Part shown: positions 1-46,369 of the stretch, piece after piece
How positions within the stretch are numbered: position 1 is the stretch's first letter
Layout of the letters: each line of letters starts with the position of its first letter
Origin: Cyclobacteriaceae bacterium
GTDB taxonomy: Bacteria; Bacteroidota; Bacteroidia; Cytophagales; Cyclobacteriaceae
DNA: 46,369 nt
NCBI GenBank assembly: GCA_024644875.1
Contig: JAHEGY010000026.1
Location: 1 to 46,369, forward strand
Direction: 5' to 3'
Program-made: the position numbers and the translations under genes
Notes under the pieces: generated by a model
What the model was told of the DNA's origin: nothing
Seen by the model: the letters and a program-made list of their open reading frames with translations, nothing else
The model's database searches: none

Positions 1-1306
1 TTGTTCTTGTGCCCATGAGCCCAGATACCAGCAACCCAAATAGTATTTTTCTGTCTATCCACAAGTACAGATGGATCACCTATACCATTTTCCTCTTCAG
101 ATAGTCCCCCCACATTCCTAAATCCATTATTATCTTCATTTTTTCCCAGGATTGTCCCCCATTAATACTTCGACTCATACCCACATCAATATCTCCCTGT
201 AGATCAGTTGAACTGTTTCGACGAACATCATAAACAGCGATCAATGTTCCATTATTGGTTGTAACCAGTCCCGGGATCCTGTACGTATGAACACCATCAT
301 CATTATGATCTCTGATTGCAAGCCCCAGACGGTGTTTGTATCGCGGATTTTCCTCCTTAATAGCATACTTAACACCTGAAATTCTTAATTCCTTAATGAA
401 AGAATAGAAATATGAACGAATATTCGATTTATCAAATAAGGATACGCTTACCCAGAAATAATTCTTCCCATGATGCAATGCCTGGCTTAGGTTGATTTCC
501 TGGTGCTTTTCAGGATTATTGATCTCAGCTATTTTTTTACCTGTATTAAATTCAGGATTCGAACCTGTGTAATGAACCAACAGTGAATTTATCATAGCTA
601 TGTCGTTAGATTGATCAAAACCAATGGTGATATTTTCCAATAACCTGGGATTAGCTTCACCTTCTGTATCAATCAAGATCTTTTGTAATCCATTCACAGG
701 CTTATCGATAAGAACCGGTAGCTTTATACTGCTAGTATTAACTTCCATAACTTCCATCAAGGAATTATCTAGCAAGATAAAATCGTCCAGCAACAAACCG
801 CCATTCGCCGGACTCGAACATCTAATTCTGAATTTGTATATATCAGTGTAAGGAAAAGAAATATTAATAGCATCAGAGAATCTATCTGTAGTAAATTCGG
901 AATCCTCACTGTAAACTTCATGCCAATCGTTTTGCTTAAATATCTCAAGAATGAAATTCAATGATATTTTTGAACTTAATTTCTGTCCCCGAAAGGAGAT
1001 ATATCGAATTGGAATTGCACTATCAACAAGCTCGAATTCCAATATATGATCTTCACCCCCGGTTATATATAGACATTGCGATTGAATCTTGCCTCCTTTC
1101 CCTAAAATCCGGTCTTCCTCATTATTGGATTTTAATATTACTTTATTCAAATCTAAGGTACTGAAAGAGCCTGTTGGCATATTCTCGAAATCAATGTTAA
1201 CTATAACAGGTACTCTCCGGAATAATTCAGCATGTATTTGAAGATTTGCATGTATTATCAGAATTATAGTAAACAAGAATCCTGCTTTTATCGTTCCATT
1301 TCTCAA
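1..1306 (-). pseudogene. Exo-alpha-sialidase (neuraminidase), frameshifted and cut by the window edge
   Basis: Secreted BNR-repeat sialidase expected to release terminal sialic acid from glycans. A signal peptide occupies residues 1-27, a beta-rich N-terminal region follows, about residues 190-310 resemble the neuraminidase N-terminal associated domain, and the catalytic propeller begins with the YRIPG motif (residues 342-346) and an Asp-box (SINGGQSW, 380-387). The frame stops at 80, just after MWG (398-400). Adding one base in the run of six C at 106-111 (G on the coding strand) restores a frame that stays open to base 1 and reads ENGIGDPSVLVDR and then WVAGIWAHGHKN, which is typical sialidase sequence. 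The gene is therefore a frameshift variant or carries a homopolymer sequencing error. The only in-frame start before the signal peptide is TTG at 1306. Divergent from the symporter at 1484. Confidence 0.85.
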
Positions 1307-1483
1307 AATCCGCTCAGTTTATGTCCTTAAAGAATTTACATTTGGTAATTACTAAAATACTTTGGAAACCAACAAGTATTACAATTTCCTTAAAGATTTC
1401 AAATTTATTTGCATTGTAAGGTTCAATATACTTTATTTGGTCCTTCAGGGACATTAGATTGATACCTCATAAGAGCACTTTTA

Positions 1484-2869
1484 ATGGTACAAAAGAGAAA
1501 CAAGTTTTCCTCAAGGTTTGGATTTATAGCTGCTGCAGCAGGCAGTGCTGTCGGTCTTGGGAATATATGGAAATTTCCTTTTGAAGTAGGTAAAGGTGGA
1601 GGTGCGGCATTTTTAATCATATACCTGTTTTTTTGCTTTGTATTGTGTTATCCGCTATTGATTACTGAAATTGCTATTGGACGGAGGTCACGGAAAAATC
1701 CAGTGGGTTCCTTTAAGGCGATGAAGCACCCCAACTGGACTTTCATCGGGTATTTAAGTGTCCTTTGTGGTGTGTTGATACTATCCTTTTATAATGTTGT
1801 TGCCGGCTGGGTTTTCGGTTATTTCGTTGAAATCCTGTTGGGTAACTTTGACATTGGCAAAAATTTCGAAACTTTTATAACAGACATCAGCGAAGTTGGG
1901 GGATATTCATTACTTTTCATGGTAGTGACAGCATTCATAGTATCAAAAGGTATCACCAACGGGATAGAGCGTGCCAGTAAGATACTAATGCCGGTATTGG
2001 TCACGATTATGCTATTTCTTTCTATTTATGCATTGACCCTAGATAATGCAATGGAAGGCGTGAAGTTTTACCTGGTTCCTGACATCTCAAAATTGAACAT
2101 AGAAGTCATATACAGGGCATTAGGACAGTCTTTTTTCTCCCTATCATTAGGAATGGGTGCCTTGATTACATATGGAAGTTACCTAAAGAAACAGGAAGAT
2201 ATCATTAGTTCGGGTGCAATTGTTACCCTTTCAGATGTTGGAATTGCCTTTCTGGCTGGACTGATGATATTTCCAATAGTTTTCTCACAAGGATTGGATA
2301 CTGATGGAGGAACTGGTTTGATATTCGTTTCACTACCAGGAGTATTTGAGAATATGGGGCCGGTTTTAGGTATATTCATTGGTGCGCTATTCTTCCTTTT
2401 GTTATCCTTTGCTGCCCTGACTTCCACGATCTCATTAATGGAGCTTCCAGTATCATATCTCGTAGACCAGAAAAAGGTTAGACGTGAAATAGCCGTGTGG
2501 ATCTCCGCCGGGGTGATATTCCTGATAGGTATCCCTTCCCTAATCGGAAATGGATATTCTGAATTTTTCACTAATTTTATTACTTACTTCGGAGCAGAAA
2601 AAGCAACGGATTTCATGACATTTATTACTGATCTGGCGCTAAATACATTTTTACCGATTGGAGGTTTCTTTATTTCCATTTTTGCTGTGTATGTATGGAA
2701 ACGCCGAAAGTTATTCCGGGAGCTATCCTATGGAAATGAAAAATTCCTTAAATCCTGGATAGCAAAGTATGTTGGTTTTTGTCTGCAGTATATTGCACCG
2801 GTTGTATTGGGAATAGTGTTTGTAATCACCGTGCTTGAAGTATTTTTTGGAGTTCATTTATTCAAATAA
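1484..2869 (+). CDS. Sodium:neurotransmitter symporter family (SNF/NSS) transporter
   Basis: Inner-membrane Na+-coupled transporter of the SLC6/LeuT type, which usually carries amino acids or small amines into the cell. The family signature lies in the first membrane helix (GSAVGLGNIWKFP, residues 20-32), where the broken TM1 binds substrate and Na+; a second Gly-rich stretch (GKGGGAAF) follows. Hydrophobic segments continue through 461 aa, a usual length, consistent with 11-12 helices and a basic loop (KRRKLF) near the end. The ATG at 1484 starts a short basic N-terminus directly before TM1. A small GTCC/GGAC hairpin lies just upstream. The substrate cannot be told from the sequence. Use of a Na+ gradient fits a marine or brackish habitat (inference). 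Confidence 0.93.
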   Translation: MVQKRNKFSSRFGFIAAAAGSAVGLGNIWKFPFEVGKGGGAAFLIIYLFFCFVLCYPLLITEIAIGRRSRKNPVGSFKAMKHPNWTFIGYLSVLCGVLILSFYNVVAGWVFGYFVEILLGNFDIGKNFETFITDISEVGGYSLLFMVVTAFIVSKGITNGIERASKILMPVLVTIMLFLSIYALTLDNAMEGVKFYLVPDISKLNIEVIYRALGQSFFSLSLGMGALITYGSYLKKQEDIISSGAIVTLSDVGIAFLAGLMIFPIVFSQGLDTDGGTGLIFVSLPGVFENMGPVLGIFIGALFFLLLSFAALTSTISLMELPVSYLVDQKKVRREIAVWISAGVIFLIGIPSLIGNGYSEFFTNFITYFGAEKATDFMTFITDLALNTFLPIGGFFISIFAVYVWKRRKLFRELSYGNEKFLKSWIAKYVGFCLQYIAPVVLGIVFVITVLEVFFGVHLFK

Positions 2870-2959
2870 TAGATTTTTTGAATCAATAAGTTGAGATTTA
2901 GAATAAATTTTATAATTATATTCACATCTACATTTTTTAATCCATAAAACGCAAAAATT

Positions 2960-3337
2960 ATGACAAAATTTTTCAAAACTGGTTATCTGTTGATAATCCT
3001 GGCTGGCTTAATCTGGGCGGGATGTGCTGGCACAAAAACAAGCAAAGAAGATGCTTATCTGGGTGATTGGGAATATCTTGTTGAAGACACACCAAATGGA
3101 GATGTTAGAGGTGTAATGAATATATCTAAAGAAGGCGATGCATTTATAGGCAAGCTGACATCGGATATGGGGGAGATCGAATTGAATGATCTGGCAATTG
3201 TTGAAAACAAACTTTCAGCTAATTTCGATATCCAGGGTATGACATTGGACATGGATGGCACTTTTGACGGGCCACAGTTTTCAGGTACTATCGGGGTGGA
3301 TTATAACACCTTCCCGATGACCGCTACAAAAAAATAA
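2960..3337 (+). CDS. Small putative lipoprotein of unknown function
   Basis: A 125-aa protein with a hydrophobic signal segment ending at Cys22 (IWAGC). The lipobox is weak because the -3 position is Trp, but the position suits lipidation. The mature part looks beta-rich: it alternates Asp/Gly turns with hydrophobic strands (GDWEYLVED, MNISKEGDAFIGKL, LSANFDIQG, FSGTIGVDYNTFPM), which resembles the small beta-barrel or lipocalin-like proteins common in Bacteroidota. No catalytic motif is visible. It stands alone between the symporter and a convergent LuxR regulator and ends in a shared hairpin terminator. I do not recognise a named family. Confidence 0.75.
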   Translation: MTKFFKTGYLLIILAGLIWAGCAGTKTSKEDAYLGDWEYLVEDTPNGDVRGVMNISKEGDAFIGKLTSDMGEIELNDLAIVENKLSANFDIQGMTLDMDGTFDGPQFSGTIGVDYNTFPMTATKK

Positions 3338-3343
3338 ACTGAA

Positions 3344-3368
3344 AGAGGCTGCCTTATAAGTAGCCTCT
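3344..3368. terminator. Bidirectional hairpin between convergent genes
   Basis: Perfect 7-bp arms AGAGGCT (3344-3350) and AGCCTCT (3362-3368) with an 11-nt loop. T-rich DNA follows on the plus side and a long T stretch follows on the minus side. It overlaps the stop codon of the minus-strand LuxR gene and lies 7 bases after the plus-strand lipoprotein stop, so it can end both transcripts. Confidence 0.7.
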
Positions 3369-4308
3369 ATTTTAATTGCATTATCCTTATTAACTGGGCC
3401 CTACTTTTAATACCTATTTTAAGATAAATTCTATGGGTATGATCTTTTACTGTTTGTAAAGATATAAACAAGGTATCAGCTATTTCCTGATTGCTTTTGC
3501 CAGAGCAAACTTCCTTAATAATTTCCTGTTCCCTCTTGGTGATCCCATACCGTGCGATCATGTTTTCTAAAGACGATAGTTCTGATCCGCTTTTATTCAT
3601 TACGATGAACCGGTCTTTTTGGCTATAGAAATATATCACAGGGATCACTACTGCAAGAAAAAATAATAATATGAAGACGGGTATAGAGGCCGGGAAGAGA
3701 TAATAAATGTAGGCCGATATGATTTTTAAAAGTAGAAACACTGCTGTCAGCAATACATAATTCCTGACGGGCACATTTGTTATAGTCTTAATTTTAAAGG
3801 ATTTAATTATTAAAAAAATCAATCCCCAGGCAGTTAGCAACACATCTAGAACAAGGTAAACGTAAATTATTCCTATTCCGGGCATAGTTATAACCTCATC
3901 ACTTTTTTGAGCTATTGACCACCCCAGCACAATTAAAAAAAATAGAAGAAAAAAGAAATACGATACAGATGCTAATCTTCCTACCTTTGAGCCGGATAAC
4001 TCATAGCAGAACCTTAGATACATATACCAGGCCATAATAAGAAAGGGAAATCCTAGAAAAGGTATTGCGTAAGAAATCATAGTCTGAAGATTATCAGACA
4101 GGGTTACTTCTGTCAATATTACCTTAATAAAAATTAATCCCCAGATTCCGTATACTCCGAATGCACACATCAGTATCACATAATAAAACAAGGATTGGAC
4201 GAAATTGACAGGATATGATCTTCTCAAATAATTAGCAATCAAAATGGCCCCTGTGGCGGCTCCCAGAGTGATAAGCAATAGAGAGAAATAAATAAGATTT
4301 GTGGCCAT
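3367..4308 (-). CDS. Membrane-anchored LuxR-type transcriptional regulator
   Basis: The N-terminal ~215 residues form about seven hydrophobic helices, with loops too short for a large sensor domain. A cytosolic LuxR/FixJ helix-turn-helix fills residues 256-313: ITKREQEII opens helix 1, SNQEIADTLFIS is the scaffold helix and QTVKDHTHRIYLKIG is the recognition helix. This 7TM-plus-HTH layout is frequent in Bacteroidota and suggests a one-component regulator that senses a membrane or periplasmic signal. It is monocistronic and divergent from the membrane protein at 4445, which may be a target (inference). The recognised DNA site cannot be assigned. Confidence 0.88.
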   Translation of the reverse strand: MATNLIYFSLLLITLGAATGAILIANYLRRSYPVNFVQSLFYYVILMCAFGVYGIWGLIFIKVILTEVTLSDNLQTMISYAIPFLGFPFLIMAWYMYLRFCYELSGSKVGRLASVSYFFFLLFFLIVLGWSIAQKSDEVITMPGIGIIYVYLVLDVLLTAWGLIFLIIKSFKIKTITNVPVRNYVLLTAVFLLLKIISAYIYYLFPASIPVFILLFFLAVVIPVIYFYSQKDRFIVMNKSGSELSSLENMIARYGITKREQEIIKEVCSGKSNQEIADTLFISLQTVKDHTHRIYLKIGIKSRAQLIRIMQLK

Positions 4309-4444
4309 ATTGTAATGAAATCAAATGTAAGGAATTTAAAGATCTCTATCACCCTACCAAAGTATTGAATTTAAAAACACGACTTTAGTTTGTCAAATTA
4401 TCCAGATTTAGCCCGTATAATTGAATAAACAAAATAATATAATT

Positions 4445-5128
4445 ATGATTAATCAAGATCTTCAAAAACCATATGTGCCTGATTCAAGCATTAATACATC
4501 CTTTAGTTTCGGATGGCGACAAATGTGGAAATATTTCCTTTACTTATTCCTGGTTTCCATAATAATAACTGTACTACACGTTCCCATCAGTGTTGCTGAC
4601 AGCTTCAAAGATGATATCACACCGGGAATTGTTGTACTCCAGGTTTTAGCTTTTTTCTACTGGATTTTGTTATTCCCTATATTTTCATATGGGGTGGACT
4701 GGATATATTTAAAGGCTATTCGTGATCAGGAAATTGACATAAAAGAAATGTTTATCGGATTCAATAATTACGTGAACATTATTCTTGCTCACCTCCTGGC
4801 GACTGCTATTATCGGAATTGGATTTGTATTTCTGATAATTCCAGGGATCATTTTTGCATGCCGGCTTGTATTCGTTCCGTTTATCGTAATGGACAGAAAC
4901 CTGGACGCAGTTAAGGCTGTAGAAAAGAGTTGGCAAATGACTGCCGGACATGGCTGGAAGATATTTGGCATGGGTGTATTATCCTTTTTTATCATCATAC
5001 TGGGGCTTATTCTGCTTATTGTTGGTGTCTTTCCTGCTGCCATGTGGGTGACTTCCGCATTCGCCAGTCTCTATCATTCCATTGATCACCAGGAAAAGGT
5101 AGAACTTGAAAACGGAAATGGTTCCTGA
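4445..5128 (+). CDS. Integral membrane protein resembling DUF975/GPDP-type membrane domain proteins
   Basis: The ATG at 4445 is preferred over an upstream in-frame TTG at 4421, giving 227 aa. Four to five membrane segments are seen. The block VFLIIPGIIFACRLVFVPF followed by DAVKAVEKSWQMTAGHGWKIF matches a recurring pattern in the DUF975 and glycerophosphodiester phosphodiesterase membrane-domain group: a LxxIPGI turn, then an amphipathic stretch with a conserved Ser-Trp. The Ser/Asn-rich N-terminus and acidic C-terminus are probably cytosolic. Function is unknown; such proteins are often linked to envelope homeostasis. It sits between a membrane LuxR regulator and a lipoprotein whose start lies in a strong hairpin. 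Confidence 0.7.
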   Translation: MINQDLQKPYVPDSSINTSFSFGWRQMWKYFLYLFLVSIIITVLHVPISVADSFKDDITPGIVVLQVLAFFYWILLFPIFSYGVDWIYLKAIRDQEIDIKEMFIGFNNYVNIILAHLLATAIIGIGFVFLIIPGIIFACRLVFVPFIVMDRNLDAVKAVEKSWQMTAGHGWKIFGMGVLSFFIIILGLILLIVGVFPAAMWVTSAFASLYHSIDHQEKVELENGNGS

Positions 5129-5179
5129 CCATACCGGTCTTTTATATCGGCTTAGCTGCTTTTAAATATTTCTCTTTTT

Positions 5180-5227
5180 AAATAGATTAGTATTCATATG
5201 TTTATAAATGTGAATACTAATCTATTT
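5180..5227 (+). promoter_or_regulatory. Perfect 17-bp hairpin enclosing a start codon
   Basis: Arms AAATAGATTAGTATTCA (5180-5196) and TGAATACTAATCTATTT (5211-5227) are exact reverse complements around a 14-nt loop. The ATG of the downstream lipoprotein (5198) lies in the loop, and the right arm encodes its residues 5-10. A T-rich tract follows the right arm. The element could be a terminator for the upstream membrane protein, a translation-control hairpin, or an operator for a dimeric repressor. Confidence 0.75.
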
Positions 5228-5962
5228 TATTTCTTTTTAAAAATTGGGATATTTTTCCTTCTGATATCCACATTATTTTCATGCAGTAATGCTCCTGAAA
5301 AAGAACTTAAGACAACGTCCAGAACAGAATACGTATACAATGCCGATGGAATCCTTAAATCTAAAATCATTATTAAAGACGGCAAAGTCCATGGAGAAGC
5401 TGTTACTTATTATCCCAGTGGTCAGATCGCAACGGTGGTTAATTATATCAATAATAAGAAACAAGGAATTGAGAAAAAATACTACAAAAGCGGTCAGATT
5501 TATCGAATAAGGCCATTTAACAATGGTAATTTAAATGGTACTGAGATCCGGTATTATAAAGATGGCGGAAAGAAGACAGAACAGGAGTTTAAACATAATA
5601 ATCCTGCACACGGATTAAAGGAATATTCACCCGGCGGGAAATTAAGAACTGATTTTCCCCAACTCCTGTTTAAGATCGTTCATAATAGAGATTATGCCGA
5701 ACAAGTACTATTAAACTTCTATATGTCTGATAATAGTAAAAATGTAGACTATTACATTGGCAAACTGATCGCAAATAAGTATTTTGACAAAGGTGCAGAA
5801 CTTGAGCTGTCTAAAGAGGGCATTGGCGAAATCTGGCTCCAACCGAATTATTCCGGATCCTATAATATATCTGCTAAATCTGTCAGAGAATCAAGGGGTC
5901 TATTCATAACAGAAGCAAAAGTTATATTAAAAAACGGAGCCATTAAAGAAGTAGTTTACTAA
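5198..5962 (+). CDS. MORN-repeat (MORN_2/YwqK-like) lipoprotein
   Basis: A 254-aa lipoprotein whose signal segment ends in the lipobox STLFSC (Cys29). Residues ~43-150 hold consecutive ~23-residue units of the type GxxxxxxYYPSGQI / GIEKKYYKSGQIYRI / GTEIRYYKDGGKKTEQEF, the toxin-antitoxin YwqK-like MORN_2 repeat, which is usually a protein-binding beta surface. The last ~100 residues contain a stretch rich in Asn and Tyr with no family I recognise. The N-region is unusual in lacking positive charge until Lys15. No alternative ATG exists downstream; the next in-frame start is GTG at 5210, also inside the hairpin. Probably faces the periplasm or the outer-membrane inner leaflet. Confidence 0.8.
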   Translation: MFINVNTNLFYFFLKIGIFFLLISTLFSCSNAPEKELKTTSRTEYVYNADGILKSKIIIKDGKVHGEAVTYYPSGQIATVVNYINNKKQGIEKKYYKSGQIYRIRPFNNGNLNGTEIRYYKDGGKKTEQEFKHNNPAHGLKEYSPGGKLRTDFPQLLFKIVHNRDYAEQVLLNFYMSDNSKNVDYYIGKLIANKYFDKGAELELSKEGIGEIWLQPNYSGSYNISAKSVRESRGLFITEAKVILKNGAIKEVVY

Positions 5963-6039
5963 TTCAGAAAAAGAATTCATAATGAAAATATAATTTTTTC
6001 GTTAAATTGTATGCATGTAAAAACCTGTATCGCAATAAG

Positions 6040-6858
6040 ATGAGTAAGTCTAACGGAAGAAATGGAAAAAATATATCCAATAAAAAGTCCAGCAATCTGG
6101 ATTACGAAAAAGAACTTTTGAAACTACAGATTGAACTGGTTAAGCTTCAGGAATGGGTAAAGAAGAAAAAGGCAAAGATTGTGGTAATATTCGAAGGTCG
6201 TGATGCTGCGGGAAAAGGAGGTGTGATCAAGCGTATTACAGAGCGCTTAAATCCCCGAATATGCAAAGTAGTTGCCTTGGGTATTCCTACAGAAAAAGAA
6301 AAGACACAATGGTATTTTCAGCGATATACGTCACATCTGCCGGCTGGAGGTGAAATCGTTTTATTTGACAGAAGCTGGTATAACAGGGCTGGGGTAGAAC
6401 ATGTAATGGGGTTCTGTACAGAAGAAGAATACAGGGAATTTTTAAGGTCATGCCCCGAATTTGAACAGATGCTGATACGATCAGGAATTATTCTAATAAA
6501 ATACTGGTTTTCGGTTAGTGACGATGTCCAGGAAAAACGATTTAAAGAGAGAATAAAAAATCCGCTAAAGCGATGGAAGTTCAGTTTGATGGATATTAAA
6601 TCCCGTGAAAACTGGGTCAAATATTCAAAAGCAAAAGATGAAATGTTTCTTCACACAGATACACGCCAGGCACCCTGGTATTCTGTAAATAGTGATAATA
6701 AAAAGAAAGCCAGGTTAAACTGTATAGCACATTTGCTTTCAAAAATACCTTATACCTATAAAAAAGAACCACCTATTAAGCTTCCAAAATTGAAGAGAAC
6801 GGATCAATACGAACGTCCGCCAATGAATGAACAGACTTTTGTACCGGAATTGTATTGA
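6040..6858 (+). CDS. ppk2: Polyphosphate kinase 2 (PPK2 family)
   Basis: Transfers phosphate between inorganic polyphosphate and nucleotides; PPK2 enzymes commonly regenerate GTP or ATP from diphosphates. The Walker A loop GRDAAGKGG (residues 53-61 from the ATG) and the Walker B/lid motif DRSWYNRAGVE (110-120) are intact, as is the basic lid segment KERIKNPLKRWKFS. At 272 aa it is a single-domain enzyme. An in-frame TTG exists at 6007, but the ATG at 6040 gives the usual Lys/Asn-rich N-terminus. It lies 77 bases after the MORN lipoprotein without a visible terminator. Whether it prefers mono- or diphosphates cannot be told. Confidence 0.95.
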   Translation: MSKSNGRNGKNISNKKSSNLDYEKELLKLQIELVKLQEWVKKKKAKIVVIFEGRDAAGKGGVIKRITERLNPRICKVVALGIPTEKEKTQWYFQRYTSHLPAGGEIVLFDRSWYNRAGVEHVMGFCTEEEYREFLRSCPEFEQMLIRSGIILIKYWFSVSDDVQEKRFKERIKNPLKRWKFSLMDIKSRENWVKYSKAKDEMFLHTDTRQAPWYSVNSDNKKKARLNCIAHLLSKIPYTYKKEPPIKLPKLKRTDQYERPPMNEQTFVPELY

Positions 6859-7046
6859 TTAATCGGTGCAATTATCAAACACATTTATTTAGTAGCAGTT
6901 AGAAATATGAAAACTTTGGTTTTTATGTCTAAATACCAGGTGCTAAAAAAGGTAGGATTAATTTCATCCGCGCTAAGTTTCAATTAAGTTTACTTTGAAT
7001 ATCACATAAAGAATAAATACATTTTCATTTTTTTTGTAGGAATTGA

Positions 7047-7054
7047 TAAATTTG
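7047..7054 (+). promoter_or_regulatory. Possible -7 promoter element for the hydroxylase
   Basis: TAAATTTG matches the Bacteroidota -7 consensus TAnnTTTG about 43 bases before the hydroxylase ATG. The expected -33 TTTG is not seen at 19 bases (TTCA is there instead), so this is weak. Confidence 0.3.
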
Positions 7055-7096
7055 CTGGCAATTAAATATTGAGAATACCTTCCTGAACAAAAGATT

Positions 7097-7801
7097 ATGA
7101 GTAAAAATGTAGAACAATATCTGGAATTTAAAAAAGGAAAAACAAGAATGCCGGAGCATTTAAAGGCAAGAAAGGAAGAAAGTGCCAAGTTATATGAAAA
7201 CAAATTTATTGAATTCTTATCTCGTGCTCCTTTTGGTGTCCCTCATATTATGTGGGTGATAGTAGCTATGATTTTTTATTGGTATACGATTACCCGAGTT
7301 GAATTGTCAATAGCAAACATTGTTGCATTCAGTGTGATTGGTTTCTTCTCCTGGACATTTATGGAATATATTATTCATAGATTCGTCTATCATACCGAAA
7401 CCAATTCTGAAGAGTATACCCAATTCCAGGAGAGCTTGCATTCCAAACATCACCATTATCCAAAAGATCCTGAGAGACTCGCCATGCCCCCGATACCTGG
7501 ATTGTTGCTCGGATCACTGTTTTTTGGATTCTTTTATCTTATCATGGGTATTTATGCTTTTGCTTTTTTTCCGGGATTTATACTTGGGTATGATGCTTAT
7601 ATAACCTTACATTATTATCAGCACCGGATCAAAAGCCCGAAATATAAGCCATGGAAAAAGCTATGGCAGCACCATAAGGCTCATCATTATTCTAATCCCT
7701 ACAGCGCTTTTGGTGTATCAACGCGATTGTGGGATTATGTTTTTGGGACTATGCCCAAGGCTTCAAATAAAAAGAGACAGGTCGAGGTAAAAGCTGCCTG
7801 A
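7097..7801 (+). CDS. Fatty acid hydroxylase / sterol desaturase family protein
   Basis: Di-iron membrane hydroxylase, most like fatty-acid 2-hydroxylases that modify sphingolipid or ceramide acyl chains. The histidine boxes are HRFVYH (94-99), HSKHHH (115-120), HYYQH (172-176) and HHKAHH (192-197), the set expected for an FA2H/Scs7-type site. Three or four membrane helices (about 50-90 and 135-170) place the site at the cytosolic face. Bacteroidota make sphingolipids, which supports the role (inference). The C-terminal tail after the core (ASNKKRQVEVKAA) is charged and its last codons form the first unit of a 30-bp tandem repeat that continues past the stop; see that entry. Confidence 0.9.
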   Translation: MSKNVEQYLEFKKGKTRMPEHLKARKEESAKLYENKFIEFLSRAPFGVPHIMWVIVAMIFYWYTITRVELSIANIVAFSVIGFFSWTFMEYIIHRFVYHTETNSEEYTQFQESLHSKHHHYPKDPERLAMPPIPGLLLGSLFFGFFYLIMGIYAFAFFPGFILGYDAYITLHYYQHRIKSPKYKPWKKLWQHHKAHHYSNPYSAFGVSTRLWDYVFGTMPKASNKKRQVEVKAA

Positions 7802-7910
7802 CTCTACTGAGCTTAAGCAAAAGCTGCCTGATACTCACTGTGCTGAAGAAATACTGAATGATGCTTACTACGCTGAGGCAAAAGCTGTATGATGCTCCTC
7901 AAACTTAAAA
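7789..7910. repeat. Degenerate 30-bp tandem repeat, four units
   Basis: Units aligned on the word AAAAGCTGCCTGA begin at 7789, 7819, 7849 and 7880, spacing 30, 30 and 31. The first overlaps the last codons of the hydroxylase; the last ends at the stop codon of the convergent Omp85-like gene. In the +2 frame relative to the hydroxylase the units read KLPDSTELKQ, KLPDTHCAEE, ILNDAYYAEA and, after a one-base shift, KLYDAPQT then stop. That common pattern (K/I-L-x-D) suggests a decayed coding repeat. Confidence 0.7.
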
Positions 7911-9260
7911 CAGCCAGAATAGTTTTATGTAAAAACCCGATGTACCATCACCCACATCGAATGCTCGTCCATAATCGGCTGAGACAACGAAATTCTCATT
8001 CAATCCTACTTTAATTCCTATCCCGGCAGTTGAATGAAAAGATTCAGATCCGGGATTGAAAAACTGATCGAAAGATTCGTCTTCCGGCCAGTCACTAAGA
8101 TCGCGCTCAATGGACTGAACTACCCTTCCCGTATCAAAGAACAGGTTAGTCCCCACATAAAGATTCTGCTTAAATACCACGGCTCTTAAAAAGATCCATC
8201 GGAATTCAAAGTTTCCCAGAACGAATCCATCACCTACGACCCTGTTCCTTAATACGCCCCTTAAGCTAAGTTTTCCACCCAATCCCTGTGAGGTAGCTGA
8301 TCTCATGTCAATGGGCACGATATGGGGTTGAATATGAAATGGAACCTCGCCAGCTAGCGTACCCTGATAGGCCAGACGGTAGGCAAAGACAAGATCCTTC
8401 TTATGTAATGAGAAATACTGACGATGTATAAATGTAAATTTCAGATAGCTAGACTCCCAGTCTCCCAGGAATTTCGGAGAATACGATAAAACGGCCTCAG
8501 TCCATATTCCTTTAGTAGGATAAGCATCAAAATCTCTTCCATCATACACTAATCCTCCTTTTAAATAGGTCAACTGGTTTCCATCAGCTTCCGAAGGCAA
8601 TAAAACATCATTTCTCTTATAAAGATCATATAATCCTGCTGTATCAGGTAACATTTCATCAGGATCTTTACCTTCATTTAAGCGGTCAATGTCAACCGAG
8701 CCAACCTTATTATTGAAATAAGTAAACCCAGCTATCCACTTTAATTTGTCATTGTTTTGAGTCAGGTTACCCTGGAATCCAGCCATTACCCTGAACATTT
8801 TTCTTTCGTGACGATAAAATACCCGTGAACGATACGCCGGATCATTTTCCTCTTCCCATTCAGGGTTATAGACAGCTTCATAACCATTGAATCCATAAAA
8901 GTTAAGCGCCTTTTCAGTAAGATAGCTGACGTCGGCAGTAAATCTGATATTCGGTATCAGGTATTCTGAATCATAATAAAACCGGGCAATCATACTTCCT
9001 TTTGTAGTATTTGACCATTCCAGGTAAAGAGAATGCCGATAGTCAGGATACATGGAACCATCTCCATAATCGAATAAATTAACCAGTGCACCATATTGTA
9101 GGCCAACATCCGTATCATATGCTACAACAGGCAGGGCGCCAAAGGTCCAGCCTTTCTTAATTTTGGTTTTCGTGGTATCTTTTTTCTGGGCGATAAGTGG
9201 GTGGATGCTTATCCAAAAAATGAATCCCAGCAATAAAATAACAAGGTTGACTCTTTTCAT
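7905..9260 (-). CDS. Omp85/BamA-like outer membrane beta-barrel protein (bacterial surface antigen D15 family)
   Basis: A 451-aa exported protein with a Sec signal peptide (residues 1-24, ending HPLIAQ) followed directly by beta-barrel sequence. There are no POTRA domains. Strands alternate aromatic and polar residues (YDTDVGLQYGALVNLF, GLVYDGRDFDAYPTKGIW). The barrel ends in an aromatic residue (FYIKLFWLF), the usual outer-membrane insertion signal, and GGKLSLRGV resembles the L6-loop VRGF/Y region of Omp85 proteins. POTRA-less members are common in Bacteroidota and their cargo is mostly unknown. Convergent with the hydroxylase; its stop lies inside the tandem repeat. Confidence 0.85.
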   Translation of the reverse strand: MKRVNLVILLLGFIFWISIHPLIAQKKDTTKTKIKKGWTFGALPVVAYDTDVGLQYGALVNLFDYGDGSMYPDYRHSLYLEWSNTTKGSMIARFYYDSEYLIPNIRFTADVSYLTEKALNFYGFNGYEAVYNPEWEEENDPAYRSRVFYRHERKMFRVMAGFQGNLTQNNDKLKWIAGFTYFNNKVGSVDIDRLNEGKDPDEMLPDTAGLYDLYKRNDVLLPSEADGNQLTYLKGGLVYDGRDFDAYPTKGIWTEAVLSYSPKFLGDWESSYLKFTFIHRQYFSLHKKDLVFAYRLAYQGTLAGEVPFHIQPHIVPIDMRSATSQGLGGKLSLRGVLRNRVVGDGFVLGNFEFRWIFLRAVVFKQNLYVGTNLFFDTGRVVQSIERDLSDWPEDESFDQFFNPGSESFHSTAGIGIKVGLNENFVVSADYGRAFDVGDGTSGFYIKLFWLF

Positions 9261-9391
9261 AAAATTAAAAATGCATCCTCAATATATAAACTTTCTGGAA
9301 ATATAAAAAAATATAGATTTCAGTAGGGGTAATATGAATCCTGGTTGTCATTTATTAAAACACAAATGATTTTAACTTAAATTTTAATACA

Positions 9392-9832
9392 ATGAAACAA
9401 CTATCTACTTTAAAATCTTATCTATATCTAGTATTGTTTGCTATCCTTGTATCATCCTGCGAATGTTACGAAGATCCCGGCATAGTAATAAACGAATCCA
9501 GGGAACTTGCTGAATTTGATATTTTTGCCCCCACTTTTATCCTGATTGAGCAAAATGATGTAGCTCAAATCATATGTAATGATGGCTTTACTGCCGGTGA
9601 ATTAAGTATCATCCAGAATGATGTTGGAGATATTCATTTATTTAACTTAAACGTTGAAGACTTGTTTATTGAATTAAATGATGTAGGTGATGTTGAATTA
9701 ACTGGCATGGCAAAAAATATTACTGCTTCATTAGATGGCGTAGGAGAACTTCATCTCTTTGATTTGATTTGCAAATCTGCAGAAGTGGATTTGAGAGGCA
9801 CAGGAGATATAGAAATCAGAATTGTAGTATGA
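9392..9832 (+). CDS. Head GIN domain (DUF2807-like) lipoprotein, short
   Basis: Lipoprotein signal ends in VSSC (Cys23). The rest is a stack of ~20-residue beta units sharing a Asp/Gly-Val/Thr-Gly-Asp/Glu turn: LIEQNDVAQI, IIQNDVGDIHLFNL, IELNDVGDVELTGM, SLDGVGELHLFDL and DLRGTGDIEIRI. This is the GIN-domain pattern, in which a right-handed beta-helix faces the cell surface or periplasm. Typical members are clearly longer than 146 aa, so this copy has few turns or has lost its C-terminus. No adhesion or enzyme function can be claimed. Convergent with the esterase, 29 bases apart. Confidence 0.75.
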   Translation: MKQLSTLKSYLYLVLFAILVSSCECYEDPGIVINESRELAEFDIFAPTFILIEQNDVAQIICNDGFTAGELSIIQNDVGDIHLFNLNVEDLFIELNDVGDVELTGMAKNITASLDGVGELHLFDLICKSAEVDLRGTGDIEIRIVV

Positions 9833-9861
9833 TTAGTAAAAAAAATAATCCGTATTAGGCT

Positions 9862-10950
9862 TTATTTGAAAAGATGTTTGGCGAGATCGTACAGATGTTT
9901 TCTCCATACCTGCCAGACATGTCCTCCTTCACACTCATACCAAATATGCTCAATACCTTCTTTTCTCAATTCATGATGAAAATCTAATCCTTTACTATAT
10001 CTTTTATCTTCTTTACCGTAACCTAGCCACAGCAATCCCAATTCCTCATTTAAATCATACGCTCGGTAAACAGATTGCACATCAAAGTTCCCGGGGTATG
10101 AGCTCAGGACACCGATAGATCCAAACAAATCCAGATTCGAAAATCCGATACGAATGGCTTGCGCTCCGCCCATCGATAGTCCTGCCAGGGCTCTGTATTC
10201 CCGGTCCCTGATTGTTCTGAAATTATGATCAATTACTGGAATTAAATCATTAAGCAATAAACCCTCAAAATCATTATCTTCCCGGGATGGTCTCTCCGGG
10301 TTTTCTGAACCTGGAATTGCGGCATATCCGTTATCCATTACAATAATCATTGGGATGGCCTGCCCGCTGCTGATAAGATTATCCATTATAAAGTTTGCCT
10401 TTCCCTGATATACCCAGGCCATTTCATTTTCACCAGCACCATGTTGCAGATATAAAACGGGGAATCTCAGATTTAGATCAACATGATAACCAGGAGGTGT
10501 ATAAATTAATGCTTTTCTTATTGTGTTGGTCGTTTTTGAGTGGTACCACTTTGCGCTAACATCACCATGGGGTGTTCTATGTGGCAGATAAAATTCTAGA
10601 TTATCGTCCGGAATTTCCAATCCCGAAGTTTCCTTTCCCCATCCAAAATATGTTGGTTGACCTGGAAAATTAACAGCTACACTGTCAATAACCAGCTGAT
10701 AATAATGAAATCCAGGTTCGATGGGCGGAGTGGTGACCTCCCAGATTCCATCCCGTGACAAATTCATAAAGTGCTTACCCCCAAGAGCATTCCCAAGTCC
10801 TTCAATATATAGGGAATTGGCATACAGCCCCAAGACCTTAAAGGTTACACATCTGTCATGATGCACCGTTACAGATGCCTGTCCAAAAAGATCCGTTGCT
10901 ATAGCCTGAATAATTAAAAAAACAAACAGTATGTGTTGCATATTTTTCAT
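9862..10950 (-). CDS. Secreted esterase, enterochelin-esterase / CE1-like with N-terminal E-set domain
   Basis: Serine alpha/beta-hydrolase of the esterase D group, found as feruloyl or acetyl xylan esterases (CE1) and as Fes-like enzymes. A signal peptide covers residues 1-24. Residues ~25-115 form an immunoglobulin-like E-set/CBM48-type module (FKVLGLYANSLYIEG, GIWEVTTPPIEPGFHYYQL). The hydrolase follows with the nucleophile elbow GLSMGG (Ser259); Asp315 and His344 (EGGHVW) are good triad partners. Length 362 aa is normal for the two-domain form. The substrate is most likely an acyl-decorated plant or algal polysaccharide (inference). Same strand as the polysaccharide deacetylase, 66 bases downstream of it. 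Confidence 0.88.
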   Translation of the reverse strand: MKNMQHILFVFLIIQAIATDLFGQASVTVHHDRCVTFKVLGLYANSLYIEGLGNALGGKHFMNLSRDGIWEVTTPPIEPGFHYYQLVIDSVAVNFPGQPTYFGWGKETSGLEIPDDNLEFYLPHRTPHGDVSAKWYHSKTTNTIRKALIYTPPGYHVDLNLRFPVLYLQHGAGENEMAWVYQGKANFIMDNLISSGQAIPMIIVMDNGYAAIPGSENPERPSREDNDFEGLLLNDLIPVIDHNFRTIRDREYRALAGLSMGGAQAIRIGFSNLDLFGSIGVLSSYPGNFDVQSVYRAYDLNEELGLLWLGYGKEDKRYSKGLDFHHELRKEGIEHIWYECEGGHVWQVWRKHLYDLAKHLFK

Positions 10951-11016
10951 AATACTACTATTATGAATTTATTATTATGGTGATTGTTTGTAATCATTTG
11001 CATAAGGATTTATAAT

Positions 11017-11796
11017 CTATAATGATAAAAGAGCCTTGCCAACAGGCATTATACCTACATGATCCATTCCTTGTAATCTGTCCAGGAGCTCATCCAGGTA
11101 GCCTGAACTCATCGGCCCCCAACCCTCGCCATCAAGTCCATGCGCATTGAAGATAAACCATCCTTTCGGTTCCGACAGAAATTTCTGAAGCTGTTCCTCA
11201 AAATACAGATCTATATTATCCGGACCAGCACTTATGCAAGTAAGCTTTTTCTGTCTTTTGTGTGGAAGTTTATTAACAGCACTACCAGCGGTGCGAAATG
11301 CCAATACTTTATCTTTGAGCCAATCTTCTAGTTCTTCTGAAGAAGAATTAAAAGGGAAATTAAATATTGCCTGAAGCGGTTCAAAGTTTATCAGTTTATC
11401 AGAAAAGACATCAAGAGATTTTATAATGAGCTCTTGAGCATCTGATAGTTCTATCCTGGCCAGGTTTTCATGTATGTATCCATGTGGCATAATTTCATGG
11501 CCTCTTCTTTTTAATTCATTCCACAAATCAAAATTGCCGATTATCAATGGTTGAATGTAACCATCCGGGGGTTTGAAATCATTTTCATGTCCTGAAGCTA
11601 TTACATTAAAACAGGCATTCAATTCATATTTTTCATAGATCTCAGCAGTTTTCAGAAAAGATTTTTCAAATCCATCATCGAAGCTGATAGAAACAAGATG
11701 AGTTATTGATCTGTTAAAACTACTGCAACAAGACAGATAAGGTAATGTAACAACTCCAATTCCGGCTTTGATTAAAAATGATCTTCTATTCTCCAT
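11017..11796 (-). CDS. Polysaccharide deacetylase-like (NodB fold) protein with Tat/lipoprotein signal
   Basis: The N-terminus NRRSFLIKAG matches a Tat motif and the hydrophobic stretch ends at LSCC (Cys23/24), so it may be a Tat-exported lipoprotein. The NodB-type motif 1 is FDDGF (residues 39-43), and the zinc pair is HGYIH (105-109) in motif 2. A late H-G (NAHGLDGEGWG) can supply the catalytic His of motif 5. Such enzymes (CE4 family) remove N- or O-acetyl groups from amino-sugar polymers or xylan. With the esterase just downstream it suggests deacylation of an extracellular glycan. Substrate not determined. Confidence 0.82.
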   Translation of the reverse strand: MENRRSFLIKAGIGVVTLPYLSCCSSFNRSITHLVSISFDDGFEKSFLKTAEIYEKYELNACFNVIASGHENDFKPPDGYIQPLIIGNFDLWNELKRRGHEIMPHGYIHENLARIELSDAQELIIKSLDVFSDKLINFEPLQAIFNFPFNSSSEELEDWLKDKVLAFRTAGSAVNKLPHKRQKKLTCISAGPDNIDLYFEEQLQKFLSEPKGWFIFNAHGLDGEGWGPMSSGYLDELLDRLQGMDHVGIMPVGKALLSL

Positions 11797-12075
11797 GGTC
11801 CTAATTTTAAAAATCTATCAAATAGAATTGGGATATGGTAAATATTTAAAAAACATAAACTAAGTAAAACACCCGTATCACTAGAAATTTACAAAAATTA
11901 ATTTTGATTCCATAATCTTCAATGGATTGATCAAGCCAAATCATAGATAAACAATTAAATAATTACCCCATATATAATTTACTATATATCAGAGATTTAT
12001 ATTGCCTTATTGAAAGTTATTAATAAAATATATGCAGGTAAAGCTGATATTCGAAAAGGAAACTTCGAACAACAC

Positions 12076-13071
12076 TTAAAGATTTTTGATGATTTCCCAG
12101 ATTTCAGGATTCACGGGAATTCCGAATTTTTGATTTTCAATTCTTGTTAAAAGTGTTTTTTCACCCGGATAATATGTTTTCTCACCATTACCCTTTGGTG
12201 CAGAGTTATGCAGATTCTGTACTACTTCCTGAATAATACCTGAAGAATATTTATTATCCAGCCATTTCATATTAATCGCAATAAAGACTTGTGAAAGACC
12301 GTATTCCTCACTTCTTGATCCAACCCGAACCGTAGGATCGCCTTTAGCCAGAATGGCTGCCAATATATCCAGGATAAAAGAAAGTCCTGATCCTTTCCAG
12401 AATCCTATTGGTAATGCACTTTCATTACTTATGATTTCCTGTGGATCCTTAGTCAGGGATCCAATACCATCCAGGCCACCAACAAATTCCAACTCTTTCC
12501 CTTCATGAGCATAGGCCTGCATCTTTCCGTAAGAATATTGAGACATAGCCATATCGAGGACAATATTTCCCTCTTTTCTTGGTATTGCTAAAATAAGTGG
12601 ATTATTACCCAATACGGGATCCTTCCCACCCCAGGCCACCATATTGGGCTGAGTATTGGTCCAACATATGCCAATATATCCATTATCCGCAGCCTGCCAT
12701 CCATAAGTGCCTCCCCTCATCCAATGGTTCGTATTTGAAAGAGCAACACAGCCGATTCCAGAAGATCCAGCTATCTTCATGGCTTTCGACATACAAGAAA
12801 GTGCATTTAATATACCTGGTCCGAGGTTGCCATTCCATTGTTCTATATTTCCATAGTTATTAATCTTTTCAGGTTCCTCCTTAACTTTCACTATTCCTTT
12901 TTTAATATCATTAATGAACCTGGGAAACCTGTTCAATCCATGAGAATAAACGCCATCCAGGGAAGACTCTGTAAATACTTTGGACAGGATTCCGGCCTTT
13001 TCCGGCGTAAATCCATGATCAAGTAATATATGATTCAGGGTTCCCTGAATTTCCTTAAATGAGATTCTCAT
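12076..13071 (-). CDS. Malate/L-lactate dehydrogenase family (Ldh2/YiaK-type) oxidoreductase
   Basis: NAD(P)-dependent 2-hydroxyacid/2-keto acid oxidoreductase of the Ldh2 family, which includes 2,3-diketo-L-gulonate reductase (YiaK) and ureidoglycolate dehydrogenase. Family blocks are visible: DGVYSHGLNRFPRF near the N-terminus with the catalytic His, SNTNHWMRGGTYGWQA, GICWTNTQPNMVAWGGK, NNPLILAIP, and GFWKGSGLSFILDILAAIL near the C-terminus. The ATG at 13071 is preferred to an upstream TTG at 13089 that would overlap the creatininase stop. The gap to that gene is 14 bases, so the two are co-transcribed. A keto-gluconate or keto-gulonate substrate would fit the sugar-rich surroundings (inference). 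Confidence 0.88.
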   Translation of the reverse strand: MRISFKEIQGTLNHILLDHGFTPEKAGILSKVFTESSLDGVYSHGLNRFPRFINDIKKGIVKVKEEPEKINNYGNIEQWNGNLGPGILNALSCMSKAMKIAGSSGIGCVALSNTNHWMRGGTYGWQAADNGYIGICWTNTQPNMVAWGGKDPVLGNNPLILAIPRKEGNIVLDMAMSQYSYGKMQAYAHEGKELEFVGGLDGIGSLTKDPQEIISNESALPIGFWKGSGLSFILDILAAILAKGDPTVRVGSRSEEYGLSQVFIAINMKWLDNKYSSGIIQEVVQNLHNSAPKGNGEKTYYPGEKTLLTRIENQKFGIPVNPEIWEIIKNL

Positions 13072-13085
13072 TATTATGTGCAAAT

Positions 13086-13880
13086 TCAATCTATGTATAG
13101 ATCTTCCGGATCAGTCTTGTCCAGTTCAATCAGGAATTCAGTAATTTTCGGAATGATCTTCCCAAGATAATTCTTTCCTTTTTCTTCAGAAGACTTTGAT
13201 GGATTACCGATTCCAGTATCCCTGGATACTTTCGTCCACTCCCTCGGAGCCCACAACCATCCTTCATGCCGTCCATGAAATTTGAGTTTTTTACTGGCTC
13301 CATCACCGGCTTCTTTCAATGGCAATACCCAGTCTGGCGCGATATGCATCATTATACTCGTTTCCATTTCTCCGGCATGATCGCCTGTATCTTCAAAATA
13401 CTTCTTCCAATCACCTTCAACCAGGTACCAGTTGATAGTGCCTATGAAGAATCCCGGATAATCAGCTTTTATCTCCCGGATCATTTGCCTGAAATCATTT
13501 CCGCCATGCCCATTTAATACAATTAATTTCTTAATCCCCTGTCCATTGAGAGAGTCCACAATATCCCTCAATACAAATGCCTGAGTCGAAGGGTTCATAT
13601 TAATGGTTAATTTGATATCCAGCTGCTGTGTATTCACGCCATAGGGCACAGTTGGCAAAACTGCTACCTTCACATTTTCCTCCCAAGCTTTTTTAGCGGC
13701 TTCTGCAGCAATATAATCACATTGAATATTATCGGTACCATAAGGTAAATGATAGTTATGGGCTTCTGTTGCCCCCCAAGGAAGCATTGCTATAGAATAG
13801 TTGGTTTCTTTTACCGATTTCCAATTATTTTCATTGAGAATGTAAGGTCTGGGTGGGTTCTTATCTGATCTTTCTGTCAT
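13086..13880 (-). CDS. Creatininase family hydrolase
   Basis: Metal-dependent amidohydrolase-like enzyme of the creatininase family. All metal motifs are intact: GATEAHNYHLPYGTD (residues 36-50), NGHGGND (123-129) and DHAGEMETS (167-175). The family is broader than its name and includes creatininase, formylpyrimidine deformylases, MftE and, as I recall, the inosose ring-opening hydrolase IolN of Thermotoga. First gene of a two-gene operon with the Ldh2-family dehydrogenase. Divergent from an NCS2 purine permease, so a purine-breakdown role is an alternative to keto-sugar hydrolysis. Length 264 aa is normal. Confidence 0.9.
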   Translation of the reverse strand: MTERSDKNPPRPYILNENNWKSVKETNYSIAMLPWGATEAHNYHLPYGTDNIQCDYIAAEAAKKAWEENVKVAVLPTVPYGVNTQQLDIKLTINMNPSTQAFVLRDIVDSLNGQGIKKLIVLNGHGGNDFRQMIREIKADYPGFFIGTINWYLVEGDWKKYFEDTGDHAGEMETSIMMHIAPDWVLPLKEAGDGASKKLKFHGRHEGWLWAPREWTKVSRDTGIGNPSKSSEEKGKNYLGKIIPKITEFLIELDKTDPEDLYID

Positions 13881-13998
13881 TGTTCTTTTTTATTTTTATT
13901 CATTCGAAATTTCAATATGGTGCATATAATGAATGTTATTTATAATCCTGATTTTTTATATCTCTTGTTATATAGGTTAATAATAATCTTTGATTCGC

Positions 13999-14010
13999 TA
14001 CAAATTTGTA
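13999..14010. promoter_or_regulatory. Palindrome in the creatininase/permease divergent region
   Basis: Perfect 12-bp palindrome TACAAATTTGTA, about 120 bases from each start codon. It could be an operator or an AT-rich coincidence. Confidence 0.3.
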
Positions 14011-14131
14011 TTTTTTTACCCAATCATTATAAACAGTAGCCTGTTTTATTTGATCTGATCACATTTTTTATAATATAGTAAAATTAAATTATCTGCATAT
14101 TTTTGTTTTATTAAAATCCTCATTTTTATCG

Positions 14132-15424
14132 ATGATCGATCGATTTTTCCGGATTAAAGAAAGGAATACCAGCCTGAGGCAGGAATTAATCGGAGGGCTA
14201 ACTACTTTCCTTACGATGTCCTACATCATATTCCTACACCCGAATATGCTTGCTGAAACGGGTATGGACAAAGGTGCATTAATTACGATAACATGCATCG
14301 CTTCATTTATCGGGACACTAATTGTTGGAATATGGGCGAATGTACCTTTTGCACTTGCCCCGGGCCTGGGATTAAATAGCTTCTTCACATATTCTGTCGT
14401 AATTGGACTGGGCGTAGACTGGCAGACTGCCCTGGGGGCTGTATTTATTTCCGGAATATTATTTCTTATCCTGACTTTCTCCGGGTTCCGGGAAAGAATA
14501 GTGCATGCTATACCATTATCTTTACGATTGGCCGTACCGGCAGGCATAGGCTTGCTGATCACCTTTGTGGGACTTAAAAATATGGGATTGATAGTAAGCA
14601 ATTCCTCTACCCTCGTGCAAATGGGAGAGATGTCAAGCACACTAATAATCAGTCTTCTTGGCTTGTTAATAATCATTATTCTTGAAATAAAAAAAATAAA
14701 GGGAAGTATTCTTCTGGGTATAATATTCATAGTGATTGCAGGGATGATATTAGGGCATATTCATGTTCCTGAGGTTTTTATTTCTTCCCCCCCATCGATA
14801 GAGCCTGTCGTTTTTAAGTTAAATATTCTTAAGGCCCTGAAGATCGGTTTTATAGGTGTGATTTTTTCCTTTCTTTTCGTAGATCTGTTTGATTCCGTGG
14901 GTACAATTATAGCCTGCGCTTATGAGGCAAAGCTTGTAAAAAAAGACGGAAACATCTCCGGTATTGAGAAGATCCTTGGTTCTGATGCAGTATCAACTGT
15001 AATTGGTTCCCTACTGGGAACTAGTACAATAACTACCTATATCGAATCAGCCTCAGGGATTTCTGCAGGGGCAAGAACAGGCCTTTCATCAATAATCGTT
15101 GGCCTTCTCTTCTTAATCGCCCCTTTTTTTGCACCCCTGATTCAAACCGTTCCCGGATACGCAACAGCGCCTGCTCTTATCATTGTCGGCGTATACATGT
15201 TCAGGAACATTCAAAAAATCAATTTTACAGATCTGGATGATGGTATTCCGGCATTTTTCACCGTTATAATTATGCCTTTTACAAGCAGTATAAGCATGGG
15301 GCTTTCCTATGGCTTTCTTTCTTATATTTTTCTAAAAATTATCAGCGGTAAATTCAAGCAACTATCCACAATTTTATGGATAATAGGCATTTTGTGCCTG
15401 ATTAACCTGATAATTACTTCCTGA
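14132..15424 (+). CDS. NCS2 family purine permease (AzgA-type adenine/hypoxanthine transporter)
   Basis: Inner-membrane nucleobase transporter of 430 aa with about 12-14 helices. The start RFFRIKERNTSLRQELIGGLTTF-type segment, TMSYIIFLHPNMLAETGMD, the FALAPGLGLNSFFTY block and the late DLFDSVGTIIACAYEA and GTSTITTYIESASGI blocks are characteristic of AzgA/PbuG permeases for adenine, guanine and hypoxanthine. The ATG at 14132 follows an ATCGATGATCGATCGAT-like run and gives the normal N-terminus. Purine uptake would link with the creatininase-family gene across the divergent region or with the nucleoside hydrolase at the far end of the window (inference). Confidence 0.92.
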   Translation: MIDRFFRIKERNTSLRQELIGGLTTFLTMSYIIFLHPNMLAETGMDKGALITITCIASFIGTLIVGIWANVPFALAPGLGLNSFFTYSVVIGLGVDWQTALGAVFISGILFLILTFSGFRERIVHAIPLSLRLAVPAGIGLLITFVGLKNMGLIVSNSSTLVQMGEMSSTLIISLLGLLIIIILEIKKIKGSILLGIIFIVIAGMILGHIHVPEVFISSPPSIEPVVFKLNILKALKIGFIGVIFSFLFVDLFDSVGTIIACAYEAKLVKKDGNISGIEKILGSDAVSTVIGSLLGTSTITTYIESASGISAGARTGLSSIIVGLLFLIAPFFAPLIQTVPGYATAPALIIVGVYMFRNIQKINFTDLDDGIPAFFTVIIMPFTSSISMGLSYGFLSYIFLKIISGKFKQLSTILWIIGILCLINLIITS

Positions 15425-15641
15425 ATTCCACCAAAGACATTAAACACCAATGGATCCTCACAAAACGCTGAGCATCATCTATCCAATTAATGTTTGTAAA
15501 ATCTCTGATGGGTTTTAATCCGGATATTCTTAAAAAGGAAATCGTCTTTAACAATCCTTAGATGGGATATGCTACCATAAATGTTGGTTATATATATTCC
15601 TGGAAAAGTATCCCCGGAATGATTTTAAATGTGGATAAGTG

Positions 15642-15672
15642 AAAAAAACGAGGCTGTAATAAAACAGCCTCG
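15642..15672 (-). terminator. Rho-independent terminator of the YbaK-like gene
   Basis: On the minus strand CGAGGCTGT, a 6-nt loop and ACAGCCTCG are followed by seven T. Arms are at 15664-15672 and 15649-15657. It begins 13 bases after the stop codon at 15686. Confidence 0.85.
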
Positions 15673-15685
15673 TGTAAGTTAATGA

Positions 15686-16150
15686 TTATAAAACTGAGAA
15701 TTTAAGAATTTTTGGCTGCACAAGCCTTTCAAAATCCGAATAGTTCATTCGGATCAACTCAGAATGCGTACCAGCATTAAATGCTATTTCAACATCCTCG
15801 GTTAAGCTCTGGGCAACATATACCTCCATATTGTATAAATTCCCAAATGGTGGCATAGCACCCAGCTCACAATCCTCAAATATTTCTTTGAATTCTGATT
15901 CATGTGCCAAGACCACATCTTCATTGCCTGTTACTTCTTTTAATAAATGGAAATCGACATGAAAAGTCGCCGGCAAAACAGCCATTGTGAGTTTATCGTT
16001 GATTTTAATAATAACCGTTTTTGCCATCTCTTTACCTTTTATATGTGCAGATGCCGCTACCTGTTGCGCAGTAAATGCTTGAGAATGAGTTATTGTAACA
16101 TATGGCACATTATTATCGTCAAGATATTTCTTAAGTTTTCCACAAGCCAT
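15686..16150 (-). CDS. YbaK/prolyl-tRNA deacylase-like aminoacyl-tRNA editing protein
   Basis: The ATG at 16150 (MACGKLKKYL) is preferred over an upstream in-frame ATG, giving 154 aa. The YbaK fold is recognised by HSQAFTAQQVAASAHIKGKEMAKTVIIK, split here into the FTAQQVAA and GKEMAKTVI parts, the latter carrying the conserved Lys used to position the substrate. GAMPPFG and the final NAGTHSELIRM block also match. Members hydrolyse mischarged tRNA such as Cys- or Ala-tRNA(Pro). A single-gene unit with its own terminator. Confidence 0.88.
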   Translation of the reverse strand: MACGKLKKYLDDNNVPYVTITHSQAFTAQQVAASAHIKGKEMAKTVIIKINDKLTMAVLPATFHVDFHLLKEVTGNEDVVLAHESEFKEIFEDCELGAMPPFGNLYNMEVYVAQSLTEDVEIAFNAGTHSELIRMNYSDFERLVQPKILKFSVL

Positions 16151-16488
16151 TATTATCTTATTTATTTTCCTGAATTGAATATGGAATAACATTTCCTTTC
16201 AGAAATGCAGTAAACCTAATTTTTTAGATTATCGAAAAGCAAACTGGTCTTTTGCTCATAGACCAAATATTATTGCAAAACATTTACTGGAACTTTCTCC
16301 AAAAATTCCAGTTCCAGGTATTTATAAGTATAAGATAAAAAAAAGTTTATCATCCTTCAAGTTAAACCGCCATTTTTTGGCATTGAAAGATGACAAACTT
16401 ATTGTAGCTCTTCTATCCTGCTGGGTAAAGTTCTATGCTTCGTAGAATTTTATGAAATTCCGAAAAAAAATTCACATTCTTTGATAAA
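16151..16488. other. Non-coding gap with several small inverted repeats
   Basis: No convincing reading frame. Four short inverted repeats: TGGTCT/AGACCA (16245-16265), ACTGGAA/TTCCAGT (16286-16312), GATAAA/TTTATC near 16340, and an 11-bp stem with a 3-nt loop, AAAGTTCTATG/CGTAGAATTTT (16427-16451, one G-T pair). The last lies 38 bases after the PIG-L stop at 16489 and may end that transcript. Confidence 0.5.
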
Positions 16489-17364
16489 TTACTGACCGAG
16501 CATCGGAAATAACTCGCGGATCTCAGCATCACCTGGTCTTCTTCCATACTCGCATATCTCAAATGTTTCAGCATGCTTAACCAGTTTACTTCGATCATCT
16601 CCGTACCATTTATCCAGGGAAGCTCTCGCTTCTGCTGAAAGAGTTCCTCCTCCCCATATATTCCCAAGCCATTTTAATCTTTCCTCAGGATCTTCAGGAA
16701 CATTTTCTAGTTGCCCGACAGTCCATGGAAGCCAGGAGAAAAACTGAGATTCATGAGCAGCCATTCCATAAATTTTCTGATCAAAAACATCTGTAATATC
16801 CACGGCTATATCCGGAGTGAATGGATTTGGTTTTTGGAACCGATCTCTTGTATAAAGGAAGACAGGATTTTTCTTTAATGGCGGTGTATCGGGGGCTATA
16901 TTTGGAACAATCACCATATAGGCTGCATCCTGTAGCAAAACGCCCGTATATCTATGGTCGGGATGATAATCATTAGGTCGTGGACCAATAACAACATCAG
17001 CGTTCCATTTCCTGATCAGGCGAATTACTTCCAGTCTGTTTTCTAAGGTTGGCATTAATTCTCCATCATGATTATCCAGGGCAATGTATTTGACACCATA
17101 TCGTTTCCCGGCTTCTTCAGCCTCGGCCCTTCGAATTCTCGCCAGGGCACCGCCTCCCATATCCTGGTGACCAGCATCTCCATTGGTCAGGGAAACCATC
17201 ATTACATTATGTCCCATTTCAGACCACAGAATTGCAGTTCCAGCATCACTGTCCGGGTCGTCCGGGTGTGCACCAAAAATGATAACATTAATCTTTCGAT
17301 CCTGTGCATTTAGGCTGATAAAACCTGCCAATAATAGAAGAAATAATAAAGAGAATTTTTTCAT
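16489..17364 (-). CDS. Secreted PIG-L family deacetylase, copy 1
   Basis: Zinc-dependent N-deacetylase of the LmbE/PIG-L family, predicted periplasmic from its signal peptide (residues 1-20, ISLNAQ). The metal and base motif is AHPDD (32-36) and the second metal motif is HPDH (134-137, in PNDYHPDHR). The following DxDAG-TAI segment lacks one Gly present in the tandem copy. Family members act on GlcNAc-type groups (GlcNAc-PI, chitobiose, bacillithiol and mycothiol precursors). The C-terminal ~110 residues (AAHESQFFSWLPWT ... FEICEYGRRPGD) are shared only with copy 2 here and probably shape the substrate site. Third gene of an oxidoreductase-PIG-L-PIG-L series, 105 bases after copy 2. Confidence 0.9.
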   Translation of the reverse strand: MKKFSLLFLLLLAGFISLNAQDRKINVIIFGAHPDDPDSDAGTAILWSEMGHNVMMVSLTNGDAGHQDMGGGALARIRRAEAEEAGKRYGVKYIALDNHDGELMPTLENRLEVIRLIRKWNADVVIGPRPNDYHPDHRYTGVLLQDAAYMVIVPNIAPDTPPLKKNPVFLYTRDRFQKPNPFTPDIAVDITDVFDQKIYGMAAHESQFFSWLPWTVGQLENVPEDPEERLKWLGNIWGGGTLSAEARASLDKWYGDDRSKLVKHAETFEICEYGRRPGDAEIRELFPMLGQ

Positions 17365-17469
17365 AGTTATATCCTTAGTTAATAAATTAATTCAATTTTT
17401 CCACTAAAATATTAAAATTGAACTGCAGCTGAGGTGTAAGGCGAAAATAAATTACAAATTTATTATGAT

Positions 17470-18348
17470 TTACTTTATCATGGGGAACAATTTCCTGATC
17501 TCATCGTCACCCGGACGCCGCCCGTACTCACAAATCTCAAAAGCCTCTGCATCGGTAATTAAAGCAGCCTTATCCTTACCATACCATTTAACAAGGGATT
17601 TTCTTACTTCTTCAGTTATCCTTACCTTCCTGTATTTTGCCAGATAGTCAAGCCTGTCTTCTTCATCTTCTGGAATCTCATCCAGTCTTCCGGAGGTCCA
17701 GGGCAGCCATTCAAAATGCTGAGATTCATGGGCAGCCATTGTATATATCTTTTGTTTGTAAGTATCTGATATGTCTACTGCGATATCTGGTGTAAACGGA
17801 TTCGGTTTTTGAAAGAAATCCTGAGCATATAAAAATATTGGATTTTTCTTCAAGGGAGGGGTATCAGGAGCCACATTAGGCACTATGACCATATAAGCAG
17901 CATCCTGAAGGACTATCCCACAATTCCGGTGATCAGGATGATAATCATTGGGCCTTGGTCCAACAACAACGTCAGCATTCCAATCTCTGATCAAACGAAT
18001 AACCTGTAATCTGACATGCAAGGTAGGCATTAGCTCTCCGTCATGATTATCCAGCACAACATATTTCACTCCAGCCCTTCTACCAGCCTCTTCCGCTTCT
18101 GCTCTTCGAATTCTTGCCAGGGCTCCACCGCCCATGGAAAAGTGTCCCGCATCTCCATTGGTTAAAGCAACAAACATTACATTATGCCCCATTTGCGCAA
18201 ATTTTATTGCCGTTCCCCCGGCATCAGCATCGGCATCGTCGGGATGCGCACCAAATACAATAACATTAATTTTATCATCCTGAGCATATGATGATACTGC
18301 AATTAATACAAAAAACAAGGTGAAAAAATTTCGAATCAGCTTTTTCAT
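17470..18348 (-). CDS. Secreted PIG-L family deacetylase, copy 2
   Basis: Paralogue of the gene just downstream; by eye roughly two-thirds of residues are the same along the whole length. A signal peptide (about residues 1-22, SSYAQ) sends it to the periplasm. AHPDD is at residues 34-38 and is followed by the complete DADAGGTAI turn; the HPDH motif lies near 137-140. The shared NDYHPDHR, DTPPLKKNP, FQKPNPFTPDIAVDI and ICEYGRRPGD blocks show a recent tandem duplication. It starts 15 bases after the Tat-type oxidoreductase, so the two are translated from one message. An amino-sugar deacetylase role is inferred from the family and from nagB nearby. Confidence 0.9.
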   Translation of the reverse strand: MKKLIRNFFTLFFVLIAVSSYAQDDKINVIVFGAHPDDADADAGGTAIKFAQMGHNVMFVALTNGDAGHFSMGGGALARIRRAEAEEAGRRAGVKYVVLDNHDGELMPTLHVRLQVIRLIRDWNADVVVGPRPNDYHPDHRNCGIVLQDAAYMVIVPNVAPDTPPLKKNPIFLYAQDFFQKPNPFTPDIAVDISDTYKQKIYTMAAHESQHFEWLPWTSGRLDEIPEDEEDRLDYLAKYRKVRITEEVRKSLVKWYGKDKAALITDAEAFEICEYGRRPGDDEIRKLFPMIK

Positions 18349-18363
18349 AATAATAATTCAGGT

Positions 18364-19764
18364 TTATAGAAGTTGCATATTCACAGGGTCCCAGCCGACG
18401 GCTTTATCTTCAAAGTAACTGAAATTCGACAGCAATGCTGCTCCGGCAGCCCGAAGTCCGTACGTGGTGTCCTCTACCACTTTCCTGTTCCCACGCATCG
18501 CACCAAAAAAGGTAAGGAAATGATCATGGTCTGCACCTTTATAGGTACTAGAAGCTTCAAATACCGTATCCTGTGGATTTAACATTTTACCCCGTTGTTG
18601 ATCATACTTCGCATCATACATTTTGTTAATTTCTTTCTGTATGTTTTCAGAGTAGGATTTCAGGGCATAACCGGTGGGTCTCCATCCCATATCACTATGG
18701 GTTACCATCACGGATCTCCAGCCAACGACCATGGCACCCTCGGTACCAATTAATTTAAAAGCTCCACCACCACCTCCGCCGGCAACAAAATTGATCCTTA
18801 GCACAGCATTAAAGGCTGGATGATTTTCTGCTTCCGGGAAGTCATATAGGGACATCATAATATCAGGCACATCCCTCCCATCTTTCCAATATCTTAATCC
18901 GCCTGTTGATTTTGCCCTGACAGGGCCAAAGGAATCAATAACAAAATTCATGGTAGAGAAGGAATGGACAAATAAGTCACCGGCTACCCCGGTTCCATAA
19001 TCCTGGTAGTTCCTCCATCTGAAAAAGCGAACAGGATCATATTCCACTTTTGGGGCAGATCCCAGGAAAGTATCAAAGTCTATATTATCCGGATCAGCAT
19101 CGGGGGGTATAGGATATTGCCAGGCACCCTCTGAGGAATACCTGTCATTATGTATCTCCACCATAACCAGGTCACCTATAGCTCCTGATTTGTACAATTC
19201 CCTGGCCTTCGCCGCATAGATACCAGACATTCCCTGGCTTCCTACCTGCAAAACCGACCCGGTATCCTGCTGGACTTTGATCAGGTTATGGCCTTCCTGT
19301 ATGTTTTTAATCATAGGCTTCTCGAGGTATACCGCTTTCCCTGCTTTCATGGCATCGGTGGCAATACGCTCGTGCCAATGGTCCGGAGTCGCGATGATGA
19401 CAGCATCAATATCCTCTTTTGCCAGGATTTCTCTATAATCCCTGGTAGTAAAAATATCCTGGCCATAAAGTTCATTAGCTCTGGTTAACCTCCCTTTATA
19501 CAGATCACAGGCAGCAACAAACTCAACACCATCAACACCAACAGCATTGGCAGTATCACCAATTCCCTGTATTCCAAATCCAATTGTGGCAAGCCTTATT
19601 TTATCGTTGGCAGAATAGGTTTTCTTGACATATTCAGGTTCTAATATTTCCTTCCTGATACCTGTCGATCGTGCTGCTAATATATTTGGAACCGAAAGTG
19701 CAGCCGTTCCAATGGAGACCTTAGTTAAGAAATCTCTTCTTGTTGATTTTTTCCTGGAATTCAT
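18364..19764 (-). CDS. Tat-exported Gfo/Idh/MocA family oxidoreductase, copy 1
   Basis: NAD(P)-dependent sugar oxidoreductase with a twin-arginine signal (STRRDFLTK then a hydrophobic stretch ending near residue 30). The Rossmann dinucleotide loop is GFGIQGIG (62-69) and the EKP motif, whose Lys is catalytic in the family, is at 148-150. The C-terminal domain holds a Gly-rich loop (VAGGGGGGAF). Tat export allows the protein to leave folded with its cofactor bound. Secreted members commonly oxidise or open glycosidic sugars through 3-keto intermediates. First gene of the minus-strand operon with two PIG-L deacetylases; divergent from a Tat-type TIM-barrel protein. Confidence 0.9.
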   Translation of the reverse strand: MNSRKKSTRRDFLTKVSIGTAALSVPNILAARSTGIRKEILEPEYVKKTYSANDKIRLATIGFGIQGIGDTANAVGVDGVEFVAACDLYKGRLTRANELYGQDIFTTRDYREILAKEDIDAVIIATPDHWHERIATDAMKAGKAVYLEKPMIKNIQEGHNLIKVQQDTGSVLQVGSQGMSGIYAAKARELYKSGAIGDLVMVEIHNDRYSSEGAWQYPIPPDADPDNIDFDTFLGSAPKVEYDPVRFFRWRNYQDYGTGVAGDLFVHSFSTMNFVIDSFGPVRAKSTGGLRYWKDGRDVPDIMMSLYDFPEAENHPAFNAVLRINFVAGGGGGGAFKLIGTEGAMVVGWRSVMVTHSDMGWRPTGYALKSYSENIQKEINKMYDAKYDQQRGKMLNPQDTVFEASSTYKGADHDHFLTFFGAMRGNRKVVEDTTYGLRAAGAALLSNFSYFEDKAVGWDPVNMQLL

Positions 19765-19780
19765 AATATGAAAAAATAAA

Positions 19781-19800
19781 TGATAAACTATTTTTTATCA
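19781..19800. promoter_or_regulatory. Inverted repeat in the oxidoreductase/isomerase divergent region
   Basis: TGATAAA (19781-19787) and TTTATCA (19794-19800) with a 6-base spacer, 16 bases upstream of the minus-strand oxidoreductase start. It is placed as an operator would be for the divergent pair. Confidence 0.4.
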
Positions 19801-19878
19801 ATTTATGAAATAAGAATTGATTTGAATAAAAAATTGTTATTAATTACAGATCTGTATCTAAACGATTATATCAATTTT

Positions 19879-20796
19879 ATGAAAACATCGCGTCGAAAAT
19901 TCTTAATTAAAACAGGTACCATATTGGCAGGGGGACTGTCATTTAAACATAGCCTGGTACTAGGCTCTGAAAAATACATCTCCAAAGAAAACAATGTTAC
20001 CGTTGGAGCACATCCATGGATTTATGCCGCCGAATTACCGGATTATGATATAAGCCCGGCATTAGATGAAATATTCCAGGGGATCAAATTCGCAGGATAC
20101 GATGGGGTGGAACTTATGCATCACCCCCTGCGAAACCACAAGACTGCCCTGATCATCTCCGAATTGAAAGACAGATACGGACTACCGGTCATAGGAACTT
20201 CCTATGGCGCTGATATGTGGGATCAATCCAAACATCAGGAAATTCTGGATGATGTTGAAAATATCATTAATAATCTTGCAGTTGTAGGTGGGAGAACTTT
20301 GGGGACTTCTGTTGGGAGGGCGCCGGAAAAGAAAACAGAAAAACAACTAGACAACCAGGCTCATCTTCTAAAAAACATTATTGATATTGGCAAAAAAAAT
20401 GGTGTTGTAATTAACCTGCATAACCATACTTATGAAGTAGAGGATGGTCTTCACGATTTAAAAGGAACACTAAAAAGGATACCTGACATAAAACTTGGGC
20501 CGGACCTGAACTGGTTATTACGTGGTGGTGTCGATCCGCTTGATTTTATTAAAAAATATCAGGATCAAATTGTCTTCATACACATACGGGATGAATTCAA
20601 AGACGGAAAATGGTCAGAATCATTAGGGGAAGGTGATGTAAATTTCAGGGCTATAGGGAAGACATTGAAAAAAATAGAATTCTCAGGCGATCTTGTGGTT
20701 GAACTTGCCCATGAAAATGATTTCGATCCCACCAGGCCGATCCGTGAAAGTTTGAAAATGAGCCGGGAACACGTAAAAAAAACAATGGGCTACTAA
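19879..20796 (+). CDS. Tat-exported sugar phosphate isomerase/epimerase-like TIM-barrel protein, copy 1
   Basis: The ATG at 19879 is chosen because it starts directly before the Tat motif SRRKFLIK; a longer frame from 19780 would bury it. The 305-aa product has the xylose-isomerase-like TIM-barrel pattern: FAGYDGVELMHH, LPVIGTSYG, GVVINLHNHTYEVEDG with a metal-binding NLHNH segment, LGPDLNWLLRGGVDP, IVFIHIRDE and GDLVVELAHEND. Glu, His and Asp ligands expected for a divalent metal are present. Family members epimerise, isomerise or eliminate keto-sugars. Exported copies next to exported Gfo/Idh proteins suggest a two-step reaction on an intact glycoside (inference). Convergent with nagB. Confidence 0.85.
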   Translation: MKTSRRKFLIKTGTILAGGLSFKHSLVLGSEKYISKENNVTVGAHPWIYAAELPDYDISPALDEIFQGIKFAGYDGVELMHHPLRNHKTALIISELKDRYGLPVIGTSYGADMWDQSKHQEILDDVENIINNLAVVGGRTLGTSVGRAPEKKTEKQLDNQAHLLKNIIDIGKKNGVVINLHNHTYEVEDGLHDLKGTLKRIPDIKLGPDLNWLLRGGVDPLDFIKKYQDQIVFIHIRDEFKDGKWSESLGEGDVNFRAIGKTLKKIEFSGDLVVELAHENDFDPTRPIRESLKMSREHVKKTMGY

Positions 20797-20809
20797 ATTA
20801 GCAGCCCAT
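20785..20809. terminator. Bidirectional hairpin between isomerase and nagB
   Basis: ATGGGCT (20785-20791) pairs with AGCCCAT (20803-20809); an inner GCTA/TAGC pairing is a possible alternative. It overlaps the stop codon of the isomerase and lies 15 bases beyond the nagB stop. The T tract is poor on both sides. Confidence 0.55.
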
Positions 20810-20824
20810 CTATATTGGAATCAC

Positions 20825-21637
20825 TTAATCAAGATCCGGAAATTCATTATCAATTATCTGCTCGATTTCCTTAAAATATTTTACGGTCTCAGCCTTCAAT
20901 TCCATGGTGGCTTCATCGTCACAAACAATTACAGCATGTCTGTGCATCTGCAACATAGAGACTGTCCACATATGGTTTACACCTTCTTCAACTACCTGAC
21001 GCAGGGCTCTGGCCTTATGAAATCCATTAATGATAACAACCACTTCACGTGAATCCATAACCGTTCCGACACCTACTGTCAAAGCCATTCTTGGAACAAG
21101 ATGAATATCATTGTCAAAAAACCTTGCGTTGGCTTTTATCGTGTTGAAATTTAATGTTTTGATCCTGGTTCTTGAGGCCAGGGAGGACCCAGGTTCATTA
21201 AATGCAATGTGCCCATCAGGCCCTATCCCGCCAAGGAAAAGTTCTATACCTCCCAACTCTTTCATCTTTGCCTCATAATCAGCGCATTCTTTATCCAGGT
21301 CGGAGGCCATCCCGTTTAGAATGTTTACATTTTCAGCAGGTATATCTATATGATTGAAAAAATTCTCCCACATGAAATAATGATAACTTTGTTCGTGGTC
21401 CTTATCCAATCCGACATACTCATCCATATTGAAGGTGATCACATTTTCAAAATTAACAGCTCTTTCTTTATTGAGTTTTATCAGGGCTTTATATGTCCCA
21501 AGGGGGGAAGACCCGGTTGGTAAACCCAAAACAAAAGGTTTTTCCTTTGTAGGTTTGAAATTATTGATTCTTTCCGCGATGTAATCGGCAGTCCACTGAC
21601 TTAACTGCTGGTAATCTTTTCTGATTATTATTTTCAT
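20825..21637 (-). CDS. nagB: Glucosamine-6-phosphate deaminase
   Basis: Converts glucosamine 6-phosphate to fructose 6-phosphate and ammonia, the step that feeds amino sugars into glycolysis. The catalytic residues fall at the same numbers as in the Escherichia coli enzyme: Asp72 (NMDEYVGL), Asp141 and His143 ([10 protein letters not shown]) and Glu148 (NEPG). [13 protein letters not shown] forms the phosphate loop. At 270 aa it is the standard hexose-type NagB. It is cytosolic, monocistronic, and divergent from a cytosolic Gfo/Idh oxidoreductase across a region with two palindromes. No nagA is visible in the window; the secreted PIG-L enzymes could make it unnecessary by deacetylating outside (inference). 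Confidence 0.97.
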
Positions 21638-21714
21638 ATTTACTAAATTTTAAAAAATCTGATAGTGTGTGATTTACAAATTGAAATGCTGAAAATACCT
21701 AATTTTTGATAAAT

Positions 21715-21730
21715 TACAAATGAATTTGTA
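21715..21730. promoter_or_regulatory. Palindrome in the nagB/oxidoreductase divergent region
   Basis: TACAAAT (21715-21721), spacer GA, ATTTGTA (21724-21730). It sits 78 bases upstream of nagB and 93 upstream of the oxidoreductase. A further TACAAAT half-site lies 40 bases to the left at 21675. Confidence 0.4.
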
Positions 21731-21777
21731 TTATGGATTATAAATTTCAAAATTAAAGTATAAGTATAGGCTTGAAC

Positions 21778-21797
21778 TAAAATAATATATTATTTTA
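21778..21797. promoter_or_regulatory. 20-bp AT palindrome before the oxidoreductase
   Basis: TAAAATAATATATTATTTTA is a perfect palindrome ending 25 bases before the ATG at 21823. It contains only A and T, so chance is a real alternative. Confidence 0.35.
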
Positions 21798-21822
21798 AGA
21801 TAAAATTAATACATTAACGAAT

Positions 21823-22893
21823 ATGAAGAACAATATAAGAGTAGTTGTAGTAGGCATAGGGAATATGGGAAGATCACATGCACTTGCGTACCATAATATT
21901 TCAGGATTTGAACTAGCCGGATTAGTCGATCGCCTGCCGGAGAAAAGAGAAGATCTTTCAGATGAATTAGGTGGAATTCCTCAATTCGATGATTTTGATA
22001 CCGCTCTTGCTGCTACAAAACCTGATGCGGTCTGTATATGCACCTATCCGGATACCCATGCCGAACTTGCCAGGAAAAGTTTGTTGTCCGGTGCCCATGT
22101 TTTTGTTGAAAAGCCCTTGGCAGTAACAGTTGAGGAAGCAGCCGATCTTGTGCAAATGGCTCAAAAAGAAAATAAAAAACTGGTAGTGGGCTATATTTTA
22201 CGGGTCCATCCATCCTGGAAAAAATTTATTGAGATCACTCATACACTCGGAAAGCCACTGGTTATGAGGATGAATCTTAATCAGCAAAGCAGTGGCACTA
22301 CATGGCTTACTCATTTAAATTTAATGAAGTCTATGTCTCCTATAGTGGATTGCGGGGTACATTACGTTGATGTAATGTGTCAGATGACAAGATCAAAACC
22401 AATTCGTGTTCATGCAATTGGTGCCAGATTAACTGATCAAGTCAGTCCGGGGATGTATAATTATGGCCAACTGCAGGTAATATTCGAGGATGGATCTGTC
22501 GGATGGTATGAAGCCGGCTGGGGACCCATGATGAGCGAAGTTTCCTTTTTTGTGAAAGATGTAATAGGCCCGAAAGGTTGTGTCAACATCATGGATGCCG
22601 ATAAAACAGGTCAAAGCGACGACATAGACGGGCATACCCAGACAAACCGCTTAAAGATCCATTACTCCGAGATTGATGATAAACATGAATTGACGAAACC
22701 AGATGAAATAATAAATACTGAAGATGAACCGGACCATCAGGGGTTATGTGATTTAGAACAGGCGTTTTTTTATAATTCGATTGTCAATGATGTCGACCTC
22801 AGAGATCATCAGGAAGATGCTGTGAATAGCCTGAGAATAGTCCTGGCAGCTGATGAATCTTTCAGGACCGGAAAAGTAATTGACCTTCATTAA
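21823..22893 (+). CDS. Cytosolic Gfo/Idh/MocA family oxidoreductase
   Basis: A 356-aa NAD(P)-dependent sugar or polyol dehydrogenase without a signal peptide. The Rossmann loop is GIGNMG (11-16), the EKP motif is at residues 96-98, and the C-terminal domain carries the DCGVHYVDV segment, where the conserved Asp and His of the substrate site are expected. The length and motif layout resemble myo-inositol 2-dehydrogenases and related sugar dehydrogenases, but no single substrate can be named. Its lack of a Tat signal separates it from the other two Gfo/Idh genes in the island. It is followed by a 464-base gap with a structured element. Confidence 0.9.
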   Translation: MKNNIRVVVVGIGNMGRSHALAYHNISGFELAGLVDRLPEKREDLSDELGGIPQFDDFDTALAATKPDAVCICTYPDTHAELARKSLLSGAHVFVEKPLAVTVEEAADLVQMAQKENKKLVVGYILRVHPSWKKFIEITHTLGKPLVMRMNLNQQSSGTTWLTHLNLMKSMSPIVDCGVHYVDVMCQMTRSKPIRVHAIGARLTDQVSPGMYNYGQLQVIFEDGSVGWYEAGWGPMMSEVSFFVKDVIGPKGCVNIMDADKTGQSDDIDGHTQTNRLKIHYSEIDDKHELTKPDEIINTEDEPDHQGLCDLEQAFFYNSIVNDVDLRDHQEDAVNSLRIVLAADESFRTGKVIDLH

Positions 22894-23357
22894 GTTTATT
22901 TAATCTGAAGAAGCCAAAGGACAATTTCGTGAATAAGGAGCCCGGTATTCACTTATAGTTGGACCAACCAGGCGGTCCAATGATTTTATTGGCTTCAAAA
23001 TACCCAATTACATCTTTCCTGTTCCACTCTTCAAAGGGTTTGTTTCTCTTTAGTTATCGGCAAAATCAATCTATTGTTTTTTCAGGATGCAGAATTAGTC
23101 ATAATCCGGCAAAATTACATTTAAGCAGGAATATTCAGGGATCAATCCAATTACAATTGGCTGAGTTTTTACCATGTATTTTGATTATACATTTGCAGGC
23201 GATTTAATTTAAATTGAATAGCACCTTAAAAATGATCTTTATTTGTTTCTAAGATATCACTTTCTTAAATTGAATGATTAGAAGAACAAATTATTGTTTC
23301 TATGTTTATAGTTTTTTGCATTCTTTTTGACATCAATTTTTTAAACATACATAAGAT
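22894..23357. other. Non-coding gap between two oxidoreductase genes
   Basis: Apart from the structured element at 22910-22996 I see no credible gene. The rest is AT-rich. The stretch after about 23200 is the likely promoter and leader of the Tat oxidoreductase at 23358. Confidence 0.5.
22910..22996 (+). ncRNA. Candidate three-way-junction structured RNA element
   Basis: An 8-bp outer stem, GAAGCCAA (22910-22917) with TTGGCTTC (22989-22996), encloses two 7-bp hairpins: GTGAATA/TATTCAC (22929-22935, 22946-22952) and TTGGACC/GGTCCAA (22959-22965, 22974-22980). All three stems are perfect, and the loops are 10 and 8 nt. It begins 17 bases after the oxidoreductase stop. It may be a 3' UTR stability element, a small RNA or a DNA recombination site; the strand is assumed from that gene. 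Confidence 0.45.
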
Positions 23358-24872
23358 ATGAAAAGTAAAAATAAGATGAACCGACGAACATTTATCGGTT
23401 CGGCGAGTGTTACCGCCACAACAATATCTATCGTCCCCCGCCATGTTCTTGGTGGTCCGGGAAGAGTAGCTCCATCAGATAAGGTCACCGTTGCCAATAT
23501 TGGATGCGGGACTCAAGGATTAAGGGAAATGCCGGATATGCTGCAGAATGAGGACATACAGGTCGTTGCCGTTGCTGATCCGAATAAGTTTACCACCAAT
23601 TATCTGGACTGGTCTCCTGATGGGATCAGGAACAGTATTCGAAAAACATTAGATGATCCGGACTGGGGCAGTAATTATAAAGGAATTCCAGGTGGCAGAG
23701 ATATAGGCAAGGAGTATGTTGAAAAATATTATGGAAAGAATACCGCTTCCGGAAATTATAAAGGATGTGCCGCCTATGAAGATTACCGGGAATTATTTGC
23801 TAAGGAAAAAGACATTGATGCTGTCAAGATCATGACCCCTGACCATCATCATGCCTACCTGGCTATTGAAGCAATGAAGAATAATATGCATGTTGTCACC
23901 CATAAACCTATTGCTAACAGGATGCATGAATGGAAACAGGTGTATGAAGCAGCAAAAAAAGCCAAAGTAACTACTCATCTCCTGGCCTGGAGCGACAGAC
24001 CGGAGTATACGCTGGTCAAACAATGGATTGATGACGGTGTAATTGGGACACTGAAGGAGATCCATAACTGGTCATACAGGCCTGTCTGGGAGCAGTGGCC
24101 AAAAAGACCAACAGATACTCCGCCAATCCCGGATGGATTTAATTGGGAATTATGGCTGGGGCCTGTTCAGGATATGCCTTATCACCCACATTATACGCAT
24201 AATGTATTCCGGGGGTGGTATGATTTCGGAGGTGGAAGTATTGCTGACATGGGTCACTATAGTCTGTTCCCATTATTCAGAGTATTGGGAATAGAAACCC
24301 CTCCTGTTGCAGCGAAAGCTTATGGTACCACCCACAGGTACGTTGATGGAAATACCTACAAATGGCTTGACAATGATGTATCATTCCCACAATCCAGTTT
24401 AATACAATTAAGATTCCCAAAACAAGAAACTCTACCTCCATTTAATCTATTCTGGTATGACGGTGGCATGAAGCCCTTTATTCCTGAAGAACTTGCCGTG
24501 GACAATAGAGATATACCGAACGAAGGCATGATGTTCGTAGGCGATAAAGGGAAAATTATAGGAGGATTTCGAGGAGAGAAACCTGAAATTATACCGGCAA
24601 GCAAAAGGGATGCATATTCCGGGAACAAGGAGCTTCCTCCCAGAGAACGGGGAAGGAGATCAGATACCTGGGCACAGGCAATTAAAGAAAACAAGAATTC
24701 CAACGGAAGCTTCCTTTATGCTGGCCCAGTTACTGAAGCGATAAACCTGGGTGCGGTTGCACTCCGGGCTAAGAAAGAAGTTAAATATGATACTGCTTCT
24801 ATGAAGATCACAAATGATGAGGCCGCCAATAAATTCCTGACCAGGGATTATCGAAAAGGCTGGAAAATATAA
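23358..24872 (+). CDS. Tat-exported Gfo/Idh/MocA family oxidoreductase, copy 2
   Basis: A 504-aa oxidoreductase with Tat motif NRRTFIG (residues 8-14) and a hydrophobic stretch to about residue 32. The dinucleotide loop is NIGCGTQG. The usual EKP motif is replaced by HKP (VVTHKPIANRM): the catalytic Lys is kept and Glu is changed to His. The C-terminal domain is Trp-rich (NWSYRPVWEQWPKRP, FNWELWLGP, HNVFRGWYDFGGG). It then reads SIADMGHYSLF, where the conserved His lies. This subgroup of exported enzymes is widespread in Bacteroidota and Planctomycetota. The stop is 29 bases before a Tat-type TIM-barrel gene on the same strand, so the two form an operon and probably act on the same molecule. 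Confidence 0.9.
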   Translation: MKSKNKMNRRTFIGSASVTATTISIVPRHVLGGPGRVAPSDKVTVANIGCGTQGLREMPDMLQNEDIQVVAVADPNKFTTNYLDWSPDGIRNSIRKTLDDPDWGSNYKGIPGGRDIGKEYVEKYYGKNTASGNYKGCAAYEDYRELFAKEKDIDAVKIMTPDHHHAYLAIEAMKNNMHVVTHKPIANRMHEWKQVYEAAKKAKVTTHLLAWSDRPEYTLVKQWIDDGVIGTLKEIHNWSYRPVWEQWPKRPTDTPPIPDGFNWELWLGPVQDMPYHPHYTHNVFRGWYDFGGGSIADMGHYSLFPLFRVLGIETPPVAAKAYGTTHRYVDGNTYKWLDNDVSFPQSSLIQLRFPKQETLPPFNLFWYDGGMKPFIPEELAVDNRDIPNEGMMFVGDKGKIIGGFRGEKPEIIPASKRDAYSGNKELPPRERGRRSDTWAQAIKENKNSNGSFLYAGPVTEAINLGAVALRAKKEVKYDTASMKITNDEAANKFLTRDYRKGWKI

Positions 24873-24901
24873 TAATTGTATGAATATTAACTAAGATTTT
24901 G

Positions 24902-25786
24902 ATGAAAGATAAAATTAAGAAGATTACCAGAAGGGGTTTTATAGAAAAATCTGCAGTACTTGGTGCTGCGGGATTTTTAGTACCTTCCTTACATAAAAAT
25001 TCACGCGCTATGGCTACTCCAAGAATGACCTATGACGATATTTCTCTTGCTCAATGGGCCCTGGTCCAGGAAATCAGGGATGGCAAATGGAAGACCCTGG
25101 ATTTTGCAAAAGTGGCAAGAGAGGATTTTGATTTAAATGGAATCGAATTTGTTAACACCTTGTTCGAAGTGCCTACCGTAAATTACCTGAATCAGTTGAA
25201 GAGTAATGCTGATGAACATGGTGTCAAAATGGTGCTCATAATGGTTGATGCTGAAGGAGATGGTTGTGAACCAACGAAAGAGCTTCGGAAACAATTTGTA
25301 ATAAATCACAAAAAATGGATCGATGTAGCTCATTATCTTGGATGTCATGCCATTCGCACTAATTGTAGGGGCCCGGAGGATGTTGATCCGGATGAGGCTC
25401 TCAAATGGGCTTCTGAGTCCTATAATATGTTGCTTGAATATGCAATACAGGCTAAAATCAGTGTTGTTATTGAAAACCATGGAGGTGTATCCAATGATGC
25501 GGACTGGATGGTTAAGCTATACGATACGGTCGATAACCTGTACTTTGGATCTTATCCTGACTGGAGAAGCCCAAGTGACACATTCAATAATTATGAGTAC
25601 CTGGAAAAAATGCTTCCATGGGCGGATGGCATGTCATACAGAAATCAGCCCAGTGAGGAATTAACAGCTAAGATGATCAAACTCTGCAGAGACTCTGGTT
25701 ATAAGGGCTGGTACGGCATCGAATCCAGTGGCCGGGAAGCCATAGTCCAGGGACGGGAGCTTTTGAAAAAATACCTTGGCATATAA
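24902..25786 (+). CDS. Tat-exported sugar phosphate isomerase/epimerase-like TIM-barrel protein, copy 2
   Basis: The ATG at 24902 is preferred to a TTG directly before it, giving 294 aa. The Tat-like motif TRRGFIEK is followed by AVLGAAGFLVPS. TIM-barrel strands carry the expected metal ligands: FDLNGIEFVNTLF, VKMVLIMVDAEGD, CHAIRTNC, KISVVIENHGGVSND (Glu and His) and GYKGWYGIESSG (Glu). It differs clearly from copy 1, so the two oxidoreductase-TIM pairs are parallel modules rather than a fresh duplication. An isomerase, epimerase or lyase reaction on a keto-sugar is inferred. A 26-bp perfect palindrome follows the stop. Confidence 0.87.
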   Translation: MKDKIKKITRRGFIEKSAVLGAAGFLVPSLHKNSRAMATPRMTYDDISLAQWALVQEIRDGKWKTLDFAKVAREDFDLNGIEFVNTLFEVPTVNYLNQLKSNADEHGVKMVLIMVDAEGDGCEPTKELRKQFVINHKKWIDVAHYLGCHAIRTNCRGPEDVDPDEALKWASESYNMLLEYAIQAKISVVIENHGGVSNDADWMVKLYDTVDNLYFGSYPDWRSPSDTFNNYEYLEKMLPWADGMSYRNQPSEELTAKMIKLCRDSGYKGWYGIESSGREAIVQGRELLKKYLGI

Positions 25787-25793
25787 TCAATTG

Positions 25794-25819
25794 TTTCTCC
25801 CCTGTTAACAGGGGAGAAA
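25794..25819. repeat. Perfect 26-bp palindrome
   Basis: The left half TTTCTCCCCTGTT and right half AACAGGGGAGAAA are exact reverse complements, equal to an 11-bp stem with a TTAA loop. It begins 7 bases after the isomerase stop. No T tract follows on either strand, so it is not a standard terminator; it may protect the 3' end of the message. Confidence 0.7.
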
Positions 25820-25909
25820 TTGCCTATTCCGGGATATCAACCTAAGGTATTATTCCTGAGTAAGAGCATAACATATTATTCCGGAACTATCGGAACTTTG
25901 TGTTTCATT

Positions 25910-28324
25910 CTATTCCTTTAGCAATTGGTCAGTGGCCATGACGAGAAACATGAAATTAGTTCCACCGCCACCCAGCACATACTCTGTCTGTTGCCATAAA
26001 AAGCTCCAGTTATCTTTCAGTTCAGGATAATCGGGGCGGATCAAGGCGGTACCTGATGCTACTCCTCCCGGAATATAAGACAGGTCTTCCCTGTTCACGC
26101 CATAAGCCTGCAAAAGAGATTTCTCACCTACCCCGGAGGCAAAAGAGGCGGTATTCATTCCAGGATGACAACCCAGCACAAACTGCATGGCATTAAAAAT
26201 CAATTCCGGATTAAATACACCCGGGAATCCCTTGACCAGGAAATACTGTCTTACACCAATGTTCTGAATGATCCAGCCAGCTCCCCAAATTCTTGGTTCA
26301 TATGGAATCCCAAAAGGATTTTCCTTCATTCTCTCATTAAGTTTTTTTGACAGATCCTGAACAGCTTTGTCCATATCTTTTCGAAAATCAGTATCTTTTA
26401 TATGTTGATAGACCCTGCCAACTGCCCAGGCACATCCGTCGATATGGTCCAGTATATATTCTTTCTGTCCCACAATGGCATCAATATATTTTTTATTTGA
26501 AGTAGCCAGATAGAGTTCAGCCGCAGCGGATACAAAATCCGGAACCATTTCCTTTTTATTTGTTATTTCAAATAATGTTTCAGCAGCACTCAGGGACTCC
26601 TCCGCCAAACCTGGCTGATAATCTTTTAATACTCTTGAAGCTGCCGCCAGACTAGCGATTCCGATCATTTCATGTCTGGGATGATCTTCGGTAAACACCC
26701 AGCGATCATCAAACAAGCCAGACGTATATACTGTTTTACCATCTTCTGGTAATTCAGGATCATAAACAAGATCATCAGTCATGCCTCCCCCATCTCCTTT
26801 TAAACCATATTGTTTTCCTGTTCTACAGATTATCCCATCATATAACCTACCCAATCCACGATACCCGCCAAGAACTGTTAATACTCCATGTTCTACCTGC
26901 TGAAGAAAATCCGAGATCCCGTCAGACCTGTGAACAGTAACCAGTTTTTTCTCCTGATCAACTTCTGTTACATCAAGATCGTGGCCAAATAATTCATACA
27001 TTTGTGCCAGGCGCAGCGTAGTATTTGCCTGTGATTCTATCCTGAGATCATAATCGCCAGCATCATGCCACCCTCCCTTATCGAGGTGGGGCACATGGTC
27101 AGGATGTTCAAAATCTACAAATGTTTCCGGGCCCTGAAAATAACCATCGAAGTGGGTATGGTTTGTTGGTGCCATCAAAGCATCATCAAGATGACACCAG
27201 TCATGCCATATCCGTGATCCTTGCTCCACCCTCACGTGACACATCTGCACTGGCAGAAAATATTCAAGTGTAGGTTGCCACACATACCGCTCATAGATAT
27301 CTTCTCCAATTTTAAAGTAGTTAGATTCAGAGCCATCGTATTTTACTTGGTAGATACCAGGTTCAGACACAGAACTAAAATCGCAAATGGCATAGTTATA
27401 CCTGAGGTATTTTCCCCAAAGTTCTGCTTTCTCTGACAGGACAGTGGATTTTGAACCGTCAGGAGATATACGGATTATTTCAACATTATCTGTTTCAGAA
27501 ATTGTTTTATCAAGTTCAATTACTGCCTTCTTTGGTTCATTAGGCATATACCCGACCTGGCTAAGGTGTATTACCGGTTTATATATATGGTTTTCTTCAG
27601 GTACTGCATCGATTTCCCATTGGACAGCACCCTGGGTAACTCCAGCGGGCACTTCGCTTCTGACTATAAACCACCTCGCTTTACCGAAAATTCTTCCGTC
27701 GGTCAATTGAAGGTTTCCATTTAAGGCCTTGATTGTCATCCTTTGTAAATCTGTTTCAGGGGCAATTGACAAGATTTTCCCTTCCGCATAGGGTTTAATA
27801 TCCCCATTTTCCAAAGGGCCATAGGAATCGGTCGGGAAAATGCCCATTTTACCATCCAGATCCCAGGTCTTTCCAAACAGAATGGCAGGAAACAGCTCAA
27901 TCTTAAACCATGCTCTCCCAACCCATTCTTCAGGAAGGGGATTATCAAGATCAAGGGAAATTTTTATTTTACTTCCTATAGCCTGTACCGAAACACTATA
28001 ATCAAATGGTATATCTTCATAGCTTACTTTTCTACTGATAGTATTGGATTCTTTGTCCACTATCTTCTCTCCATTTGTGGAGTATCCTCTTAGTTGCAGA
28101 TCACCATTGGCTGCAACCCGAACATCATTTTGAATGATGGTTACACCCCCTTGCCGACCTACAGGATAATAATCATCAAAAACCATGACAGAGAGTCCCG
28201 GCATATCAAAATATTCCAGTTCATTTATGATCAGAGAATTCTGGCTGTAGAGATTTTGATTACCTATCAGCCCGAAAATAAAAGCAATGTAAAACAATTT
28301 GGCCATGTTTCGAGAAGGTTTCAT
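25910..28324 (-). CDS. Secreted glycoside hydrolase family 9 enzyme with extra N-terminal domain
   Basis: An 804-aa exported protein. After a signal peptide (residues 1-28) comes a beta-rich region of ~220 aa with no family I recognise, then an Ig-like CelD_N module (about 250-340, starting VIHLSQVGYMPNEPKKAVIE) and the GH9 (alpha/alpha)6 catalytic domain. GGWHDAGDYD carries the GH9 base Asp pair (Asp421 and Asp424). FVLGCHPGMNTASF is the usual C-terminal His/Gly region, and Glu781 in WQQTEYVLGGG is the best candidate for the acid. GH9 contains endoglucanases but also exo-beta-glucosaminidases; nearby deacetylases and NagB make the second worth testing (inference). Convergent with the isomerase. 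ATG at 28306 is an alternative start. Confidence 0.9.
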   Translation of the reverse strand: MKPSRNMAKLFYIAFIFGLIGNQNLYSQNSLIINELEYFDMPGLSVMVFDDYYPVGRQGGVTIIQNDVRVAANGDLQLRGYSTNGEKIVDKESNTISRKVSYEDIPFDYSVSVQAIGSKIKISLDLDNPLPEEWVGRAWFKIELFPAILFGKTWDLDGKMGIFPTDSYGPLENGDIKPYAEGKILSIAPETDLQRMTIKALNGNLQLTDGRIFGKARWFIVRSEVPAGVTQGAVQWEIDAVPEENHIYKPVIHLSQVGYMPNEPKKAVIELDKTISETDNVEIIRISPDGSKSTVLSEKAELWGKYLRYNYAICDFSSVSEPGIYQVKYDGSESNYFKIGEDIYERYVWQPTLEYFLPVQMCHVRVEQGSRIWHDWCHLDDALMAPTNHTHFDGYFQGPETFVDFEHPDHVPHLDKGGWHDAGDYDLRIESQANTTLRLAQMYELFGHDLDVTEVDQEKKLVTVHRSDGISDFLQQVEHGVLTVLGGYRGLGRLYDGIICRTGKQYGLKGDGGGMTDDLVYDPELPEDGKTVYTSGLFDDRWVFTEDHPRHEMIGIASLAAASRVLKDYQPGLAEESLSAAETLFEITNKKEMVPDFVSAAAELYLATSNKKYIDAIVGQKEYILDHIDGCAWAVGRVYQHIKDTDFRKDMDKAVQDLSKKLNERMKENPFGIPYEPRIWGAGWIIQNIGVRQYFLVKGFPGVFNPELIFNAMQFVLGCHPGMNTASFASGVGEKSLLQAYGVNREDLSYIPGGVASGTALIRPDYPELKDNWSFLWQQTEYVLGGGGTNFMFLVMATDQLLKE

Positions 28325-28409
28325 ATTGAAAAAATATTAATGTGATTATTAAAAATACCAATGTAGTCAATTTACTTCTATTCAGGATTTAAAGCAAAGC
28401 AAATACCTT

Positions 28410-28417
28410 CAAAGTTA
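28410..28417 (-). promoter_or_regulatory. Possible -7 promoter element for the GH9 gene
   Basis: TAACTTTG on the minus strand matches TAnnTTTG, about 85 bases before the GH9 start. No clear -33 TTTG at the right distance. Confidence 0.3.
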
Positions 28418-28587
28418 AACCGGAATTAATAAAATTTCAGTAAACAGATTTTTGGTCAGAATGGCTTGATATTTGTTTCTATGTAACCATATATCATATT
28501 TTGGGGTATATTTAATGTATACTTTAATATCCGTTATAAATAATATGAATAAATTCGTATAATCCTTTTATAATAAACATATCTAAG

Positions 28588-29259
28588 ATGAAAATTAGAG
28601 TTCAGTTGTTGTTGCTGTTTAGCTTTATTGTTATTCCATTATTGGTTGCAGGCCAGACACGAATAATTTCCGGTAGGGTAACATCCTTTAAACAATATCC
28701 GGTTAAAGGCATTACCATAAAAGCCAAGAAAGCCAAAACCGAGACTAAAACAAATAATCTGGGTGAGTTTGAAATTGAAGTAAAGAAAAAGGATGTAATT
28801 AAGATAAAAGAACCCGTTTTCACGGATTATACCCAGAAAATTACGGAAGATACAAAGTCCCTGGATATTAACCTGATTTTTATCAATGACAAAAGAAACA
28901 TCGAAATCGCAGCGGATGCAGGATATATTTCCAGGGAAAATCTGGACTATGGTGTTGAGCATTTATTTGAGGCAAATAACATGTATGCAAATTTTATCAA
29001 TGTTTTTGATGCGATTAAATATGCATTGCCCGAGACTACATTAATTGTTGAGAATGGAAATCGTGCGGTCCAATTCAGGGGGGCCAAAAGCATTCATGGA
29101 AGCAATGCCGCACTCATGGTCGTAGATGGCGTTATAGTTGAAGATGTAACCTTTATCAATCCTCCTCAAGTAAGGAGCATTTCCAAACTCCCCCCTTCCC
29201 AGGCATCTCTTTATGGTGCCAGGGCGGCTAACGGTGTTATAATTATTGAAACCTGGTAA
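28588..29259 (+). CDS. TonB-receptor-like plug-only protein (CarboxypepD_reg-like + Plug)
   Basis: A 223-aa exported protein: signal peptide 1-22 (PLLVAGQ), then a carboxypeptidase-regulatory-like domain (TRIISGRVTSFKQYPVKG ... LGEFEIEVKK) at about 24-95. A TonB-receptor plug-like domain follows at about 130-223 (AVQFRGAKSIHGSNAALMVVDG-type segment ending ASLYGARAANGVIIIETW). These are the first two domains of SusC/RagA proteins. The frame stops exactly where the barrel would begin, and no barrel sequence follows in any frame in the next 200 bases. It is either a deliberate stand-alone plug, which exists in Bacteroidota, or a remnant of a receptor. Monocistronic. Confidence 0.85.
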   Translation: MKIRVQLLLLFSFIVIPLLVAGQTRIISGRVTSFKQYPVKGITIKAKKAKTETKTNNLGEFEIEVKKKDVIKIKEPVFTDYTQKITEDTKSLDINLIFINDKRNIEIAADAGYISRENLDYGVEHLFEANNMYANFINVFDAIKYALPETTLIVENGNRAVQFRGAKSIHGSNAALMVVDGVIVEDVTFINPPQVRSISKLPPSQASLYGARAANGVIIIETW

Positions 29260-29439
29260 TCGATACCATCGGCAGATTTGATTTGTAGATAAAAAACCAG
29301 GCTCTAAAAAGTTGGTTCAATACCTAAAGATATAATTATATTACAAAACGGACTTTTTACAAGCATTGATGTAAAAATTCTGGTAATAGAGCATTCATCA
29401 TCACGTTCCTAGTAACCTGAAATTAGGTATAAATCCATG

Positions 29440-29469
29440 AAAAAAGCCCCGTAAACTAAATTACGAGGC
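29440..29469 (-). terminator. Rho-independent terminator after tRNA-Thr
   Basis: On the minus strand GCCTCGTAA, a 6-nt loop and TTACGGGGC form a 9-bp stem (one T-G pair) followed by six T. It lies 10 bases after the tRNA 3' end. Confidence 0.85.
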
Positions 29470-29478
29470 ATTTTTCTG

Positions 29479-29552
29479 AGCCCCCGGTCGGATTCGAACC
29501 AACGACCTGATGATTACAAATCAACTGCTCTGACCAACTGAGCTACGGAGGC
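29479..29552 (-). tRNA. tRNA-Thr (anticodon TGT)
   Basis: Cloverleaf on the minus strand: acceptor GCCTCCG/CGGGGGC (one T-G pair), D arm GCTC/GAGC, anticodon loop TTTGTAA, T arm GTTGG/CCGAC with loop TTCGAAT, discriminator T. The CCA end is not encoded. The anticodon stem GTTGA/TCATC has a T-T mismatch at the second pair (28-42). It stands 90 bases after the DUF349 gene with its own promoter and terminator. Confidence 0.95.
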
Positions 29553-29593
29553 TTATCCATGATGTTTATTCCACAATTGGTCTAAAACGTCCG

Positions 29594-29624
29594 CAAAAGT
29601 AATCTCTTTATAGGTCTTTTGAAA
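29594..29624 (-). promoter_or_regulatory. Promoter of tRNA-Thr
   Basis: On the minus strand TTTC (29621-29624), 19 bases, then TACTTTTG (29594-29601). The -7 box fits TAnnTTTG exactly and the -33 box misses by one base. The expected start is about 35 bases before the tRNA. Confidence 0.55.
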
Positions 29625-29641
29625 ACAGAGGAGTGATTTTT

Positions 29642-32095
29642 TTAAATTTTATTCAACACCTTCAATTCTTCACGCAATTCTTCAAGTTGTGCTGTTGCCT
29701 GTGCTATCTTTTCGTTGAACTCTTCCCTCACCTTATCAGCTGTTTTAGACTTGGCAAAAAACTCTATATTGTTTTTCCAAAGTGCTATATCATTTTCTAA
29801 TTTACTGATCAGGCGTTTGACTTCGACCTCTTTACGATGTATCCTTTTGTCAGCATTAGGACTTGCCTTTAGTTTATCAACTTCCGCAGCAAAGCGCAGT
29901 TCGCTCTTTTCAGTATCAGATAAATCAAAACTATTTAAGAATAATTCAGTCGCGTGATTATATTTCTTATGGATCCTTTTAATAGTATTTCTTGGAACGA
30001 AGCCGATTTCGTTAAACTTCAACTGAAGTTCTTTGAACCGGTCTATATTCTTGTCCTTCTGCTCCACCATTTTTTCTATCTCTGTACAGATCTCTTCCTT
30101 CTTCTTAAGATTGACTTTATATTCACTCTCGACCTCTTTGGAATGCTCCCGTCGTTTATTAAAGAACGTATCGCATGCTTTTTTGAACTTTTTATAGACT
30201 TCATTCCTGTTTTTCTCAGGTACCGGGCCAATATCTTTCCATTCTCTTTGAAGTTCCTTCAACTGTTCGGCTGTTTTCTCCCAATCATTACTATCCTTTA
30301 GTTCCTCCGCACGCTTTACAAGGTCTTCTTTTTTCAATAAGTTATCGTCCCGTTGACCCTCGAGTTTTTTAAAGAACTTATTCTTATTATTAAAAAAAGA
30401 TTTAAAACTTGACCAGAAATGCTTATTTATTTCCTTTGAATGTTCCCTGGGGAGTCCACCAATCGATTCCCATTTTTTCTGCAAATCCAGAATTTCCTTC
30501 GTTTTATCATTCCATTCGGAAATCTTATCCGAATCAAATTCATTGAATTTGGCTACATCTTCAACTAATTGCTTTTTCGATTCAAGATTTTCATGTAATT
30601 CTTTCTTCAGGCTACTTACATAATCTTTCCTCCGGTTATATACCGCATCTGAGGCAGATTTGAACCTTTGCCAAACCACTTCCTGCATTTCTTTTGGAAC
30701 AGGTCCTATATGTTTGAACTCCTCATGAAGCTCATTTAATTCCTTTACCGCATCCCTGATAACTTCATACTCTAAAAGTTGCTCAGCTTTTTCGCAAAGT
30801 TCAATTTTTGATTCAAGGTTCTTTTTTCTATCCAGCTCCTTTAGTTCAAAGTAGATACTCCGATTGTCATAAAAGCGGTCTATGAGGATATTATAAGTGG
30901 CCCACATCGATTTTGCATAGGCTGAAGGAACAGGTCCAATGGAACGCCATTCTTTAGTAATATTTTTTAATGCACTGATACTGGCATTTGTTTCTTCCCC
31001 ATCAACAATTGCTCTGAGTTTTTCAAGTATCTCCTGCTTTCGGGCCAGATTATCCTCTTTATTCCTTTCAAGTTCCGAATAATATGCATTGCGTCTTCCT
31101 TTGTATTTATCATTTAGATTTGCATACCGGGAATCAAGGGCATCTCCAACATATTTAAAATCTAATTCCACCCCACCATCATCCAGGAATTTCTGTAAAG
31201 CTTCCTTTTTCTCGGATTCTACAATTTGTTGATAAAATGGCTTAAGTTCTTTAATTTTTTTCTCGGCCTGTTTAATATCATCTATTTTGAGCAGTGTCTC
31301 AAATTCGTTTATTAATTCATCCTTTTTTAAAACACTGTAATCTTTATCCTCTTCAACCTCCTCTTCCTGTTGATGTTCTTCTTCGGCAACTTCATCCCTA
31401 GTCTCTTCTTTATCTTCAGTATCAGAAGATTTTGTAGATTCAATTGTTTCCCCTGCGTCCTTTTCCTCCGATTCTTTTGAATCTTTTGAATCTTTTGAAT
31501 CCACAGCCTTATCATGAGCAGATTGATCATCTTTTGTCTCAATCTGTTCCTTATTCACCTCATCAGATGAATCGGTTGCAGCTGTAATCGATTCTTTTTC
31601 TTCATCAGGAGGGTCTGCGGTGACGACTAAAGCCTCTTTATCCGCTATTTTAGATTCACTCTCTTCAGGCAGTAGTTGTGTTGTTGCTGTTTCTTTCTTC
31701 GCAGGCTCGGATTCTTTCTCATTAGTTTCTGGTTGTGGTGTAGTGGGTTCAGGCTTAGGCTGAGCGGGATCTTTGTTATCTTCTCCAACATCAGCTTGAG
31801 GATCTAAAGGCTGATCTTCTTTTTCGGGCTCTTTGTCATTGTCAGGAATCTTTGCGGCAGGAGGATTCCCTGATTCATCATTTATGTTGGATTCATGAGG
31901 TTCATTTTTTTCAGATGAACCACTTTCTTCAATTGAAGAACCATTGATTGAGTTATTTGGATTTTGATTTCCGGTAACAGATTCTTGATCTGCAGTTAAA
32001 GAACTTTCCTTTTTTTCTCTCAGCTCAAATAAATTTTCATTATTCATATCCATACCCTCCTTAGGAAGTTCCCTTCCCTTTTCAGTATCGGTCAT
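29642..32095 (-). CDS. DUF349 repeat protein with long acidic N-terminal region
   Basis: An 817-aa cytosolic protein. The first ~260 residues are low complexity: rich in Glu, Asp, Ser, Lys and Pro, probably unstructured, with an internal DSK repeat. The rest is helical and contains five or six ~73-residue DUF349 repeats, each with a W/F-xx-IGPVP signature followed by a helix ending in FY/FNxR: IGPVPSAYAKSMW, IGPVPKEMQEVVW, IGGLPREHSKEIN, IGPVPEKNRNEVY and IGFVPRNTIKRIH. A final coiled coil (KVREEFNEKIAQATAQLEEL) ends the protein. The function of DUF349 is unknown to me, though the Lys/Glu helices suggest binding to RNA or a large complex. It is followed by tRNA-Thr. Confidence 0.88.
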   Translation of the reverse strand: MTDTEKGRELPKEGMDMNNENLFELREKKESSLTADQESVTGNQNPNNSINGSSIEESGSSEKNEPHESNINDESGNPPAAKIPDNDKEPEKEDQPLDPQADVGEDNKDPAQPKPEPTTPQPETNEKESEPAKKETATTQLLPEESESKIADKEALVVTADPPDEEKESITAATDSSDEVNKEQIETKDDQSAHDKAVDSKDSKDSKESEEKDAGETIESTKSSDTEDKEETRDEVAEEEHQQEEEVEEDKDYSVLKKDELINEFETLLKIDDIKQAEKKIKELKPFYQQIVESEKKEALQKFLDDGGVELDFKYVGDALDSRYANLNDKYKGRRNAYYSELERNKEDNLARKQEILEKLRAIVDGEETNASISALKNITKEWRSIGPVPSAYAKSMWATYNILIDRFYDNRSIYFELKELDRKKNLESKIELCEKAEQLLEYEVIRDAVKELNELHEEFKHIGPVPKEMQEVVWQRFKSASDAVYNRRKDYVSSLKKELHENLESKKQLVEDVAKFNEFDSDKISEWNDKTKEILDLQKKWESIGGLPREHSKEINKHFWSSFKSFFNNKNKFFKKLEGQRDDNLLKKEDLVKRAEELKDSNDWEKTAEQLKELQREWKDIGPVPEKNRNEVYKKFKKACDTFFNKRREHSKEVESEYKVNLKKKEEICTEIEKMVEQKDKNIDRFKELQLKFNEIGFVPRNTIKRIHKKYNHATELFLNSFDLSDTEKSELRFAAEVDKLKASPNADKRIHRKEVEVKRLISKLENDIALWKNNIEFFAKSKTADKVREEFNEKIAQATAQLEELREELKVLNKI
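31470..31502. repeat. 9-bp tandem repeat in the DUF349 gene
   Basis: About 3.7 units of GAATCTTTT on the plus strand, encoding DSKDSKDSK on the minus strand in the disordered region. Copy number can change in frame by slippage. Confidence 0.75.
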
Positions 32096-32149
32096 TTTAA
32101 ATTATAATATTGTGCGAAATTGGCAATTTTTAATAAATATGTCAAAAAC

Positions 32150-32728
32150 TCAATTCATCCTGGGATCAACAGGATAGTTGGCAAAAACCTTAAATTTTCC
32201 GCCCATACCTTTGAGGATTTCCTTCCAGAGCATTTTAGCATTTATATCAAAAACGCTTTTCTCGGAAGCATCCTTATAGATGATCCAGGATTTTTGTTTT
32301 AATTCCTCCTCGAGTTGCCCAGGTGCCCAGCCTGAATAACCAAGAAAGAATTTAAAGTTATCTTTATTAATCTGTCCACTATTTATTATGGCAATCAACT
32401 GTTCATAATTACCCCCCCAATAAATATTTTCTCCGATCTGTATACTGCCTTCCAATTGGTCTTTCGAACGATGAATAAAATGAAGTGTGTCCTGCTGTAC
32501 CGGCCCACCAATATATAGTGGCGCATTAAAATTATACGTGCCCTCTACAGCTTCATCAAATTTTAAGATTGAAGGTTTATTCAAAATAAATCCAATACTC
32601 CCTTCCTCATTATGTTCACACAGTAAAATAACTGTTCTTTCGAAATTTGGATCAGGCAAAAATGGTTCAGATACTAGAAAACAACCTTTTTTCGGGGTTA
32701 ATATCTGCTGATAATTGAAATAATCCAT
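32150..32728 (-). CDS. YqgE/AlgH family protein
   Basis: A 192-aa protein of the UPF0301/DUF179 family. The family blocks are clear: GCFLVSEPFLPDPNFERTVI, divided as LVSEPFL and NFERTVILLCEH, then GSIGFILNKPS, PLYIGGPVQQDTLHFIH and FFLGYSGWAPGQLEEEL. Family proteins are small, cytosolic and of uncertain role; AlgH was linked to alginate regulation in Pseudomonas. Upstream of the DUF349 gene on the same strand with a 54-base gap, and divergent from pdxH. An inverted repeat lies 27 bases before the start. Confidence 0.92.
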   Translation of the reverse strand: MDYFNYQQILTPKKGCFLVSEPFLPDPNFERTVILLCEHNEEGSIGFILNKPSILKFDEAVEGTYNFNAPLYIGGPVQQDTLHFIHRSKDQLEGSIQIGENIYWGGNYEQLIAIINSGQINKDNFKFFLGYSGWAPGQLEEELKQKSWIIYKDASEKSVFDINAKMLWKEILKGMGGKFKVFANYPVDPRMN

Positions 32729-32754
32729 AAATTACGCTAGTGTCCCGTTATTCA

Positions 32755-32777
32755 AATTACAATGCGTGATTGTAATT
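32755..32777. promoter_or_regulatory. Inverted repeat upstream of yqgE
   Basis: AATTACAAT (32755-32763), spacer GCGTG, ATTGTAATT (32769-32777): perfect 9-bp arms with a 5-base spacer, similar in geometry to sites for dimeric helix-turn-helix regulators. Confidence 0.5.
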
Positions 32778-32882
32778 AAATCTATTAACAAACATGTATA
32801 GTTATCCCTTACAAATCATATTATATTAATAGGGAATTCCAAATATTTAAAATTAAACTTATAATATTGTACCAATAAAGAC

Positions 32883-32916
32883 AACCTAAATCCATAAAAG
32901 GTTGGTTTTTGTTTTA
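32883..32916 (+). promoter_or_regulatory. Terminator-like hairpin in the pdxH leader
   Basis: CAACCT (32883-32888) pairs with AGGTTG (32900-32905), followed by GTTTTTGTTTT. It has the form of an intrinsic terminator but lies 30-60 bases before pdxH in a divergent region, so it may be an attenuator. A TAATATTG box close to TAnnTTTG lies just before it. Confidence 0.4.
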
Positions 32917-32944
32917 AAACAATTAAAAATAATGCTACCACCAA

Positions 32945-33592
32945 ATGGTTGAGATCAAGATTGGAGATATAAGGAGGGATTTTTCGAAAAAGAAATTAAA
33001 ACCAGAACTTCTACACGATAATCCAGTAAAACAATTCCAGATATGGCTTAATGAGGCTATTAAGGCCGAGGTTCCCGAAGCAACAGGAATGTGTCTTGCT
33101 ACCGTGGGTCCGGATGGACAGCCTTCCACCCGTATGCTGCTTTTAAAGGATGTTATAAATGAGGAATTTGTTTTTTATACAAATTACCGTAGTCAGAAAA
33201 GCAAGGACCTTGAAATTAATTCGAAATGTGCAATAAATTTTTACTGGCCGGAATTGGAACGGCAGGTAAATATTCTTGGGATCGCTCATAAAGTAGCACC
33301 AGATATTTCTGACGATTATTTTAAAACGCGACCCTATAAAAGTCAGGTTGGTGCGTGGGCCAGCCCCCAAAGCGAGCCTATCCCTTCAAGAAATTTCATC
33401 AAGCTGGAATTTGCAAAATATGCTGCCAGATTTATGGGAAAACCCGTACCAAGGCCTCTTCACTGGGGGGGGTATAGCTTAAAGCCATACTCGATCAGCT
33501 TCTGGCAAGGCAGACCAAACCGTTTACATGACAGAGTAAAATACACTTATATTGATTCCGGGAAATGGGAAAAAGCCCGAATAGCTCCTTGA
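32945..33592 (+). CDS. pdxH: Pyridoxine/pyridoxamine 5'-phosphate oxidase
   Basis: FMN-dependent oxidase that makes pyridoxal 5'-phosphate from PNP or PMP, the last step of vitamin B6 synthesis and salvage. The FMN and substrate blocks are present: ATVGPDGQPSTRMLLLKDV, FYTNYRSQKSKDLEIN, INFYWPELERQVNI-like segment, VGAWASPQSEPIPSR, and the C-terminal FWQGRPNRLHDRVKYTY ending in W..ARIAP. Length 215 aa is normal. The last 28 bases overlap the glycosyltransferase start, so the two are translated from one message. A terminator-like hairpin in the leader hints at attenuation. Confidence 0.96.
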   Translation: MVEIKIGDIRRDFSKKKLKPELLHDNPVKQFQIWLNEAIKAEVPEATGMCLATVGPDGQPSTRMLLLKDVINEEFVFYTNYRSQKSKDLEINSKCAINFYWPELERQVNILGIAHKVAPDISDDYFKTRPYKSQVGAWASPQSEPIPSRNFIKLEFAKYAARFMGKPVPRPLHWGGYSLKPYSISFWQGRPNRLHDRVKYTYIDSGKWEKARIAP

Positions 33593-34881
33593 TCAGGAAA
33601 CAATATGACCTTTATCTTGCAAGATACGCGCAACAGCCAGGATATCTTGAGAAAGAATCAGTATCAGAAAACCTGGGCATCGTTGTAACCATCCCTTGTT
33701 TCAATGAACCAAATATTCTCGCAACCCTGGATTCAATATATCATTGCGAACCCACAAAATTTCCAGTTGAGAGCCTCATATTGATCAATCATCCTGAAGG
33801 TTCCTCGCCGGAAGTGATAAAGCAAAATAAAATCAGTTTTGATGAGGTTAACCGTTGGATACAATCGCATAATGATACTCATAGAAAATTCCATGTCATA
33901 TGGGCCGGGGATCTTCCGGTCAGACATGCTGGTGTTGGTTTGGCAAGGAAAATTGTTATGGATGAAGCCATAAGAAGACTTTTAAGGTCTGGGAGCCTGG
34001 AAGGAATTGTGGTTGGTCTTGATGCCGACACGACTTGTGATCAAAATTATCTCCGTGAAATAGAAGCGTATTTTCAAAGGCATCCCGAAGCAAATGGAGC
34101 TAATATTTATTTTGAACATCGAATAAAACCAGATTTTGAAGACAAATGCAACATAGGAATAGCTTCCTACGAATTACATCTCCGTTATATGGTTCACGCG
34201 TTAAGATATTCACATTTTCCATATGCCTTCCATACAGTTGGATCATGCCTAGCTGTTCGAGGTTCAGCGTACGTAAAGCAAGGTGGAATGAATCGAAGAA
34301 AGGCCGGGGAGGATTTTTATTTCCTTCAAAAAATAATTCCTCTGGGCAATTTTGGTGAAATTAATACCACGAGGATCATTCCTTCAGGCCGCAAATCAGA
34401 TCGCGTGCCTTTTGGAACAGGTAAGGCTATGATGAAATGGTCAGAGTCTGGTGAAAAAGTATTTAGATCTTATAATCCTGAGATCTACGAAGAGTTGTAC
34501 CTGTTATTTTCCGCAATTAATCATTTATTTAATTCTAAAAAATCTGATTTGAAAGACCATTATATGGAATTTGGCCCATGTATGAAGAAATTTATCAGCT
34601 TATCTGACTGGAATGATAAGATTAACCGAATTCAAACTGAATCAACATCCCTGAAAACATTCAGATATCGCTTTTTTCAATGGATGAATGGTCTCAATAC
34701 ACTTAAATTTATTCATTATGCCAGAGACACAAAGTTCAGGAATATCCCGGTAATAGAAGCCTACCAATGGTTGGTAAAACAGATTGACCTGAAAGAATCC
34801 AGGGCAAAGGACGTCTTCGAGGGATTGCTGGAATTAAGAGATTTTGACCGAAAAAACCCAAAGTACCTGAAGCCTGAGTAG
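33565..34881 (+). CDS. Glycosyltransferase, GT-A fold (family 2-like)
   Basis: A 438-aa cytosolic protein with no signal or membrane span. VVTIPCFNEPNILATLDS (about 41-58) is the GT2-type nucleotide-binding start, LDADT (152-156) is the DxD-type metal site, and GEDFYFLQK further on supplies the ED motif with the catalytic base. The C-terminal ~130 residues are helical and basic. It overlaps pdxH by 28 bases in a different frame, and its end is only 5 bases from the convergent bshB1. The proximity to bshB1 is striking, but bacillithiol glycosyltransferase BshA belongs to the GT-B fold, so this is not BshA. Acceptor unknown. Confidence 0.87.
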   Translation: MGKSPNSSLIRKQYDLYLARYAQQPGYLEKESVSENLGIVVTIPCFNEPNILATLDSIYHCEPTKFPVESLILINHPEGSSPEVIKQNKISFDEVNRWIQSHNDTHRKFHVIWAGDLPVRHAGVGLARKIVMDEAIRRLLRSGSLEGIVVGLDADTTCDQNYLREIEAYFQRHPEANGANIYFEHRIKPDFEDKCNIGIASYELHLRYMVHALRYSHFPYAFHTVGSCLAVRGSAYVKQGGMNRRKAGEDFYFLQKIIPLGNFGEINTTRIIPSGRKSDRVPFGTGKAMMKWSESGEKVFRSYNPEIYEELYLLFSAINHLFNSKKSDLKDHYMEFGPCMKKFISLSDWNDKINRIQTESTSLKTFRYRFFQWMNGLNTLKFIHYARDTKFRNIPVIEAYQWLVKQIDLKESRAKDVFEGLLELRDFDRKNPKYLKPE

Positions 34882-34886
34882 ATTGT

Positions 34887-35600
34887 CTATATTAGATCTT
34901 TCAGATCACGCACTCCGGGTTCTCTTTGCACAGTAAACCCTTCTCCATATTTAACCCCTATAGCATGACCCCACATTCTGGCCCGACTTTCAAGAAACTC
35001 TATAAATCCTGGTTTGGAAATATATGTTTCAGCTTCATCACTATCCGGATCATAGAATTGTGATTTAAATGCCCGGATTGACTCAGCTTTTTTATCCCAG
35101 AATTCTGAGATATCAACAATAATATCTGGTTTTATATAATTACTCTGGATATAATGATAGATAACCTTAGGTCTCCAGGGACTTAAATCCTCTCCATCTG
35201 ATAGTTGAATTTTCTCCAATCCGCTGTAGAAACACGATTCCCGAACCAGTTTGGCAGCACGTCCATGATCTGGATGACGGTCTGTAATCGCATTTGCCAA
35301 CACAATTTCCGGCCTGTATTTGCGGATGCTTGTGGCAATTTCCAGTAAGTTTTTCTTTGAGATATCAAAAAAACCGTCAGGCATTTGCAGATTTTCTCTT
35401 ATGCTTAGTTTTAATATTTCAGAAGCTTTCGATGCCTCCTCTTTCCTAAGCTTTACAGACCCCCTTGTGCCTAATTCACCCTGAGTCAAATCAATAACTC
35501 CAATACTATGTCCTAATGATTGCTGAAGCGCAAGTGTACCGCTGCATGAAAGTTCTATATCATCAGGATGTGCTGCAAATGCCAGAATATCGAGTTTCAT
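34887..35600 (-). CDS. bshB1: Bacillithiol biosynthesis deacetylase BshB1
   Basis: Removes the acetyl group from GlcNAc-malate in bacillithiol synthesis. The PIG-L motifs are AHPDDIEL (10-17) and the later RHPDHGRA segment. Block ID-LTQGELGTRGS, ASEILKLSIRENLQMPDG, FYDPDSDEAETYIS and MWGHAIGVKYGEGF are the features that separate BshB1 from general LmbE enzymes. It has 237 aa and no signal peptide, so it is cytosolic, unlike the two secreted PIG-L genes here. Last gene of trxB-M23-bshB1, 69 bases after the peptidase. Confidence 0.95.
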   Translation of the reverse strand: MKLDILAFAAHPDDIELSCSGTLALQQSLGHSIGVIDLTQGELGTRGSVKLRKEEASKASEILKLSIRENLQMPDGFFDISKKNLLEIATSIRKYRPEIVLANAITDRHPDHGRAAKLVRESCFYSGLEKIQLSDGEDLSPWRPKVIYHYIQSNYIKPDIIVDISEFWDKKAESIRAFKSQFYDPDSDEAETYISKPGFIEFLESRARMWGHAIGVKYGEGFTVQREPGVRDLKDLI

Positions 35601-35669
35601 ATTTAAAATTGTGTATTTCTGAAAAAGATTATTGATAATAAACAGATCCGATTAAAATAATTCTATCCC

Positions 35670-36716
35670 TTAGTTGATCCTTACTCTCTGGCCTATTCTG
35701 AGGATGGAATTTCTACTTATACCATTCAACCTGCACATTTTGGTGACAGAAACGCCATATCGGTAGCTTAATCCACTTAAAGTGTCACCACTTCTGATCA
35801 CATGATGCCTTATTTTGTTTGCCTCCTCAAGGTAGGCAAAGGTGTTATGGTTTATAATATATGAGGAAGAAATAATTTTATTTTCCTTGAAATCAAAAAT
35901 CCGATTGGGATTAATGGCATTGCCAGAATATCTCAATTCAAAATGAAGGTGCGGGGCAGTAGATCTGCCTGAATTGCCTCCCTTCCCAATAATATCTCCT
36001 GCTTTTACTTCTTCACCTAATTTAGTTAAGCTTTTTGACAGATGGGCATAGAGAGTTTCAAGTCCATTCTTATGGCGAATCAGAATGAATCGTCCAAATC
36101 CTCGCTTGTCATATCCTGTAATTCGAACAACGCCATCAAAAGCTGCATATACGGGATTTCCTGTTTTAACCCTTATATCAATTCCGTAATGCCATACAGC
36201 CCTGCGAAGTCCAAAATCGGAGGTTACAATAGTTTTATCTAATGGAGAATGCCAGGTCCCTAAATCATCCTCGTTAAATAATATCAGTTCCAATGAATCC
36301 ATGTAATGCTCACCGTTAAATCCATAAGGATTCAACTTGTTGGTTTCCCAAAGTCTGTAATAATCGAAGCCACTTATGTAAACACAATCAATTTTATATA
36401 ATCCTTCAACGCTATAATATGGTGGCAAGGGATCCTTTTCAAGAAGCAGATCCAGCTTAAAATTTTTATACGGTTGAGGATAGAACATACCAGCGAAATT
36501 TGAGCTTACTATGGAAGATAAATTATGATCATAATCATTCATTGAAGTTGTATAATCCCTCTTTGATCTAGCTGGCTTATAAGTATTTAAAGACCCAGGT
36601 TGTCCGTAGTTTGCCAGAAAAGCGGAATCAAACTCATATTTATAATTTTGAGCAGACAACTCTATAGAATTGCCTGCACAAAATAATATTAAGACGATCA
36701 GAACTCTTTTTATCAC
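35670..36716 (-). CDS. M23 family metallopeptidase with C-terminal LysM
   Basis: Periplasmic peptidoglycan endopeptidase. A signal peptide (1-23) leads into a ~130-aa region particular to Bacteroidota members; the M23 (LytM) domain spans about 160-275. Zinc ligands are His176 and Asp180 (HYGID) and His258 (HLHFE), with His225 (YAHLS) as the expected catalytic His. A LysM domain (about 302-347, HHVIRSGDTLSGLSYRYG) binds peptidoglycan. The active site is complete, so it is probably an enzyme rather than an activator. The start is GTG at 36716, which shares one base with the trxB stop (TAGTG), a sign of coupled translation. Confidence 0.93.
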   Translation of the reverse strand: MIKRVLIVLILFCAGNSIELSAQNYKYEFDSAFLANYGQPGSLNTYKPARSKRDYTTSMNDYDHNLSSIVSSNFAGMFYPQPYKNFKLDLLLEKDPLPPYYSVEGLYKIDCVYISGFDYYRLWETNKLNPYGFNGEHYMDSLELILFNEDDLGTWHSPLDKTIVTSDFGLRRAVWHYGIDIRVKTGNPVYAAFDGVVRITGYDKRGFGRFILIRHKNGLETLYAHLSKSLTKLGEEVKAGDIIGKGGNSGRSTAPHLHFELRYSGNAINPNRIFDFKENKIISSSYIINHNTFAYLEEANKIRHHVIRSGDTLSGLSYRYGVSVTKMCRLNGISRNSILRIGQRVRIN

Positions 36717-37660
36717 TATGCTGTTTCTAACTCTTTCTCAGCAAGGAATTTCTCAGCATCAAGGGCTGCCATACATCCAGATCCTGCTGCTGTGATAGCC
36801 TGCCTGTAGATCTTGTCCTGTACATCACCTGCTGCGAATACTCCAGGAATATTTGTCCTGGCAGATCCTGTCTCAGTTTTTATATATCCTTGTTCATCAA
36901 TATCAAGATAGTCCTTAAATATTTCAGTATTGGGTGTATGCCCTATAGCTACAAAAAAGCCGCTTATCGGAACATCTGTTTTCTCCCCGGTCACTTTATT
37001 TAAGACCCGAACAGCCTCAACTTCGTTTTCTCCCAATATTTCATCGGTAACCGAATTCCATAACACCTCAATATTTGGCGCATTATGAACCCGTTGCTGC
37101 ATAATTTTTGATGCACGCATCTCATCCCTTCTCACGATCATATAGACCTTATTGCAGATTTTACTTAGATAGCTTGCTTCCTCCGCTGCGGAATCACCGC
37201 CCCCAACTACGGCCACATCCTGTCCTTTGAAGAAAAATCCATCACAAACAGCACAAGCTGAAACACCCTTTCCGTTCAATCGATCTTCCGATGGAAGCCC
37301 TAACCACCTTGCTGATGCTCCGGTAGCTATAACAACACTTTTTGCCGTAATTTCTTCAGACTCATCAATAGTTACCTTAAATGGATACGAAGAAAAGTCT
37401 ACCGAGGTCGCCAATCCATATTTCACCTCTGTCCCGAAGCGCTCTGCCTGTCCCTGGAGATCCATCATCATCTGAGGACCCTGAACACCATCAGGATAAC
37501 CTGGAAAGTTCTCAACATCAGTAGTTATTGTCAGCTGTCCACCGGGTTGTCCCCCCATATAAACCACAGGTTTAAAGCCTGCTCTGGCAGCATATATAGC
37601 CGCTGTATATCCTGCAGGACCCGAACCTAATATTAATACATCAATTTCTTGATTTGCCAT
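36716..37660 (-). CDS. trxB: Thioredoxin reductase (NADPH)
   Basis: FAD enzyme that reduces thioredoxin with NADPH. The ATG at 37660 (MANQEIDVLI) is preferred over an upstream TTG and gives 314 aa, the normal length. The FAD loop GSGPAG is at residues 12-17, the redox-active pair CAVC at 136-139, GGGDSAAEEA in the NADPH domain follows, and VFAAGDVQDKIYRQAITAAGSG closes the FAD site. First gene of a three-gene unit with an M23 peptidase and bshB1, joined by a one-base overlap. A terminator of the upstream rpoD lies 76 bases before the start, so trxB should have its own promoter. Confidence 0.97.
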   Translation of the reverse strand: MANQEIDVLILGSGPAGYTAAIYAARAGFKPVVYMGGQPGGQLTITTDVENFPGYPDGVQGPQMMMDLQGQAERFGTEVKYGLATSVDFSSYPFKVTIDESEEITAKSVVIATGASARWLGLPSEDRLNGKGVSACAVCDGFFFKGQDVAVVGGGDSAAEEASYLSKICNKVYMIVRRDEMRASKIMQQRVHNAPNIEVLWNSVTDEILGENEVEAVRVLNKVTGEKTDVPISGFFVAIGHTPNTEIFKDYLDIDEQGYIKTETGSARTNIPGVFAAGDVQDKIYRQAITAAGSGCMAALDAEKFLAEKELETA

Positions 37661-37736
37661 TTTTAAAATTTTTTCAATATTAAACAATTTACGAAAATTT
37701 GTCAGGTTGACATATCATATATATCAAAATCCGGAC

Positions 37737-37762
37737 AAAAAAAAGACATCAAATATGATGCC
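37737..37762 (-). terminator. Rho-independent terminator of rpoD
   Basis: On the minus strand GGCATCA, a 4-nt loop and TGATGTC (one G-T pair) are followed by eight T. Located 65 bases after the rpoD stop. Confidence 0.85.
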
Positions 37763-37827
37763 TTGTTCATATGTGTCAGTCTTTGTTACGTAAATGTCAG
37801 TGAATTGTTAGGTTTCTCCTGTATTTT

Positions 37828-38691
37828 TTAACCCAGATAGGGCTTTAAAGTCTTACTACGTGAAGTATGGCGAAGTCGTCTAATGGCTTTTTCCTTTATT
37901 TGCCGAACCCTTTCACGTGTTAGGCTAAACTTCTCCCCTATTTCCTCAAGCGTCATGGCATGCTCTCCATTCAATCCAAAATACAAGGCTATAACATCAG
38001 CTTCACGTTGGGTCAGGGTAGAAAGTGCCCGTTGCACTTCTCTCCGTAGAGAATCATTTATCAATCCCTGATCGGGGGTAGGATCTGTGTCATTTTCCAG
38101 GACATCAAGCAGGCTATTCTCCTCTCCCTGGACAAATGGAGCATCCATAGAAACATGGCGCCCTGAGATTTTCATCGTGTCAACTACTTCAGAGGAAGTA
38201 ACATCCAGGACATCTGCCAATTCGTCAGGTGATGGTTCCCGCTCATATTTTTGCTCCAGTTCGCTAAAAGTTTTAGAGATCTTATTCAATGATCCAACCC
38301 TGTTGAGGGGGAGCCTGACTATTCTTGATTGTTCGGCCAGTGCCTGCAGGATTGATTGTCTTATCCACCAGACCGCATACGAGATAAATTTAAAGCCGCG
38401 GGTTTCATCAAATCGCTGAGCGGCTTTAATCAGTCCCAGGTTACCTTCATTGATCAAATCTCCCAGAGACAGGCCCTGATTCTGATACTGTTTGGCAACA
38501 GAAACTACGAATCTCAAATTTGCTTTGGTAAGTCTTTCCAAAGCCATCTGATCACCTTCCTTTATTCTTTTTGCCAGCTCAACCTCTTCATCGGGAGTAA
38601 GCAGATCAACTTTTCCTATCTCCTGTAAATATTTATCAAGAGACTGGCTTTCTCTATTGGTAATCTGCTTACTGATCTTTAGTTGTCTCAT
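37828..38691 (-). CDS. rpoD: Primary sigma-70 factor RpoD/SigA
   Basis: The housekeeping sigma factor. At 287 aa it lacks region 1.1 and the large non-conserved insert, the usual form in Bacteroidota. Region 1.2 starts at [15 protein letters not shown], region 2 includes [20 protein letters not shown] and [13 protein letters not shown] (the promoter -10 reading and melting segments), and regions 3 and 4 follow with [17 protein letters not shown] and [20 protein letters not shown] as the -35 helix-turn-helix. This form fits the TAnnTTTG promoters seen in the window. Downstream of pnp with a 116-base gap, and followed by its own terminator. Confidence 0.98.
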
Positions 38692-38807
38692 GCAATCGCC
38701 TTTATAATCATCCGTTAATTTAACAGATAAACATAATTATTAAGTTCCCAAAACAATTACATTAGGGCAATTATACACAAAAAGATTTCAATAATTATTA
38801 AGATTAC

Positions 38808-40949
38808 TTACTTTCTGGCCTCTTTTTTTTCAGGTCTTTTTAGCAGTGCTTTTCTGGATAATCGGTATTTTCCAGTTTTCTTATCTACGTCAATTAGCTT
38901 GACCTTAACCTCTTCACCAATTTCGAGTATTCCATCCATTGATTCTACCCGTTCCCATTTTATTTCAGAAATATGCAGCAATCCCTCTTTACCCGGCATA
39001 AATTCTATTATCGCCCCAAATGACATTATGGACTTAACACGACCATCGTATACCTCCCCAACATCAGGGACTGCGACTATACTTTTCACCCATTGAACAG
39101 CCTTCTCCATGTTCTCTTTGGCAGTTGCAAAAATGCTAACTTTCCCCCCTTCCTTCACTTCTTCAATGACAATAGTGGTTTCGGTTTCTGCCTGGATCTC
39201 CTGAACGACCTTTCCACCCGGACCTATTAATGCTCCAATCATATCTTTTGGAATCGTCAAAATGCTGTAGCGGGGTGCGTTCGGCTTAAATTCTTCCCGT
39301 GGCGCACTCATCGTCTTAAGCATTTCGTTCAGAATATGTTCCCTGCCTTTCTTAGCCTGATTCAGGGCTTCAATAAGAAGTTCATAAGAAAGACCTTCAA
39401 TTTTAATGTCCATCTGACATGCCGTAATACCATTCTTAGTACCCGTTACTTTAAAGTCCATATCTCCCAGATGGTCTTCATCGCCTAATATATCCGAAAG
39501 GATGGCATACTTCCCTGATTCCGTATCGGATATCAAACCCATAGCAATACCTGATACAGGTTCCTTTATCTTGATACCTGAGTCCATCAAGGCCAGTGTT
39601 CCGGCACATACTGTTGCCATTGACGATGAACCGTTTGATTCAAGGATATCTGATACGATTCGAATCGTATATGGATTCTCTTCCTCGCCGGGGATCATTT
39701 TTTTCAGGGCTCTCAGGGCCAGGTTTCCATGACCAACCTCTCTTCTTCCAGGGCCTCTGTTCGGTCTGACTTCTCCAACTGAGAAAGCCGGGAAATTATA
39801 ATGTAAAAAGAATTTATTGGATCCTGCTATCAAAGCACCATCAACCATTTGTTCGTCCAGCTTAGTTCCAAGCGTAACAGTTGTTAGGGATTGTGTTTCT
39901 CCCCTTGTGAATAATGCTGATCCATGCGCAGAAGGCAGAAAATCAACCTGTGACCAGATATCCCTGATCTCATCAAATTTTCTGCCGTCGAGTCGTTTAT
40001 TTTCTTTGAGCATCATGGCTCGAACGGCTTCCTTTTCAATATCGTGAAAATATCTTTTCACCATATCCATATCAACTTCATGATCTTCAGGCAACCCTTC
40101 TTCATATTCATCAATAAGTGCTTTAAAAGCATCACTACGCTCAGATTTTACATTGATCTCTGATTTAGCAATATCATATACTTTATCATAGAAAAGACCG
40201 TGAAGTTCCTTCTTAAGGTCCTCATCGTTTGTTTCATGATCATAGGTCCGCTTTTCGGTTTTTCCAACCATAGCTTCAAGCTCTTTCTGAACCTTACATT
40301 GTTCCTTTATGGCTTCATGAGCAAAATTAATTGCTTCAACCATTTCAGCTTCGCTGACCTCATTCATTTCCCCTTCTACCATTAAAATATTTTCAAGGGT
40401 GGCAGCTACAATCATGTCGATGTCTGCCTCTCCGGCATCTTTAATACTTGGATTGACAATGAATTTATCATTTACCCTTACAACCCGTACTTCTGATATT
40501 GGTCCGTGAAAAGGAATATCTGACACACTTAACGCTGTTGAAGCGGCGAGGGCAGCCAATGAATCCGGCAAAACCTCTTCGTCAGCTGAAATCAGAAATA
40601 TATTTACCTGAGTTTCAGCATGATAATCATCCGGGAAAATAGGTCTTATGGCACGGTCTACCAATCGGCATACAAGGATCTCATGGTCAGATAATCGACC
40701 TTCACGCTTCAGGAATCCTCCTGGGATCCTTCCTGCGGAAGCAAATTTTTCCTGATAATCTACTGATAAAGGAAGGAAATCAGCACCTTCCCGGCCTTCT
40801 TTATTGGACACTGCAGTAGCCAATAGCATGGTGTTTCCCATTTTTACAACAGCAGCTCCATTGGCTTGTCGCGCCAGTCTACCAGTTTCTATGGTAATCT
40901 CCCTGCCATCGTCTAACTTGATTGATTTTTCAAAAATTTGTGGAAGCAT
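38808..40949 (-). CDS. pnp: Polyribonucleotide nucleotidyltransferase (PNPase)
   Basis: 3'-to-5' phosphorolytic exoribonuclease involved in mRNA turnover. At 713 aa it shows the two RNase PH cores (the first from [20 protein letters not shown], the second with [14 protein letters not shown] and the catalytic [10 protein letters not shown] region) and the linking helical domain. A KH domain ([20 protein letters not shown]) and a C-terminal S1 domain ([20 protein letters not shown]) follow. It ends [10 protein letters not shown]. Located 83 bases after rpsO, the conserved bacterial order, with a terminator-like hairpin between them that may set the pnp level. Confidence 0.98.
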
Positions 40950-40996
40950 AAAATTATTTAATTATTATAAAATCTTATTTCTTAGGGTTGGAATAA

Positions 40997-41024
40997 TAAA
41001 AAAAGGGGAATTAAATAAATCCCC
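40997..41024 (-). terminator. Terminator/attenuator between rpsO and pnp
   Basis: On the minus strand GGGGA and TCCCC form a 5-bp stem (about a 10-nt loop) followed by eight T. It starts 8 bases after the rpsO stop, leaving read-through for pnp. Confidence 0.7.
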
Positions 41025-41032
41025 GCTTTTTC

Positions 41033-41308
41033 TTATTTTCTTAATTTCAATTCAGATATTATCTTACGGTATCTTTCTATATCTCTCTTCTGAAGATAAT
41101 TCAACAACCTCCTTCTCTTACCAACCAGTTTAAGTAATCCCATCCTTGTTGAATAATCTTTCTTATTCATCTTAAGATGCTGGGTCAAATGATTGATCCT
41201 GAACGTAAATAAAGCAATTTGAGATTCGGGCGAACCCGTGTCAGTTTTTTCCTTTAACCGACCATGATTCTCAAAGATGTCTTGTTTTGTTTCCTTGGTT
41301 AAATACAT
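41033..41308 (-). CDS. rpsO: 30S ribosomal protein S15
   Basis: Binds 16S rRNA in the central domain early in 30S assembly. All S15 features are present in 91 aa: [20 protein letters not shown], the [25 protein letters not shown]-binding helices ([16 protein letters not shown]), and the closing [12 protein letters not shown]. It starts a transcript from its own promoter inside the end of the LptF/G gene and leads to pnp. Confidence 0.98.
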
Positions 41309-41338
41309 GACTAGTTAATTATGATTAAAATAATTTTG

Positions 41339-41369
41339 CAAAGGTAGATTAAATTACCGTTTAAACAAA
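41339..41369 (-). promoter_or_regulatory. rpsO promoter
   Basis: On the minus strand TTTG (41366-41369), exactly 19 bases, then TACCTTTG (41339-41346), a full match to the Bacteroidota -33/-7 pattern. The -33 box lies in the last codons of the upstream permease gene, and the ATG of rpsO is about 31 bases after the -7 box. Confidence 0.75.
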
Positions 41370-43120
41370 ACAAAGCGCTTTGGATTTTTGAACTTATCCA
41401 GGATCTTTGATTTAAGTTGATCGATAATTACACTGTAAAAGTCTGTTTCAAATACCCGGGCGTCAAGCCTTGCCTGCCTGAGGAAAAACAAACCAAATGG
41501 AAGTAACACAAAATTAGCAAGCCATACACCAAAAAAGGGTGTCACCAATTCCTCCTTGGCCCATTTCTCGCCTATACTCATAAAGACATAATAAACGATA
41601 AAAAATCCGATTGATACTATCACGGGAAATCCAAAACCTCCCCGTTTAATTATAGATCCGAGAGGTGCACCTATCAGAAACATGATCATGCAGGAAAATG
41701 CCTGAGCATAAATTTTATAGCGCTGAATTTTAAATCGTAACAACTCAACTTTTTTAACATCAAGCTTGCTGGTCGTTACCATTACATGATTTTTGACAAA
41801 GCGCGCATTGGTAACAGCAGAAACCATATATCTTGTATTGGAGAAATCACCATTCAGTAAACTGTCAGGACCATCTTTTAAAATAGAAAAGGTATTTTCA
41901 GGTTTGTCAAGTTTCTTAGTCTTCAATAGCCTTTTATTGGCAGATTCTGGCACATCTCCGGCTGCCCTGGAGTATAATTTTGCTTTTGAGCTTCGAGAAC
42001 TTGATATTATTTTTTTTCCGGAATCTTTGGATTGCTCCAATGCTGCTGAATCTTTTGGCTGTTCAACATTCACACTCTTGGCAAAACTTGTTGTCTTTTT
42101 TGAATTCTGGATTCTTCTTAACTCCTGAGATCTTTTAAGACTATCCGACAAAGGCACTCTTCCATAATTTTCAGGATTTAGTTCTTCGGGTTCCTCGAGA
42201 TCGTCAAGATGGTAATTAAACTTTGCCTTCAAGTTTTTAAAGGCTTCGTACTTTGCATATTTAATATCTTTCTCAAGGGAATCAACATCCTTTTTTAGTT
42301 TCTCTACATCTTTCATGAGCCTGTTTCCTGCAAACAGTTCTTCTTTCGTACGCTTCAGGTCGAAAGATGCCATGCTGAAAACGAATTTGCTGTGCTCAAA
42401 TTTATTCCTTGCATATGGGGAAGGCTTATGCCGGTCACTTATGTTTCTTTTTATTGGCTTTAATTCCTGTTCAGAATAATGATGTCCATTAAATAGTTCC
42501 ATAACGAGGTACCTGTCGTTTCTGATGGTATACATTTGTCCGGAATCTGCAAGAGTTACCTCAGTATTTCCTGTCCGCTTCGAGTGATTATATATGATAA
42601 CATCTTTAAGAGATCTTCCGTCACTGAATTTCTTATTAACCTTTATCTGGTAGCCCGGGATATTATTATAGAAAACACCCTCTTTAATATTCAGTGCCGG
42701 TGATTTATGCTTGATATCATATAAAAGACTGTATGCTTTCAAATTGGCTTTAGGCACTATGTAATTGTTAGAAAGGAATGCCATTAGAGTAAGGAGTATG
42801 GAGAAAAAAAACATGGGGACTAATGTCCTTGTAAGGGAAATGCCGGCACCCTTTAAGGCCGTCAATTCGGAATGCTCTCCCAGGTTACCATATGTCATAA
42901 GGGATGATAGTAATACTGCAAGGGGGAAAGAAACCGGAGTCATATTGATGCTGAAATATCCCAGAAGCTGTGCATAGACACTCCATCCCAATCCCTTACC
43001 TACGATATCTTCAAAGTGTCTTAATAAAAACTGAAGAAGAAAAATAAATACAACTACGCAGAAAGTAAGAAAGAAAGGTCCGATAAATGATTTAAATACT
43101 AGCTTGTCAAGCTTTTTCAT
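41354..43120 (-). CDS. LptF/LptG (YjgP/YjgQ) family permease with long insertion
   Basis: Inner-membrane part of the lipopolysaccharide export ABC transporter. Helices 1-3 lie within the first ~125 residues (KLVFKSFIGPFFLTFCVVV; YSINMTPVSFPLAVLLS-like; VPMFFFSILLTLMAFL) and helices 4-6 in the last ~120 (FSCMIMFLIGAPLGSIIKRGG, FPVIVSIGFFIVYYVFMS). The periplasmic jelly-roll is between them. At 588 aa it is about 200 aa longer than typical. The extra part (roughly residues 260-465) is charged, predicted coiled coil then Ser/Lys-rich. ATG at 43120 is preferred over GTG at 43132 and follows a GGGGGAT stretch. Downstream of the START-like gene. Confidence 0.9.
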   Translation of the reverse strand: MKKLDKLVFKSFIGPFFLTFCVVVFIFLLQFLLRHFEDIVGKGLGWSVYAQLLGYFSINMTPVSFPLAVLLSSLMTYGNLGEHSELTALKGAGISLTRTLVPMFFFSILLTLMAFLSNNYIVPKANLKAYSLLYDIKHKSPALNIKEGVFYNNIPGYQIKVNKKFSDGRSLKDVIIYNHSKRTGNTEVTLADSGQMYTIRNDRYLVMELFNGHHYSEQELKPIKRNISDRHKPSPYARNKFEHSKFVFSMASFDLKRTKEELFAGNRLMKDVEKLKKDVDSLEKDIKYAKYEAFKNLKAKFNYHLDDLEEPEELNPENYGRVPLSDSLKRSQELRRIQNSKKTTSFAKSVNVEQPKDSAALEQSKDSGKKIISSSRSSKAKLYSRAAGDVPESANKRLLKTKKLDKPENTFSILKDGPDSLLNGDFSNTRYMVSAVTNARFVKNHVMVTTSKLDVKKVELLRFKIQRYKIYAQAFSCMIMFLIGAPLGSIIKRGGFGFPVIVSIGFFIVYYVFMSIGEKWAKEELVTPFFGVWLANFVLLPFGLFFLRQARLDARVFETDFYSVIIDQLKSKILDKFKNPKRFVLFKR

Positions 43121-43167
43121 ATTATCCCCCACATATCTGTCAAACAGGAAATTTACACAAAATTATG

Positions 43168-43557
43168 CTATCCGCCGACAATTTCCTTCAAATCATGAAT
43201 AATATTATCCCATAATTCATGAACTTCCTCTTCATCCTCGATATCGGAATAATCGATTACTCTTAAAAAAACGGTCTGAGTTAATTCGTTTTGCTCAAGA
43301 CGAATTTCAGTGTAGGCATTTTCATCTTCAATGAGATCATTTAAGAATTCGAATTTCACAAAGCTGTTTGTCCTATGAGCAGCCATTTTGGCTACATGAT
43401 CTTCACCATCCCAAACGATGTGGAAATTTTTATCTTCATCTATTGACACGTCATCAGCAAACCATTGGGCTAATCCGCTTGCTGTGGAAATATAAGGATA
43501 GAGCATTCTTTTGGAGGCATTTATCTCATATTCAAGTATTGTCTTTGTACCACCCAT
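43168..43557 (-). CDS. START-like/SRPBCC (AHSA1-type) domain protein
   Basis: A 129-aa cytosolic protein with the helix-grip pattern: ILEYEINASKRMLYPYISTA at the N-terminus, GLAQWFADDVSI as the usual W-F-x-D motif, IVWDGEDHVAKMA, and a final amphipathic helix (VHELWDNIIHDLKEIVGG). A conserved Bacteroidota family of unknown ligand; a hydrophobic cavity for a lipid or other small molecule is expected. It lies 47 bases upstream of the LptF/G gene, so a link with envelope lipids is possible (inference). Confidence 0.88.
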   Translation of the reverse strand: MGGTKTILEYEINASKRMLYPYISTASGLAQWFADDVSIDEDKNFHIVWDGEDHVAKMAAHRTNSFVKFEFLNDLIEDENAYTEIRLEQNELTQTVFLRVIDYSDIEDEEEVHELWDNIIHDLKEIVGG

Positions 43558-44003
43558 AAATCAAAATATTAGAATTGAGATCAATATAGAACAATTTTAT
43601 TAACAAACAAAAAATTAGAATATTTCCTTCGTCTGTAAGAAGGTCTACATCATAAATACTATTAAAATCATCGATTTTCGCTAGTATGGACACATTATCA
43701 AAGACTTATGTTAATTAGATTTTATTATAATCTCAATAAGTCCCGGGGTAATGGATTCTATAAGTCATCTTATCAACTATACCGGAATAAAGTATTAAAT
43801 ATATATTTTCATTGTTGAAAAAATGGGATATGCGTATGTTTGCTGTCCGAATTAAGATTTGGACGTAGCATTTTTACAAATCCAGATTAATAGTTCGGTA
43901 TCCTGAAAGCATAAGTGTTGAAAATCCCTATTGCTTTCGGTAGTGACTTCCGATCCTTGGCGCATCTTTTCTGCCTGGATTGGGTAAAGTTCAAACGCAA
44001 CAC
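43558..44003. other. Non-coding gap before tRNA-Met
   Basis: No gene larger than a ten-codon frame (43823-43855). Besides the terminator-like hairpin at 43841-43875 there is a small CCTTC/GAAGG hairpin (43626-43643) and, from about 43910 to 44003, a stretch clearly richer in G and C that probably includes the tRNA promoter and leader. Confidence 0.5.
43841..43875 (+). terminator. Orphan terminator-like hairpin
   Basis: TGCTGTCC (43841-43848) pairs with GGAC-GT-AGCA (43861-43870, two bases bulged), followed by TTTTT. No annotated plus-strand gene lies in front of it, so it may end a small RNA. Confidence 0.5.
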
Positions 44004-44077
44004 GGCGAGGTAGCTCAGTTGGTTAGAGCGCAGGATTCATAACCCTGAGGTCACGGGTTCAACTCCCGTCCTCGCTA
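44004..44077 (+). tRNA. tRNA-Met (anticodon CAT), elongator type
   Basis: Acceptor GGCGAGG/CCTCGCT (first pair G-T), D arm GCTC/GAGC, anticodon loop TTCATAA, stem CAGGA/CCCTG with an A-C mismatch at the last pair, T arm ACGGG/CCCGT with loop TTCAACT, discriminator A, no encoded CCA. The anticodon stem lacks the three G-C pairs of initiator tRNA. A lysidine-type tRNA-Ile(CAT) is less likely but not excluded. Confidence 0.93.
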
Positions 44078-44083
44078 CACATA

Positions 44084-44109
44084 AAGGCCGTTCCTTCGGC
44101 CTTTTTTTT
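44084..44109 (+). terminator. Rho-independent terminator after tRNA-Met
   Basis: AAGGCCG, a 6-nt loop, CGGCCTT, then a T run. It starts 7 bases after the tRNA. Confidence 0.9.
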
Positions 44110-44135
44110 CTGAAATATAACTAAAACTATTCGTT

Positions 44136-45155
44136 TTACTTCACCAAGACATAATTCTTGAGGGAAGCGTAAAAGTCATCCATGATCTGCACCTTGTCAA
44201 AGTTCTCCCACACTGTGATCATTCGCTGGCTATCGGGCTCTTCGACCCATATTTCATTTACCATAGTCGGACAGGGAATCTTTGAAGCTTCGGCCCATTC
44301 CGAGTTTTTCACAATAGCCACAGCAGCCATATCAAATAAGGCTCGTCCCGGAGGATCTCCATGGAATTCGCAATGTTCAAATAAGCTGACGGAATAATCA
44401 CCGAAGTTTTTAAATGCATCTCCATGCCGCCCTGTGACAGGTTCATCGATTTCCGGGCCCAATCCAGGCATGGTTCGTTGTGCTTCCCCTTCCAGCATTC
44501 TGACAGCATCAGTCCCGGAAGGTTTCCCATAACGAACAGTAACCATTTCAAAAACTATCTCAGATTCTAACAGGTAATTCATGGCGGGAATATCATTTAC
44601 CAGATTATATTCCCCAGGATCAGGATAATTAGAACCTAACCACACCAGTCTGATCTTGTCTGAAATGGCAGGTTCCTTTTCCAAGGCAAGAGCCACATTG
44701 GTAAGCTTGCCGACGGCTATGACCACCAGCTTTTCACCTTTTATCTGCTTAGCCTCATCAATGATGAAATTAACGGCCTTATGTCCATCAAAATCCTTCT
44801 TCCTGAGCGTTGGGCTGATGTCCTCGAATGCACCGTTTGCCCCCCTGAACAGAGGAATTTTACCATTAAGGCCACACAAAGTGATAACCCGCTCGGCCTC
44901 TTCATAATGTTTATCAATATTCCCACCATTAAAAGTTGTATTTACGGTTACACCTTTTACTTCAAAAGTATTTCCGTTGAACAGCAAATAGGCAAGTGCA
45001 TGCTGGTCATCCAGTTCATTATTGGCGTCTGTATCAAAAATGACCTTGTATTTAGGGTTTTCATCTTTTTGCTCATTTGTACTTTCCTTTTGCCCACAAC
45101 CTGTGAACAACTGAATGTTGATTATTATCAGAATAAGTCGAAAGATATTTTTCAT
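44136..45155 (-). CDS. Nucleoside hydrolase family lipoprotein
   Basis: Hydrolyses the N-glycosidic bond of nucleosides, or of similar ribosides, in the periplasm. ATG at 45155 is preferred over TTG at 45173. A lipoprotein signal ends in LFTGC (Cys20). The Ca2+-binding DTDANNELDDQHAL motif of the IU-nucleoside hydrolase family is present, as is VVIAVGKLTNVALAL and LVWLGSNYPDPGEYNLVNDIPA with further ligand residues. The late Asp in HGDPPGRALFDMAAVA completes the metal site. Length 339 aa is normal. Many Bacteroidota secreted homologues have unknown substrates. Convergent with tRNA-Met. Confidence 0.92.
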   Translation of the reverse strand: MKNIFRLILIIINIQLFTGCGQKESTNEQKDENPKYKVIFDTDANNELDDQHALAYLLFNGNTFEVKGVTVNTTFNGGNIDKHYEEAERVITLCGLNGKIPLFRGANGAFEDISPTLRKKDFDGHKAVNFIIDEAKQIKGEKLVVIAVGKLTNVALALEKEPAISDKIRLVWLGSNYPDPGEYNLVNDIPAMNYLLESEIVFEMVTVRYGKPSGTDAVRMLEGEAQRTMPGLGPEIDEPVTGRHGDAFKNFGDYSVSLFEHCEFHGDPPGRALFDMAAVAIVKNSEWAEASKIPCPTMVNEIWVEEPDSQRMITVWENFDKVQIMDDFYASLKNYVLVK

Positions 45156-45737
45156 ATTAAAAAGCTTTTGCAAGATTTAGAAGTTTTGGAATTAAAAATA
45201 AGTTGATCAATCTGTTGGCCAAATTAAAAAAATAAAACAAGAAAACCACATTGGCTTATTCCTCATGTATTAGAATGACCAATAAATTGTGAAGTGTGAA
45301 CTTAGCAAATTATCCTTTGTGGATTAGCCTATAATCATATATTCCAATAATATATCTTCAAAATTTTAAATTCATAGAATCACCATAATTGAAGTTTTAC
45401 CTGAACAAACAGGGAGGGCTTTTTATTTATCCAGGGACCTTTATTAATAATATATTTTTACCATATGATTTTTTCTGTAAAATAATTCAAAACAAGCGGA
45501 TCTCCTCCCGTTTAAAATCAATTTGAAACATGCCGATTATATTATTATTTTAAAATTATGGACTTATTAAAGATCACTAAAAAACCTCATGAAATCAGCT
45601 ATAAAAATCGCACAAGTAATTCTTAAAATTTTTACATAAATTACAATATTTAGCAAAAAAACGACATTATGTTAAAATTTCGAGCAACAATTGGGTATAT
45701 TAAACGTCTATATTAATAGAATGAAAATTGTGGAGAT
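45156..45737. other. Long AT-rich non-coding gap
   Basis: Nothing coding is convincing on either strand, and I find no strong hairpin. It contains the promoter of the nucleoside hydrolase at its left end and of the small protein at its right end. Confidence 0.5.
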
Positions 45738-45932
45738 ATGAAAGCACAAGAGTATTTGTTAGAGAAGGGAATTAAGTATATCCACCAACCTAAGAAGTTT
45801 TATAATCTGACCATTGCAGAGATGATTGAATTCCTTGAAGATTTTGCTCAGAAGGAAAAAGAATCAGTTATAAAACTCATGGAATTGAAAAGAGTCAACA
45901 AAAGCGTGATCGAAGCCTGCAAGCAAATGTAG
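45738..45932 (+). CDS. Small helical protein of unknown function
   Basis: A 64-aa, highly charged protein without signal peptide or membrane span. Start ATG 45738 is supported by GGAG six bases upstream, one of the few Shine-Dalgarno sequences in the window. The pattern LTIAEMIEFLEDFAQKEKES then VIKLMELKRVNKSVIEACKQM suggests two amphipathic helices. Family not recognised. It could be a small regulator or a toxin/antitoxin-sized partner, but nothing shows this. The reading frame is isolated between two long gaps. Confidence 0.6.
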   Translation: MKAQEYLLEKGIKYIHQPKKFYNLTIAEMIEFLEDFAQKEKESVIKLMELKRVNKSVIEACKQM

Positions 45933-46306
45933 ATCCGTCATTTTTTATAGTTCATAGCACAATTTTTATGTTCAATTCCGCTTAGGCAGGATTTCTGTGA
46001 CTGGTTAAATATTAGACCAGATCCCGTATGATTCAAACATAAAAATCATCCATACTAGTAAATTTTGGCTTCAGATATTGGCCATTATTGTGAAAACCTG
46101 CAATTAAAATAATACGTTATCATACTTTCCCTTGATAAAATTGCTGTTAATCCCCTAAAACAAAGTTTTATAAGAGCATTTATGTTTTATTTTCTCTTTG
46201 TGTTTATGTGTAAAAATGCACTGATCTTACATCCGTAACAAAACCAGCATTTAGCACCTTATATCCTGATAAAATAGTGTTTCATTTGGGGCAAATCCTA
46301 TGAATT
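45933..46306. other. Non-coding gap near the right edge
   Basis: AT-rich with only a weak CTGGT/ACCAG repeat near 46000. No gene seen. Confidence 0.5.
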
Positions 46307-46369
46307 ATGGAAGAACTAAAAGAACTCACTAAACAAAAACGAAACCAGGAAATCACTTACCAGGTAGAA
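46307..46369 (+). CDS. Start of a reading frame cut by the window edge
   Basis: ATG at 46307 begins 21 codons (MEELKELTKQKRNQEITYQVE), charged and helical, open to the edge. Too short to assign a family; it may be chance. Confidence 0.35.
   Translation, partial: MEELKELTKQKRNQEITYQVE

Follow-up and report, generated by a model that had tools for sequence, protein, structure and literature searches.

The window considered here, 46,369 nucleotides of a Cyclobacteriaceae contig (JAHEGY010000026.1), raises the question of whether the oxidoreductases, TIM barrels and deacetylases encoded between positions 16489 and 25786 act together on sugars outside the inner membrane, as an earlier note on this DNA had proposed, and, if so, by what chemistry. 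The interval splits into two units, A (16489-22893) and B (GFO2-TIM2), and is composed as follows.

Layout of the locus

PIGL_a, 16489-17364, minus strand: predicted exported PIG-L-family deacetylase with a Sec-type start (PF02585, 77.9 bits); AHPDD and HPDH in the translation
PIGL_b, 17470-18348, minus strand: predicted exported PIG-L-family deacetylase with a Sec-type start (PF02585, 86.4 bits); 15 bp gap after GFO1
GFO1, 18364-19764, minus strand: Tat-type Gfo/Idh oxidoreductase, probable glycoside 3-dehydrogenase (PF01408, 60.4 bits)
GFO1/TIM1 divergent gap, 19765-19878, no strand: 114 bp by coordinates
TIM1, 19879-20796, plus strand: Tat-type xylose-isomerase-like TIM barrel of the IolE / 3-keto-lyase / epimerase fold (PF01261, 78.3 bits)
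NagB, 20825-21637, minus strand: cytosolic glucosamine-6-phosphate deaminase (TIGR00502, 419.1 bits)
GFOcyt, 21823-22893, plus strand: cytosolic Gfo/Idh oxidoreductase, possible keto-sugar reductase (PF01408, 108.4 bits)
GFO2 (unit B), 23358-24872, plus strand: Tat-type Gfo/Idh of the BT2158/AL3 branch, catalytic positions altered (PF01408, 61.0 bits)
TIM2 (unit B), 24902-25786, plus strand: Tat-type TIM barrel in an operon with GFO2 (PF01261, 59.9 bits)
Creatininase-family amidohydrolase, 13086-13880, minus strand: possible distant member of unit A (PF02633, 195.1 bits)

All of the ORFs named by the earlier reader are present where they had been placed, and Pfam (cut-offs of 24 bits for PF01408 and 31.1 for PF01261) and TIGR00502 (cut-off 236.9) bear out the gene set. 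The stretch also holds a GH9 match (51.1 bits, cut-off 27.7). Near their N-termini, GFO1, GFO2, TIM1 and TIM2 carry Tat-type RRxF[LI] motifs (RRDFL at residue 9, RRTFI, RRKFL and RRGFI, respectively), while both PIG-L proteins have hydrophobic N-termini without RRx[FL]. This motif reading supports predicted export of the former four through Tat and of both PIG-L proteins through Sec, in agreement with what had been suggested. The 114-bp gap between the divergent GFO1 and TIM1 is a likely candidate for a promoter region.

The absence of a SusC/SusD pair from 16489-25786, as previously noted, is confirmed by the ORF list and neighbour profiles; a 223-aa plug-type fragment lies at 28588-29259. 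The interval yielded no recognisable kinase, glycosidase or sugar transporter, nor a 3-keto-disaccharide hydrolase.

Pairs of Gfo/Idh and TIM-barrel genes are not in themselves unusual. The whole genome (5.06 Mb) contains 53 PF01408 matches, exported or not, together with 38 to PF01261 and 21 to PF06439, and a TIM-barrel domain lies within 2 kb of 13 of the 53 Gfo/Idh domains, against a mean of 2.1 and a maximum of 8 under random placement (2000 draws). The pairing thus exceeds chance yet is ordinary in the Cyclobacteriaceae genome studied. The distinctive feature is the order GFO1-then-PIG-L.

A conserved GFO1-PIG-L operon

Of the 80 named PIG-L loci, 35 have GFO1 immediately upstream of PIG-L, with a gap of less than 35 bp in 33 of the 35; these 80 are the best of 235 relatives, were found by PIG-L and include many close kin, so that 35/80 is a share of PIG-L-found loci and not a rate over genomes. 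GFO1-PIG-L is a conserved operon, with Eudoraea, Pricia and Ulvibacterium among its cultured carriers. Any Gfo/Idh gene within 3 kb is absent from 39 of the same 80 loci, and twelve Arenibacter loci lack GFO1 beside PIG-L. Across the 395 genomes of the class sample, such a PIG-L occurs in 8 and a GFO1 relative of at least 59% identity in 2.

The PIG-L-linked GFO1 genes form a single clade (99/100) in the GFO1 tree, in which one copy represents the identical contigs L104 and L167, both counted among the 38 PIG-L-linked GFO1 rows. A search by GFO1, free of PIG-L ascertainment, comprised 36 loci with rows of about 42% identity or more: 25, including the window, from 28 rows at E ≤1.8e-119 and 11 from 34 further rows. 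The other 26 of these rows were left out of the locus set, PIG-L in those genomes being on other contigs or absent. An ORF was called in 35 of these loci, longest-ORF calling having missed GFO1 at L126 (genome G053, without a PIG-L match). PIG-L adjoins GFO1 in 3/3 clade members among the 35, and a stand-alone PIG-L lies within three genes of none of the 32 relatives outside the clade. Those relatives have different company: a 3-keto-disaccharide hydrolase is found within three genes of 13/32, against 2/38 PIG-L-linked rows. Neighbour labels come from profiles built for this analysis, some of them verified with Pfam; two representative hydrolase neighbours were verified as PF06439, and Pfam returned no matches in L122:8738-9934 or L123:7150-8412.

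GFO1 itself retains GxGxxG, EKP148-150, D263 and H267, and K149, D263 and H267 are present in 70/70 rows of the alignment; Lys-Asp-His we take to be the Gfo/Idh catalytic residues. Sixteen alignment positions mark the PIG-L-linked clade, of which the window GFO1 keeps 11 and differs at 5. Among solved structures its profile best matches the Alistipes glucoside-3-dehydrogenase AL3 (8tdf, 114.6 bits), followed by DgpA (106.2), and the GFO1 protein scores 130.9 bits against BT_2158_fam (NF058561), under the cut-off of 750. By sequence GFO1 is a probable glycoside 3-dehydrogenase, and the idea of a 3-keto route is supported here because AL3 is the top profile match and relatives lie near 3-keto-disaccharide hydrolases.

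PIGL_a and PIGL_b are tandem copies (72% identity) with intact metal motifs, and both exceed the family cut-off of 28.2 bits. Among their relatives of 270-330 aa, AHPDD is found in 104/105 and HPDH in 105/105. The best solved structure is PH0499 (3we7, 74.9 bits), with the diacetylchitobiose deacetylase 8bgn at 70.3. A role as the bacillithiol enzyme BshB1 is ruled out by scores of 106.8 and 111.9 bits (the latter PIGL_b) under the TIGR04001 cut-off of 182.5; the BshB1 of this stretch is the ORF at 34887 (294.7 bits).

The second pair

GFO2 and TIM2 are adjacent in all four genomes with a full-length GFO2; a fifth (G009) has an N-terminal GFO2 piece only (65% over residues 3-108), with no adjoining TIM2. 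In G001, the single other genome of the genus, the pair lies on a separate contig (C114) with different genes upstream of GFO2, and in G028 and G032 it occurs without a GFO1-clade gene or PIG-L in the fetched stretch. GFO2-TIM2 forms an oxidoreductase/TIM-barrel operon of its own, which adjoins unit A here, and the single system covering both that was first envisaged is not supported by these gene contexts and was rejected.

The match of GFO2 to BT_2158_fam covers most of the protein (282.2 bits, under the cut-off), and AL3 8tdf is matched at 170.7 bits. However, in 4/4 orthologues HKP replaces EKP and Tyr occupies the catalytic His position. Because this Tyr replaces the catalytic His in register, an oxidoreductase role for GFO2 is less certain than earlier assumed.

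TIM1, NagB and GFOcyt

One alternative to a larger unit A is that the functional units are GFO1-PIGL and GFO2-TIM2 only, TIM1, NagB, GFOcyt and GH9 being chance neighbours. It draws on the crowding of the 5.06-Mb genome with 53 PF01408 and 38 PF01261 matches, and on the relatives: within 4 kb of PIG-L, the 35 GFO1-containing loci include three with a TIM barrel, four with a creatininase and two with a ROK protein, and NagB occurs in none of the 80 named loci (best 80 of 235). Against it, G001 keeps the order PIGL-PIGL-GFO1-TIM1-NagB-GFOcyt at 59-80% identity, albeit as one of two genomes of one genus. There the order spans contigs C121 and C482, because both end in one TIM1 gene (99% over 313 bp), and this sharing makes chance adjacency less likely. 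The G001 NagB relative (80%) lies between TIM1 and a GFOcyt relative (73%), after which the genes differ from those of the window; elsewhere, a 62% GFOcyt relative lies directly 5' of PIG-L (L238). On balance we consider chance neighbours unlikely. The co-occurrence which had been suggested as a check on the gene set is seen for GFO1 with PIG-L and, in G001, for TIM1, NagB and GFOcyt beside them; the GFO2-TIM2 pair lies apart from these genes in the relatives.

Two further candidates were set aside. GH9, previously counted in the set, is rejected as a core member, with a single weak GH9-like match (25.7 bits, L137) among the other labelled loci. The creatininase was weighed as a partner of unit A; its relatives (66-71%) directly follow PIG-L in 6/80 loci (best 80 of 235), and it is non-adjacent here.

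TIM1 matches the IolE equivalog weakly (47.4 bits, cut-off 290). Its predicted model (pLDDT 84.4) is a xylose-isomerase-like TIM barrel, as in 3-keto-glycoside lyases of the AL1/BT1 kind, and matches IolE 3cny (Z 28.2), epimerases (up to 27.0), AL1 8tcr (24.6) and 8tct (24.2), although fold ranks for TIM1 and GFO1 were given no deciding weight. TIM1 is likely a lyase or epimerase within unit A. GFOcyt is possibly a keto-sugar reductase, by analogy.

A proposed role for unit A and its rivals

We tentatively propose, at a probability of about 0.45, that unit A works outside the inner membrane, oxidising amino-sugar glycosides at C3 and removing N-acetyl groups. GFO1 would be exported via Tat already folded around its nicotinamide cofactor and would oxidise the glycoside at C3, while the Sec-secreted PIG-L, judging from family and neighbours, would strip the N-acetyl group from the same sugar or its neighbour. 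The C3 ketone would acidify the C2 proton and so open the glycosidic bond to beta-elimination, with TIM1 the likely lyase or epimerase; after uptake, GFOcyt may reduce the ketone and NagB deaminate glucosamine 6-phosphate. What underlies this scheme by observation is the genes themselves, the GFO1-PIG-L order and clade, the motifs of GFO1 and PIG-L, and the order of unit A in G001. Against it stand the 39 PIG-L loci without a Gfo/Idh gene nearby, the 5 clade-marking positions at which the window GFO1 differs, the scores of GFO1 and TIM1 far under the equivalog cut-offs, the fold rank of AL3 below 1,5-anhydrofructose reductase and NAD-dependent glycosidases, the place of the window PIG-L copies outside the main GFO1-linked group, and the absence from the interval of any recognised SusC/SusD, sugar transporter, kinase or glycosidase.

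A more specific variant, which we hold to be quite improbable, has PIG-L stand in for the 3-keto-disaccharide hydrolase in this clade: GFO1 would oxidise an N-acetylhexosaminide at C3 and PIG-L would deacetylate the 3-keto sugar, whereupon the 2-amino-3-keto sugar would fall apart or be eliminated from its aglycone. If true, several Bacteroidota orders would have a way of breaking down chitin-like or glycosaminoglycan-like material by oxidation and deacetylation, with no glycosidase. The variant would fit with the distribution of hydrolases (near 2/38 PIG-L-linked against 13/32 other GFO1 rows) and also with the 16 clade-marking positions, 11 of them kept here.

Re-oxidation of the cofactor outside the membrane is a difficulty for the proposed scheme. 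It would be answered were GFO1 itself a full glycosidase, NAD-dependent and of the GH109/GH188 type, with NAD reduced and re-oxidised in one cycle and PIG-L deacetylating the freed N-acetylhexosamine before uptake, dispensing with both a free keto intermediate and a lyase. The GFO1 model, which matches 1,5-anhydrofructose reductase at Z 35.2, is nearer to the NAD-dependent glycosidases 8qc8 (34.3) and 8qc5 (34.1) than to AL3 8tdh (31.7), with the inositol dehydrogenase homologue 7d5n tied (34.6), and the GFO1 profile does match the GH109 chains 2ixa and 6t2b (50.9 and 50.3 bits). Yet AL3, a dehydrogenase, scores more than twice as high as those chains, and the 3-keto-disaccharide hydrolases near outside-clade relatives would be superfluous to a self-contained glycosidase. 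We judge a glycosidase of this type improbable.

Improbable to a like degree is a non-nutritional role, in which the exported GFO1 and PIG-L would alter glycan or peptidoglycan at the surface of the cell itself, or would target a glycosylated toxin or signal. SusC (14 loci), SusD (11) and HGSNAT (5) within 4 kb of PIG-L all fall among the 45 GFO1-less loci of the 80 named; SusC, SusD and HGSNAT / NagX occur in 0/35 GFO1-containing loci (best 80 of 235), which makes the amino-sugar scheme less likely and surface modification more so. The kinship of PIG-L with small-molecule deacetylases (BshB1 at 111.9 bits, below cut-off) points the same way. The amino-sugar company of PIG-L, which speaks for the proposed scheme, comes from loci without GFO1, among them L243 (sigma factor-FecR-SusC-SusD-PIGL-PIGL-MFS-ROK-PcRGLX-(NagB-PIGL fusion)) and L195 of Maribellus maritimus (SusC-SusD-Gfo-PIGL-PF06439-TIM2 relative (67-68%)-Gfo-TIM-NagX-like). 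These same catabolic neighbours, however, as well as those of a GFO1 relative in L129, argue against a surface role, as do NagB and GFOcyt, which lie next to the operon in each of the two genomes of the genus. So does the PIG-L tree, where the window copies group with SusC-linked Prolixibacteraceae copies, apart from the main GFO1-linked group (98/92).

Comparison with known systems

Work on glycoside breakdown has been built on hydrolases and lyases, and extracellular oxidative attack on intact glycosides has joined them only recently. The statement that no such pathway was known proves too strong, as its oxidise-then-cleave core has been published for BT2158 and for AL3/AL1. A periplasmic location and glycoside 3-dehydrogenase activity are described for BT2158 of Bacteroides thetaiotaomicron (PMC11300592), and in BT2156-BT2160 an exported Gfo/Idh acting on intact glycosides is accompanied by a second, cleaving enzyme (PMC11300592, PMC9007349, PMC12385236). 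That system pairs BT2158 with the 3-ketotrehalose hydrolase BT2157, whereas here an exported-type deacetylase follows GFO1. The likeness lies in a Gfo/Idh predicted to be exported and in the match of GFO2 to BT_2158_fam, both GFOs being far under the 750-bit cut-off; the differences are the altered catalytic positions of GFO2 and the lack of a 3-keto-disaccharide hydrolase in the interval. Deletion of BT2157 or BT2158 is summarised as causing no growth defect on the raffinose family (PMC11501099).

By their PDB titles, Alistipes AL3 (glucoside-3-dehydrogenase) and AL1 (3-keto-beta-glucopyranoside-1,2-lyase) share the two folds of GFO1 and TIM1, and structures of AL3/AL1 and of BT1 from B. theta are available (8tdf, 8tdh, 8tcr, 8tcd, 8tct). 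The TIM1 model differs in being somewhat closer to IolE and epimerases (Z 25-28) than to AL1 (24.6). To our knowledge the described AL3/AL1 pair has no PIG-L. In Agrobacterium, AtOGE, AtHYD and a Gfo reductase are outlined as performing TIM-barrel elimination, hydration and Gfo reduction of 3-keto-glycosides; the tested substrates were phlorizin-type O-glycosides, and the portion of the account used here mentions no amino sugar or deacetylase (PMC10628242). This Gfo reductase serves as a model for GFOcyt as a reductase.

The window PIG-L proteins share family and metal motifs with archaeal PH0499/diacetylchitobiose deacetylase, BshB1 and the NagB-PIG-L fusion (PRK02122); unlike these, they look secreted, follow a Gfo/Idh gene and fail the BshB1 cut-off. 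GH109 and GH188, the latter being what we take to be the number for the NAD-dependent sulfoquinovosidase family, break glycosidic bonds with a Gfo/Idh fold, while GFO1 is nearer in sequence to AL3.

The oxidise-then-cleave chemistry is known; among the papers listed in literature searches, judged by title and opening of the abstract, none was on the tie of a Gfo/Idh oxidoreductase to an exported PIG-L deacetylase. An operon of the two would extend oxidative breakdown to N-acetylated sugars, and GFO1-PIG-L offers a two-gene entry to the role of the many Tat-type Gfo/Idh proteins in Bacteroidota.

Genes, export motifs and genomic background

Open reading frames and profile matches bear out every gene named in the earlier note, as follows (start positions only for the first six, unit A; the last two are unit B).

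16489: PIGL_a, predicted exported deacetylase of the PIG-L family
17470: PIGL_b, second PIG-L protein
18364: GFO1, Gfo/Idh oxidoreductase
19879: TIM1, xylose-isomerase-like TIM barrel
20825: NagB
21823: GFOcyt, cytosolic Gfo/Idh
23358-24872: GFO2, Gfo/Idh oxidoreductase
24902-25786: TIM2, xylose-isomerase-like TIM barrel

The reported export signals are likewise present, as motif reads only: RRxF[LI] close to the N-terminus of GFO1, GFO2, TIM1 and TIM2, and a plain hydrophobic N-terminal stretch on the PIG-L proteins. The host genome (5.06 Mb, 254 contigs, 97% complete; the window is contig C216) holds 53 PF01408, 38 PF01261 and 21 PF06439 domain matches. A TIM barrel lies within 2 kb of 13 of the 53 Gfo/Idh domains, against a mean of 2.1 under a random-placement model that ignores operons and contig ends. 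Such pairing is thus a genome-wide habit, and the presence of two pairs in one window is no special signal. Of five PIG-L matches in the genome, three fall in this contig, and the BshB1 gene at 34887-35600 is genuine (294.7 bits, cut-off 182.5). A second contig of the genome, C215, is equally long at 46369 bases, but its first 200 bases are absent from the window.

A GFO1-PIG-L core

At the conserved core of unit A, a PIG-L gene comes directly after GFO1. A search with PIG-L gave 235 relatives, of which the best 80 make up the named loci. In 35 of these 80, such a GFO1 gene sits immediately upstream of PIG-L, with gaps of -33 to 130 bp (33 below 35 bp); six have another Gfo/Idh within 3 kb, and 39 have none. 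Records of Flavobacteriaceae, Cyclobacteriaceae, Cytophagales and Bacteroidales supplied the 35 loci, and many of these are closely related. Maximum-likelihood analysis of 72 proteins places all 37 PIG-L-linked GFO1 rows in a single group (99/100), and the linkage label changes once in 100% of bootstrap trees. This clade is marked by 16 positions, of which the window GFO1 has 11 (including 209, 212, 218 and 230), departing at 203, 268, 335, 372 and 398.

Because 34 of the 37 linked rows had been found through PIG-L, loci found through GFO1 alone were checked. PIG-L adjoins all three clade members among them (the window, G447, and G001, another genome of the same genus), and a stand-alone PIG-L lies within three genes in none of 32 loci outside the clade. 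In one of these non-members, L129, a NagB-PIG-L fusion is encoded three genes off; 3-keto-disaccharide hydrolase genes occur within three genes in 13 of the 32 (the family was confirmed for two representatives). In the genome searches, the 26 GFO1 rows left out of this neighbourhood comparison share no contig with such a PIG-L. The trait is rare, since a class-wide sample of 395 genomes contained PIG-L of this kind in eight and GFO1 of at least 59% identity in two.

The PIG-L tree (104 proteins) requires 11 changes of the GFO1-linked label, and the window copies group with SusC-adjoining Prolixibacteraceae copies (98/92), outside the main GFO1-linked group. Either the pairing arose or was re-formed repeatedly, or it was frequently lost. 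PIG-L of this kind (62-65%) also occurs in two MAGs labelled Acidobacteriota (L236, L237), possibly through cross-phylum transfer or a binning error.

Extent of the system

G001 very probably preserves the order PIGL-PIGL-GFO1-TIM1-NagB-GFOcyt at 59-80% identity, because its contigs C121 (TIM1-GFO1-PIGL-PIGL) and C482 (NagB-GFOcyt) both end in TIM1, and the two ends are 99% identical over 313 bp. The genes following GFOcyt differ there, and GFO2 is not among them. Outside the genus there is little to tie TIM1, NagB and GFOcyt to the core. Of the 35 named loci with GFO1 and PIG-L, three have a TIM barrel and none has NagB within 4 kb of PIG-L; in L238, from a Chitinophagaceae MAG, a GFOcyt relative (62%) directly precedes PIG-L. 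Sulfatase genes occur near TIM1 relatives (42-47%) in two genomes, at L142 and L144; the one sulfatase checked at each locus gives PF00884 and SGSH_C matches, which hints at sulfated substrates.

The earlier reading of a single system encompassing the second pair does not hold up, as the GFO2-TIM2 stretches fetched from outside the window adjoin neither the GFO1 clade nor PIG-L. Of the 59 genomes searched (host included), four carry full-length orthologues of GFO2 (61-79%) and TIM2 (69-78%), adjacent in every case; G009, a fifth genome, contains no more than an N-terminal GFO2 piece, without TIM2. A single locus joins the units, in Maribellus maritimus (L195), where a TIM2 relative (67-68%) lies one gene from PIG-L in a SusC/SusD locus. 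In all four GFO2 orthologues HKP replaces EKP and Tyr replaces the presumed catalytic His; in TIM2 and four close relatives SYRNQ stands in place of the SAKSH, SAKSR or SAKSN of three paralogues. Both operon partners have changed sites, perhaps for a new reaction.

Amino-sugar associations

Three loci illustrate the company of PIG-L and GFO1 relatives.

L243 (G370), 1215-18238: ECF-type sigma factor, FecR, SusC, SusD, two PIG-L, MFS transporter, ROK kinase, PcRGLX-like protein, NagB-PIG-L fusion, sodium symporter
L195 (Maribellus maritimus 5E3), 1132-15398: SusC, SusD, Gfo/Idh, PIG-L, 3-keto-disaccharide hydrolase, TIM2 relative, Gfo/Idh, TIM barrel, NagX-like protein
L129 (G005): GFO1 relative outside the clade, with Gfo/Idh, creatininase, NagB-PIG-L fusion, HGSNAT-type gene

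In L243 the tandem PIG-L proteins are of the exported type, the fusion scores 1008 bits against PRK02122, and the transporter resembles GluP/FucP/NagP, all below cut-off. The NagX-like membrane acetyltransferase of L195 scores 134.9 bits (cut-off 480); NagX is described in PMC9007349 as a transacetylase for glucosamine. Three loci (L105, L108, L110), out of 16 additional ones taken from relatives, have a ROK gene beside PIG-L. This company of the PIG-L family points to amino sugars.

By profiles built for this analysis, SusC (14), SusD (11) and HGSNAT (5) within 4 kb of PIG-L all fall among the 45 named loci without GFO1 and in none of the 35 with it, so this company is not directly transferable to the GFO1 operon. 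Within the same distance, those 35 show ROK (2), creatininase (4), TIM barrel (3) and 3-keto-disaccharide hydrolase (1). For the operon with GFO1, the case for amino sugars is made by the PIG-L family itself and by the NagB gene of this genus. As a named strain, Maribellus maritimus 5E3 with its L195 locus would be a good test organism.

Several further genes were noted. A creatininase-family amidohydrolase adjoins an Ldh_2 dehydrogenase at 12076-13880, and its relatives (66-71%) directly follow PIG-L in six of the 80 loci. Elsewhere in the genome (contig C3, L153:7429-9390), a 653-aa NagB-PIG-L fusion (PF01182, 78.1 bits; PF02585, 65.1 bits) lies one gene from a Gfo/Idh gene. Close to PIG-L and a ROK kinase gene, L108:4557-7397 encodes a 946-aa protein in which PQQ dehydrogenase, cytochrome c and 3-keto-disaccharide hydrolase domains are fused. 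The 223-aa protein at 28588-29259 has only weak CarboxypepD_reg and TonB plug matches, SusC-like without the barrel.

Active sites and proposed mechanism

GFO1 retains GxGxxG, E148-K149-P150, D263 and H267, the latter five residues being kept in 70 of 70 alignment rows, and its profile has AL3 as best match (114.6 bits) and DgpA as second (106.2), the alignments extending through the Asp/His stretch. TIM1 conserves E78, H181, H183, D209, H235 and E275 in six of six sequences; by fold its predicted model is closest to IolE and ketose epimerases (Z 25-28), and 3-keto-glucoside lyases score slightly lower (24.2-24.6). The roles of these residues in GFO1, TIM1, GFO2 and TIM2 are presumed.

From the observed genes, operon, clade and motifs we infer, at a probability of about 0.45, that unit A processes amino-sugar glycosides outside the inner membrane. 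GFO1 would oxidise the glycoside at C3, PIG-L would remove the acetyl group, and the bond would be broken by TIM1 or by chemistry; the product would then pass through uptake, phosphorylation and reduction to NagB. The cofactor is the chief gap in the GFO1 mechanism. Free NAD is not expected outside the inner membrane, and GFO1 would therefore have to keep its cofactor bound and have an electron partner, as in Zymomonas glucose-fructose oxidoreductase (1h6d is a fold neighbour of the GFO1 model), or else work through a closed cycle of the GH109 type.

Comparison with known systems

The set had been thought to match no known pathway. One part of that view stands, in that among the literature hits listed none tied an exported deacetylase to such a Gfo/Idh. 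The other part gives way: PMC9007349, PMC11300592 and PMC12385236 describe periplasmic Gfo/Idh oxidation of intact glycosides followed by a cleaving enzyme (BT2158/BT2157), and AL3 with AL1 is an oxidise-then-cleave pair according to the titles of structure entries.
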